Shown here piece by piece: positions 1 through 64,000 of a stretch of 64,000 nt of DNA. This stretch comes from Bolinopsis microptera (taxonomy: Eukaryota; Ctenophora; Tentaculata; Lobata; Bolinopsidae): the NCBI RefSeq assembly GCF_026151205.1, contig NC_087073.1:5167001-5231000 (forward strand). Reading direction: 5' to 3'. The position numbers and the translations under genes were made by a program. Below the pieces are notes generated by a model. That model saw nothing but the letters and a program-made list of their open reading frames with translations, was not told the DNA's origin and did no database searches. The first letter of the stretch is position 1, and every line of letters begins with the position of its first letter.

Positions 1-399
1 TACCTGATATAGCCTAACGAAAATCTGGTTATTTTCACGACAAAAAACTAGAATAGCTGTAGATGATTAGAATAAAATTTGTTGATGTCTCTAAATTGGC
101 TGCTCTCTTGTTTGCGTAACGGGAACGCGCGAAGCTTTTAGTGTTGTGCAGCGCCAAGAAGAAAAACGTCGCGTTTCTCGATTTCATATCACGTACGCTG
201 TGTAGTTTTTGTCCTGTTATTCAGAACATGTTGTGACTGGATTAGGGTATTTAATCCAGGGCTCCAGAATCATACGATCCTAACTTGCTCTGATGAGGCG
301 ATAAGGCGCCAACCCTTATTTTATCACTGTTTCCAAGTGTACCTTAGCCCCAAAAGTCATTTCATCGAGATTTCAGGGTATTTATGATCCTCGTTTCAG

Positions 400-1088
400 C
401 TCTGGATCTACTTGACAAGATGTTGACATTCAACCACCACCACAGAATTAATGTTTGGGATGCTCTAGCTCATCCTTACCTGAGACAATACTACGACCCC
501 CATGATGAGGTAACCGGAATTGGAATCTAGTGTCCCAACTTCTATACTTCTATATGATATTGGTTTCACTGACAACTAACAACTAACAACTAACTAACAA
601 CTAACAACTAACAACTGACAACTGACAACTGACAACTTGTCTGTTGAGATCAGTGAAATTTTCACCCACATCTCGTTTTTATGTGTACTGTGATCAAATG
701 AGATGGTTGTAAGCCGTTTTCTAAGTGCCCGATTTATACTGAGTACTGACCACACGGCACACTATCAAATAAGATCGAGATTATTATTTTGTAACACGCT
801 ACCTTTTAACAGCCAGTCGCAGATAAGCCATTCACTCTTGAAGCGGAGGTAGATGACGAGCCAAAGGAGATTCTGAAAGCCAAAATATATGAAGAGAGCT
901 TAGGCTTCCCTAGCACCTGTTATAACGGTACAATATTAAGTTCTAGGTTGACTAATGATCATTGTCCCCTCGCTCAGGGACTTTTATACATCAGCTTTTT
1001 ACAGAGTGTCAAGTTGACACTATCTTCATCTTGTGTACACTATCTTGCAATGGTTTCTCCAATGGTTAGAGATTCCCTGTTTCACTAA
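400..1088 (+). CDS. MAPK1: ERK-type MAP kinase, last two exons (partial)
   Basis: This is the C-terminal end of an extracellular-signal-regulated kinase; the catalytic core lies upstream of the window. Exon 400-509 enters in phase (two bases complete an Ala codon), follows a TTTCAG acceptor and encodes [10 protein letters not shown] followed by [16 protein letters not shown], the kinase-lobe end typical of ERK1/2. It ends GAG|GTAACC. Exon 813-1088 follows an AG acceptor in phase 0 and opens with [19 protein letters not shown], matching the acidic common-docking segment and helix L16 region of ERKs, and ends at TAA. After the ERK-like part (about residue 32 of the exon) the reading continues about 60 residues of unfamiliar, Ser/Leu-rich sequence, longer than the usual short ERK tail. 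Either this species has an extended tail or a donor inside the exon (a GGTACA near 926) is used. Assignment to ERK rather than p38 rests on the LTFN and DDEPKE stretches. Confidence 0.85.
574..638. repeat. short tandem repeat, ACTAACA/ACTGACA
   Basis: A run of ACAACTA and ACAACTG units sits inside the ERK intron (510-812). It shifts from the TA form to the TG form midway, as expected for a decaying minisatellite. Confidence 0.85.
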
Positions 1089-4000
1089 CTTTCACTTCAG
1101 GTGAAACACCTTCGAAACCTTAGACGCGGGAAGCAGATAGTAGAGATTTTAACCGGCGGCAGAACCTCGTGGTGGGCAGATAACTTATTATATCACGAAT
1201 ACAAAGTTGACAGACAGTTCACATTGTTCCTAGTATCAAGTAATCGTCGTCCACGGCTCTGCTCTATTTTTCATAAATATTTTGTTTTATTGTCATGAAA
1301 ATAAACTTATCTAAGGAATATACGGACGCATTGTTAGGTTCAATATTATTTGACACCTTGAACGGACGAATATTTAAATTGGTTGTTGGTGTGATATAAT
1401 CGGGGTGAAAAAGCCTATTTTGAATGAGAACCTTTCTTTTCTATATAACTATTAGGATTCTAATGATGATGATGTTTGTTAATTCAACGTGTCCCGGGGC
1501 GGGCATGAAATTTGTTTTTAAAGGAAGATCTTTGGCGGAAAGATCGCCATATTATTCGAATGTTAATTTTTCATGCATGTTTGATGACACGTTCATAGTG
1601 CAACATCCATTTTTACCGCACAATTACACACAGAGTTACACATTTAGATTTGAATTGCATACTTTATTTTTTATACGATTTCCTGAATAGAGAGCTGCAG
1701 CCATAATAATATTTTACTAACCTACGTAACCTGGTAATAATCCGCTTTAAAATGAGATTGATTTTAGAATAATCATTAATCTACCTAATATTTTCTTTTA
1801 ACCCAATCAAATATTCAAATTGCTGTGCTGACTTTGCAGATAAAATATGTTCAAATTTGTGTCTAGTAGATTGTATAGATAATTAAGATGTGTTGCTCAG
1901 TTGCTTGTTTCAGTCATATAAACATGGCCTAAAGCTCAAGCAATTCCAGATAGATTGGCTATTTCATTAGTTTAAACTATTATCATATATAAGTTAACGA
2001 CATATTTGGTTGGCGATAAGTCTGTGGCAAATTTCAACATAACCTATTTTTAACCTCACAAGATTTCGAGAGTAAGGAACTTCTTATCATATCATATGGA
2101 GCTTGTGTTTGAAACGTGAAATATGCCACTAAGCTTTATCAGCCTCAATTGTATATACTTTAATGAGATTTGGTAAAAAAGAGCTTGATAAAGTGATATA
2201 AAAGTGATAAGATATGCACAAGTTAAAACATAACTCATAGCAAGTGCTCCTTAATCGGTTTTAATTTTATATTTGTTGAATATTTCTCTGAATCTCAAAA
2301 CGGCTTTAATTCTTTGTATTAATGGCAACAAATTGTGATGAATTTTGAAATGAAATGCTCCTTTTAGGTTGTTATCACCTCATCAACAAACAGTACTGCG
2401 CCCATCGGTAATAATCGTAGAACGATAATACTCTAAGGAAATCCTCGTTCCCTGAACCTCACTATAGCCAATGCACTGATATGAGTTGATATGAAGTGTT
2501 ACAAGAATGTACTGTGTAGTCTAGAACCGTGGAGATCTTGTAACTGGATATTATAGCTGTGTCCCTACTGATCACAATTCACAGCTGTGTTACTAGTTTA
2601 CTGTTATCCACTTTCTGCAGTTCCTTCTGTTCGGATAGTGAGGTGATGGTAACCACCACCTCGGTGGAAACTAACTGGCTGTATTATGGGTCGTACTAAC
2701 TACTATGTATCATTATTTCTTTTACAAGCCATTTTCTATCGATTAGGTCACCAAAATTAAACAGTGTAACTTCACTTAATGATCAAATAGTCTTGTTATT
2801 AAACATTTTGACCATATAATATTATAATTACACCAGACTGTAGAGTGTAGATACGTATCAGACAAAATTTAAACCCCACGACAAATCACCAACTTATCGT
2901 CTCGTTTGTTGACCAGATGGCGGCCCTCTTGACGCACATTAATTAGGATTAGAGTGGTAGGGTATCCGCATAGGGGCGCCACTAGAATGTTGCAAAGGCC
3001 AGATTACGATAGATTACTGATAACTGAAACATACGTCATACGATAGATATACTGATACATCGCACACCTCTATCAAAATATTACCATCCGTCCAATTCCA
3101 TGCCATAATGAAGAACGAAGCTGGCCATACCAGGGCGTATAGTACTGATAACTGATAGAGCGGCACTATCAATTACTCCACTGATTGCGGAGTAATACAG
3201 TCTGGAGAAACTGAAACATTACTGTAACCTGAACCTCGGACCTCCTCTGACATCAGGTGGCATGAGTATGGTTGTTGGCAGGTTCTTTCATGCCATGCCT
3301 CAATCGCTATTGTACCCCATCTTCCTGTTTCGGTAGTCTTGCAAGTCCTCCTTCTAGACTCCCGAGGTCTGTTGCGTTGATATTAATTGTTATTTTAATG
3401 TTAATATGGTATCTACTTGTGGAGTCCTTGAGGGTAGCTAACAGGAGTTACCCTCTGAGGACATGGCGAGAAGGCTTACTGCAGGAGGCCAGCCACCGTC
3501 GACCTTGGCAGAGAGAGAGAAAGATAGAAAGAGAGAAAGAGAGAGCAAGTCGTCAGTCTGAGTGGGAGTTGTATCGTGCTAGTGTCGCCCTGGAAATGGT
3601 TTTTACTAACACTAACGGAACCTCACATAATCTGTTGAAAAACTAATTTGATGAGAGAGTGATTAGTCTACTTGAAACGAGGCTATTTTGTGGCTATTTT
3701 GTGGATTAGTAGTTCGGTATTAAAAGAATGCGAGAAATTTAGTTAAATCTAATTAGACATTAGAACGAGCTGAATGGCTGACGTCATCATGTTAACGTTA
3801 CGATACAGTAGTGTGTTCTCGCATGCTTCTACGTCATGAATCTTCCTTAAATGTTTTGAATATGCGACTATTTTAAATCACTAAGCAGTGCATAATTTCG
3901 ATGCTCATTTATTTTTAAAGTTTTAAACACTTGCTCCGATGACTTTTCTGCTCACGCCCTTTTTCCAATATTTTCAAATGTATTTAAAATTTTATTGAAA

Positions 4001-5521
4001 TAGCTCAAATAGCTCAAATAGATTCATCGGTATATCATTTTGATTCATTGGTGTTTTGGATTTGTCCACTGCTCGCTCTAGCTCAATTTTTCTCAATTTT
4101 TCTGAATATCAGCGCCAGTTAAAACTTAAAATCATTGTCAAATGTCAATGCCATTCTTCCTGTATATAATAAAAAAGACCACATCTGCGACAAAATTACT
4201 ACAATTGCTCCTCAGTACAAGTGTTTGCAAGATAAGATAAGATAGATCTCTCCCGGTGGCAAATGTCATATTTCCACTATTAGCTACCAATCAACTGGAG
4301 TACTTATCAAGCATTAAGTATTGCATTAAACCATCCACTCTTACTTTTTATATTACTGCTACTACTACTACCTTAAAGTTACTACTGTTAAAGATTAAGA
4401 CCTAATTGTAAGAACGTGCAGGAGCGATGCATGGTGGCATTATGTTCGTTTAGATCAGTCTGCTGTCGTCTTCAACATTCCGCCAGAGCTCCGCACTTGA
4501 GACAGTTATAGCCGTCAATTTATTGTTCCACGAACATTCACTGCCATTTCTTGTTTGATTATGTGTCCCTGTTTAGGAATAAGTTTGAATATGCAATATT
4601 TGTAAGGAACTAAAAATATTAGACTATACATACTCCTCTGCAATTCACTCATTCAGCTGTAAAGTCAGAATCGATTTCTAAACCAGAAATTCCCTTGAGG
4701 TTTGACGTGCCATGGAATCGTCAGTTTAGGAATAAAAGGCATTGTGTCTCGTCTTGGTAATTTCTCATCTCCTATATTTTGTTTATATCGAACATCTTTT
4801 TAAATGAATAATGCGACTCGGCCAACAAATTGCAAAATCGATTTCCTGGAAGCACGGCGGCCATGTGCCTTTGTAATTGTACCCTTTACCTTATACTCAG
4901 TACGTAGTACAATGTACAATGTACAATGTACAATGTACAATGTACAATGTGTACTATTGAGATGCTGATACGTACTCTAAGTATGTGATCTGGACTATAG
5001 TATGTAATACTCGCTATGACTTCTCGTCAACTGCCAACATATTATACTGTACATTGTACAACAAATCACCCGACAATTCACTATATAAGTATATATACTA
5101 GCAGTTGTATACTCTGTCAGCTGCTGTAATCTCTCTGTGTATTTCTGACCGTTTTACTCCCCTGTCGTCACAATACTGTACTTACTGACTCTCGTGAACC
5201 TTCGTTTTGGTATTGAACAGCCAGCCTTGCTCGTTTACAGCTTTACTTCTTCGAGAGTTTATTGCATAATATTTCGGGTGAAAATTAAGTTAATGTGATT
5301 ATGTTTAAAGCTGCAAAGTACCTATTTGACCACATTCCTGAATTAATACCTAATTTGTTGAGACACTTGTCTTTAGCCTTTATTTTACCAGTTTTGTAGT
5401 TGCTTGTCTATCTTATCACTCTGCTTTCCTGTCCAATTTTAATGAAGTATGCATCATGTTTCTGATTCTGCCCTTCACTCCAGAATATAGCAGATTCTTT
5501 TAGCAGTGGTTAAAGTAAGAA
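1089..5521. other. 4.4-kb gene-free interval
   Basis: I see no supported gene here. Open frames up to 124 codons (3272-3646, with an Arg/Glu-rich run from a GA-rich tract at about 3508-3545) have no recognisable domain and no splice-site pattern. A mildly GC-richer patch at 2880-3000 and simple repeats are the only structure. The last few hundred bases should hold the promoter and 5' UTR of the GPCR gene; a possible acceptor TTTTAGCAG lies just upstream of its start codon. Confidence 0.5.
4906..4951. repeat. ACAATGT tandem repeat
   Basis: About six copies of the 7-mer ACAATGT. A related inverted sequence (GTACATTGTACAAC) occurs at about 5049-5062, so the two could pair. Confidence 0.85.
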
Positions 5522-8362
5522 ATGGCCGATGCAAGTGATCGGTTATCATTTGGGGATCCGTCCCAGAATACCAAGATGTTCGGAGGTCTCTTTGTGTTGC
5601 TAGCATCTTGGGGTCTAGGAGGGAACTTGCTGCTCTGTGCTCTGATCTACCAGGGTAACTTGTGGACCATGATGAACAGGGGACTGATGGCTGTTAGCGC
5701 GGTGAGTGTTAGTGTTATTTCCTTATTGATAATTGGTTGTCTGATTACTATTGTACCTTGTAGGGTTCACATATTACGTCAGCATCCTAGGGTTTCGAAT
5801 TTAGCCGAAATTTAATTTTGACCTAACAACCATGAGTAAAATAGTTGACGGAGGGTCTTAGAAAATTGCCAAATATTTGATATTGCTGACGTTATACTTA
5901 TATGTAATATATGTAAATAAACCCTTGTCCGGTTATCCCTTGTATGCTTTGTAGTCGTACTACTGACGGTGGATGGCAGTGGTATCGTATATCACTGTTA
6001 TCAGTAACTTGTTGTTATTTTCATGCCAGAATCTGTAAATTAGTATCTCAGCTAACACGCCATATCATGCCCACAGTTGGGGATATTCCAGTCTGTTTTC
6101 TGTCTTCTACCAATCGGAATCAGTGGTATTAACGAGGCGTGGGACTTTGGTGATGTGTGGTGCTCAGCGTACCCCTACCTCTATAGATTCTCTCAGGTTA
6201 GTACTTGTAACAGGACTCTTCTCATCGATGTGCTGGTTTAAGAAGGAAATTATCTTATTTTGAATAACATTTTCAAGATAAATACCATCTTTCAAATTTA
6301 AATCTCTATTACTTGTGTAATAAAATCCGGATTACTTGTTTCATTTAATTTCTAAAGTGAATGTAGGAGTTACTTAGTCAAACAATATTTCAGATAAGTT
6401 TGACTTATATGATAGCACTCTTACTTTTCTACAACATCATGGCCCTACGGACCGACAACAACCCCTCAAAAACGCTTAAAACCTCTTCACTGTGGGCTCC
6501 TGTTGTCATCTTCCTTCTACCATATCTCATCCTTCTACCTCCTGCTTTGGTACGTCGAGTTATTTCGTTTTTATGTATAATACCAAGTATTAACTTTTTC
6601 AACAATGCATAGTGCCACTGTTAATGCAGGTGTTGACTGATCTCTCATTTCTGAGTGATCAGCCACCTCTCACTTACTAATCATCATGCTACTGACTATT
6701 CACTGATTATTGCTCACTATTTTTACTCACCAGGTGTTTCTGTTTGCTCACTGTTTTTACTCACCAGGTGTTTCTGGAGGATTTTGGTGTGACTGATATC
6801 CAGGAGGACAGATCTAATCTCCACGCATGTACGATTGTTGTTACAGATGAATCCGACGGTTACCAGAGTTTTAGGGCTGTCGAGGTAAGTCATAACCCTA
6901 TACCAATTACCAAGATACTTGTACTTCAATCAATTTCTACCCCAAATATTGAAAAAATAAACGAGTTAGTTACTTAGTCAGGGACGTTTAGTTTGATATG
7001 CCTAGTGTCTTATCGACTATGTTGCTAACATTGTGAAATAACTTTGTTAAAATTGAAACATAATAGCTAACTGAATTGTCATGCTTCTTACAGGTTGACT
7101 TATCAAATATCAACAATGTTTAAAAGTTGTTGTGAGCGTGCACAGTTTTACAACAATGATTGAGCTAGTGATGAAGTCCATTGTTAAACCAACATACTGC
7201 AGACTGTGTTCGGGTTGATAATACCATACATTGGGGTGATCGTGCTGTTTGGGTATCTAGTAGCCCTTATTAACCAGAGAAAGGATAGCAAAACCTGCAA
7301 TATCACTGACTCATACGAGTTTAAAGAATGTGATTTACCTACAAGAACATCTACAGAAGTTCTCAGTGATAACAACTCCGGTAAATTTTATGTATTTTTA
7401 GTTTTTCTTAACTATTTGATCGCGGTTCGGTTCATCAGTATCAGTATAGCTCAATTTATTAATTTCACTTGTCAATATTATGCATAATATATAATTGTCC
7501 ATACTAGTACTCCATAATTTATATTACTATACTGCAATTTTTCGGACCGTTTTCACTCTGAAGGATTTCAGACTCTGATGTCCTGCGATCAAGCTTTGAA
7601 CTCATCTTTTTGAAGCGTAAATCATCTAATTGTTTGAAAAGTTATGTTTTTGTGTTGGTATTTTATTGCCTGTGTTTACACTTCACATGTAGTATCCCAA
7701 AGTTATTATTCGTTCTGTCTATGTACACTTCTATCCCATTTGTATTTCGTAAAAACTGCTGACTGTTTTGAAATCTGTGTGTCAATGATAGCGGTAGTAT
7801 TATTTATAATTTGTTTTGACACTTAACCTTAAACAGAAGCGGATATACCAGTGCACATAAACTACAACGGTACACGAGATGAGGCTATGTCCCCCGTACA
7901 CACGATGGAGAGTCTTGCTGCAAGATCAGATAAGCATACTGAAGTAGTCATCTACGTCCTGACGGGCACTTTCCTGCTGGTCTTCGCTCCTTACGTTAGT
8001 ATACTCATTTTTCATTAATGGTTACCATCTTTTAGTTACCCAGTATCATAGTATTGAGTGGAAGGTTTGTAGGTTAAACTTTTTGAAAACACAAATTATG
8101 CCTCGTTGAATAGCTTACACGCTTATATCTGTCCCTGATATGTAGTCCTCCTACTTACCAACACTTCTCCCTGCAGTTGTATCAGACCCTAAGTGAACTA
8201 GCAGATCCGAACAAGATAAAAGAGAACAACAGTCTCTTCAGATTCCTCTCCCACTTTCTCTCGTACATGGTGGTCCTAGTTAACCCCACCATCTACACTC
8301 TGCAGTACCCCACCATCAAGGAGTCCCTTATGAAAAGAGATCTTCTCAAGTTTAACAAGTGA
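5522..8362 (+). CDS. rhodopsin-family (class A) GPCR, seven exons
   Basis: A seven-transmembrane receptor of about 364 residues at the plasma membrane; ligand unknown. Exons: 5522-5701, 6077-6196, 6394-6549, 6768-6884, 7203-7380, 7837-7994, 8177-8362. All junctions are GT-AG and phases match (phase 0 except phase 1 at 7380/7837). Visible landmarks: TM1 with Gly-Asn (SWGLGGNLLLCALIY); the TM2/ECL1 WDFGDVWC signature carrying the conserved TM3 cysteine; TM4 VVIFLLPYLILLPPAL; an ECL2 exon with one Cys (HACTIVV) that could bond to TM3; TM5 LIIPYIGVIVLFGYLVAL; TM6 FLLVFAPY; and TM7 VVLVNPTIY, a good NPxxY. The DRY motif at the end of TM3 is not seen (ALR stands there) and the CWxP of TM6 is reduced to FAPY. 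The start ATG is the only one before TM1. The many introns argue against a recent retrocopy. Confidence 0.87.
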
Positions 8363-8846
8363 GGGAAATTCCCCAAAGAACAGCAGAGCTGAGCTGATGA
8401 AGATGAAAGTTATCCAAGCAGTTAATATGACAAGACTTTGTCTGCAACTGGACTTTGTCAGCAGTTATTTTCGAGAAATGACCGACTGATGAGTAGGACG
8501 AATTTAAGTAGAGGATGCGGAACAAGATCCCAGAACATTCAATATAAGGACAATTAATTTGTCATGAGAACCTTGCTATTTAGTAGATAGTAGTGAATTT
8601 AAACAGTTGTAGAAGTTTCGTTGACAATTGACAAAGAAAAGAGTTTCATAAATTTTACTAATCAAATCAGCAATCCATTTACAAACAGTAACGAACATTA
8701 TTTACAAATAAAAATCTGAACCTTTGAAAATGTTTAGTCAAAACGATCAAGAGTCAAAATTTATTGGACCTTCGACTTTCACATGCTTCAAAATTTCAAT
8801 CACCATAAATTTAAATCATTTAATAATACAAAAACATGAAGATAAA

Positions 8847-9149
8847 CTAATCCATGTCTAAAGCGAACTCGTCATCATATACTAACTTATATTTACCATT
8901 GTCCCTAACTTCCATCCCGAAAAACTCTTTAACTTGTTCGATAAAGAACTCATCCCCGAGATCCCAGTAGAAAGTGAGCACATAAAACTCTGCTGCCCAC
9001 ACAGCGGTCCACTCACTGAAAGCAACCTCCCAGTCGGTTCCTTGATACCCGAACGCAAAGAGAACTCCTAGTGCGAGGCTGAAGGTCAGGTTAACGAGGG
9101 ATAGGAATTGGCGGACGGTAACCCAGGCTGTTCTCTTCTCCTTGGTCAG
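8847..9149 (-). CDS. FRAG1/DRAM/SFK1-family terminal exon
   Basis: This is a terminal coding exon of a DRAM/TMEM150-like multi-pass membrane protein. It follows a CCCCTCAG acceptor, is in phase 0, and reads 100 codons to a TAG. It opens LTKEKRTAWVTVRQF, crosses one membrane segment (LSLVNLTFSLALGVLFAFGY), then has SEWTAVWAAEFYVLTF, the last helix, and the acidic tail WDLGDEFFIEQVK. It is paralogous to the exon at 9472-9761 (shared TFYxDLGDxxxIEQVK). It could be joined to exon 2 at 9882-10069 or to exon 2 at 11379-11566, both of which end in phase 0. Because the other terminal exon is frameshifted, this may be the functional 3' exon for one or both cassettes. Confidence 0.7.
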   Translation of the reverse strand: MTKEKRTAWVTVRQFLSLVNLTFSLALGVLFAFGYQGTDWEVAFSEWTAVWAAEFYVLTFYWDLGDEFFIEQVKEFFGMEVRDNGKYKLVYDDEFALDMD

Positions 9150-9471
9150 CTGAGGGGATTTAGTTTTAATTACATTGTCTGGTGGTTTATGTAATATCAG
9201 TAGAATGGTTGTTCGTTAATTGTGATTGATCATCTTACACTGATAAAAATAACGTATGGTGCCGGTAGATTATGTAATTTAGCGTGTCGGCTTTTTAAAG
9301 TTTCTGACATACTCAGCAGTCAGCTACCGCCTAAGTATTATATCTCTCGAATCAAACCTAAAAGTTCGGAACATGATGTTGACTGTAATGTGAATATGAA
9401 TATGAATAGTTTGTTGGCAACCGGTACTAACGAAAAACACATAAAACCGCTAACCTCTCTCTCCCACTCAC

Positions 9472-10500
9472 TTAAACATCATCCTCCTCATCATTACTAA
9501 GTCTCTTGTAAGTATGCTTCCTTGACCACTTGTCCACCTTGACTTGCTCGATGTAGTAATCATCTCCCAGGTCGAAGTAGAAAGTACCGATGAACAGTTC
9601 GGAGCAGATGCAGGCACCCCACTCACACACGGGTATCCTGCCAGCATCTACCTTGTCTTTCACCACCAGAAGAGGAAGAGCATTGTGAAAGTGAAAACTG
9701 CGATAATGACAGCTAGGATCCTGCGGATCTGGACCCACTTATCTGCCTGGGCCCCGACTAACTGGAGATGTGGACTTGTCAGGAGTCAGGACAGAGATAG
9801 TTTGGAATTTGTATCAGTGTTTTATGTGTAAAAGGTGGGGCATTATGGACGCATTTGAAGGAAAAAAAAGTGTTTACTTACAGGAATTTCCTTAAAGCTG
9901 CAGACGATACACCAGAGAGCAAAGCATACGAAATACATGATGGCACCAATGTAATGTATCGTCGGTTCTTCTTCACAATTACAGATTGCTAGTAGCATTA
10001 ACCCGATCGAACAAGGGAATCCTAGAACCCAAGCAGTAACTTTGGACGCGTAAATCTTACCAGAGGTTTCTACGGATTATATATTGGTGAATTACAAGGT
10101 TTCAAAGAAAAGGGGCTTTAAATTAACGATTGCTCCATAATCATCAGCCTGTCACATGTGCAGTGTACATGACTTACCGTGCGTCCTTCACATATTTTCT
10201 AAACAATTCTAAACAATCTAAATAATACAAGAGAACGCTATTTTCCTTACCTACAATCCACACAAAGAGAAACATGACAGAAGCAGCAACAACCAGACCG
10301 ATAGAGAATACGTACTTTTCCGGGACACCCACCCCACAATGGGATATCATAGGAATAGGCCACAGTTTAACATGGCCGTTGTAGAGGGATATGGCCCAAG
10401 AGGCCACGGTTGTGGCAAGTACTAAGAAACATTGTATTGCAGCCACGTATCTTGATTGGAACCAGTTTCGTTCAGGGTCAGGACCGTAGTCGCTTGTCAT
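9472..10500 (-). pseudogene. FRAG1/DRAM/SFK1-family gene A, last exon frameshifted
   Basis: Exons in order on the minus strand: 10500-10251, 10069-9882 and 9761-9472, with phases 1 then 0 and GT-AG sites. Exon 1 gives an N-terminal helix and the family hallmark LWPIPMISHCGVGVPEKYVF, followed by GLVVAASVMFLFVWIVG. Exon 2 encodes TAWVLGFPCSIGLMLLAI, then CNCEEEPTIHYIGAIMYF and a further helix. Exon 3 opens in frame (ADKWVQIRRILAVIIAVF) but meets TGA at 9662-9660. The homologous continuation (GRIPVCEWGACICSELFIG, then TFYFDLGDDYYIEQVK) lies in the other frame down to the stop at 9472-9474. So a one-base loss or equivalent near 9660-9670 separates the halves. Family members are multi-pass proteins of the lysosome, Golgi or plasma membrane linked to autophagy or lipid handling. 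The break may be inactivating, a sequencing error, or bypassed by using the exon at 8847-9149. Confidence 0.75.
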
Positions 10501-11378
10501 GGCTTATTTCTCTGTTTTAGGATAGCGGGAGTTAGCAAGTGTAAGACTGAGCCTGAGAATGTATGACACAGTCGATAGAATAGAAAATGCGTTTCACTGA
10601 CATGGTCAAGAACTCCATCCCAATGAAGCCGTGTATTTATAATCAGTCATAGCTTTTGGATCTAGAAAATGTAAATTATTTTTTCGATATTTGTAAATCA
10701 CTATCAGGCTTTCACAAATGTTTAAAAAATGGACATGTTTCAGCAAACTAAAGAACTCTTGGCGATAACTGGCGAAACCTGCTTGAAAGTAACCTAATAA
10801 GCTGATGTAGAGATAAGAAGTTCACAAATCTGCTTCACATGACACATTCTGTGACGTCACAAATACACGAGATTAAAATATTATCGCTCCAACTCAAAGC
10901 ACATGGTTTATATTCACATCAACTTCGCCCTTCGCTACAAATAGATAAAATCCAGGCGAAATCACAAGCTAGGCTTAACTTGTTTACAACGGCCTGTCTC
11001 ACATACAAAAGTGAAAGCAAAGCTGTCCTCGTAAACAGGTCTGCTGATACAGATAACCAACATTGGATTAACTATTCAATGTCGACCCCCTGCCACAGAA
11101 CAGCCCACCCACCACTATGATCACGTGATCAGGCCATCTTTCTCTCTGGCTGATCTTTCCAGTATTCTCACACCGGTCGCCATCAATAAATTCGCTTGAA
11201 TGGAATGAGTTGATAGATGGTGATTGGTGATAGTTTGTATAAAATTCATGTTCCCAGTTCCGATGTCACGATTGTTCCATAATTCTTATGTTATACAACA
11301 TGTTCATAATATATAAATATAAAGAATATTCATTATGTTATGCGAACAGTGTAAAAATACCCCTAACTAGCTACTCAC
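10501..11378. other. spacer between DRAM-like cassettes
   Basis: No gene supported. It should contain the promoter and 5' UTR for the cassette starting at 10500; a CTAAAACAG acceptor-like site lies 14 bases upstream of its ATG on the minus strand. No third exon homologous to those at 9472 or 8847 was seen here for the upstream cassette. Confidence 0.5.
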
Positions 11379-12108
11379 GTTGAGTTCCTTGAAGCTGCAA
11401 AGTAAGCAGTAGATGGCAGTTGTGAGGAAGTAAGTAATAGCCCCAATGTAGTGAAGATTAGGTTCCTCCTCGCAGTTACACACCGCTAATACCATCAGAC
11501 CGAGGGAGCTTGGGAAACCGAGCAACCAGGCTGTTTTTCTTGAAGAGTACACTTTACCAGCACATTCTGAAAAAGTGCAATTTTAAACGCCTGATTTGTT
11601 CGACTGTTGATACAAAATTCGTTTTTATAAGCTTGTTTGTTTGTTTGGGGAGCAAGAGGGGACAATTATATGGAACCAATATTTAAAAATGTTTGTCACG
11701 GATGTAAAATGATGGCGAGACTACAAACCTCGTATTAAAATATCTCTGTGAACGAGATCTGCTTTTTAACAGTTTAGGTAGATAAATAAGGTAAGGGCAC
11801 AGAATTGTGTAGCAGCCCTCTCCTAAAGATTAATAAAAGTACTCACCAATAATCCAGATGAAGAGAAACATTAGAAAAGCGGAACACACCAGACCGATCG
11901 AGAAGACAAACTTTTCAGGAGGGTGAACTCCGCAGTAGGAAATCATAGGAATAGGCCACAATTTGACATGGCCCATATACAATGCTATTGCATATGATGC
12001 CAGGGTTGTTCCAACTGTTAACAGACATTGTAGCAAAGCAACATTCTTGGAGTGAAACCAATTCTTGTCTGGGACTGGTCTCGGATCAAAGTTCTTCGTC
12101 ATATCCAA
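11379..12108 (-). CDS. FRAG1/DRAM/SFK1-family gene B, exons 1-2
   Basis: Exon 1 is 12108-11847 (ends ATTG|GTGAGT, phase 1). Exon 2 is 11566-11379 (after TTTTTCAG, ends AAC|GTGAGT, phase 0). Both exon 2 copies in the cluster are exactly 188 bp. The protein is closely similar to the neighbouring cassette: LWPIPMISYCGVHPPEKFVF, GLVCSAFLMFLFIWIIG, then TAWLLGFPSSLGLMVLAV and CNCEEEPNLHYIGAI. No terminal exon lies between it and the downstream cassette, so it must either splice across gene A to 9761 or 9149, or be truncated. It is a tandem duplicate by sequence. Role as for the family (multi-pass membrane protein, autophagy or lipid-related), inferred only. Confidence 0.72.
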
Positions 12109-13556
12109 AATCTTAAGAAGAATGTTTAATTATCAAATATCAACACTAACTTTAGTAAATCTGAGTGCAGATTAGACAAGAAATCGATAAAGAAAGTTGT
12201 AATGATGATTAATTCGTTGAGGAGAGAAGATCGAACGATTATATTGTAGTAAATGTAAGTAAAACAAAAATATGTATTATAATTATTATTAACAAAAATC
12301 ATTACGATCCCTTGCGCTTCATTAATACGCGGAACCTTAAGTAAAATTAAATTCATGATCGAATTTATATTATCATATTATATGACAATCGCTATCACAT
12401 AGGGAAATTCGAAGATTAAAACGTGATAAATTCTTCGAACTGGAAAATCATCCGTCATTACTGAAAACTGATAGCTAATTCTAGCAAGTTAAGGGTAATA
12501 ATATACACAACAGAAGAAAAATTGAAAACCGGTACCCGCAAATAACCCAATTTTAAGAAACAAAAAGGAGATAAGACTACATAGCATTGTAGCACTTTCA
12601 TTAGATCAGCCTGTAGTGTCATATGATATCGTGCGAGACATGGTCACATGTCACACGATATGTTGCAGAATGCACGTACAGGTTTCTTCAGCCACGATTT
12701 ACTTTTAGTTCCATTACTAATTCGATTAAATTTGATACAGTAATGTTCAGTGGGCCAGTAAGGCTTAATCCTATCTGTTTATTAAGTTACCAACTTACAT
12801 ATGTTAAGTCAATTTGTGCGTCTCTTAGCTTAGCGTTACTAACGATCTCGCTAAGTTAGTTAGCCGTGAGCTTTTCCAGAGGAAAAATATGATAAGAGAC
12901 CATCCCATTAACCAATTAATCATCATCAATTAACTGATTTATTGGTTTCTGGGCAAAAACTTCATCCAATCTGTCAAATTTGTGTTCAGAAAATTTCATA
13001 TTCGAAAATGGGACAGAATTTTGGAAAAACAACTTTTCGTTTTGTTTCTGCTATGGCCTTCCTTCGACCGAAATCAAACTTTTGGCACCTCAATCGTGTC
13101 ATATACCATCTATAGTTGACTTACGAATTGGTTGCGGGTGAAATAATCAGTCAAAACTGTAAAATTGCGGTCATGGAAATTTCATCTCCAAAAACCGAAA
13201 ATAGGACAGAGATTGGGACAATATGATTTGAATTATAACTATAAGTAAGATTATCCCTCCACTTTCCACAAAAAACATAGGATTGTCACTATTACAGTCA
13301 ACTGAGTAACTAGAGACTTCTGATTTTCTGTGTTTGACCACCAAATATGCTGTTGAGCAGTAATTTGGGTAACTTATACATTGAAGCGAATGAAATCTTG
13401 CTGTAAATTATGTACATATATATGATATATCTTATCATCCCTTGACTCTACGTACCATTTTCCAAGTCACTATTTTAAAACGTTATTTCAATGTTTTAAT
13501 AAGCAATAACGATTGCTAATTACTTACCCTGGCCCTGGAAGAGAGCCAATTGAACG
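12109..13556. other. intergenic, AT-rich
   Basis: No gene supported apart from the satellite relic annotated separately. 13260-13556 is AT-rich with nothing recognisable before the GPCR start codon. Confidence 0.5.
12917..13232 (-). repeat. isolated, inverted, diverged copy of the 366-bp satellite unit
   Basis: Read on the minus strand this stretch follows the satellite monomer of the 16.3-25.4 kb array: the GATTGGGACAATATGATTT side, GTCCCATTTTC, the CAATTCGTAAGTCAACTATAG part, and AACCAATAAATCAGTTAATTG. It is one incomplete unit, clearly more diverged than any unit within the array, and in opposite orientation. Confidence 0.85.
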
Positions 13557-14455
13557 ATGACTTCAAACAACTACACGATATTTGGGATGCACAACAAAGC
13601 AGAAAGATACTCCTGGGCAGCCTACCATATCTTCGTGCTTCTCTCATCCCTTATTGGAGATTCTCTAATCCTATACGCTTCTTTCCACAAGGATGCTTTT
13701 AAACTGAACAAATTCATAATAACTGTGATCCAGCATATCGCAATTTCTGATCTCGCATACACTATATTCAGTGTTTTTCCTGGAGCTGTGTCCCTGATCG
13801 CTGACGACTGGGTCTTGGGAAGTGCTATGTGCTATGCTAGAGTTTATTTGGGATATTTTATTTATCCAACGGGAATGTTTCTTATTGCTGTCTTAGCAAC
13901 TAGCAAGTTCCTCCTTCTAAAGTATCCTTTTCGATACTCAAACTGGACCAAGAAGATGGCTCATCAAGTTTGCTGTATTGCCCTAATTCCACCTCTTGCT
14001 TTTCCAATTCTCTTCCTAATTGTCTGCATCATTGCTCTCCTTCTCCCCATCGTTGTCATCATCAGTTCCACTATCCCTACTCTGAAGTATCTACTTGTTG
14101 CGAGGAGATCTGCACGACGAGTCAGTGGAAGTGTTCCATGGCAAGGAACTCTAGCGTGGTTCTTACTGCTGTTGTCAACTGTTTTTCTACCATGCCAACT
14201 CTTGTTTATAGTTTAGGTGTAAGTTTTCGTTTTGTCCAAGAAGACCTCTCAAGCTTATTTTGTTTTCGTTTTTTCCGAGTGGCTAAGTTCCTTCTTATGA
14301 TAAACATTATGTGCAATCTGTACATCTACACCCTGACGATTAAAAGCTTTCGGAGGTTCTTGTTCACAAGAATTATCTCCGTTCTACAATTTTCCTTACA
14401 AAGTGAACAAACCCACCGGAACATGGAACATATTACAGGTGAAATTGATATGTAA
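13557..14455 (+). pseudogene. class A GPCR pseudogene (ECL2 deletion and frameshift)
   Basis: Intronless receptor of a divergent class A type. Frame 1 (13557-about 14150) gives TM1 (IFVLLSSLIGDSLILYASF), TM2 (IAISDLAYTIFSVFPGAVSL), the DDWVLGSAMCY ECL1/TM3 signature, TM3 ending LLLKYPFR where DRY would be, TM4 and TM5 (LLLPIVVIISSTIPTLKYLL) and the ARRSARR third loop. TM4 runs straight into TM5 with almost no second extracellular loop. Near 14145-14157 the homologous reading moves to another frame, which supplies TM6 (SVVLTAVVNCFSTMPTLVY), TM7 (FLLMINIMCNLYIYTLTIKS, an NPxxY variant) and a tail to 14455. Frame 1 itself stops at 14216. Both defects would abolish a normal receptor. A sequencing error could explain the frameshift but not easily the loop loss. 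Confidence 0.78.
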
Positions 14456-16345
14456 TCTTCATTCATTATTTAAATCCTAAAACATAAATTTCGTTCGAAC
14501 AATCACAAAACATTGAGCATTGAACTTGGGAGATTCCATGCGTAAAATCCAACAGTTCCTCCGAAGGTTGGGTCGTATATAAAACCGGTCAGATTTAGAT
14601 TACGAAGACAAGATATGTATAAAAGACTAGATTTTAATCCTTGCAAATATTCAGGAGCTGACGAATATGAACAGGGGAAAAGAACAGCAGAACGGAGCAA
14701 CTTACAGAGAAACGAAACAGTGGTTTAGAGAAGACGGGAAAGAGCTCTAAGTATTGAACTGTGGCCTTGGGAAAAACATTTAAATACATTCTTGAGTCAA
14801 TCAACTGCCATGAATGGTTATAAGGTGATAACATTTCTTCTGAACATATCCTATAGTACCACATCTTTGAGTAGAATTTTAAGAAAATGTTACCATTTTT
14901 CTTAATTGTTGTCTTATAGGAATTTTGTTGGTTGTCTTATAGGAATTTTGAAAATCTTATCTTTTATTCTTGGATATTGATTTCTAATGTTAATCAAATG
15001 ATTAGATCTTTGTCTGTAGACTCACCTCTACAGCTTAGTCATAAATCAATACATATTACAATTTTCTATTTAGTTTTCTTCATAAAAGCCGATAATCAAG
15101 GACTAAATAGCTAAATAGATATCAAGTTTTTATTGCTAGGCGAAAAAACCACTTCTTGAATAATGAATATACAATGTATATGAAATTAGTTAGTTATTTA
15201 TTCCAACGGTGTGTTGCAAGTTGTTAATCATTTTTATCCAATTTTGGCTTATACTTGTAACTTATTGTAACTATTCTATTTCGCGAAAATTATAAAATTC
15301 GATTGTTGGAAGTGGAAGCCACGTCTATTCAACCTTAAATTTATTTTACATACCTTGGCAAATAAGCTAGAAACCCCATTCTTAAATATTTCAATAGGTC
15401 GTTAAATGTAGCATATGACCTTAAAAATGTAAACATGTAATGACTCATGCAGTAAATGTATTATGTAATATACAGCAGCAATATTGTACGGTTCATGATT
15501 TAGAGGGTTTAACTATAGTTTTTATGATTAAGCTCTGATAAGCTGACGATTCCCCACGTACTTGATTTTATATGCGTAGGAGTTGATTATTGATAACAAG
15601 TAAATTTTTCCTAATGATCAATCATAAGATTTACGAAGTATTGAGAACTGTGTGACGCTTGATAGTCGGAAATCTAGATTAAAGTTCCATGCTCAGATCT
15701 GTACAAATCTTATCGTGATTTAACGGCTTGAGTATTTTTAGTTCTGGCACGACAGAATGATTGAGCGATTTTGCAAAACGGAGATTTAAGTACTTTGATA
15801 AATTTTAAAGATGGACGGAAATATTTCTTGATATATTGTGTATCCCGGATATGAATGATGAATGATAGAATTTTTAATTAGACTAGAAGTAGACAATTAT
15901 TATAGACAATGAAGATTTTTGATAACCAGTAGGAAGGGTGAATTTATTTTGATAATTTGAAGGACCGATCCCATCTTGACACGTGACGTTTAAATATACT
16001 TGTTTTGGAGCGGGAAGCTCAGAGTTCGTGAGAGCAGTTCAGAGTCTTTGAGAGTTTCAGGATTTCCAGAGCTTGAGAGCTGAATATTGTAGAGTCCCTT
16101 TGTTGGTACACTATTCATTGATTTCTTGTTGATTATTTAGCGAGTTTCAGTTGTTCCCCAAGATTCGACAACCTACTAAAACTAAACAAAGATCCCAATA
16201 ATTTAGCAAAAGTTCCTCTGCCTCACTACAATATACAACAAGATACAACCGGAAACGATTCTAAATCAATCTTTTTTCGGTTTCCAGTTAGCCGGCCCAT
16301 AAACGGCGTGTAGAAGAGAACATATTAGAATTAAATACTGGATTT
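14456..16345. other. intergenic, no gene seen
   Basis: AT-rich, open frames below 80 codons with no recognisable content. A moderately purine-rich stretch with repeated GAGAG/CAGAG words lies at 16010-16090, just before the satellite; its nature is unclear. Confidence 0.45.
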
Positions 16346-19300
16346 TCAAAGTGTCAAATTTTCTGAACACAAATTTTACAGATTGGATGAAGTTTTTGCC
16401 CAGAAACCAATCAGTCAGTTAATTGATGATGGTATGAAACCAAATTGAGGTACTGGGAGTCAAAATCCCGAATAAAATTGCAAAATCATATTGTCCCAAT
16501 CTCTGTCCCATTTTCATTTTATGAAAATGAAATTTCCAGGACCGAAATTTTACAGTTTTTACTGATTATTTCACCTGCAACCAATTAGTAAGTCAACTAT
16601 AGATGGCATATGACACGATTGGGGTGCTGAAAGTTTGATTTCGGCCGAAAGAAGCGCACAGCAGAAAGCTTAACAAAACGAAAAGTTGTATTTTCAAAAG
16701 TCTGTCCCATTTTCAAATATGAAATTTTCTGAACACAAATTTGACAGATTGGATGAAGTTTTTGCCCAGAAACCAATCAGTCAGTTAATTGATGATGGTA
16801 TGAAACCAAATTGAGGTACTGGGAGTCAAAATCCCGAATAAAATTGCACAATCATATTGTCCCAATCTCTATCCCATTTTCAGATTTTGAAGATGAAATT
16901 TCCAGGACCGAAATTTTACAGTTTTTACTAATTGTTTCACCTGCAACCAATTAGTAAGTCAACTATAGATGGCATATGACACGATTGGGGTACTGAAAGT
17001 TTAATTTCGGCCGGAAGAAGCGCACAGCAGAAAGCTTTAAAACAAAACGAAAAGTTGTATTTTCAAAAGTCTGTCCCATTTTCAAATATGAAATTTTCTG
17101 AACACAAATTTGACAGATTGGATAAAGTTTTTGCCCAGAAACCAATTAGTCAGTTAATTGATGATGGTATGAAACGAAATTGAGGTACCGGGAGTCAAAA
17201 TCCCGAATAAAATTGCAAAATCATACTGTCCCAATCTCTGTCCCATTTTCAGTTTTTGAAGATGAAATTTCCAGGACCGAAATTTTACAGTTTTTACTAA
17301 TTGTTTCACCTGCAACCAATTAGTAAGTCAACTATAGATGGCATATGACACGATTGGGGTACTGAAAGTTTAATTTCGGCCGGAAGAAGCGCACAGCAGA
17401 AAGCTTAACAAAACGAAAAACTGTATTTTCAAAAGTCTGTCCCATTTTCAAATATGAAATTTTCTGAACACAAATTTGACAGATTGGATAAAGTTTTTGC
17501 CCAGAAACCAATTAGTCAGTTAATTGATGATGGTATGAAACCAAATTGAGGTACCGGGAGTCAAAATCCCGAATAAAATTGCAAAATCATATTGTCCCAA
17601 TCTCTGTCCCATTTTCAGTTTTTGAAGATGAAATTTCCAGGACCGAAATTTTAAAGTTTTTACTAATTGTTTCACCTGCAACCAATTAGTAAGTCAACTA
17701 TAGATGGCATATGACACGATTGGGGTACTGAAAGTTTAATTTCGGCCGGAAAAAGCGCACAGCAGAAAGCTTAACAAAACGAAAAGTTGTATTTTCAAAA
17801 GTCTGTCCCATTTTCAAATATGAAATTTTCTGAACACAAATTTGACAGATTGGATAAAGTTTTTGCCCAGAAACCAATTAGTCAGTTAATTGATGAAGGT
17901 ATGAAACCAAATTGAGGTACCGGGAGTCAAAATCCCGAATAAAATTGCAAAATCATATTGTCCCAATCTCTGTCCCATTTTCAGTTTTTGAAGATGAAAT
18001 TTCCAGGACCGAAATTTTACAGTTTTTACTAATTGTTTCACCTGCAACCAATTAGTAAGTCAACTATATATGGCATATGACACGATTGGGGTACTGAAAG
18101 TTTAATTTCGGCCGGAAGAAGCGCACAGCAGAAAGCTTAACAAAACGAAAAGTTGTATTTTCAAAAGTCTGTCCCATTTTCAAATATGAAATTTTCTGAA
18201 CACAAATTTGACAGATTGGATAAAGTTTTTGCCCAGAAACCAATTAGTCAGTTAATTGATGAAGGTATGAAACCAAATTGAGGTACCGGGAGTCAAAATC
18301 CCGAATAAAATTGCAAAATCATATTGTCCCAATCTCTGTCCCATTTTCAGTTTTTGAAGATGAAATTTCCAGGACCGAAATTTTACAGTTTTTACTAATT
18401 GTTTCACCTGCAACCAATTAGTAAGTCAACTATATATGGCATATGACACGATTGGGGTACTGAAAGTTTAATTTCGGCCGGAAGAAGCGCACAGCAGAAA
18501 GCTTAACAAAACGAAAAGTTGTATTTTCAAAAGTCTGTCCCATTTTCAAATATGAAATTTTCTGAACACAAATTTGACAGATTGGATGAATGTTTTTGCC
18601 CAGAAACCAATTAGTCAGTTAATTGATGATGGTATGAAACGAAATTGAGGTACCGGGAGTCAAAATCCCGAATAAAATTGCAAAATCATACTGTCCCAAT
18701 CTCTGTCCCATTTTCAGTTTTTGAAGATGAAATTTCCAGGACCGAAATTTTACAGTTTTTACTAATTGTTTCACCTGCAACCAATTAGTAAGTCAACTAT
18801 AGATGGCATATGACACGATTGGGGTACTGAAAGTTTAATTTCGGCCGGAAGAAGCGCACAGCAGAAAGCTTAACAAAACGAAAAACTGTATTTTCAAAAG
18901 TCTGTCCCATTTTCAAATATGAAATTTTCTGAACACAAATTTGACAGATTGGATAAAGTTTTTGCCCAGAAACCAATTAGTCAGTTAATTGATGATGGTA
19001 TGAAACCAAATTGAGGTACCGGGAGTCAAAATCCCGAATAAAATTGCAAAATCATATTGTCCCAATCTCTGTCCCATTTTCAGTTTTTGAAGATGAAATT
19101 TCCAGGACCGAAATTTTAAAGTTTTTACTAATTGTTTCACCTGCAACCAATTAGTAAGTCAACTATAGATGGCATATGACACGATTGGGGTACTGAAAGT
19201 TTAATTTCGGCCGGAAGAAGCGCACAGCAGAAAGCTTAACAAAACGAAAAGTTGTATTTTCAAAAGTCTGTCCCATTTTCAAATATGAAATTTTCTGAAC

Positions 19301-22300
19301 ACAAATTTGACAGATTGGATAAAGTTTTTGCCCAGAAACCAATTAGTCAGTTAATTGATGAAGGTATGAAACCAAATTGAGGTACCGGGAGTCAAAATCC
19401 CGAATAAAATTGCAAAATCATATTGTCCCAATCTCTGTCCCATTTTCAGTTTTTGAAGATGAAATTTCCAGGACCGAAATTTTACAGTTTTTACTAATTG
19501 TTTCACCTGCAACCAATTAGTAAGTCAACTATATATGGCATATGACACGATTGGGGTACTGAAAGTTTAATTTCGGCCGGAAGAAGCGCACAGCAGAAAG
19601 CTTAACAAAACGAAAAGTTGTATTTTCAAAAGTCTGTCCCATTTTCAAATATGAAATTTTCTGAACACAAATTTGACAGATTGGATAAAGTTTTTGCCCA
19701 GAAACCAATTAGTCAGTTAATTGATGAAGGTATGAAACCAAATTGAGGTACCTGGGAGTCAAAATCCCGAATAAAATTGCAAAATCATATTGTCCCAATC
19801 TCTGTCCCATTTTCAGTTTTTGAAGATGAAATTTCCAGGACCGAAATTTTACAGTTTTTACTAATTGTTTCACCTGCAACCAATTAGTAAGTCAACTATA
19901 GATGGCATATGACACGATTGGGGTACTGAAAGTTTAATTTCGGCCGGAAGAAGCGCACAGCAGAAAGCTTAACAAAACGAAAAGTTGTATTTTCAAAAGT
20001 CTGTCCCATTTTCAAATATGAAATTTTCTGAACACAAATTTGACAGATTGGATAATGTTTTTGCCCAGAAACCAATTAGTCAGTTAATTGATGATGGTAT
20101 GAAACCAAATTGAGGTACCGGGAGTCAAAATCCCGAATAAAATTGCAAAATCATATTGTCCCAATCTCTGTCCCATTTTCAGTTTTTGAAGATGAAATTT
20201 CCAGGACCGAAATTTTACAGTTTTTACTGATTGTTTCACCTGCAACGAATTAGTAAGTCAACTATAGATGGCATATGACACGATTGGGGTACTGAAAGTT
20301 TAATTTCGGCCGGAAGAAGCGCACAGCAGAAAGCTTAACAAAACGAAAATTTGTATTTTCAAAAGTCTGTCCCATTTTCAAATATGAAATTTTCTGAACA
20401 CAAATTTGACAGATTGGATGAAGTTTTTGCCCAGAAACCAATTAGTCAGTTAATTGATGATGGTATGGAACCAAATTGAAGTACCGGGATTCAAATCCCG
20501 AATAAAATTGCAAAATCATATTGTCCCAATCTCTGTCCCATTTTCAGTTTTTGAAGATGAAATTTCCAGGACCGAAATTTTACAGTTTTTACTGATTGTT
20601 TCACCTGCAACCAATTAGTAAGTCAACTATAGATGGCATATGACACGATTGGGGTACTGAAAGTTTGATTTCGGCCGGAAGAAGCGCACAGCAGAAAGCT
20701 TAACAAAACGAAAAGTTGTATTTTCAAAAGTCTGTCCCATTTTCAAATATGAAATTTTCTGAACACAAATTTGACAGATTGGATGAAGTTTTTGCCCAGA
20801 AACCAATTAGTCAGTTTATTGATGATGGTATGAAACCAAATTGAGGTACCGGGAGTCAAAATCCCGAATAATTGCAAAATCATATTGTCCCAATCTCTAT
20901 CCCGTTTTCAGTTTTTGAAGATGAAATTTCCAGGACCGAAATTTTACAGTTTTTACTAATTGTTTCACCTGCAACCAATTAGTAAGTCAACTATAGATGG
21001 CATATGACACGATTGGGGTACTGAAAGTTTAATTTCGGCCGGAAGAAGCGCACAGCAGAAAGCTTAACAAAACGAAAAACTGTATTTTCAAAAGTCTGTC
21101 CCATTTTCAAATATGAAATTTTCTGAACACAAATTTGACAGATTGGATAAAGTTTTTGCCCAGAAACCAATTAGTCAGTTAATTGATGATGGTATGAAAC
21201 CAAATTGAGGTACCGGGAGTCAAAATCCCGAATAAAATTGCAAAATCATATTGTCCCAATCTCTGTCCCATTTTCAGTTTTTGAAGATGAAATTTCCAGG
21301 ACCGAAATTTTACAGTTTTTACTAATTGTTTCACCTGCAACCAATTAGTAAGTCAACTATAGATGGCATATGACACGATTGGGGTACTGAAAGTTTAATT
21401 TCGGCCGGAAGAAGCGCACAGCAGAAAGCTTAACAAAACGAAAAGTTGTATTTTCAAAAGTCTGTCCCATTTTCAAATATGAAATTTTCTGAACACAAAT
21501 TTGACAGATTGGATAAAGTTTTTGCCCAGAAACCAATTAGTCAGTTAATTGATGAAGGTATGAAACCAAATTGAGGTACCGGGAGTCAAAATCCCGAATA
21601 AAATTGCAAAATCATATTGTCCCAATCTCTGTCCCATTTTCAGTTTTTGAAGATGAAATTTCCAGGACCGAAATTTTACAGTTTTTACTAATTGTTTCAC
21701 CTGCAACCAATTAGTAAGTCAACTATATATGGCATATGACACGATTGGGGTACTGAAAGTTTAATTTCGGCCGGAAGAAGCGCACAGCAGAAAGCTTAAC
21801 AAAACGAAAAGTTGTATTTTCAAAAGTCTGTCCCATTTTCAAATATGAAATTTTCTGAACACAAATTTGACAGATTGGATAAAGTTTTTGCCCAGAAACC
21901 AATTAGTCAGTTAATTGATGAAGGTATGAAACCAAATTGAGGTACCGGGAGTCAAAATCCCGAATAAAATTGCAAAATCATATTGTCCCAATCTCTGTCC
22001 CATTTTCAGTTTTTGAAGATGAAATTTCCAGGACCGAAATTTTACAGTTTTTACTAATTGTTTCACCTGCAACCAATTAGTAAGTCAACTATATATGGCA
22101 TATGACACGATTGGGGTACTGAAAGTTTAATTTCGGCCGGAAGAAGCGCACAGCAGAAAGCTTAACAAAACGAAAAGTTGTATTTTCAAAAGTCTGTCCC
22201 ATTTTCAAATATGAAATTTTCTGAACACAAATTTGACAGATTGGATAATGTTTTTGCCCAGAAACCAATTAGTCAGTTAATTGATGATGGTATGAAACGA

Positions 22301-25300
22301 AATTGAGGTACCGGGAGTCAAAATCCCGAATAAAATTGCAAAATCATACTGTCCCAATCTCTGTCCCATTTTCAGTTTTTGAAGATGAAATTTCCAGGAC
22401 CGAAATTTTACAGTTTTTACTAATTGTTTCACCTGCAACCAATTAGTAAGTCAACTATAGATGGCATATGACACGATTGGGGTACTGAAAGTTTAATTTC
22501 GGCCGGAAGAAGCGCACAGCAGAAAGCTTAACAAAACGAAAAACTGTATTTTCAAAAGTCTGTCCCATTTTCAAATATGAAATTTTCTGAACACAAATTT
22601 GACAGATTGGATAAAGTTTTTGCCCAGAAACCAATTAGTCAGTTAATTGATGATGGTATGAAACCAAATTGAGGTACCGGGAGTCAAAATCCCGAATAAA
22701 ATTGCAAAATCATATTGTCCCAATCTCTGTCCCATTTTCAGTTTTTGAAGATGAAATTTCCAGGACCGAAATTTTAAAGTTTTTACTAATTGTTTCACCT
22801 GCAACCAATTAGTAAGTCAACTATAGATGGCATATGACACGATTGGGGTACTGAAAGTTTAATTTCGGCCGGAAAAAGCGCACAGCAGAAAGCTTAACAA
22901 AACGAAAAGTTGTATTTTCAAAAGTCTGTCCCATTTTCAAATATGAAATTTTCTGAACACAAATTTGACAGATTGGATAAAGTTTTTGCCCAGAAACCAA
23001 TTAGTCAGTTAATTGATGAAGGTATGAAACCAAATTGAGGTACCGGGAGTCAAAATCCCGAATAAAATTGCAAAATCATATTGTCCCAATCTCTGTCCCA
23101 TTTTCAGTTTTTGAAGATGAAATTTCCAGGACCGAAATTTTACAGTTTTTACTAATTGTTTCACCTGCAACCAATTAGTAAGTCAACTATATATGGCATA
23201 TGACACGATTGGGGTACTGAAAGTTTAATTTCGGCCGGAAGAAGCGCACAGCAGAAAGCTTAACAAAACGAAAAGTTGTATTTTCAAAAGTCTGTCCCAT
23301 TTTCAAATATGAAATTTTCTGAACACAAATTTGACAGATTGGATAAAGTTTTTGCCCAGAAACCAATTAGTCAGTTAATTGATGAAGGTATGAAACCAAA
23401 TTGAGGTACCGGGAGTCAAAATCCCGAATAAAATTGCAAAATCATATTGTCCCAATCTCTGTCCCATTTTCAGTTTTTGAAGATGAAATTTCCAGGACCG
23501 AAATTTTACAGTTTTTACTAATTGTTTCACCTGCAACCAATTAGTAAGTCAACTATATATGGCATATGACACGATTGGGGTACTGAAAGTTTAATTTCGG
23601 CCGGAAGAAGCGCACAGCAGAAAGCTTAACAAAACGAAAAGTTGTATTTTCAAAAGTCTGTCCCATTTTCAAATATGAAATTTTCTGAACACAAATTTGA
23701 CAGATTGGATGAAGTTTTTGCCCAGAAACCAATTAGTCAGTTTATTGATGATGGTATGAAACCAAATTGAGGTACCGGGAGTCAAAATCCCGAATAAATT
23801 GCAAAATCATATTGTCCCAATCTCTATCCCGTTTTCAGTTTTTGAAGATGAAATTTCCAGGACCGAAATTTTACAGTTTTTACTAATTGTTTCACCTGCA
23901 ACCAATTAGTAAGTCAACTATAGATGGCATATGACACGATTGGGGTACTGAAAGTTTAATTTCGGCCGGAAGAAGCGCACAGCAGAAAGCTTAACAAAAC
24001 GAAAAGTTGTATTTTCAAAAGTCTGTCCCATTTTCAAATATAAAATTTTGTGAACACAAAATTGACAGATTGGATGAAATTTGTGCCCAAAAACCAATTA
24101 GTCAGTTAATTGATGATGATATGTAACCAAATCGAGGTACTGGGAGTCAAAATCCCGAATAAAATTGCAAAATCATATTGTCCCAATCTCTGTCCCATTT
24201 TCAGTTTTTGAAGATGAAATTTCCAGGACCGAAATTTTACAGTTTTTACTGATTGTTTCACCTGCAACCAATTAGTAAGTCAACTATAGATGGCATATGA
24301 CACGATTGGGGTTCTGAAAGTTTGATTTCGGCCGGAAGAAGCGCACAGCAGAAAGCTTTACAAAACGAAAAGTTGTATTTTCAAAAGTCTGTCCCATTTT
24401 CAACTTTTCAAATATGAAATTTTCTGAACACAAATTTGACAGATTGGATAAAGTTTGTGCCCAGAAACCAATTAGTCAGTTAATTGATGATGATATATGT
24501 AACCAAATTGAGGTACTGGGAGTCAAAATCCCGAATAAAATTGCAAAATCATATTGTCCCAATCTGTCCCATTTTCAGTTTTTGAAGATGAAATTTCCAG
24601 GACCGAAATTTTACAGTTTTTACTGATTGTTTCACCTGCAACCAATTAGTAAGTCAACTATAGATGGCATATGACACGATTGGGGTACTGAAAGTTTAAT
24701 TTCGGCCGGAAGAAGCGCACAGCAGAAAGCTTAACAAAACGAAAAGTTGTATTTTCAAAAGTCTGTCCCATTTTCAAATATGAAATTTTCTGAACACAAA
24801 TTTGACAGATTGGATAAAGTTTTTGCCCAAAAACCAATAAGTCAGTTAATTGATGATGATATGTAACCAAATTGAGGTACTGGGAGTCAAAATCCCGAAT
24901 AAAATTGCAAAATCATATTGTCCCAATCTCTGTCCCATTTTCAGTTTTTGAAGATGAAATTTCCAGGACCGAAATTTTACAATTTACAGTTTTTACTGAT
25001 TGTTTCACCTGCAACCAATTAGTAAGTCAACTATATATGGCATATGACACGATTGGGGTACTGAAAGTTTAATTTCGGCCGGAAGAAGCGCACAGCAGAA
25101 AGCTTAACAAAACGAAAAGTTGTATTTTCAAAAGTCTGTCCCATTTTCAAATATGAAATTTTCTGAACACAAATTTGACAGATTGGATAAAGTTTTTGCC
25201 CAGAAACCAATTAGTCAGTTAATTGATGATGGTATGAAACCAAAATGAGGTACCGGGAGTCAAAATCCCGAATAAAATTGCAAAATCATATTGTCCCAAT

Positions 25301-25378
25301 CTCTGTCCCATTTTCAGTTTTTGAAGATGAAATTTCCAGGACCGAAATTTTACAGTTTTTACTGATTATTTCACCCGC
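16346..25378. repeat. satellite array: about 25 units of about 366 bp with higher-order structure
   Basis: The word GACAGATTGGA recurs at about 16743, 17112, 17478, 17844, 18210, 18576 and so on to 25176, a constant 366-bp step, 25 times including a diverged first copy. Each unit contains two related halves: both carry GTCCCATTTTCA (199 and 167 bp apart), followed by AACCAATTAGT and then a GGGGTACTGAAAG or GAGGTACCGGGAG segment, so the unit is an old dimer. Diagnostic variants (ATGAAACGAAATTG, AAAAACTGTATT, TTTTAAAGTTTT, GATGAAGG) repeat every fourth unit. The outer units at both ends, especially after 24.0 kb, are more diverged. The right edge lies only 190 bp from the UBA52 stop codon. There is no long open frame through the array. 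Confidence 0.97.
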
Positions 25379-25567
25379 AAGAAACCTAATTTTGGAAAAG
25401 CCATTTCTCGGTAATAGTAGTGTGAATGATCAGATTCTCATCTCACCAATTATTTACAAGAAGACAGCTGCATAAACAGGTTTACTGAGCTTGTGAATTT
25501 GTATTATATTTTGGATGTTGGAGCAATAAAACGATAATTTTGGATAAAAATTAAAACAATACAGAAT

Positions 25568-26511
<944 letters not shown>

Positions 26512-26729
26512 TTAAGTAACGGAGTAATCGGTGACTAGGGGGCTGTTCGACAATTTGTTGTTTGATATTGAATACAAAGTAAAAGAGTCCAGACAAATTT
26601 CAATACCAGAAATCAGAATACAGTAAAATCCACTGCATCTAAATTGTACATGATTACTCATTTAAGGAAAGCACAACGAATGAAACGCAAATATTTGTAT
26701 ACGATAAAATTGGCATACGATGAAATAAA

Positions 26730-27756
26730 TTATGCTTTGTATCCTCTGCTCTTCCTCTTGCCTCTTGCCATCTCGTGGTTCCTGCTCCTAAGCCTCACAA
26801 ATGGTTTGGCATGAGTTTTGGGCAGACCTGGTGCTCCGAAATGCCTATTAGCTTCACGTCTGGTTCTGCGACCCTGCATGATGATGGTGTTCTGACCGAG
26901 AGGTGCCTCCACGGCCAGCTGCTCGAAGGTTATTATAGATCCTCCATTCTTTACAATCCTAGAGACGGTTTATGTTAAAATTAAATTGATTACATTGTGT
27001 AATTTTATAATAGATAAATCAGCGATCTGTGCTGTTAGTAGTATCAATCACTAAGACAGAATCTCTGGGGAATGAAACACCATAATATGGTCTGAAAGTT
27101 ACCAAACGTACCTTGAGCGAGCTCCCTCTGAGAGGCGGAGAGCACAGACCTTCAGACCTTGAGGAATGTCAAATACCCTCTTATCGTCAGTGATGGTACC
27201 GACCACAACTACAGTCTTTCCTAAAGGTTTAACAACATGTTAGATTATTATTCCTTTTTAACGGACGTTATTCAACGCACGGAGCTATCAGTACCCTAAT
27301 CAAGAAAGCACAATAAACAACTAATCTTATTTAAATAGACATATATCGAACATCTATGAGTGTAAGGAAATACCTTCTCTTCCTCGACACTTCATCTGTC
27401 GGGTGATTCTAGCGAGAGAGATGGCAGGTCTGTTTTGTCGAGACATAAAAAGTCTTCTCAAGATAACCTGAACGAGGGTTTGATGAATTAGCGAATAGTG
27501 AAAAAGGAATGATTTTATTAGAGGGTCCCGCTTCCAAAGAATCAACCTCTATGAATAATAACTAATAACCCCCCCCCCCCACCCCCCTCTTCACTAAGAT
27601 GGCCATGGCTTGTAAACATACCTGGTTGAACTTGGCGGCTGTTCTCCTGGAGAGGAAGCGGTATAACTTAACCAGAAGACGGAGATACACGTTCTGGGAG
27701 ACTGGCTCCTTCCGGTGTACCTTCCGGTCCTTTTTATGGTTTATATCGATACCCAT
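26730..27756 (-). CDS. RPL18: 60S ribosomal protein L18 (eL18)
   Basis: Large-subunit ribosomal protein. Exons on the minus strand: 27756-27622, 27467-27374, 27220-27112, 26958-26730, phases 0, 1, 2. The joined length is 567 bases, 188 residues, the same as vertebrate RPL18. It begins [18 protein letters not shown], continues [70 protein letters not shown], and ends with the basic tail [17 protein letters not shown] then [10 protein letters not shown]. The first intron (27468-27621) contains a C-rich homopolymer tract. Start chosen at the family-conserved MGIDI. Lies between NOP10 (upstream) and UBA52 (downstream) on the same strand. Confidence 0.97.
27568..27588. repeat. poly-C tract in the first RPL18 intron
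   Basis: A run of C interrupted by one A, on the plus strand; G-rich on the transcribed strand, so the intron RNA carries a G-tract near its 5' end. Confidence 0.9.
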
Positions 27757-28278
27757 ATTGAGCTATTGGGAGGAAGATAGTGAGGATAATTAAAAGATAA
27801 TTTCGAATTAACAAATTTGATGTGTAAACAGTAGATAATTGTGGAGCAGAACTGATCAAGATCACATCATACAGACTTGATATAGATAGTGGTAGCTGGT
27901 CCATACTTGTTTAGACACGTGGCACCGATTGACAAATTTGATTGGTAGTTGGTGAAGATATACATTGATATTTCATACCGACCTCAATTAAAACACAAGA
28001 ATAAGATCAGTTAAAATAATAAATTAAATATATTTAATGATGTAAGAAAATTGAAATGCTATCCTCGCGACTAGAGAATCATGAAAGCCACCAAATAATA
28101 ACAAAGCTCGAAAAAAAGTAAAATTCAACGTTCGTTTCATGTTCATCTGTTACATACTGTCAGTTTCGGTTGTAAAATTTAGGCAGCCGAAAATGTTCGG
28201 CGCGATCCATTCCTGACTCTGTTTACAGTACAACCCGATAAAAAGGATTAAACATCCCTGGCCCTGGTGGAGCGGTTT

Positions 28279-28473
28279 TCAGTATTTAGGAGCAGGCTGC
28301 TGGGTGAGAAGTATTCCGAACCTCTGCTTGGTCAGGATCCTGTGTTTAGAGTATTTGTCATCAGGGCTGAATCTGGCTGGGTGAGCGGACAAGGTCGGTT
28401 TTCCGGAGGGAGCTAACTTCTTCAGAGTGTACACCCTCTTACCCTCTTCGTTTAGATAATACTGCAGATACAT
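28279..28473 (-). CDS. NOP10: H/ACA snoRNP protein NOP10
   Basis: Small nucleolar protein that binds the pseudouridine synthase dyskerin in H/ACA snoRNPs and telomerase. Single exon, 64 residues, equal to the human length. The sequence begins [20 protein letters not shown] and contains the family signature [18 protein letters not shown], then [13 protein letters not shown]. The N-terminal zinc-ribbon cysteines of archaeal members are absent, as usual in eukaryotes. The ATG is preceded by TTTTCACCATTTTAG plus one base, which looks like a 3' splice site directly at the start codon. It lies 522 bases upstream of the RPL18 start and 371 bases downstream of the NAA25 stop, all on the minus strand. 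Confidence 0.95.
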
Positions 28474-28844
28474 GCTAAAATGGTGAAAAGATCAGTTCGA
28501 AATAATTTTGAATAGTTCAATCGACTCAAAAATATATTTAGGGATTTCATTTTCTGACACATAGTTGTACGAATTTCCACTGTGACGGGATTCACGAAAT
28601 AAAAGTCTAAGCTTGTAAAACGTACAATATGCAAAAAATAAACGACCAATTTGCCTTAAACATTCAATTACCATTCAAATAGATACGGGCTTCAATTATC
28701 TAAAATCATTATCATCATCACCGGAAATTCGACCCATTTTGCCGGACGGGTTCCTTATGCTTAACCGTATCATCTTTTCCATTTCACATAAAACAGGTAC
28801 ATATCTCATGATAGCACAATTCAGTGTTCGCTAATGTAGCTATC

Positions 28845-31800
28845 TCACGACTTAGGTTGCAGACGAGAGTGAAGAGAGTTGACTAAACCAGACATTTTCC
28901 CGATGATTCCGGACATTTCTTCTAGTGACCACTCCAAACTGCTCGTGATCCTACTGTCTACACTGTCATCCTGCGGAGAGATTGTGTATCAGAGTAACTA
29001 GGAGCACTATCTTTATTTGCCAGTAGTAGAGTGGATATAGTTCACGAGGGATGGGAAGTACAATTTTGGAAATATTTGTATAAATACCTTGTCGATGGTG
29101 AGATTGTCGAGTTTGTGTTTCATTGCAATAGAGTGACAGTCATCGCAGAGCAGTTTTATGTCAGCTAGAGTACTCTTCAAAGAGCTCATTACTCCTTCCA
29201 CTATGCCGCGTTTCTTGCGCTGAATTCGCCCCGTAACTCCGCAACTTAGACACAGAACAGCGAAATATGCAGTCTGAAAATACCGTAAGTTATACTCTTT
29301 CCCTATAATGATAATGTGAAACCACCTTCAGTTCAATTATAAGAAAAGGGGTAGTTAACTATATCATTAAACTCAAAAAGACGAATTTTCTGGAAACCTG
29401 AATGAGCGAGGAGAGGAAGGGCAGTTTGGAGCTGTTAATCGTATCGTCCACTATCAACTCTTTCCTACTTAGCGTTATCAGCTCTGAAATGTTTTCATCT
29501 TATCATTTATTTGATATACATACTTTTAGTAAAGTGACAATACAACCAAGCTTGAAGAGGGAATGTGATGATATTTTCAAACCACAGATAACTGAAAGTT
29601 GTGAACAAGAATTACCTGAGATTTTGGATGTGACATTCTCTAGGTTGAATTGTGCTTGTTTGCCATGAATGCAATGCCGAATCAAGTTTGTTGCTTCAAC
29701 AACTGTAGATGTTAACGTTTCTAGAAACAGCTTCCAAACGTTCATGCTCTGAGACATCATGAGATAAAGTGGGTACCCCTGTAAAAATTTATATCACATT
29801 AGGCACCCTTTCTGTAAAAATGTTAGTTAGAAAATTTCGAGTGGAAATAAATTCATATTGACTCCTGCAAGCTATGATTTTAAGTTCAATTATATATTTG
29901 AAAGTTCCAGAGCAACTTAAATGGATCGAATAAAGGACATCTCTAACCTCTAAAACAGGTAATTTTCCAGCTTTCTCCACGACATCAGATTGAAACAGAG
30001 CCACGAGCGTGTCTAAAGCTTCACTTTCTTTGCTGGTAGTCGCATCCTGTAGCTTAAGAAGTGAAGATAACATGAAGTGTCGCATGCTAACGTAGAGTGT
30101 GTCGTGAGAGTAGCTGGTTGTGGATTGAAGTGTCGCTATTTCTTGGTGTCTCGAGTCGCATACCTCGTTCACAGAGTAGTCACGGTTATCTACCAGATTA
30201 TCTGCCTTCACACTTGTTATTTCTTCGCGGGTTGCCTCTAGTAAACTCTCTGAAGTAGTTAATTCTAGTTTAAGCCAAAAAGAATAAAAAGCCTTATTCC
30301 TTTCAAAACACAGCAACTATTTCCGAATCAATCACCGCATTTACTAGATAGTCTATAGTGCGTAAAAAAGGTATCTTTTCCAATTTTTCGAATTACCTAT
30401 TTGATCCCAGGAGTTTGCGGAGGAAAGTACAAAGGACAGCCATAGTTTGTCAAGTAAAAAGACCGACTTAGACATGCTGTAAACTAGGCTCTTGTGCAGG
30501 TCGAAGAGCTCGGCAACTTTGTTGAACTTTCCACAGAGATACGACTTGACGATGTACTCCAGCACCTGAGAGAGCGTTACTTCATGACAAGTACTACAAA
30601 ACCAATCCCTGATAAGGGTTACTGGACAGTACATAGTATTGCACATTCCATGAACATAGTACAATCTGCACAGAAGATGGGTAAAGATAGCGCGTGAGCC
30701 GCGCATGCGCGCGAAATTTGTTAGGTCAATGCTTGTAGGAGCGCCGTTATGAATAGAGAATGTCGCTGCGAGCTACAATAATGCAGCAAAATCTGAGAAC
30801 CGCAGAACATGGCAAAATGCTGGAAAGGATCAGTTTTTGGTACCTACTTCTCTCTCATTGGTTCTATAAAAAGCTTCCATCTGTCTGGCTTGTTTGTCGG
30901 CTCTATTATATGCACCAAGTGGCATCAGACTAGAATACAGTATGTGTGCCAGTGAATCTAACTGTATAGATTTCGTATCCAACCCTTCGTAAACTTCAAC
31001 CTGAATGAGCACCAATAAATATATGCAGCGGTTACCAAATGATTCAAATTGCACTCTAAAACTTTCAATTATATCCAAAAATAGAAGATAACTTACTTAC
31101 TGCTGGGCCAATAGCGCCGAGATATTCGTATAACCGAGTAACGAGAAGACGACAGGCCGAGGCCTCTGGAAACTGCTCTAACTTGGTCATCAGCAACCTG
31201 GACAATAATTTTAAAATAAGCTCTTTAAATCTGAAATTAGTTTCCCAATCGGGTAAATTTAAATGAAATAGTTCTTTAAACTCTCCAGATGAGGGGAATA
31301 TTTACTGATAATTGTTAACATCTAAGGATCTAAACTGTGCAATTCAGAATAGACTTACTTGATTGAGTCCACTATGTCAGGTTTGTTGCCCGAATCACAT
31401 TTCTGCCAGGAGTAGAGGAGAACAAAAGCGTCTATGTAAGCACATCCAAGATCCCCTGATAAGAATTGGTAAACTTAACAATTAGGATAGATATGAGTAT
31501 TGAATGATCGAATCACTTACAGATCGTATTAACGTAATACAAAACGAGGTACACAAACTAAAACCATGTAACAGGACTGGTCATGGTTATATCCCCTACC
31601 TGCAGCGAGGGGGAACAAACCTCTTTAATCGTGAACAATAACATATAAACAAACCTTCTAAAGTTATGTTATGAAAGTTCTTGATCTCCTCCAGCGCGAT
31701 GAACTGCTGCTCGGATTCCAGAGCTTTATACTTGCCCACGTGATGGAGTAACATGTGGAGAGTGGCTAGTCTCTGCATCGCTTTAGTTCCGTTACTTTCC

Positions 31801-32403
31801 TTTACTGATACTCTGTACTCTTCTAGTATCTGTATCAACTCTTGTTTCTCCGCGTCCTTTAGTCGGTCTGAGAAAGTTCCAGAACTATGAGAATAATGTT
31901 GTAATCACAAAGATGATTTACTTATTAGATAAGCATGTTATATACATCATACATGTGACACACATGTATCAAATGAGACTAACGTGGCCAATTAAAACAA
32001 ACAGTTCTCACCAATAATCACTCTGAGATCATCATAACAACAGAGCTTGTGTCCGAACTTCTGCACGTACTCCAGCACGAGCAGAGAAGGCGACGCAAAC
32101 GCGCACATTTCAATATTTTGCTCCTTGAGCCTGACCACCAGCTCCGCTTTAGCTAGCTCCGGACCTCGCACTGGTCCTGCATCCTCGGCTACTTTCAAGA
32201 GTAGACCTGTCATGTCCTGAACACTTGTATCCGCTCTGAGGGGGAGTTATTGTGTAATAAGAATGTCAATTTGTAACGTAAAGTCTGATCAACTATTATG
32301 CAATAGTTGATCAGAGACTGGGATCAGAAAATTAGAAAGCGAACCCAGAGAAAATATTTGAACTTTTACGACGTCGTTGGAAACTACTCATGGAAACTTA
32401 ACC

Positions 32404-32472
<69 letters not shown>

Positions 32473-34581
32473 CCTAACTAACTAAAAACGGCAAACGATA
32501 TGCTTACTTTTCTAGATTTACTTGAAATTCTGGATCATGAAGAGAGGTTGAGTCTGTTAAAAGTTTGAAGGACGTTTCAAAATATCCTCTGTAGAAATCG
32601 TAGCTGTCTGGCCTGCAGTTAAATATACGTAATGATTAGACATAATATACGATATAAAGATTGGAAATTCATTGTTGATAAATTCAGCACAAAAGTAAAA
32701 TAGGAAACAAATAACGAGGACACTCACTTACTCAGCAATTAAAGCTTGTTTGTAAAGAATGTTGCATTTGTCGGTATTTCCCAGCAGATTATGATAATGT
32801 ATCTTCATTCTGAGACGCTCTCTATCATCAATGATAACGTTCTTGGGGTCCCCCAGTTCCTCAACTGCTTTCTCATACATCCCCATTAGTTCTAATACCT
32901 CCAAATACAATCTGAAAACTGAAAGCACACGATCAGATACTATCTTACCGGGAATTCTTATCCAGTTTCTCTAATATTTACCGAGGAAGAATCCATGCTT
33001 AGCTAACTGTTTAATTTCGTCCGAAGTTGTATTTCCTGTGGAAATTATATCAAAAAAACTAAAGCTCAATTTGTCTCACCTTCCTCGGCCACTTCTTCAG
33101 ACTTCTCCTTGCTCTTCTCAATAATCTTGACCGCCAGAGGAAAGCACATAACTTTACCCAGGTCAGGGTTGTCCTTACCCATGAATACGAGACTAACAGC
33201 GTTCCAGTAGCTGTACGCAGTGGTGGACGTTAACTTGTGTAACCGTGTTGCTATCTGGGAGGAGGCGGTTTAAAGGTGGTTAATTAGCGGGAATTATGTG
33301 TCAATCCGAACCCCTCAGGTTTGGAATCTTGCCAGGAGAGGGACTGGGATGACAGTGTGACATTCCGAATTTATTTTATACTAAAATGGAGAATAACTAA
33401 ATAGCATCATTACGGCAATCAGTAAACTACATCCTGTATTGTGGTGTTCTAGAAAAATTAAAAATGTGTACTAGAAAATTAAAGATGAATTATGTACATA
33501 ACTAAACAGTATAAAATGTAACTCGTTATGTACCTGTTGCTGTTTCTTGTACTCTTTGATTCTAACGTATCCCATAAAGAGTTGTGTTAACATGTCCTCA
33601 CTGTTTGGAGTGTATTTTAGTGCTGTCTCGTACAGCTCTGGTATCAGTTCAGCTGCAAAGTTATTTTATCAAAATATGAAATCTTATTATACGGAACAGA
33701 TTAGGGGTATTTAAGAAGCATGGTATAAAAGAAGCATGGTATAAAAGAAGCGTGGTATATAACGAGCCATAACATTTTGAAATCTGATCATATTGATATG
33801 TCAAAACTTAACCGGCTCAAAAGATTCTCCCTAATTAGTATAACTACTTAAAACACTATTAGCTTTTTAATTTTTTTAACTTTCGTGTAAAACACTAACG
33901 TTGTAAGAGTTCCTTGTAACAAACACTCATAGCTTGTAAAGTAGACTCGTCTAGTGGGAAATGGGACTTAACCTCCTCTAAGAGGGCAAGGGCATCTTGA
34001 CATTTCATCAATCTCACCATAGCCAGCGCTTTCAGGACCTAATAAAACATTGACTTACAGCTCTGGGGATTGTGGCCTTTTTAAACATTGACTAATCTGT
34101 GACTTTCAATTTGGATAAATAGCGAAAGGTTATGATCTACAATTGTTCTCTAAACATGGGGTATATGAACGTGAGATAAGATCTTATTCCTGATTTCATT
34201 CAAATAACATTCTATAATCTACGATCCTTGCTATGTTATATTAGTTCACCTTGGCACAGTGGAAATCCTTCTCTTTTTTCAGGATCTTGTCTGCTCTTTG
34301 GATAGCTTGTTTGTTGTTGAGGTTGTCCAGCGCATCTGTTAAAATAAATTTAAATTATAAATTACAATTAAATTATCTGATGAAAAATCTCAGAAATCAT
34401 AACATAAAATTAAATCTAATTGATCCATCCAACAAATAAGTTTACAAATAAACAAAGTAAATCAGTTGGGAAATCATAGAAAACAAAGCTAATAAGCAGA
34501 CAATTAGTCTAATAGCTGAGATAACTCACCATAGAGCGGGCGTAGTTTTCGTTCCGTCTGAGGATCTCGTCTGTTTGCCAT
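28845..34581 (-). CDS. NAA25: N-alpha-acetyltransferase 25, NatB auxiliary subunit
   Basis: Auxiliary TPR-type subunit that anchors NatB (catalytic NAA20) to the ribosome for co-translational acetylation of Met-Asp/Glu/Asn N termini. I traced 19 exons on the minus strand: 34581-34530, 34335-34250, 34038-33900, 33652-33534, 33254-33080, 33035-32982, 32918-32732, 32612-32508, 32235-32012, 31867-31655, 31455-31359, 31197-31101, 31000-30848, 30565-30397, 30264-29948, 29778-29616, 29483-29398, 29273-29088, 28970-28845. The sum is 2748 bases, 915 residues, close to animal NAA25. The start MANRRDPQTERKLRPLY, the TPR-like RADKILKKEKDFHCAKVLKA, and PNSEDMLTQLFMGYVRIKEY match the family. Middle and C-terminal parts are mainly helical and less conserved. 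The exon 13 donor is ambiguous by a few bases (GAA|GTAGGT chosen because it keeps phase 0). No broken frame was found. Confidence 0.9.
32398..32485. repeat. AACT microsatellite
   Basis: About 21 copies of AACT with one ACCT variant, inside the NAA25 intron between the exons ending at 32235 and 32508. Confidence 0.97.
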
Positions 34582-34792
34582 TACACTACCTTATCAATTG
34601 TGAAAGTTTAATTAATGATCGAATGATTCTTCAAATATAACACGGTATTAGGATTCAATAAGTTCATTTCGAAACATACTGAAAGAATACAAGTATAAAC
34701 GACAATAAACGGGCATTTGAGTGGACAGTATTTGTTTCTAACACTGTGGATGATAACAGCTGATTTGTTATCACCTCCTACTTCATCTCTCT

Positions 34793-34826
<34 letters not shown>

Positions 34827-36229
34827 TTGTAATATCAAATAACTTAAAAATATGACCGTCCAAAATATCACCAATAAGACAAGTATTACTTAAGTGAAAA
34901 TTAAATTAAAATTGCAAAATATTAACATGTCATAATTATTATATGCTATGTATAGGCTTTGCATAATGCACGTAACATGATGAGCAATTACACAGCACAT
35001 GGTCGGGACACTTCGTAGTGATGTGCACCAGTCAGATTTAACTTAATCAATTACAAGATATTTTCCGGTGGAATGAAATAAAATACCCCTGTTGTCAAGG
35101 TTATCGGAGGCTCACAATGACTTTTGTTTCCAGGCAACCCCACAGTAATTGCTCTTCCTAACTCATATATCGGGTTCGTTACACATCCACTCTCATATTC
35201 TCATGCAGTTGACTTTCTCTGGTCACTCTTAAGTTTGCTACGCCATTTCTGTTTGATTGTGCTTCGTTCAGTTAGTTCGATATAAACTCCCTTAATTCTT
35301 TTGTATTAATTTTTAAGAACACAATAATGCAACATTTGCAGTGCTACCTTTAGGAATGCTTAGTTTAAAGCGACTTTAAAACGGACAACCGTAACGTATA
35401 CTTGTATATGAAATACTTTGGTGTAAAGCACGATTGTGAGTAATATTGTTGCCCACTGAGTTAAGATGTCTTGATATTTGCGCCCTGTGTCACTGATACC
35501 TAGTCATGGTTATGATGTTATAAGTTTAACTTCATAAATATTTCCAATATAGATAAGACAACAGATTGAAAATGATGAAAAGAGACAAAGCTGGATGTAA
35601 CCAAGTTTTTCAGGTAAATATTGAATATCTAGTGCGTTTTTAGATAACGTACTGTGTTCTAAAGACTGATTTCTGCAGCTGAGTTCCGTGTTCTCGATTA
35701 TTACTTTCATTTGGATATAAATTTGTCCCATCAGTGAGCTAACTGATGAATTGCTGCCTCATTCCCAGTAAATCACCACATTAACAGCAAGAACACTTCG
35801 AGGAACCTTAAAAAACCAATTACAGCAGCCAGGTTTGTAACATTTAAAGATCGAACTTCATCTTTAAACTTGCAAGTCGCTAAATTAAACAAACCCTAGG
35901 ACCAAATTTGGAGAGATTACATTGGTCGTGAGTGGTGGAGCACTATAGAGTGGCCCAAAAAATACGGATTTTTATCAGAGGAATCAAAGCTTCTCCAGAG
36001 GAACATTCTTCATTGTAGGTTAGTTTCCTGATCACCGTCAATAAGCTACCTCAGGGTTCTGTTAAGTTCTAAGCTGTTTTGTGAAATAACATGTGATATG
36101 AAATTAAAATTGTAGAGGTATGGTGAATAAGGGTACAATTTTATATGAGGTTTTACCATATAAATAGAAAAACAGAACTTAAAAAACACGACAGTCTGTA
36201 CATGTATTGTTTACAGAAAAACGGGAGAA
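34582..36229. other. intergenic between NAA25 and the small gene
   Basis: Divergent intergenic space: NAA25 is transcribed left and the 36.2-kb gene right, so promoters of both should lie here. A CT microsatellite is at 34784-34827. A TTTACAG acceptor 14 bases before the 36230 ATG suggests a 5' UTR intron, so a non-coding first exon may lie near 35.9-36.0 kb. No other open frame was recognised. Confidence 0.45.
34784..34827. repeat. CT dinucleotide microsatellite
   Basis: CTTT/CT-rich start passing into an uninterrupted CT run, 200-250 bases upstream of the NAA25 start codon. Confidence 0.95.
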
Positions 36230-36674
36230 ATGAACTCAGAAGCAAGCTCGGCATCTTCAAGCCCAGGAGATACTGAAGAAATTGCAGAGGCACCAAAAAC
36301 CCAGCACCCACTCCCTACCTCTACTGCTCATATGATAGGTTGGACACTGTCAAAACAGGTGGGTCAGCTATAAAACATGTTGAAATTTAAAATACTGTAA
36401 TTACAAAAAAGGGATGACTTTGCAATATAATCAAAAAAAAGATTTCCTATTTATATTGGTGTGATTTTGACAATACAATTAATAATTTCGATTTTTGAAA
36501 TAAATACTGTATATAACAGAACTTAATTGTGATTGTTTCTTCTAGGAAAATCCGGAATATAAGAATGGCTATAGCTCCAATGTCAAGTACAGAAACTTCT
36601 TGGATCCCCCCACCAAACACGGAAGAAAGAAACTGGAAGAAACACTAGGAATTCCAGCAGAGGCAATGAACTAA
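36230..36674 (+). CDS. small conserved-looking two-exon protein, function unknown
   Basis: Exons 36230-36358 (ends CAG|GTGGGT, phase 0) and 36546-36674 (after TTCTTCTAG) give an 85-residue protein ending at TAA. Each exon is exactly 129 bases. The N terminus is acidic and Ser-rich (MNSEASSASSSPGDTEE). The middle has HMIGWTLSKQ, and the second exon encodes GYSSNVKYRNFLDPPTKHG then RKKLEETLGIPAEAMN, a well-composed basic/aromatic segment. No signal peptide or membrane segment. I do not recognise the family. The IGW and NFLDP motifs recall small microtubule-inner or cilia-associated proteins, but that is a guess. The clean splice sites, in-phase junction and an acceptor-like TTTACAG before the ATG support a real gene. 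Confidence 0.65.
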
Positions 36675-37689
36675 GAACTACTGTCAATTCTACTCAGGAT
36701 GTTTACCATAGTAACTTTATAGGTTTAGGATATGAGACTTTTTTGTCATTAATTTTAAGGTTGGAGTGGACTTTATAACAGATATCGTTTTAATTTCATT
36801 GAACACGAGTTCTTATCTATTTTAAACCTTGTCAAAGAAGTGAAGACTGCCCTAGGGTAGCTTTTATCTTAAAATATAATCACTTCTTATCAGTTCTTGT
36901 AAAACATTCTTTCACATCATAAGCAATTGATCAATTTTATTAGTTCATCGTCTCTGTTTGACTTAGCATGGGATTGCAATAAAAATATTATTTTTTGTCC
37001 AAATGCATGAATGGAACTAAGTAAAGCTTAAACGAAAATTATATATCCGACAAAAAATCCATCTAAACCTGCGTACCTGTAACCAATTATGTAACCATCA
37101 CTGACTTTGAGACATCAACTAGCACGTGATTAGCACTATTTACAAGCTATACATGTATAGGTGTGAGTTAAACTCAACCACATGTTAACCAATTAGCACA
37201 AATCATCCTATTAAGGGCACCATCCTTTATTAGGGTGATTCAGAATTTCCCAACAAGAGAACTGCAAGTTGTTTGGGGATTAAAGCTATCCTTTAGATCA
37301 TTCCAAAACAGAAAAATATGACTAAGATCATTCTTAAGAGTATGCCCAGGCCAAGCCCATATTTTTGCATGAGCCTGATTTTTTGATACTCTAATTGCAT
37401 AACTAAATTATGTAAAATATTATTCCAGAACTATGTAATGCACATACCTTACGAGACATATTTAAATAGTACAAAAAAACATATTTTCACCTATTTTCCT
37501 TAATTATGACTTAATTGATTTACTATCGATATAGTAAGTTATAAATATGATTCATCATACAAATGAACACTAGTGTCCGATCATGAATTGCTTTAAGAAT
37601 GTTCCATTATGAATAAAGTAAGCAAGCTCTGTCACCACTATATTGGCCACGGCGGTATAATTTTGGGAGTAGTGGAAGATTACAGACAC
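36675..37689. other. intergenic, 3' side of the small gene
   Basis: Contains the presumptive 3' UTR of the small gene (an AATAAAAATA poly(A)-signal-like site near 36980) and otherwise AT-rich sequence with no recognisable gene. Confidence 0.5.
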
Positions 37690-38830
37690 TTAGTACAGGG
37701 AAATCCGTCTGAAAAAATCGATCTGCTGACACACGAAGCTTTCAGAGGATTTTTGACGTTTTTGAGTCCCATTAGGTGCCCTTTATGGCTGACCAACTTT
37801 TCCAAACTTTTCCACGTGGCTTAAGGCCACTTTTTGCCACTTTACCACTTTTTACCACCTTTCTTGTTTGTCGAATATCTTTAGTTGTGAACATCGTAAA
37901 ATGTTGCGAATCAATCGAGTGTGTTCATATTATCAGGAAGAAAAACTTTTGTTCAAACAATTTTTACGTCAGATAATAAGGTAATTGGATAATTATCAAT
38001 TAACCAATTAGCAAAATTCTAAAAAATTTTTATTGGCTAAAAATGATCGGAATAGCTTAAAACACGGAGAAAAGTAGTTTTTAGAAAAATTGTAAAATTT
38101 TTCACTTACATTTTTTTTTCGAGACTTCGAAAAATTTCGAAAATTCAAAATATTTTTTTCCGCCAAAAGTGATCAAATTGCATGAAACGCGGAGAAAAAA
38201 ATTTTCAAAAAAACTTTAATATATTTACCAATATTTTTAGTTGGAGTTCAGTAAATCTCGGCAGATTTTAGTAATAATCAGGAATTACTAACTCTAAGTG
38301 GAAAGGTCTGAAACTGAAAAACGTTAAGTTTAACCATACGATCGCGATATAAGAGTTTCATAACTAATTACAATACAGCCTTATCGATTTTCACAGAAAC
38401 TGCACCAATGGCACAGTCAAGATCGAAACGATAGCATGCTGTACTGTCATTTTATTGATTTCAATGATGAATCAGTGGGGTTAAGATAATCACATTTGTA
38501 ATAAATAAAACCTCTCTGTACCGTCAATTGTGCTAATCTAAACCGGCCTACCTGTATTACCAGACCTCTTCTTTTCCTCAACAATCAAACCGAGTTGTTC
38601 ATATCGCATTTGGTGGGTGATGTAAACTGAGTAGTAATACATATCGAGCTATATTCAATCACAATACGACACAGTACGTGTATATTATATGGCTCTTAAT
38701 GAGGTTTATGAAACGCTTTATACTGTGAGAAACCCGGTATAGAGAGGTTTTACAGTTTATCACGAAAACGTCTACTTGGTCTCATGGCTCATTTACAGTT
38801 CGAAGAAGGGCAAGAACAGATCAGGGAAAC
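37690..38830 (+). repeat. left arm of a 3-kb inverted repeat
   Basis: Reading right from TTAGTACAGGGAAATCC, this arm is the reverse complement of 40696 back to about 39521, with only scattered substitutions and a few indels. The similarity starts abruptly at 37690 and fades near 38830, where the arm has CTTGGTCTCATGGCTC followed by diverging sequence. Both arms carry the same open frame of about 66 codons (here 37776-37976), with no recognised domain; its conservation reflects the duplication. Confidence 0.95.
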
Positions 38831-39316
38831 TGAGGAACAGCCAGGTCCAGGAAGCAAGTGTAAATACACCTTCCAACATCTACTGTGACTGTTTTGTATT
38901 GTACTGCATACCGCAATTCATTTGCGGGATACCTCAAATCACCCCCATATGTCAGGGTCAGCTAAAAGTAAAATCAACAAGGGTAACATACGGGAAAGGG
39001 TAAGATTTAGATACGAGTACAGTGTCGGGCAAGGGGTAGTAAAGAACCGGTAATAATTAATTCAGTGAAATGTTCCACGAGAGTCAGGATATTTTGGAAA
39101 TTGCTAATAGAGACAGATCCTGATCAGGAAGGATTGTTAATGTGACTTATTGAGGATATTGATTTGAAATCCGGACGTCGTGAAGTAAAAATACAGGTTC
39201 TTCCCGCAGGATATTCGGGGCCCATGATGATCAGCCCGGGATTAATGTGGGACAGATCGAAGACTGACAACTGAACCCAATTGAATCTAGTTCCCACTAA
39301 CTAATCAGCTTAATTG

Positions 39317-39452
39317 GTTAGGGTTAGGGTTAGGGTTAGGGTTAGGGTTGGGGTTAGGGTTAGGGTTAGGGTTAGGGTTAGGGTTAGGGTTAGGGTTAGG
39401 GTTAGGGTTAGGGTTAGGGTTAGGGTTAGGGTTAGGGTTAGAGTTAGGGTTA
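39317..39452. repeat. interstitial telomeric TTAGGG array
   Basis: About 22 head-to-tail TTAGGG units on the plus strand, with one TTGGGG and one TTAGAG variant. It lies in the spacer of the inverted repeat and is itself flanked by inverted ACAACTGAACCCAATT (about 39268) and AATTGGGTTCAGTTGT (about 39466). Only one strand orientation is present, so it is not a simple head-to-head telomere fusion. Confidence 0.98.
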
Positions 39453-39520
39453 ATCTAAATGTCTAAATTGGGTTCAGTTGTCCGGTAGCCCGCTCTTGCG
39501 AGTTGACATTCTAAGCTTTC

Positions 39521-40696
39521 TGGTCTTTTCTCGCCTTCTTTGAGCTGTCAAAGAGCCATGAGACCAAGTGGACGTTTTCGTGATAAACTGTAAAACCTCT
39601 CCATATCAGGCCTCTCACGGGAGAAACGAGAAGTGTACGGTATAGAACGTTTCATATATAATAATAATATAATATACACGTGTTGCATTGTGTCGTATTG
39701 TGATTGAATATAGCTCGATATGTATTACTACTTAGTTTACATCACCCACCAAATGCGATATGAACAACTCGGTTTGATTGTTGAGGAAAAGAAGAGGTCT
39801 GGTAATACAGGTAGGCCGGTTCAGATTAGCACAATTGACAGTACAGAGAGGTTTTATTTATTACAAATGTGATTATCTTAACCCCACTGATTCATCATTG
39901 AAATCAATAAAATGACAGTACAGCATGCTATCGTTTCGATCTTGACTGTGCCATTGGTGCAGTTTCTGTGAAAATCGATAAGGCTGTATTGTAATTAGTT
40001 ATGAAACTCTTATATCGCGATCGTATGGTTAAACTTAACGTTTTTCAGTTTCAGACCTTTCCACTTAGAGTTAGTAATTCCTGATTATTACTAAAATCTG
40101 CCGAGATTTACTGAACTCCAACTAAAAATATTGGTGATTTAAGTATTCTTGAAACGAAAAATTGACTAAGTTTTTTTGAAAATCATTTTTCTCCGCGTTT
40201 CATGCAATTTGATCACTTTTGGCGGAAAAAAATATTTTGAATTTTCGAAATTTTTCGAAGTCTCGAAAAAAAAATGTAAGTGAAAAATTTTACAATTTTT
40301 TCTAAAAACTACTTTTCTCCGTGTTTTAAGCTATTCCGATCATTTTTAGCCAATAAAAATTTTTTAGAATTTTGCTAATTGGTTAATTGATAATTATCCA
40401 ATTAACTTATTATCTGACGTAAAAATTGTTTGAACAAAAGTTTTTCTTCCTGATAATATGAACACACTCGATTGATTCGCAACCTTTTACGATGTTCACA
40501 ACTAAAGATATTCGACAAACAAGAAAGGTGGTAAAAAGTGGTAAAGTGGCAAAAAGTGGCCTTAAGCCACGTGGAAAAGTTTGGAAAAGTTGGTCAGACA
40601 TAAAGGGCACCTGATGGGACTCAAAAACGTCAAAAATCCTCTGAAAGCTTCGTGTGTCAGCAGATCGATTTTTTCAGACGGATTTCCCTGTACTAA
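39521..40696 (-). repeat. right arm of the 3-kb inverted repeat
   Basis: Reverse complement of the left arm. It ends sharply at CCCTGTACTAA (40686-40696). The inner 200 bases nearest the telomeric array are less similar between arms than the outer 1 kb. No matching direct repeat was seen immediately outside the two outer ends. Confidence 0.95.
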
Positions 40697-41274
40697 CTGT
40701 TGGTTTTCTTCAAAGGCTCAAATTCAAATTGTTTACAAGATGAAACAGCTTATCAGGGAAGATCTTTGTGTTTAATTTTTACAAACATTGGGTTACATTT
40801 TTATAAAATAAGGAGATGAAAAAATTCCCAAATACTATGATTTAATTTGGGGTACGAAATGTGTCAGTTTTTGCAAAACAATTCCCATATTTTCGTTCCC
40901 AAATCATTTAGGTCACCGGAATTATGTCGAACATACATATGTCTTTTAAGGTAGTTAGAATTATCATAACATTGAATGAGTTTGAATAGTAGAAACTAGA
41001 AATATGTTGTAAGTCTTACATGTTTGTTATTCCTTTGAAGAGTTTATCTGTGTTGCCACCTGTGTCCTTGATTTAGGATTTTTCTAAAACCTTTTCCTTA
41101 AGACCCCCACAACAAACTGGCAAATCACAGTTAATTCAGCTTTTTGATTTGGATTTGAAGCACTCATCTGGCTGGCGTAGATGTGCATGTATCCTATGGC
41201 TGTTGTTAACCACCTCACCAACCCATGGACCAGTGGGCTACCATGCTAGCATAGGCACAAAATTGACTTTCTTT
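40697..41274. other. non-coding gap between the two repeat systems
   Basis: AT-rich sequence with no recognised gene or repeat, ending in CTTTCTTT, the proposed left target duplication of the outer TIR element. Confidence 0.4.
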
Positions 41275-41851
41275 GGGGTGTCCAACCCCAAAAGCCCTAA
41301 AAACCCATTCCCAAAATGAAAATTTGAGGTTAAGTTGGGGTTTTAGGGTATATTTGGGTTTTATAATAGAAGAAATTATTCAAACAATATACACATAATA
41401 CAGCAATGACCCTATATAAAAATTCTTTAAAAATGGTACAAATTTTAAAAACTGAGGTAAAAAATAAAACCCTTTGCAATAATATATAACAAATTCACAT
41501 CACAACAAAAAGCAGTTTAGACCCCCATCCAACAAGCATTAAGCACTTCATGACCTTTTAGGGTTTAGGAGTGTTGATCAGGTTAAGGTCCAAATCACTT
41601 ATCGCCGTGGGTGGAAGAGTTCTGGTACCTCTGTATCCCCTGATAGAGATTATACAGGTTCTGAGTAGATCAAAGCGCAGTCTGCGTCTGACAAATGACA
41701 TCACATCACAATACCGTTGGCCTTTCTTAAGGCTGATCTTTTCAGCGAGATGTTTTAGGAACTGAGAAGCCATCAACTGCCATTTCAAACTAATTACAAC
41801 ACTACAAATCTATTACATTTATTGAGGTATGACAATGGAAAGTCCGCTACG

Positions 41852-43006
41852 ATGATAACAAACAGCGGTGAAGACAAGACAGCAGAAACAGAGAGTGTAC
41901 AGCTACCAGACACCTGTGATCCGGAGATATCTCAACACCTGTCTTCTGAAGGTATTGCTTATGTTACACCTGTTGTTTCTCTGTTATGTGGAATCTGTCC
42001 CAAAGATCTTATATCAGAACCTTGTAGCATTCAATGTGATTCCTGTAAGACATTTTTCCATCCTAAATGTCTTGGCAAGTCTGCACCAGTGGACAGTGAA
42101 CGGTGGGTTTGTCAGAAATGTAGGGATAATGTAGAGAACCAGCAGATCGTTGATGCTCCTGACGAGGAAAATGATATCTGTTATAACTGTCCCGTGTGTA
42201 GGAGTGTTGTGGGGGATTCGGATAAGGCATTGGGTTGTGATGGCTGTGAAGAATGGTTCCATGCACCTTGTTTGTTTATCAGTGAAACCGAGTACGCTGA
42301 GATGGATAATGAAGAGATATGGTTTTGTGATACTTGTCAAGCAGTGAAAGCAAACAAAATTAATTGGGGCTCAATGGTTGGTGAAGAGTTGATAGCTGAG
42401 AAAGTCCAAGCTGTTTATCAAGAGATGGTGACATGGAGAAAGAATATTTTCCTAGTTCCCAGAGGTAAATCAGGTAGCGACTTTATAAAAGAACTGACTC
42501 GGCTCATCCTCTTATTTGCAGATGCTACCAAGTGGGAAAGGCTATCGTTCGCACTGGTTCATATCTTCTTGCCAATCATGTTGCAAAAACCGTCAAGCAA
42601 GTCAAAAGCAAGAGACCATGTAACATATCTCACCAAGCGTTTGGTTAAATGGAAAAATGGAGAACTTGACGATCTAATGATGGAGTGCAGGAGTATTCAG
42701 AAAGCCTTGGTGCAGCAACAAAAAATCAGCGAGGAATCCAGGAAGAAGAGTTTCTGCCGACTAATGCTTCTTGGGAAAGTTAAACAAGCCACCAAATATG
42801 TTGACAGTTCCAATGACACCTTAGGAGTTCACAGCCTAACAGCAAACATTAAACAGGTCCTTGGGGAGAAACACCCTCCAGCTGTTAAAGCAGATCCAGT
42901 TGTTCTGCACCCTCACAGTACTCCTCCACCTCAGGAAGTGATATTTGAGAGGATTGACGCAAGAGGGCTTGTTTATATTTGGATGGATCAGGCGGCCCAA
43001 CACTAA
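41852..43006 (+). CDS. retroelement N-terminal region with two PHD fingers
   Basis: First part of the element's coding region, from the first in-frame ATG to TAA. Two consecutive PHD zinc fingers are clear. The first is CGICPKD through CDSCKTFFHPKCLG to WVCQKC; the second is CPVC through LGCDGCEEWFHAPC to WFCDTC. Both have the Cys4-His-Cys3 pattern and the aromatic W/F before the last cysteine pair. PHD fingers read histone H3 tails, so a role in choosing chromatin targets is plausible (inference). Beyond them is a helical, Lys-rich region with no recognised fold. Near 42985 the homologous reading passes into the next frame (GSGGPTLTD, then an in-frame TAA, then DLWKHIICSKSFG), so this and the following frame were probably one protein now broken by a frameshift and a stop. 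Confidence 0.85.
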   Translation: MITNSGEDKTAETESVQLPDTCDPEISQHLSSEGIAYVTPVVSLLCGICPKDLISEPCSIQCDSCKTFFHPKCLGKSAPVDSERWVCQKCRDNVENQQIVDAPDEENDICYNCPVCRSVVGDSDKALGCDGCEEWFHAPCLFISETEYAEMDNEEIWFCDTCQAVKANKINWGSMVGEELIAEKVQAVYQEMVTWRKNIFLVPRGKSGSDFIKELTRLILLFADATKWERLSFALVHIFLPIMLQKPSSKSKARDHVTYLTKRLVKWKNGELDDLMMECRSIQKALVQQQKISEESRKKSFCRLMLLGKVKQATKYVDSSNDTLGVHSLTANIKQVLGEKHPPAVKADPVVLHPHSTPPPQEVIFERIDARGLVYIWMDQAAQH

Positions 43007-43017
43007 CGGACTAAGAT

Positions 43018-45201
43018 TTGTGGAAGCATATCATCTGCAGCAAATCATTTGGCAAAGCATCAGTGACACTTGCTGAGTCTATAGCAATTGTTGCAAGGCG
43101 CCTTTGTAGAGAAGATATCCATCATAGCTGTCTGAAAGAGTTCACTGCATGCAGATTAATCCCTCTTGATAAAGGCCAGGATAAGAACGGGAAACCTGGT
43201 GTAAGACCAATTGGAATCGGCGAGATATTGCGCAGAATCATTGGAAAAGCAGTTATAATGTCTTTCAAAACTGATATACAATATGCTGCTGGCCCACTGC
43301 AGACCTGTGCAGGGCTCAAATCAGGAATAGAGGCTTCCATTCATGCAATGAGACAGATCTGGGAAGACAGTGACACTGAAGCAATACTACAGGTTGACGC
43401 TGATAATGCGTTCAATCGTCTTAATAGAGAAGCAGCCCTTCACAATGTTCATGAGATCTGTCCTCCGCTCTATCAGTATCTAAAGAACCACTACCAAAAG
43501 CCAGCAGACCTGATCATTAATACTACCGAGGACCACTACCAACTTAAGTCTGAGGAAGGTTCAACTCAGGGAGATGTAGCAGCAATGGCATTCTATGCGT
43601 TAGGGATCAAGCCTCTAGTAGATGACCTAGCCACAGCCTCCAAGCCCAGTGTTTGCAAACAGTCTTGGTATGCAGACGACAGTAGTGCTGGTGGAAAGAT
43701 TGAAGGTATTAAGATATGGTGGGATACGCTGTTGGAGCAAGGACCAAAGTATGGATATTACCCAAAAGCCAGTAAGACCGTCCTGATTGTGAAGAATAGC
43801 GAGGACCTAGATCTTGCGCAGAAAGTATTCTCAGGCACTGGTATTAAAATCGAGTCCGAAGGAGAACGCCATTTGGGTGCAGCAATTGGCAGCGAAGCTT
43901 TTAAGAACAAATATGTCTCAGATAAAGTCCATAAATGGTGTCAGGACATCAAGCTGTTGTCATCAATTGCTGTTGAGGAGCCCCAAGCTGCTTTGACTGC
44001 ATATACTAAGGGAATTTGTCACCGGTGGACGTTCATTCAGAGGACCATCCCGGGTATAAGTCACTTGTTTCAACCATTGGAGGATTGCATCAGAACAGAT
44101 TTTATTCCAGCAATCTTGGGTAAGAACGTATCAGACTTGGACCGCTCCATATTTGCATTGCCAGTCAGACATGGTGGCCTAGGTATCTCCAACCCAGTTG
44201 AAAACTGCAATAGAGAATTCACAGCCTCAGTCACCATCACAAAAGACCTCACAGACCTGATTATCAACCAGCAAAACACCCTTGAACATTACAACATGTC
44301 AATTCAAAATGATGCTATAAAAAGTCTCAAGGCAATCAAGGAGAAACACTTATTTACGGTTAGCAAATCAATAGAGGACAGTGTAAGAGATCCCAACCTA
44401 AAGAGATCTTTCCAGTTCATCAAAGAGAAAGGTTCAGGATGTTGGCTTACTGCACTTCCATTGAAGAGATTTGGCTACTCCCTGAACAAGATTGAGTTCC
44501 GTGATGCTCTGTACTTGCGTTATGGTTGGGAGATCCCTAACACCCCATTTCACTGTGCTTGTGGAGAGAGAAATAATGTGAATCACACACTTATATGCAA
44601 GAAAGGTGGCTATGTTTCTATGAGACACAACAACATCCGCGATCTAAATGCAGAGCTGCAGCGTGAAGTATGCAGAGATGTAGTGACTGAGCCAGCATTG
44701 ATACCCCTTGATAATGAAGAAATTGTTGGTACCAATGCTGATAGAGCTGCACCTGATGTATCCTCACGAGGTCTCTGGAGCACATTTGAACGAACATTCT
44801 TTGATGTCTGTGTTACCCACCCCAACTCACCCACATATGACAAAAAAGATATGGAACAGATCTATAAAGCTCATGAAATGAGGAAAATGAAAAAGTACAA
44901 CAACAGAATCATCCAGGTGGAAAAAGGCACCTTTACTCCACTTATATACTCAACAAATGGCGGATGGGGTCCACAAGCCACAAGATACCACAAGAGACTC
45001 GCTGAAAAACTATCCCATAAGAGAGGAGAAGACTATGCGGCTATTATGTGTTACATGCGCACCAGGATTAGATTCTCAATCCTCAGGAGCACACTGATAG
45101 CGGTCAGGGGTGAGAGAGGGAGACGGCAATCGTATACATTGCCAATCAGTGTAACTTCGTTTAACTTGATACCTGCCACCATGGACTATGAATGCTTCTA
45201 G
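43018..45201 (+). CDS. retroelement reverse transcriptase with C-terminal zinc knuckle and nuclease-like domain
   Basis: Long open frame of 727 codons. RT motifs: RLIPLDKGQDKNGKPGVRPI, LQVDADNAFNRLNR (motif A), GSTQGDVAAMAFYALGIKPL (motif B) and WYADDSS (motif C with the catalytic Asp pair). After the thumb comes a CCHC knuckle (CACGERNNVNHTLIC), RHNNIRD, and then AAPDVSS with FFDVCVTHP and later basic residues. This arrangement recalls the restriction-like endonuclease of R2-type non-LTR elements (CCHC, RHN, PD, D). The final 100 residues (FTPLIYSTNGGWGPQA and RHHK-rich helices) are shared with copy 2. The first Met is probably not the original start, since the upstream PHD frame appears to have been continuous with it. 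Apart from that junction the frame is intact, implying recent activity. Confidence 0.88.
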   Translation: MWKHIICSKSFGKASVTLAESIAIVARRLCREDIHHSCLKEFTACRLIPLDKGQDKNGKPGVRPIGIGEILRRIIGKAVIMSFKTDIQYAAGPLQTCAGLKSGIEASIHAMRQIWEDSDTEAILQVDADNAFNRLNREAALHNVHEICPPLYQYLKNHYQKPADLIINTTEDHYQLKSEEGSTQGDVAAMAFYALGIKPLVDDLATASKPSVCKQSWYADDSSAGGKIEGIKIWWDTLLEQGPKYGYYPKASKTVLIVKNSEDLDLAQKVFSGTGIKIESEGERHLGAAIGSEAFKNKYVSDKVHKWCQDIKLLSSIAVEEPQAALTAYTKGICHRWTFIQRTIPGISHLFQPLEDCIRTDFIPAILGKNVSDLDRSIFALPVRHGGLGISNPVENCNREFTASVTITKDLTDLIINQQNTLEHYNMSIQNDAIKSLKAIKEKHLFTVSKSIEDSVRDPNLKRSFQFIKEKGSGCWLTALPLKRFGYSLNKIEFRDALYLRYGWEIPNTPFHCACGERNNVNHTLICKKGGYVSMRHNNIRDLNAELQREVCRDVVTEPALIPLDNEEIVGTNADRAAPDVSSRGLWSTFERTFFDVCVTHPNSPTYDKKDMEQIYKAHEMRKMKKYNNRIIQVEKGTFTPLIYSTNGGWGPQATRYHKRLAEKLSHKRGEDYAAIMCYMRTRIRFSILRSTLIAVRGERGRRQSYTLPISVTSFNLIPATMDYECF

Positions 45202-45954
45202 ACACTATCCTTTTGATATTGAGATATTGGTATTTCAGATCACGTGTACATTGTTCCTTTTTTTACGACACAGTAATTTATTGACACTCACAGCTATAAT
45301 TTTAATCATTGAATCAGTATTTTTATCTGTGCTCTGCGAATGCATCACATGAATCAGTTTTTTAATCTATTAACTTATTACACATTTGTGCTCTGCTTTA
45401 GCATCACTTGACTATTAAAAAAAAGAAATTGTTTGTTCAGGCCATGACCTTATAGTCAGCCAATTGGCCATTGCTATATTATGTGTATATTGTTTGAATA
45501 TTCTTTTCTTATTTTCTAATCTTCAACTGCCATTCCTCCTGTAGTACTGAACACCAGTTAATAAAACAAAAGTTTTAACTCTGTCATTGTATTCACGTTT
45601 TTTGTTTTTCTCGTGAGATTGGTACATCTGCGAGATTCTCTTGTCACTGTTGGACTAGGCTTGAGGGTGAAGTACCCTTACATCTGTGAATGCCCTGTCC
45701 AGCGGCGACCAGAGCGATCTCGATGTCCAGTCTTGCACCATCTTGTCTATTTGTTCCATGATAGTTTAAGTGTGTGAGGAACGGAGAGAAGCTGAGGTTT
45801 TGTTTCAACGTCTTTGCAAACAGTGGTTAGGAGTTCAGCTATTGTATCTCTGAGTGAATTGTGTCTAAGTGAAACGTAGCCTCCGATTTTGCAGGTTAGA
45901 GTATGGTTGATATGGTTTTGTTTTCCACATACACATAGGGGACTTCTGTGAGCT

Positions 45955-45977
45955 AAGTAAGTAAGTAAGTAAGTAAA
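45955..45977. repeat. AAGT microsatellite
   Basis: About five AAGT units on the plus strand within the disrupted part of retroelement copy 2. Confidence 0.9.
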
Positions 45978-46877
45978 GATTATGACATTACATCATCACA
46001 AGTGTCTAAAAATATCATTGCACTAAATAGAAAAATAATTCAAATAGACATATTCTTCCAGCAACATTAATAATTTATTAAATTCAATTTTATTAATTAA
46101 TAAAATCTAATGCATTATATATAAATAATTAATTAAAACTTCCCAGTGGAATAAAGATTTATAAAACGTTTCTTCGCCACAAAAGGATGAAACCAAAGAT
46201 ATTCATTATGTGTCTCCTTATTGCTTAAATAACAGTAGACTGTAGACAGTGTAAGATTATATCTGAGTGAGAGGGCATCAAAGAATTCTTGTTTGTTGAG
46301 GACATACCCACATGCTTTTAGAGGGAGTGTGGATAACCAAATGGATGCTCCTTTTGCGCTGAGAGTTCTATTTGTGTGGATGGGGATACCTCACTCATAA
46401 TAGTTTCACGTTGCTGTTTGTAAAGCTCTTCCTTATGCTTCTTTATCTCACTTATGATGTCATGTTGCAGTTCCTCGTTTGGTTGGAAAGTAGTATATTG
46501 TTGAAAAACTGCTTCTGTGAGCTGTTTCGTGGCATTTACTGAGTTAGAGTACTCCATCTCTGCTGTTGATGTACAGTCTGGAATGCTCAGCCCACCCATT
46601 CTTGCGGGAAGTGAAGCTATTTTTCTGATCTGATCAGGCACAAAACTTTTGCCCATAATGGCTGTAGTAAAGTCTTCCTTGACACAATATTCCAAGAGTT
46701 TAAGGTGATCAGAAATCCCTGGGGTGGTACGGCAGACAAAGTTCCATCTTTTAGAGGTTCCATAGATGAAAGCGGAGTTCGTTTGCAGCTATATCGACAA
46801 GCCCTAGAATGTCTGCTTTCCAACTTTCTGTCTCCTTTAATACGAACTCTTCTACCCCTTCTTCTGATCCAATATAT

Positions 46878-46923
46878 GGGTTTTATAATTGGGTTTTATA
46901 ATTGGGTTTTATAATTGGGTTTT
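46878..46923. repeat. tandem GGGTTTTATAATT
   Basis: Three to four copies of a 13-mer that begins with the proposed 12-bp target duplication of copy 2. Only one copy exists on the left side (41356-41367), so the target was already a short tandem repeat or it expanded after insertion. Confidence 0.85.
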
Positions 46924-47485
46924 TATTACAAAAAAATGTTAGAATTGATATTATTTACACCTTCATTTGAGACCAAGATATATGTTACCCTCCATCATCC
47001 CCATTATCAATTATGATGTGTTATTTGTTTTAAGTATTATTGTATTTTTTGGGTTTTTAAATAATTGGATGCAAAATTACAGAAACGAGAGGAAAAACCA
47101 AAGGACCCCAAAAAACCCAACTCCAAAATGGGAATTAGAGGTAAAATGGGTTTTTTGGGTTTTTTCGGGGTTGGACACCCCCTTCCTTTAAATCCTTCAA
47201 GCAGTAGGTTTCCTGTTAGTCAATAGAATTCCTGACTTGATGCAACAAAAAAAAGCTTGCAAGTTACAAAAGTGGCGTCACATGAGAAATTTTTACTCTA
47301 CCCAAAGATTGCCCATTCTTTATTATCATGGACTTGAGAGTCCTAAATGTGGCAGCTTTTGAGCATTTAAACTATGTATTAATGCTTTTCAAACAAAGTT
47401 ACAACGAATTCTTCATGTAGTGCATCCTGGGTTTGGACAGGATGTGCCCGTTTAAAATATTTTCATCACGTTACACTACATAATT

Positions 47486-47530
47486 CTCAATAAATGCAAT
47501 AGATTTGTAGTGTTGTAATTAGTTTAAAAC
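47486..47530 (-). repeat. 5'-end fragment of the PHD-RT retroelement
   Basis: Read on the minus strand it begins AAACTAATTACAACACTAC and continues through AAATCTATTGCATTTATTGAG, nearly identical to the first 45 bases of copy 1 (41786-41830). It then diverges. It is therefore a third trace of the family, or a donor of the 5' end. Confidence 0.8.
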
Positions 47531-47874
47531 TTCATAATGTTCAACCACCTAAGAAAAACATGTTACTTTACCATTTTCAGGCTTCATTCTCTGGCATGTT
47601 TTGGGGTATCTTTATCTGGTTTTATCGTTATTAGTAAAAGGAGTCTGATCCAGAAACAGATTCAGACTCAGAGTTCATGCATTGGGCGTGGTCTCCTAGG
47701 TGTGGGTGGTATTGATGAATCCGAAGTGGTTGAGGAAAGTGATATTGGACTAAGCGATTATGAGGGTGACAGTGACCGGAAAGTGAAATTTCTTATTATG
47801 CCATGAAATATAGTCAAGAGTATTTCATAAGACAAAAATTGAACTTCAAGGATTATGTGAGATGAACTTGTATC

Positions 47875-47975
47875 ACGTGGTGACCCCCACGGTCGCTTCA
47901 CTATAGTGTAGCGTCTTCGACGCTACAGGGGGAGCCGCGCACTTCGTGCGCGGCGGGTCATACAACGTATGACAA
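47875..47975. other. cluster of perfect hairpins
   Basis: Within 100 bases: CACTATAGTG (47899-47908); GTAGCGTC-TTC-GACGCTAC (47908-47926); GCCGCGCAC-TTC-GTGCGCGGC (47934-47954); GTCATAC-AAC-GTATGAC (47957-47973). TGACCC at 47881-47886 can pair with GGGTCA at 47955-47960, closing the first hairpins into a multibranch form that competes with the last one. The GC content is far above its surroundings. Whether it acts as RNA structure or as DNA palindromes (a transposon end or origin) cannot be told from sequence. Confidence 0.75.
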
Positions 47976-47987
47976 AGATGAACATGT

Positions 47988-48240
47988 TGGGGGGGCAACG
48001 TTTTGTAGATTAAGGTAGATTAAAGTAGAATGTCATCCATTTTTTGGCGAATTCTACTCTACTTTATTCTACTTTATCCTACTTTATTCTACTTTATTCT
48101 ATTTTATTATATTTTGGCCCCCAACGTTTTGTAGATTAAGGTAGATAAAAGTAGAATGTCATCAATTTTTTAAGCGAATTCTACTCTACTTTATTCTACT
48201 TTATTCTACGTTGCCCCCCCCCCCCCCCCCCCCCCCCCCA
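47988..48240. repeat. foldback/MITE-like repeat ending in a poly-C tract
   Basis: Starts GGGGGGGCAACG and ends CGTTGCCCCCC, inverted copies. Inside are two direct repeats, each CCAACGTTTTGTAGATTAAG followed by AGTAGAATGTCATC and a (TCTACTTTAT)n stretch. Each half can fold because GTAGA/AAAGTAGAAT is inverse to ATTCTACTTTA. A homopolymer of about 25 C closes the right end. No coding content. Confidence 0.8.
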
Positions 48241-48746
48241 TAGTAGCTTGCATGAATGACATCGTCGTTGATCGGAAGTGTTCGTTTAGGGAGGGTTGCT
48301 GCTTCACCAACAATATCATAGACAGCATTCAACCCCTCTAGAGAAATCGCTAAACGCTACAGCGATATTCATTTCTTATGCTAAATTCAAAATGTTAATG
48401 CCTAGTATTATATATAGTTGATGATTGTCCAAAATTAAGGTGGCGAATTAGGCGAATGTAATCATGAAGCTTTAATGAATAAACAATATTTCTGAGCACT
48501 CAGCAAATTGTGAAGCTTAGTGAAATTGTGTGGCATGCACGAATAGTGGGAAGGTGGTGAGGGTGGGGTAATAATTTTTTTGCACTAGGAAGGCTCACCT
48601 GTGAAAGTTAAGTGAATATGCTGCAGTTGATACATGTTTCGTATCCAAATATCAGAGATATTATGGATACACCATGAAGGCACATCTCTGCGCGGCGTAA
48701 GTGAATTAACAAGTTCGCACGGTAAATTTTCTTATTTTCCTGGCCT

Positions 48747-49180
48747 TCGGCATGCAACGTATGTCAATGCAACGTATGTCAATGCAACGTATGTCAATGC
48801 AACACGTATGTCAATGCTGCAGTATCAGTTGATCTCAGTTGTTTAACGAGTACGAAGTAAAAGGTCGTTCAAACAATATACATGCATTCATTTAAATCAA
48901 GTGATGCAATTGGCAGATAAGAGCACAATACACATTGCTCTATATATATAAGCAGAGCCCTCTCGCTTGCAGTAGCGCGCGTCACGCAGTACTGAGTACG
49001 CGTATACACCTGGCTATGTGAACAATACACAGGTAACTAACATTTTGCACTGCTATCGATATAATATAATATGAAATATAAACATCCAATTATATAAATA
49101 TCTATTCCACCATAGAAGTGAAAAAGTTTCTGATAGAGGAGCCGGTCTTCATTGGTTTTTTGACATACGTTGCATGCCAC
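48747..49180. repeat. inverted GGCATGCAACGTATGTCAA pair with tandem copies
   Basis: GGCATGCAACGTATGTCAA at 48749-48767 is the exact inverse of TTGACATACGTTGCATGCC at about 49159-49177. The left partner is followed by three further copies of AATGCAACGTATGTC. The core ACGTATG also forms the third hairpin at 47957-47973, linking the two sites. Confidence 0.75.
48940..49035 (+). promoter_or_regulatory. possible TATA promoter with downstream splice donor
   Basis: CTATATATATAAGCAG resembles a TATA box. About 30 bases later the sequence becomes GC-rich (CAGTAGCGCGCGTCACGC), and at about 49030 there is a consensus donor CAG|GTAACT. It lies between the inverted repeats, which would suit a short first exon of an unknown transcript. 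No coding sequence follows, so this is tentative. Confidence 0.3.
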
Positions 49181-50544
49181 ATACAATGCAAATGAAGGAA
49201 ATCGGACTTTTTAGAGGGACGCATCTTCTCGCCACCACTTCCGTAAATCGGCGAGATGCACCACTGGGCCTCGCCGAGCTGGGAAGGATTGCAGACATCG
49301 TGAATCAAATGGTACAATAAGATATTTGCAATTTGATACTATGTATCAAATTGGTTCAACATTTACGCTTTTGCCAGATCGAAGGATGGTCACCAGTCAC
49401 CTTACCTGGGGACCCCAGGCTATTATGTTCATAAACATACTACGAACATACTACTATACGAATAAAGATTCGGCGGAATGACAGGCTGAGCGCCGCCCAG
49501 TAACAGTCACCTAAAGGTTATTAGGTGGACATAACATCGGACACACTGGATGTAAAAACCATCCCTTACAAATACGTTTATTTTTTGTTTTTGTACCCCA
49601 AAATAAATATGTTAAAAATAATATATAAAGGAAAAAAGAAAAATGTAGGCTTGCAATTTTTTTTCAAAATTTGGTGCGAAACTCACAAAATTTTAAATTT
49701 TAGTCATTAGCACCTGACGCTCATTCTAACGATTGAAAAATGAAAAACGCATTTAAGTTTTTTATTTTTGTTGTTTCTTGATTAAAAAATTGTAGCTGCA
49801 TGCTGCGCGCCAAATCTACACACTCGTGAGTAATGTAAAAATCATACAACCTATAAGCTGTAAGCGTGGCTATGGGTTCACATAACCATGAGTTTTTGTG
49901 TACTATTATATAACGTGACGCGGTTGTTTTACAAGTTTGAAGTTTTACTGTAATTAAAAGACTGCAAAATTGCAACTGCAAATATCCTCTTTTGGGTGCC
50001 ATTGATCATGAAAACTTTGTTGGGGTGAAACAAGTAGGGGCACTGCAGCAGTAAACTTTTCCATGCAAATTTCAAAAATTGAGTTAGAATTATATGTAAT
50101 GCGCGCCGCGCATGTTTTCAGTGGTGTGCCTCGTTTATTTTGTATGTTAACCGTACTGTAAAAATCGAGCGCTACATGAACAACCGGTCGTGTTATAGCT
50201 TGTTCTTAATTTCTTTGAATTTACAAACCTATCGCTTCGCATGAATCATGATTTATATTTGTTTTATATTTGTTTCAAAACTTTCACATATAGAATACAG
50301 CAATGATATGATTAAAAAACGACATATTAAAGGGGCACGTATATGGTAGTAGTATGTGAAGGAGGGTTATTTAAAACCAGTTATTGTATGAATACTAAAG
50401 CATGATTGTGATGTCATTTGTAATTGTCAAATGCTACCCGACGTGACATCTCATCGATGGAGCCGGTGTAGCTAGGAGATAGATTAGGTGCAAGGGAATG
50501 CATACAAAGCCGTACATTGCCGGGTCATTGTTATATTATGTGTA

Positions 50545-51751
50545 TATATTATACTTTGATTTCTCTAAGGCTTTTGATAGTGTACCACACCACCGTTTAT
50601 TAGTTAAATTAAGAAATATTGGTGTTCCTGAAGATATTATTGGTATTTTAGAAAACTTTTTAGTAGGGAGGTCTATGAAAGTTAAAGTAGGAGATGCATT
50701 TTCTGAGATTAAATATATACTTTCAGGAGTGCCCCAAGGCAGTGTTTTGGGACCATTGCTCTTTCTTTTATTTGTAAATGATCTTCCAGAAGGGATCAAA
50801 GCTATCATCAAACTTTTTGCTGATGATGTTAAAATGATTGTTAATCCTTTTATTAATCTAACAGCTGATTTGAAGTTGCTAGAACTTTGGGAGTCTCGTT
50901 GGTGTTTAAATTTTAATGTAGATAAGTGTATGGTCATGCAAATTGGTTCTTGTAATCCTAAGAATCAGTACTTGTTTGGTGGTTTGCCTTTGAGATGTGT
51001 TGAAAGCGAGAAGGACCTTGGAGTGGTCTTTAACACCAGTTTCAACTTTGAGGATCATGTGAGAAAGTGCATTGCTAAAGCTAATGGTACCATTGCCTGG
51101 CTTACAAGAAATATTATATCGAGGGAAACAAGCGTTATGCTGGGCTTGTATAAGTCTTTAGTAAAGCCTCATATAGAGTATTGTTCACAGGCATGGGCTC
51201 CGATGGCTAGGCATGGAAACTGGTCACTGATTCTTGAATTGGAAGGTGTCCAGAGATCGTTCACCCGTATGATTGATGGATTGGGACTCATGACTTACAG
51301 AGAGAGACTGGATAAGCTGAACCTCACCACCCTGCTTGAACGCAGGGTTCGTGGAGATCTCATTGAGATGTTCAAGATCCAGGAAGGCTTTGTGGGTTAT
51401 GGTTCCGATTTATTTGGTCGTTCTGGTAGGACTGTTGCTGCTAGATCAAAGACTCATAGATTCACCACAAATGAGACTGATTTCTTTGCCCAAAGGGTCT
51501 TGCGCTATTGGAACAGTCTACCACCACTTGTGAAAGCTAGTGAGTCGGTTACTGGTTTCAAGAGGGGATTAGATGCCTTTCGGCTTCATGGATATCGAGC
51601 TAATAAGCTTGGTCATCACTGGGAACTTTCATATGATATATTTGATAGAATTGATGTTACTGTAGCTCACAGGAGTAATTATGTAAATTATATGAAAGAT
51701 AATCCAATAATAGCTAAGAGGAAGAAGGTCAATTTAAAAGGCCTTACTTAG
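50545..51751 (+). mobile_element. CR1-like LINE, 5'-truncated, RT open frame
   Basis: The reverse transcriptase domain of a CR1/Jockey-type non-LTR retrotransposon. It enters at motif A (FDFSKAFDSVPHHRLL) and runs uninterrupted for about 400 codons to TAG at 51751. Motif B is SGVPQGSVLGPLLFLLFVND; motif C is LFADDVKM; then KDLGVVFNTSFNFEDHV, YKSLVKPHIEYCSQAWAP and the C-terminal RVLRYWNSLPPLVKAS, all standard for the clade. The endonuclease and the RT fingers are missing on the 5' side, typical of truncated insertions. The frame is intact, so the insertion is fairly young. The sequence after 51800 is AT-rich, with TTA repeats that may be the 3' end. Confidence 0.92.
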
Positions 51752-52059
51752 GCACTTATCAGCCAAGTTTTCAGTTAACTTCTTTCAATTTTTATATTTT
51801 AATAGTTTATTAAACGTAAATTGTACAGTTTTGAAGTAATTATATTTGTATATGATTATTATTATTAAATCTAAAATAGCTAATAATTTATTAAATTATT
51901 AACAGGCCCCTTAACGTGGGCAATAATATACGCTTTTTAAATTATATAAACAAATTGAAGTCTATTTTTCCAATGTTGTTAAGTGTCTCTTTAGATCTGT
52001 TTTGGTCTTTTCGTGGGAGTTCCCACATTTGTTGGTTGAGAATGCTCAACATAACATAC

Positions 52060-52345
52060 ATGATGCTTGACTGCTTTATTGACCCGGACAGGCACCGGGG
52101 GCAGACATCCCAACACCAGTGCGTTGGGACATAGTGTTGGTCTGCTTCAGGACGTGTTAGATCCTAGAGAAGCCGCCATCCCCTCTACTGCTTTAGCTCA
52201 GCGGCAGCATGAGCCCTGGTTTCCTGCCACATTGGTACCTCTGAAAGTACAGAAAAGTGGTGGATTTCGGGGTCCAGGATTGTATATGAGATGCCCAGAG
52301 AGGCATAAATTTAAATCTTATCTTATCTTATCTTATATTGTTTGA
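52060..52345 (+). repeat. LINE or SINE 3' end with TTATC tail
   Basis: A GC-richer segment (GACCCGGACAGGCACCGGG through GATGCCCAGAGAGGCATAAA) ending in tandem CTTAT units at 52319-52336. It is either the distal 3' UTR of the LINE just upstream or a separate insertion. Short GATAAGATAAGATAGA sequences at 4230 and 59333 may be other, reversed tails of the same kind. Confidence 0.6.
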
Positions 52346-52830
52346 GTTTTTTGCCTATAAAGCCGTACAAGGTTGTAAGAGCTTTGAGAACAATCGATAT
52401 CATATTATGGCACTAGCTATAATGAAACTGCGGTTTTCTGCTCACAACTTGAAGATGAAATTCCCTTTCGGTATACAGTATATAGTACCAGTGTATGGTA
52501 CAGTATAGCACAGTATATAGTACAGTATACAGTATATAGTACATCTTCATTGCAGTGTACTGTAAACAAAGAACTGTACTATGCAAAATGAAATAGTATG
52601 ATAAAACCTCAGGACAATACCATTAACACCCAGGAAACTATCAAATATTGGTACAGTGTGCATCAATTACGAGCACCATATAATTAATGGTACACCAGTA
52701 CCCATCTTTAATCAGATGCCTCTGTTCTGGATAGCATGACCTGATGTGTAACGGCCTACATCTATGGTAGGTCTCTCTGGACACTAAAAATTTCGTGTAA
52801 TCGTTCGCATTTCGTGTGGTAGTCACCACA
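52346..52830. other. intergenic with AGTATATAGTAC microsatellite
   Basis: At 52475-52550 GTATACAGTATATAGTAC-type words repeat imperfectly, in a self-complementary alphabet. Nothing else recognised. Confidence 0.6.
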
Positions 52831-55100
52831 TGCATGCTTCTACCTATGGTCATTGTCAATTTTGCTTTGCCCATTTTGCTTACTTTTTGATTTAAATTTT
52901 TGAGCAGGTTGATAAAGAGCAATTTAATCCTTTCTGATATCATTTTCATCTGAAGATTCCGAATTTTCTGAATTCTTTGGAATGAAGTTTCTATCTCATG
53001 TGGAGCAAAAGTTATGACCTGGTTTTCGATGTGGAGCAAAAAAGTGTGGAGCACCCCAATAAAATCTATGCTTTTTGACTATTTTGATCGCCATTTAACA
53101 AATAGATCCTGGACGTTAATTGCAAAATATTTTCACTGCCAAATCATAAAATGGACCTCAGCCAGTGTGGAGCAGTCGAAATATCCTCATATTTTTCGTC
53201 TCAACCAGGGGTAAACATTACAGTAGAATCTCCGTCTTTTCACAAAATCTTAGTTTAAAGGAATACGCACCAGATAACATTATCAATAATGGTACACCTT
53301 GCTCAACCGATGCGGAGCACGAAACTATTATACCTAAGTTGGGAATACTGATTGGGAAGAAACTGAGTTTTGAAAGTGAGTGTGATTAAAAACGATAAAT
53401 ACATCTAATCAGGCCATAAAAATATCATTTTTTCTTGTGATTATGTTCAGACCCCCTGACTCTATTCTTTGGAACTGCTGATAAACCTAGTAATGCTCAA
53501 CCATGTGGAGCAGAGGACTTTTACTGCATAACATGACTCCTCATCGGCTGATATGACTTGGATGAGAAATTAGAATGAGTATTTTAGCTTTTACAATAAA
53601 TTACTAGCAGAACAGATTGAAAAATTGTATTTAATAGGCTCAACCAGAGAGGAGCAGAATGGAATGATAGATTGATAACACAACTATTTGTAAGGATCAG
53701 TGTTGTTATATTAGGATAAATGAGGAATTATATCATCAATACTTAAGAAGCTGTTGATGTATGTAGTACTGTGTCCTTTAAAGAGAAATATGCCACCGCC
53801 CACCATAGAAAAAGACAATATGCTCAACCGTGAGGAGCAACAGGCTTTTCTACGGTAAAAAGAGTCTCCATGATGGTCGATCTGTAGCCAATTTGTACGT
53901 AATGCAATTTAAAGTTTACTGATATACTTTAAATACTTTTCTTACCATGATTGGGCCATGATTGATGTTCCAGAACTGTTCAGCCAGAGTGGAGCAGAGC
54001 TAGAAATGACATGTCATGTACGGGATTCCTCAACTGCCTAACATTTTATGAAGATCTCTCTTGCATGCAGTTGTAGAATGAAGTAGTGAGCTTCGAAAAT
54101 CTAATACAACAGAAATCATCTCTGCTCCACACAGGTTGAGCACTGAATAGTTCCCGTGAAGTAAGTTTATTGACCACCAATATTATAACATATTTTCTCT
54201 AGAATGAATAAAAATAATATCCCATGAAGCACTTAAAAGTTGTATCGATTGATCAAAAGGAAGACCTCTTTTTGCTCCACATGGTTGAGATAGGCTGTTC
54301 TCGACTAAAGAGTCTGCATCAACGGTGAAAATATAGATACAGGAGTCAAGATGTAAATCACAGAAGTCACTTTATCTCAACCCAGAAAGAATTTAAAAGT
54401 TGGCAAATTTTTAACCATTTTGGGCTCCACAGGGTTGAGAGAAGTGTACTGAATATAAATATCCGTTTCAGTACTCAAAATAGAGTTAGTAAGAGTTACC
54501 AAGCTAAAAAAATCTTACAGATCTAAACAAAAGCATTATGAAAAGCTAATAAATTAAAAATTTACAAATTTCTACATTGCCAAAACCTCGCTCCACGTCG
54601 GTTGAGATATGGTGTGTTATCGCAAATAGTCAAAAACTCTTGAGAGGGGTTTCAGCTAAAAAGTTCATAGAGTTTCAACCAAAAACTTGACTGTTTAGCG
54701 TATGATTTTTGGTCTTGAAAATTGCCTAACTTTCAAGCTACTGCTCCACACAGGCTGAGCATTAAAAGTTGTCTCAACCGGTGCTTTCTGTGTAGATGGG
54801 ACCTTTTTCTGAGAGTCTCAACCTGTTTTGACTGCCAGATTCAGTTACCAACGAGATTGCAAAAAGTTTTAAAATGTCACTTTGAAGCACTGATATGCTC
54901 CACATTGGCTGAGTAACACATATAGATTACATGTTAAAGTGTCCAGTGAACATTTGTTTCCATCTGGGTGAAATATTAACAAAGGGTGAACACCAGGTGG
55001 CATGCTAGCTCACTAAATAGCTCAACCGGTCAAATTGTACCAATTTTGGCAGTCAAATTTGGGCAAAGCAAACTTTACAATGACCCTATGCAAAAATGCT
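52831..55100. mobile_element. inverted-repeat (foldback-like) element with phased motif array
   Basis: The ends are imperfect inverted repeats: ATGGTCATTGTCAATTTTGC then TTTGCCCATTTTG at 52846-52878 versus the reverse complement of 55051-55088. Between them a motif of the form CTCAACC-N2-5-GTGGAGCA recurs near 53046, 53167, 53301, 53494, 53638, 53823 and 53980 in plus orientation, then as TGCTCCAC-N2-4-GGTTGAG near 54123, 54274, 54424, 54589, 54742 and 54896 in minus orientation. Spacing averages about 150 bases, tightest in the right half (150-165). The orientation switch at about 54.05 kb is close to the geometric centre. The sequence between motifs is AT-rich and not obviously repeated. 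No protein is encoded. Confidence 0.75.
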
Positions 55101-55247
55101 TATGATGTTTGTAAGCTCACTGAGGCTGTCCAGCTTCTGTTTACAGTTTTCTAGAGGATTATAAGCAGGAGGGACTTTTCGAATCAAATACTATCGACTG
55201 TTGAGTGTTCTGCTCTAAGTTTAACCATAACTTCATCAATAGGTTAC

Positions 55248-58200
55248 ATGTCTTCAGAACCTGAACCCTCCTCCCGAGGAGAGCCAGCAGTCAGAAGTCA
55301 GATTGTTGATCCCCGCAGTACCAATGCAGCCTCAGCCTCATCATCGTCCAGACCTGCAGGAGGAGACAATGCAGATCCCACTCAACTGATGTGCAGACGA
55401 TACATGATTGGAAAATGCAAGAAGGCAAGAAAGTGTCCTTTCTCTCACAGTATGGATCATCTACCTACAACTTTCTGCAAGGACTACATTTTCAGTGAGT
55501 GTGGCTTAAATCTGTTTTTGAGTAGTTTTTATCTTATCGTATCATTTTTGTAATGTGTATTAATTTACTGTGCTCCTATCCTGTTTTATTACTGATAAAT
55601 GTTGGAGAGTTCGATAAATCAATAAACCTTTCAGAGTATTGCAAGTATGGGTCAAGATGTACAAAGCGTCATCTGAATCCTAAAGAAGAAAACCGTAGGG
55701 AAGTCTTACGTAAAAAATACTCAAAAAAGAAGAGGATGACCTGGCATGATGCCAATGAGTTTGAACCAGGAATGCCAAATCACCTCGATCGTCAACCTTT
55801 ACCTCCTGGAGTTTGGTCAGTATGAACTCTTATTATAATTGGTGTAATTATATTCTTATTAATAGACGTAAAAATCTTACTTTCAGTAAATTTGTAAGAT
55901 TATTATTAATTGCTTTGCTGTACACACTAAACATGCAACTCTTTTCCCCCAGCTCCCTTGAAGAACTAAAAGACGAACCACTTTGCCAACATGCAATAGA
56001 AGGGAACTGCACAAACACAGACTGTGTATTCTTACACGGATTCCAATGTGATCACTGCAAGAAACCGGTTATACATCCCTTTGATAGGATCCAAGGTCGA
56101 ACTCACGTGGAACTTTGTTCCAGAACTGCTGGGGTAAGTTAAACAATTAGCCCGTTTTTTATTGTTTATTACTACTTTTACTAAACAGCGTAAGAAATGG
56201 TTGTTAATTCTTAGTCAAATTCTTAGTTAAATATGTTACATGGCACAGTGTGCAATAAGCAGGTCGAATTTATTTTTAGCATAGCTAAAAGCTTGAGCAA
56301 TTATATGTAATAATTAATCCACAGTCTACACATAACTGTTCTAAAAATGCATTCCACAGATGCTGAAAAACTATCTTCAACTCATCAAAGACTCAGAGAA
56401 CGAAGAGTGTGGGATATGTTACGACAAAGTTCTGTCAGCTGACAAGAAAGAAGAGGACAGGAAGTTTGGCCTGCTGCCAGGTTGCATGCACAAGTTCTGT
56501 CTGTGTTGTATAAGGAGATGGAGGAATTGCAGTGAAGGCGCTGTGTCTCAAGAAAACAGGTAATTTAACTGGCATTTTGTTTTGAGAACTGTCAAGTGAA
56601 TGTTTCTGCAAGGAAAATGTGCACTGAAAGTGTACTGAGTACTTTAACAATTAACACTTCAATTTCCACCGTGTCGGTCTAACTGACTTGAGTTGGAGAA
56701 GTATATTTTGACTCAATTGGTTCGTGTACACATGGAGAAAAGTTTGTTTTTTCAAGGTAATTTGTCCTTTTCTAGTGGTAGTTATGTAAATTTTGCATTA
56801 TTACTTGTGTGCAATATTGAGATGGAAGACGATTCAGATATTACTCTATCAGTGTGTTGAGTGAGTGTCAAAAATGTGCAAGATGTTCCGCAGTATAATC
56901 ACTAGCAAACACTTAAAGATTGTATAGATATATTTTGTAAGCAATGTGTCACCTTCCGTAAGCAACCGGCAGCATTTTCAAATCTGATGCATTGCCCTCC
57001 TATACTGCAAAAGTATGTGTTTCCTCTCCATTTTGAGACGTACAATTTTCACCGACACAATTATCATATGAAATAGAATGAAACAGGGTACTTCTCTCCC
57101 GCTCATACCAATAGTAAATACTGAGAAATATAAAATGATAATGTCGGCGCATCTTTCCGAGAAAAAAAAAGAAGTATCAAAAACTAAACGATCTATCTTG
57201 GTTAGCATTTAAACCCTTGGGATTGTATAACCCTTGGGGTACATCTTTTCCGTTTAAACTGAACCAGATTCCCGGAATTCCTCAGCACTTCTAGAAAACT
57301 TAACTAACATCACGTCATCTCCCCAGACGAAGTTGCCCTAACTGCCGACAGAAAAGCTACTTCGTAGTTCCCTCACAAGTCTGGATCGCTGAGGGAAACC
57401 ACAAGAAGATCTACATAGAAGAGTATAAAAAAGACCTGAAGAGGAAACCGTGCAAGTATTACCGTCACCAGGGAGACTGTCCCTTCTCCAGCAACTGTTT
57501 TTACTCCCACGAGCATATTGATGGTCAGGTGAGATATTTATTGTGCGTTTCTTAGTACATTCCGCGCACGATGATAAGCTGGACCGTAAAATATAGCTTA
57601 TTTAGTTTAAACGGTCGGATTTGAAAATCATCGTCTTATTTTGTTCTTGTGTCTAGGTTTTGTGACATGATAAAGACAAGGGAAGTTTTATATTTAGTGA
57701 AGAGTATATTTGTTGAAAGAAGAGTTTGAAAATGTAGGGACCAGCTCTGGGTTTTTTGTGCACGTGGGGTGCATCATGTACAGTTAGCTGAATTTTGGTC
57801 ACGTCCGTATGACTTAAAACTCAATAAATTATCACTGTTTTACTAAATTTGAATAGTACTAAGCCCTCTTAGCTTTTTTACATATTGGAATCATGTTTCA
57901 CTAAATATACAGAGAAGCTAAATTGAACTGTTATGTAAATCAGTAAATCTCAAAATACGCGATAAAACAGTAAACTTAACAGACTTGCTCGTGGGTTAAC
58001 TCGAAATCAAGTTTCACAAAAAATCAGGATGAACTCCCTTCTGCTCAAACGAGTTGAGAAGTGTTAATAATAAGGTGTGTGAAACTAGTTAACTGTGTAA
58101 CTGGTTATTATATGTTGTGTTAGTTATAGTAGTGGGAGTGTAACATGTAACATGTATAATGTATGTTAGTAGTGGGATTGTAACATGTAATGATGTAACA

Positions 58201-58989
58201 TGTAATATGTAAGGATGTAAATTGTAAGTAGCATAGTGTGAGTGTATACTGTAAGTAGTATAGTGTGAGTGTATACTGTAATTAGTAACATGTCTCTGAT
58301 TGCAGGGTGAAGTTTACACTCCACGAGGGGACAGAAGCGAAGACACGCTCCAGTTAGATAACATCGTACTGGACGAAGATAGAGCCCAAGATACTATCAG
58401 TGCTCGGATTATCCAGGTTTTTATTTCCATCAATCACTGAGGTTATCCGCTGTGGAATATATATATTTGAGCTGAATGGGAATTTTGGATCCCATGCAGC
58501 TGCCTAATAGAACGGTAATGGAATGAATTTTAGGAATTTTAATAATTTACATAACATCAGTGAGTGCTTTTAAAAAATCTGAATCTTTGCAGGTTAGAGA
58601 GACGCTGAATGCTCTCAGAGTATCGCACAGAATGACAGAGGCCGGAGATTCTCTATCTAATCTTATGCGAGAGGTAATTTGAGATATATCAGAAATAAAA
58701 CGTTGACTGGATTACATGACTGGGTCCCTTTTACTGCACTTGGAGCAGCCTTTAAAGAGCAGCACAATATAATGACGCCTTTTTTCCATTCACATAACAA
58801 TTTATGTTTCAGCTCCCCGAAATCAGAATAATTTAAAAGTTAAAATTTTAAAGAATATTTCAAGTTTCTTCTAGGATGCTTTTCAATGATTTTGTTTAAA
58901 ATAACAGCTGTGTTTCTCAGATCGACCAGCTCCACGACTCACTACGACTGATGGGGCTCACTCAGAACAACGACAACACCCGGCAATAG
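55248..58989 (+). CDS. MKRN1: makorin E3 ubiquitin-protein ligase
   Basis: Eight exons: 55248-55494, 55635-55815, 55953-56133, 56360-56559, 57327-57528, 58306-58416, 58593-58673, 58921-58989, phases consistent throughout, about 423 residues. Domain order is that of makorins: CCCH finger 1 (CRRYMIGKCKKARKCPFSH), CCCH finger 2 reconstituted across intron 1 (CKDYIFKYCKYGSRCTKRH), CCCH finger 3 (CQHAIEGNCTNTDCVFLH), the makorin-type Cys/His motif (CDHCKKPVIHPFD), a C3HC4 RING (CGICYDK, GCMHKFCLCCIRRW, CPNC) and CCCH finger 4 (CKYYRHQGDCPFSSNC). All metal ligands are present. Makorins ubiquitinate targets and bind RNA. The N-terminal 45 residues are Ser-rich and disordered. An AG (TCATCAATAG) lies just before the ATG. 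Ortholog class within the makorin family was not decided, so the symbol is provisional. Confidence 0.95.
58080..58285. repeat. degenerate TGTAACATGTAA repeats in a makorin intron
   Basis: Imperfect repeats of AACATGTAA/TATGTAA and GTATAGTGTGAGTGTATACTGTAA (two near-identical copies) fill the distal part of intron 5. Confidence 0.75.
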
Positions 58990-61354
58990 TTAATAATAGC
59001 ATGTAATTTGAAAGAAGCCCCGAACATTGGGAACAGATAATGTGATGTGATCTCGGCAGATCACGTCACGTTTTCTTGCTCCACTGGGAATGAAACATTA
59101 TGAAATTATAAAGGACAATGTACCGTATCGACTGATAATCGCGATAACCTTGATAATATATATCATTACAAGTTTAGAGGACGCAATCCCTCCACTTGTA
59201 CAATGTGCAATGTGCATTGTGCACCAAGACCCTTTCGAGGGTAAGATAAGGTTTTAGTAAAAGAGCTCTTGAGTGTACTAGGTAAGTTGTGGGATGAGGG
59301 TCTGAGCTTTATAGTTTCAGTTCTAAGTCATGAGATAAGATAAGATGATTGACTTACAGTTCTGTGTGCGTTATTCCACGTTTAAATAATATATGATGCA
59401 ATGTGGCCTTAAAAATAGGGCCACATTTTCATCGGTTAAATAGTTAAATTGATATGTCCTCTTTAAGATAAAAATATATCTTAAACCCTGAGATAATTGA
59501 TGCATTAATTGAGTGTGTGCCCTTGAGACTTAACAATTTTATTTTCTGGCCTATACTGATACTGCTATAGAACTTGGGGAGGAATTGTTTTCCGAAACTT
59601 AGTGGTATTATAGCAATCATAAGACCGTTATATAATGAGATATTAGCTTCGGCTAATTTCATTTACATCGGAACTCACAACTGTACGTGACTAGCAACCC
59701 ACTTGTACCCCTTAGGCCTCTACATTTAATTGGTCACGTACTGTTTACGAGGTCTAAACCGTTATTCTGCGCAGGTTCCTGTCTAGACCTGACAATTTGC
59801 ACATTAATTATGAGGTAAGTTAAATAACTAGAGCCCTCAGGGCCTTATAAAAAGTAACAGTAAACTTTTTTGGAAAATTTCCAAATTCAAATGAAAGGCA
59901 ATGTTATGTAAAGTTAATTACATACTAGGGCTCAGAGGTAGGCCAAACGTTTTCCCGATGAGTATAAAGCAAAAGATTTTTGAAATAAACACTTAGAAAG
60001 GAATTGTTCTATCGTAATAATGATTCGAGTTAAAGATAAATATAGCGTTATAACAGACTAATGACTATGTGCGTGCATTGTGCAATTCTACTATCAGAAT
60101 AATGGATAGGTATGTTTGTAATTTCTGATGCCATATGCTCGTGTTGTTGACTTAGTGTATAGTTATAGAGATTTAAGGAAGTTTTAAGCTTTGTAATTTC
60201 AATATAATAATACCGGTATATATATAATGATATAGTTGTTTGGGATCATTGTTTTATATAAATCTACTTATTATGTATTTGAAATGTGTGTGCTGCTCAT
60301 GCAAATTTGTCGGCTTTTTTCAGTGTAAGATGACAGTCAAGTTTTACTTATCTATTTAGCATTTCCACTCTGTTTTACACTTCCACATTTGGTAGATTAT
60401 TCCACATATTCACTGCTTAAATAAGTAGAGACTTTTTGAGACCTTTATCTAGCACTTCACAAGCTCATGGAAACAGCGCATTATATGTGCATTATGCGCA
60501 TATGCATTATGTGCATTATGCGCACCTCTCATTATCATCAGGATATAACTTAAACGTCATGATATCCCAAGAACTATTCTACAACAACCTCGTAAGATAC
60601 CACATCCACTCATCAAAGTGTATTGTAACAGATATGAGCTAGAATTTTCTTATCTAAATTTGGGGTACAAAAGTGATGCGTTTTTTGTGATTGGTTGAAT
60701 CAATATTTAAAAAACACCTCTGGTGAGGTGTTGGTTTATTTTCAAACATACAATTTTTTTTCCAGGTTAAAGTTCATGTTAACGTTCATTCAAATTTTTC
60801 ATTTAAGTTTAAACTTTTATCTGATAAGTGATACATTTTCCCGAAAATTTCTTACCATTGCTGCATAATATTGGTTATTTTGTAGTTATGGGTTCGGTTA
60901 TAAAGCACTTGCATAATATACGATATCGATATTGTTTATTATAATTGTAAATTTTTAGTTAAATTGTTACCTTTTACACGAAGCTGTGGCAGCCAACATT
61001 TTTGACTCACATTGGTGCTTGATTAATGAATAATTTGAATGATAATGATACGATACCATTGCAGCCGCAGCAGTATGTATAAGGTCAAATTTCCAATTTG
61101 TTAAACATAATTACAATTGTATGCGTTTTACTTAGCGTCATTAATCATCATTGTCTATCACTGTGCTCGTGACCTTTTGAATCAAGACGTAAACGAAAAT
61201 TATTCCTGTAACTCTAGAAGGTTCGATTTCATTCTGTGAGCTGTACTCAATTGTAAACGTTACATCGTCGTTAATTTTCTTGCGATAACATTAATTTTGT
61301 TAATTAAACTAGTGAACTTATTATTTTGTTAATTAAACTACCTATTAGGTAGTG
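58990..61354. other. intergenic between makorin and TIMM17
   Basis: AT-rich, no gene recognised. Contains small repeats: TGCAATGTGCATTGTGCACC at 59206-59226 and alternating GTGCATTATGCGCAT at 60487-60526. The makorin 3' UTR and TIMM17 promoter should lie at its ends. Confidence 0.45.
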
Positions 61355-64000
61355 ATGGACGACTTGAGAGAGCCATGGTACGTAACACGTTAAACTAGAG
61401 ACTGGTAGTAGATAAAGCTATCAGGAGTACAATCGAGTGATGACACGAATTCTCAATTTCTATACCTACCATTCTTCTATTTACACTCCTAACTATAGAC
61501 TAATTTCTAATAATATAGTTTAATAGAATAGAATAACTGTACACTTAATAGCTAACATTTTGATAATATTTCAGTCCATACAGAATCACAGATGATTGCG
61601 GAGGTGCCTTTACGATGGGTTGCCTGGGTGGTGCAGTTTTCTCTGCCATCAAAGGGTTCAGATTAGCTCCTCCTGTAAGTTGATATGCCTCCAAACATTA
61701 TCAGTTCTTATCATCGACAATATTAGGGGCGCAGTCTCATACGTATTTTGTTTTTTACAGAAAAAAGTTCATCTTTAATTTAGGCGAAATAAATTCATGA
61801 CATAATTCTCAAAATATTTATTTCATTCGATTAATGCTTCAGGGAATCAAATCGAGGTTAACTGGAATGACGACATCTGTGAAGGTGAAAGCCCCTGTGC
61901 TTGGAGGTTTGTAATATAATTGGTTGATAACAAAAAAATATTACTATTCAGCACTGCCACTAAAATTAGCATAAAACGCTTTATTTTGATTTGCGTTTGC
62001 GTAACCCGCATTGCTTGTCTGTTAAGTAAATATGAAGGGAGCTCGCACTTAAAACTCGCGTTGATCTAAGCTAAGCTATATAGCGCAGCTGCGCGCGCGG
62101 CTTACTATTCTATTCTAGCTAAACAACATACAGGGTGTACCGTAGAAAATGTGACTTTTTTCCACTTCTGTAATTTTTTACAAAATCAAACTTCATAGTT
62201 ATTTTTAACTAAATTTTGTTGGAAATATATTTGAATTAATGATAGTAATAAAAAAAATTGTTAATAATTAAGAATTTGCTCAAAATATCCACCCTTCTTG
62301 GCAAGTACGTATTGCAGTCGACTATTTAAATTGTTTATTGCCGAACTAATTTGAATTTTTCCAATCTTCCGGCACTCCCTCCTGATGTTCTGTTTGAGTT
62401 CCTCCACTGTTTTTGGGTAAGGGTTGGTGTAAACCTTTGATTTTAAATACCCCCAGAAATAAAAATCGAGAGGATTCAGATCTGGGCTATATTGGGGGCC
62501 ATAGGAATTTCGAGTTCCTGGAGATTAGCCTCTCCTCACCAAACCTCTCTGTCAGCCAGTCAATGGCGACCCGACTGCAATGAGGCGGTGCCCCATCTTG
62601 TTGGAAAGTACATTTTTTTAAGTTGCCCTTCCTTTTCAGAGCTGGTATAACCTTTCCTTTGATCAACTTTATATAATTATCTGTTTTTATTGTCTCCGCT
62701 ACCCCCTCCTTGTCCTCAAAGAAATAAGGACCGATTAAACCAGCATCTTGGCCAAGTGCAACAAAAACAGTAACTCTAGCCCTTGTTTTTGGAGCTTCCA
62801 CCGAGTCATGTGGGTTTTCACTGCCCCAAAATCGCATATTCTGGCGATTAACATACCCTGATAAGTGAAAGTGGGCTTCGTCCGAAAATAATATGTGCTG
62901 TAGAAAATTTTTGTCGGACTCAATCCGATCAGACATGAAATTTGCGAAATCCACACGTTTTTCCTTGGTTACTGGGGTCTGTTTTTCCCTAAGTTGGATC
63001 TTGTAAGGAAATTTCTTCAGTTCTGTTCGTAGCATCCTCCACGTTGAAGTCTTAGATATCCCAAGCTCCCTTGACAAGCTTCTGACCGACCTTCGTGGAC
63101 TGAGTTCGAGCTTCTTCTTGATTCTGTCAAGATTCTTAATTGAAATGACACTTCGGGATCGCCCAGGCGGAGAGATCTTCTTCAGTGTGTAGTTGGTCTG
63201 GAGTTGGTTCACAACCCTCTTTATCTGCTCGTTCGACAGCGTAGGGACCACAGTGGACCACTTTGACCCACGGGATAAAAGTAAACGTCTCACACGAGCA
63301 GGGCTTCGGCCATTTTCAAAATATGCCTCTATTATGGCCATTTTCAGCTCTATAGGTAGCACCATTACGAAACGAAGAGTTGAAAAAAATCAAGAAATAA
63401 CAGAGACTTGATACTTGGTATACACCAATTCGATACATATTGACACAGTGTGATGAAGAGTTTTTAGCAACTGCTCCTTCATAAAAATTTTTATTTTTGT
63501 TCAAAATAGTCACACTTTCTACGGTACACCCTGTATATAACGTCATGTCATGTGACCATGAATTTACTTTTATCAATTTTCTAAATCCTGACCATTGTAT
63601 TTTCAGGAAACTTCGGAACATGGGGCCTCACGTTTGCGGCTTGTGATTGTACTCTGATTTATCTTCGAAACAAGGAAGACCATTGGAATTCGATAACTGC
63701 TGGTGCTGCTACTGGCGGACTTTTGTCCATACGAAGTAAGAGAGCCTTCTTTAATTTATCTTAAATACATCCTTGTGTCTGTCCGCCTGTTAAGCTCCTG
63801 TCCATTCTCTATGTAATTGTCTGTTTTAAACGACGAGATCTCAGGCCGAGTGCGATTGGCACTCTTACACTGTACACACTACGCAGTGGAATGCAATTAG
63901 TGAGTGGGAAACAATTTTCCATACCTCTTAATCAAAAACTGTTTCTATTCCAGGTGGTCCACAAGCAGCAGTTACATCGGCTATAATTGGGGGTGTTTTG
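61355..64000 (+). CDS. TIMM17: mitochondrial import inner membrane translocase subunit TIM17 (5' part)
   Basis: Core subunit of the TIM23 presequence translocase in the mitochondrial inner membrane. Exons: 61355-61377, 61575-61674, 61843-61906, 63607-63735, 63954 to the window end; phases 2, 0, 1, 1. The reading is MDDLREPC, then [103 protein letters not shown], a close match to TIM17. The N-terminal CGG region and Gly-rich (GxxxG) helices TM1-TM3 are present; TM4 and the C terminus lie outside the window. The 1.7-kb third intron carries a mariner-type element on the opposite strand. A CTATTAG acceptor-like site lies 6 bases before the ATG. Confidence 0.95.
62131..63533 (-). mobile_element. 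Tc1/mariner-superfamily transposon in TIMM17 intron
   Basis: Perfectly paired ends: CAGGGTGTACCGTAGAAA at 62131-62148 and TTTCTACGGTACACCCTG at 63516-63533 (one mismatch just inside). TA dinucleotides flank both ends (62129-62130, 63534-63535), the target duplication expected of this superfamily. The length is 1403 bases with a single transposase gene on the minus strand. Confidence 0.95.
62261..63365 (-). pseudogene. mariner-type transposase with one frameshift
   Basis: From ATG at 63365: an N-terminal helix-turn-helix pair ([20 protein letters not shown], then [20 protein letters not shown]) and a DDE/D catalytic core. The first acidic residue is in [13 protein letters not shown] and the second in [13 protein letters not shown]. 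The open frame stops at TAG near 62487 within WPPI, but the family continues in another frame directly after: [20 protein letters not shown] (third acidic residue), then [20 protein letters not shown], to TAA at 62261. One extra base around 62486 explains the break. Apart from this the protein is intact (about 367 residues), so inactivation is recent or the base is an error. Confidence 0.9.

Follow-up and report, generated by a model that had tools for sequence, protein, structure and literature searches.

Inward-pointing sites at largely conserved positions in non-coding DNA transposons of the comb jelly Bolinopsis microptera

In a stretch of 64,000 nucleotides from Bolinopsis microptera (contig NC_087073.1, positions 5,167,001 to 5,231,000; hereafter the window), a short bipartite motif recurs at intervals and reverses its orientation partway along the array. 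This arrangement raises the question of what sort of DNA carries such sites, and what has been preserved in it: the letters of the sites, the DNA between them, or the distances. We addressed this by delimiting the element, comparing it with its relatives in the genome, and weighing what might bind it.

An element with inward-pointing sites

The array lies within a DNA transposon that is young and non-coding, has inverted ends, and is flanked by a duplicated 4-bp target; we call this element family A (Table 1). An earlier note on this DNA had described inverted terminal sequences at the borders of the region, and these are present as imperfect 26-bp repeats that begin with GGTCA and match at 24 of 26 positions. 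The same note's description of a foldback element fails, because the inverted ends of the families described here are only 26–35 bp long and inverted pairs lying wholly inside the element do not exceed 25 nt; an inverted match around the element ends spans 36 nt at 83%. Twelve uninterrupted full-type copies of family A were found, including that of the window, together with three split by nested LINE-like insertions and one that is truncated. The other uninterrupted copies are 98–99% identical to the window copy, apart from one at 93%. A 412-bp deletion form is represented by two copies; these share near-identical flanks and therefore probably reflect one insertion event. With its inverted ends, duplication of fixed length, and near-identical copies dispersed over many contigs and lacking a transposase, the element has the features by which non-autonomous DNA transposons are recognized.

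Table 1. Coordinates of the element and its sites in the window, and distances of sites from the element ends in families A, B and C
Feature	Position in window, or distances (bp)	Strand	Remarks
Left target-site duplication CTAT	52844–52847		same CTAT on other side
Family A non-autonomous DNA transposon	52848–55085		2238 bp; 15 two-ended full-type genome copies
Left terminal inverted repeat GGTCATTGTCAATTTTGCTTTGCCCA	52848–52873	+	0 variant cells of 624, both ends, 12 aligned A copies
Degenerate site	52989–53007	+	right half intact only
GTGGAG half-site pair	53031–53051	+	starts 53031 and 53046; element positions 184 and 199; B 194/207, C 183/197
Site L1	53157–53174	+	310 from left end
CTCAACC half-site	53200–53206	+	counterpart: full site in B, half-site in C
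Site L2	53302–53319	+	455 from left end
Site L3	53496–53512	+	649 from left end
Site L4	53639–53656	+	792 from left end
Site L5	53823–53839	+	976 from left end in window copy, 969 in A consensus
Site L6	53979–53996	+	1132 from left end in window copy, 1125 in A consensus
Site R6	54123–54140	-	946 from right end
Site R5	54273–54289	-	797 from right end
Site R4	54423–54439	-	647 from right end
Site R3	54589–54606	-	480 from right end
Site R2	54742–54759	-	327 from right end
CTCAACC half-site	54773–54779	+	312–313 (TCAACC count) from right end in A, B and C
Site R1	54896–54913	-	173 from right end
Right terminal inverted repeat	55060–55085	-	pairs with 52848–52873
Right target-site duplication CTAT	55086–55089		matches left CTAT
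Right-end distances, A consensus	173, 327, 480, 647, 797, 946
Right-end distances, B consensus	173, 327, 479, 633, 801
Right-end distances, C copy L054	173, 326, 479, 644, 800, 941
Right-end distances, C copy L046	171, 319, 472, 642, 798
Left-end distances, A consensus	310, 455, 649, 792
Left-end distances, B consensus	320, 463, 656, 819
Left-end distances, C copy L054	309, 453, 647, 811
Left-end distances, C copy L046	319, 463, 657, 821

The full site, CTCARCC-N2-3-GTGGAGCA, is asymmetric, comprises 18 letters, and is present in 12 copies, six pointing inward from each end. At up to one mismatch, 12 sites were detected in the element, as compared with a mean of 0.01 and a maximum of 1 in 200 dinucleotide-preserving shuffles, and none in the remaining 61.8 kb of the window. 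The earlier note had counted thirteen copies, seven in one orientation and six in the other; twelve of these stand as full sites (six plus six), and the thirteenth is only the degenerate site of Table 1. The switch of orientation, rightly placed near the midpoint, falls between 53996 and 54123, about 93 bp off the midpoint of the element. The array is also regular, as had been stated, but the period of about 150 bp is a loose figure: start-to-start intervals average about 158 bp, the shortest being 143 and the longest 194. Half-sites, such as the GTGGAG pair and the two CTCAACC copies listed in Table 1, were absent from that account.

The site is a near-palindrome with a single break: position 4 of the left half is A, and the right half has G at the matching position instead of the T that perfect symmetry would demand. 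We pooled 32 sites from the three families; these were picked by motif scan and only if inward-pointing, so that the pool is biased toward the motif, and it excludes the extra full site of B at 361 as well as those middle sites of B and C that overlap or point the reverse way. The A/G break was present in all 32 sites, positions 3, 4 and 6 of the left half (C, A and C) were fixed in 32/32, and GTGGAG was likewise fixed in 32/32 at all but one of its six letters.

Motif columns carry 0.8–1.8 bits each, whereas spacer blocks average from −0.01 to 0.19. As the earlier note had proposed, it is the motif itself that is conserved, and not the spacer. Its remark that the DNA between motifs is not obviously repetitive also holds, except for weak direct repeats in the right arm at lags of 150–161 bp; in family A, 2 of 45 spacer pairs exceed a z of 3 (R2–R3, 3.5; R3–R4, 4.2). 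A simple tandem repeat was rejected on the inequality of motif and spacer columns, and Tandem Repeats Finder (score 40) gives no array inside 52848–55085.

Families A, B and C compared

We searched the whole genome (264.65 Mb in 232 contigs) for CTCAACCNNNGTGGAGCA with up to one mismatch and obtained 142 + 147 matches (289), versus 0 + 2 for the reversed control. Two further families carry such arrays. Family B is 1.5 kb long (1.53 kb at L027:2183–3713) and has about 60 copies (tip matches, 61 + 62). Family C, which was discovered through one C site next to a chance GGTCA, has six copies, two of them full (2281 and 2289 bp) and four of a shorter form, C'. The inverted ends match at 27/27 bp in B and at 34/35 (97%) in C, and the tips differ among the three families beyond GGTCA, the run common to all. 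Among the 32 two-ended copies from the three families, 29 are flanked by perfect 4-bp target duplications (four one-ended rows were dropped from this tally). Their letters are ATAT in 11 cases, TTAT in 7, ATAA in 3, TTAA in 2 and six others once each, giving the consensus NTAN; two further C copies also have perfect duplications (L054, TTAT; L055, ATAT). For L046, one of the full C copies, the ends extrapolated from the layout of A lay near 7697 and 9980, and the actual tips are at 7700 and 9988 (3 and 8 bp off); this prediction was made before the tips were read, but recorded afterwards. One family B copy is inserted inside another (G000:C6:16055395-16058463).

Site positions were taken from the consensus for A and B and from copy L054 for C; L054 was chosen over L046, the other full copy, after both had been seen, and is the better fit (Table 1). 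Right-end distances of 173, 326–327 and 479–480 bp and left intervals of 143–145 and 193–194 bp agree across A, B and C (L054). Across the three families, five of nine homologous intervals differ by no more than 2 bp and the other four by 11–21 bp; with L046 standing for C, four of nine agree to within 2 bp. A pairwise tally, in which 18 of 26 intervals agreed to 2 bp or less, was set aside because the pairs are non-independent and the R4 interval is missing for the B pairs. Half-sites have positional counterparts as well, TCAACC after L1 lying at 354 in A, 362 in B (within a full site) and 351 in C. The two arrays of family B interleave in the middle. Among the larger interval differences, which are few, 10, 11, 20 and 21 bp resemble whole helical turns, whereas 6, 8, 12, 13 and 18 bp do not.

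The spacers themselves have mean ungapped identities of 0.290 (A–B), 0.335 (A–C) and 0.344 (B–C), versus 0.272–0.278 for shuffled sequences. A–B spacers are indistinguishable from shuffled ones (0.290 against 0.272; mean global-alignment z, 0.22). Because A–C and B–C spacers keep weak homology (mean z, 1.9 and 3.6, respectively), A, B and C most likely had a single ancestor and have since diverged almost fully outside the sites.

We then simulated neutral evolution of the spacing with a ratio of small indels to substitutions of 38 to 384, as found among A and B copies. The divergence K, in substitutions per site, was assumed rather than estimated; spacers of near-random identity suggest that it is at least 1. 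When all small indels were allowed, a mean of 0.05 intervals matched at K = 1 and 0 of 20,000 runs reached five; P was 0.00005 at K = 0.3, 0.004 at K = 0.2 and 0.18 at K = 0.1. When indels were limited to 1–3 bp, P was 0.49, 0.13, 0.009 and 0.0016 at K = 0.3, 0.5, 1 and 1.5. With L046 in place of L054 and all small indels allowed, P was 0.0014 at K = 0.3, and none of 8000 runs reached the observed count at K = 1; with 1–3-bp indels, P was 0.74, 0.35, 0.051 and 0.013 at K = 0.3, 0.5, 1 and 1.5. The spacing result depends on the indel model. As judged by sequence comparison, site and spacing have been kept and the intervening letters have not, a contrast that stands with either C copy. The earlier note had suggested that conserved motifs with diverged spacers in other copies would support protein binding sites; families B and C have this pattern, and keep many of the distances besides.

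Within families, all 12 sites (up to one mismatch) were present in nine of 12 A copies and 11 sites in the other three; among 12 B copies, ten had all 10 sites, one had nine and one had six. In tests that ignore the shared ancestry of variants, variant cells in A were rarer in sites (10/2544) than in spacers (192/23539; p = 0.017), and sites in B varied about like spacers (17/2108 versus 162/15520; p = 0.35). At the ends, variant cells numbered 0/624 in A and 3/624 in B. In the one C' copy read (L055), the inward left array is absent and right sites lie at 171 and 326. C' is multi-copy with a degraded left array, and the full array is therefore not strictly required. On the reverse strand of its locus, at about 357–780 when read in the orientation of the element, L055 carries a GC-richer 424-bp stretch that is absent from C and had no Pfam match better than E 0.25. 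The middle of family C contains an internal duplication, 74% identical. The arrays probably grew by duplication, given this copy and the leftover similarity in the right arm of A.

What the sites may bind

Conservation of site and spacing, with spacers free, is as expected for a protein–DNA scaffold, and since two very different elements keep many distances, spacing itself seems to matter. Accordingly, the reading we prefer, at a probability of roughly 0.6, is that the oriented sites would be bound by a protein supplied in trans that folds the element into a defined complex, the spacing being selected and the spacer sequence free. An autonomous relative would encode the predicted binder, either a transposase or, by analogy with Spm/En, an additional DNA-binding protein comparable to the TnpA of maize Spm. 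The binder would load in fixed orientation along both arms; the loaded arms would fold into a defined complex in which the two ends are brought together; and selection would act on the spacing, leaving the spacer sequence to drift. More tentatively, such elements might constitute a metric-scaffold class, in which the internal DNA would be informative only as oriented protein sites and exact distances, with about a dozen sites forming one complex over 2 kb, while tips and spacers would turn over, perhaps escaping sequence-based silencing.

The main rival to an element-encoded binder is a host chromatin or transcription factor, for which the element would be a ready-made regulatory or architectural array and which would itself conserve the site. 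We regard this as unlikely, although several observations speak for it. The tips vary beyond GGTCA around a constant site, the opposite of what would be expected if one transposase had co-evolved with both, and the window copy ends 163 bp upstream of an open frame (from 55248; called makorin in the earlier note) whose similarity to CCCH zinc fingers is weak and below the cut-off (best E 0.0009), and to which no link from the array was found. In one comb jelly, according to PMC12221973, host zinc-finger proteins bind a motif found at loop anchors; that motif, however, is described as GC-rich with two CpGs, whereas the fixed letters here, compared by description, contain no CpG. Further against a host factor, five loci lay outside A and B among the CTCAACCNNNGTGGAGCA matches listed (100 of 289), and these loci (L036–L040) had no array; nor is it evident why such a factor should require exact distances from the tips.

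Two readings without a dedicated binder must also account for the spacing. If packaging fixed it, each interval of about 150 bp seating one nucleosome between neighbouring sites, the R1–R2–R3 intervals of 152–154 bp in all three families would fit, and the AA/TT correlation at lags of 10–11 is slightly above that of dinucleotide shuffles, the sole comparison (z, 0.9 to 3.3). This is nevertheless improbable: conserved intervals also include 173, 143–145 and 193–194 bp, so that no single repeat length fits, the right-side spacer without the site letters is about 135 bp and thus below 147, and spacer AT content (0.62–0.70) resembles the 0.63 of the window as a whole. An old array of 150-bp tandem units, decayed throughout, with functionless sites surviving by chance, could draw on the similarity of neighbouring spacers in the right arm of A and on the duplication in C as signs of growth by duplication. 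Uniform decay is excluded by the difference in information content between motif columns and spacer blocks, and families with diverged spacers still share many site positions, making this explanation very improbable indeed.

A protein bound in trans to oriented sites has precedent in plant elements. As described in excerpts of PMC2613891, TNPA binds the subterminal repeats of Spm/En that are needed for excision and transposition, and non-autonomous CACTA copies can be mobile if cis-acting sequences are kept, the motif being the cis-determinant for an element-encoded protein. The present families resemble Spm/En (CACTA) in their short inverted ends and many internal copies of a short motif. By contrast, the CACTA elements of those excerpts have conserved tips and a variable subterminal motif, whereas here the tips vary past GGTCA and the motif and many distances are constant; their motifs are dense (24 repeats per 732 bp at one border of soybean Tgmt), whereas ours lie about 150 bp apart over the whole element; and the Tgmt duplication is 3 bp instead of 4 (PMC2613891). 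The tips, which read GGTCA with no CACTA or CAC, speak against membership of CACTA/EnSpm; repeats of subterminal type are present. Kolobok elements, in an excerpt of PMC9587614, share the purine-purine...pyrimidine-pyrimidine tips (here GG...CC) and the 4-bp duplication. They are described there as TTAA-specific, with 3–5-bp duplications in the KolobokP lineage, whereas here ATAT accounts for 11/29 perfect duplications and TTAA for 2/29 (consensus NTAN), which speaks against this assignment. Coral CMITEs are also non-autonomous and, as excerpted from PMC2872659, have interiors more conserved between families than their tips; they conserve an internal region, whereas conservation here is confined to short sites and many of the positions they occupy.

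A non-autonomous DNA transposon with internal repeated sites is known, and internal binding sites in transposon ends have been described before; what is new is a largely position-locked, widely spaced array with variable tips and a constant motif, and the conservation of several distances nearly to the base pair over hundreds of base pairs of near-random spacer. Comparison of natural families makes spacing in an end complex, hitherto a vague idea, measurable. Families A, B and C also supply natural variants that could be put straight into a mobility assay, and the comb jelly host adds a mobile-element system for a lineage at the base of animals.

Related sequences and neighbouring features

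The A, B and C copies examined yielded neither a transposase nor a binding protein, and none proved to be autonomous. Tip searches with up to three mismatches yielded 35 matches for A and 12 for C, all of which were covered; for B, no autonomous copy was found among the matches listed (100 of 123). Three long A copies (L021, L022 and L023) contain nested, LINE-like frames resembling an endonuclease and reverse transcriptase, as judged by eye, and no transposase. In family B, L032 has a nested insertion with a Pfam reverse transcriptase, and the long copy L047 has no frame above 108 aa.

Searches for further arrays combined tip and site. At the right end, 81 matches were obtained versus 0 in the control; four lay outside A and B, one of which led to family C and three of which (L043–L045) have one site each. 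At the left end, there were 158 matches versus 13 in the reversed control, at least 9 of them outside A, B and C; L059, the one read of 9 among the matches listed, has no array. A site-pair search returned 83 matches; besides A, these comprised one copy of B at C12 and the single-site locus L048. A second such search returned only B and C' among the matches listed (100 of 319). Neither the A nor the B tip has an exact match in IMG/VR, and no description of such an array was found by title or abstract in the open-licence literature. The single Rfam match, to SCARNA7 at 53340–53459 inside a spacer (27.9 bits against a gathering threshold of 65; E 0.00044), is probably due to chance.

Elsewhere in the window, an open reading frame at 62487–63365 on the minus strand resembles a mariner-type transposase when its motifs are judged by eye, yet Pfam gave nothing for it at an E of either 0.001 or 0.01. 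Adjoining frames at 41822–45201 encode PHD fingers and a reverse transcriptase domain and likely belong to a non-LTR retrotransposon. A large, foldback-like nested inverted repeat occupies 37675–40711, with arms of 428, 149, 447 and 93 nt that are 86–99% complementary, and about 23 copies of the telomere-like GGTTAG (39316–39452) lie near its centre. The 4-bp unit TAAC recurs about 22 times at 32399–32485, and a tandem array of 24.7 copies of a 366-bp unit, with 97% matches, extends over 16342–25380.
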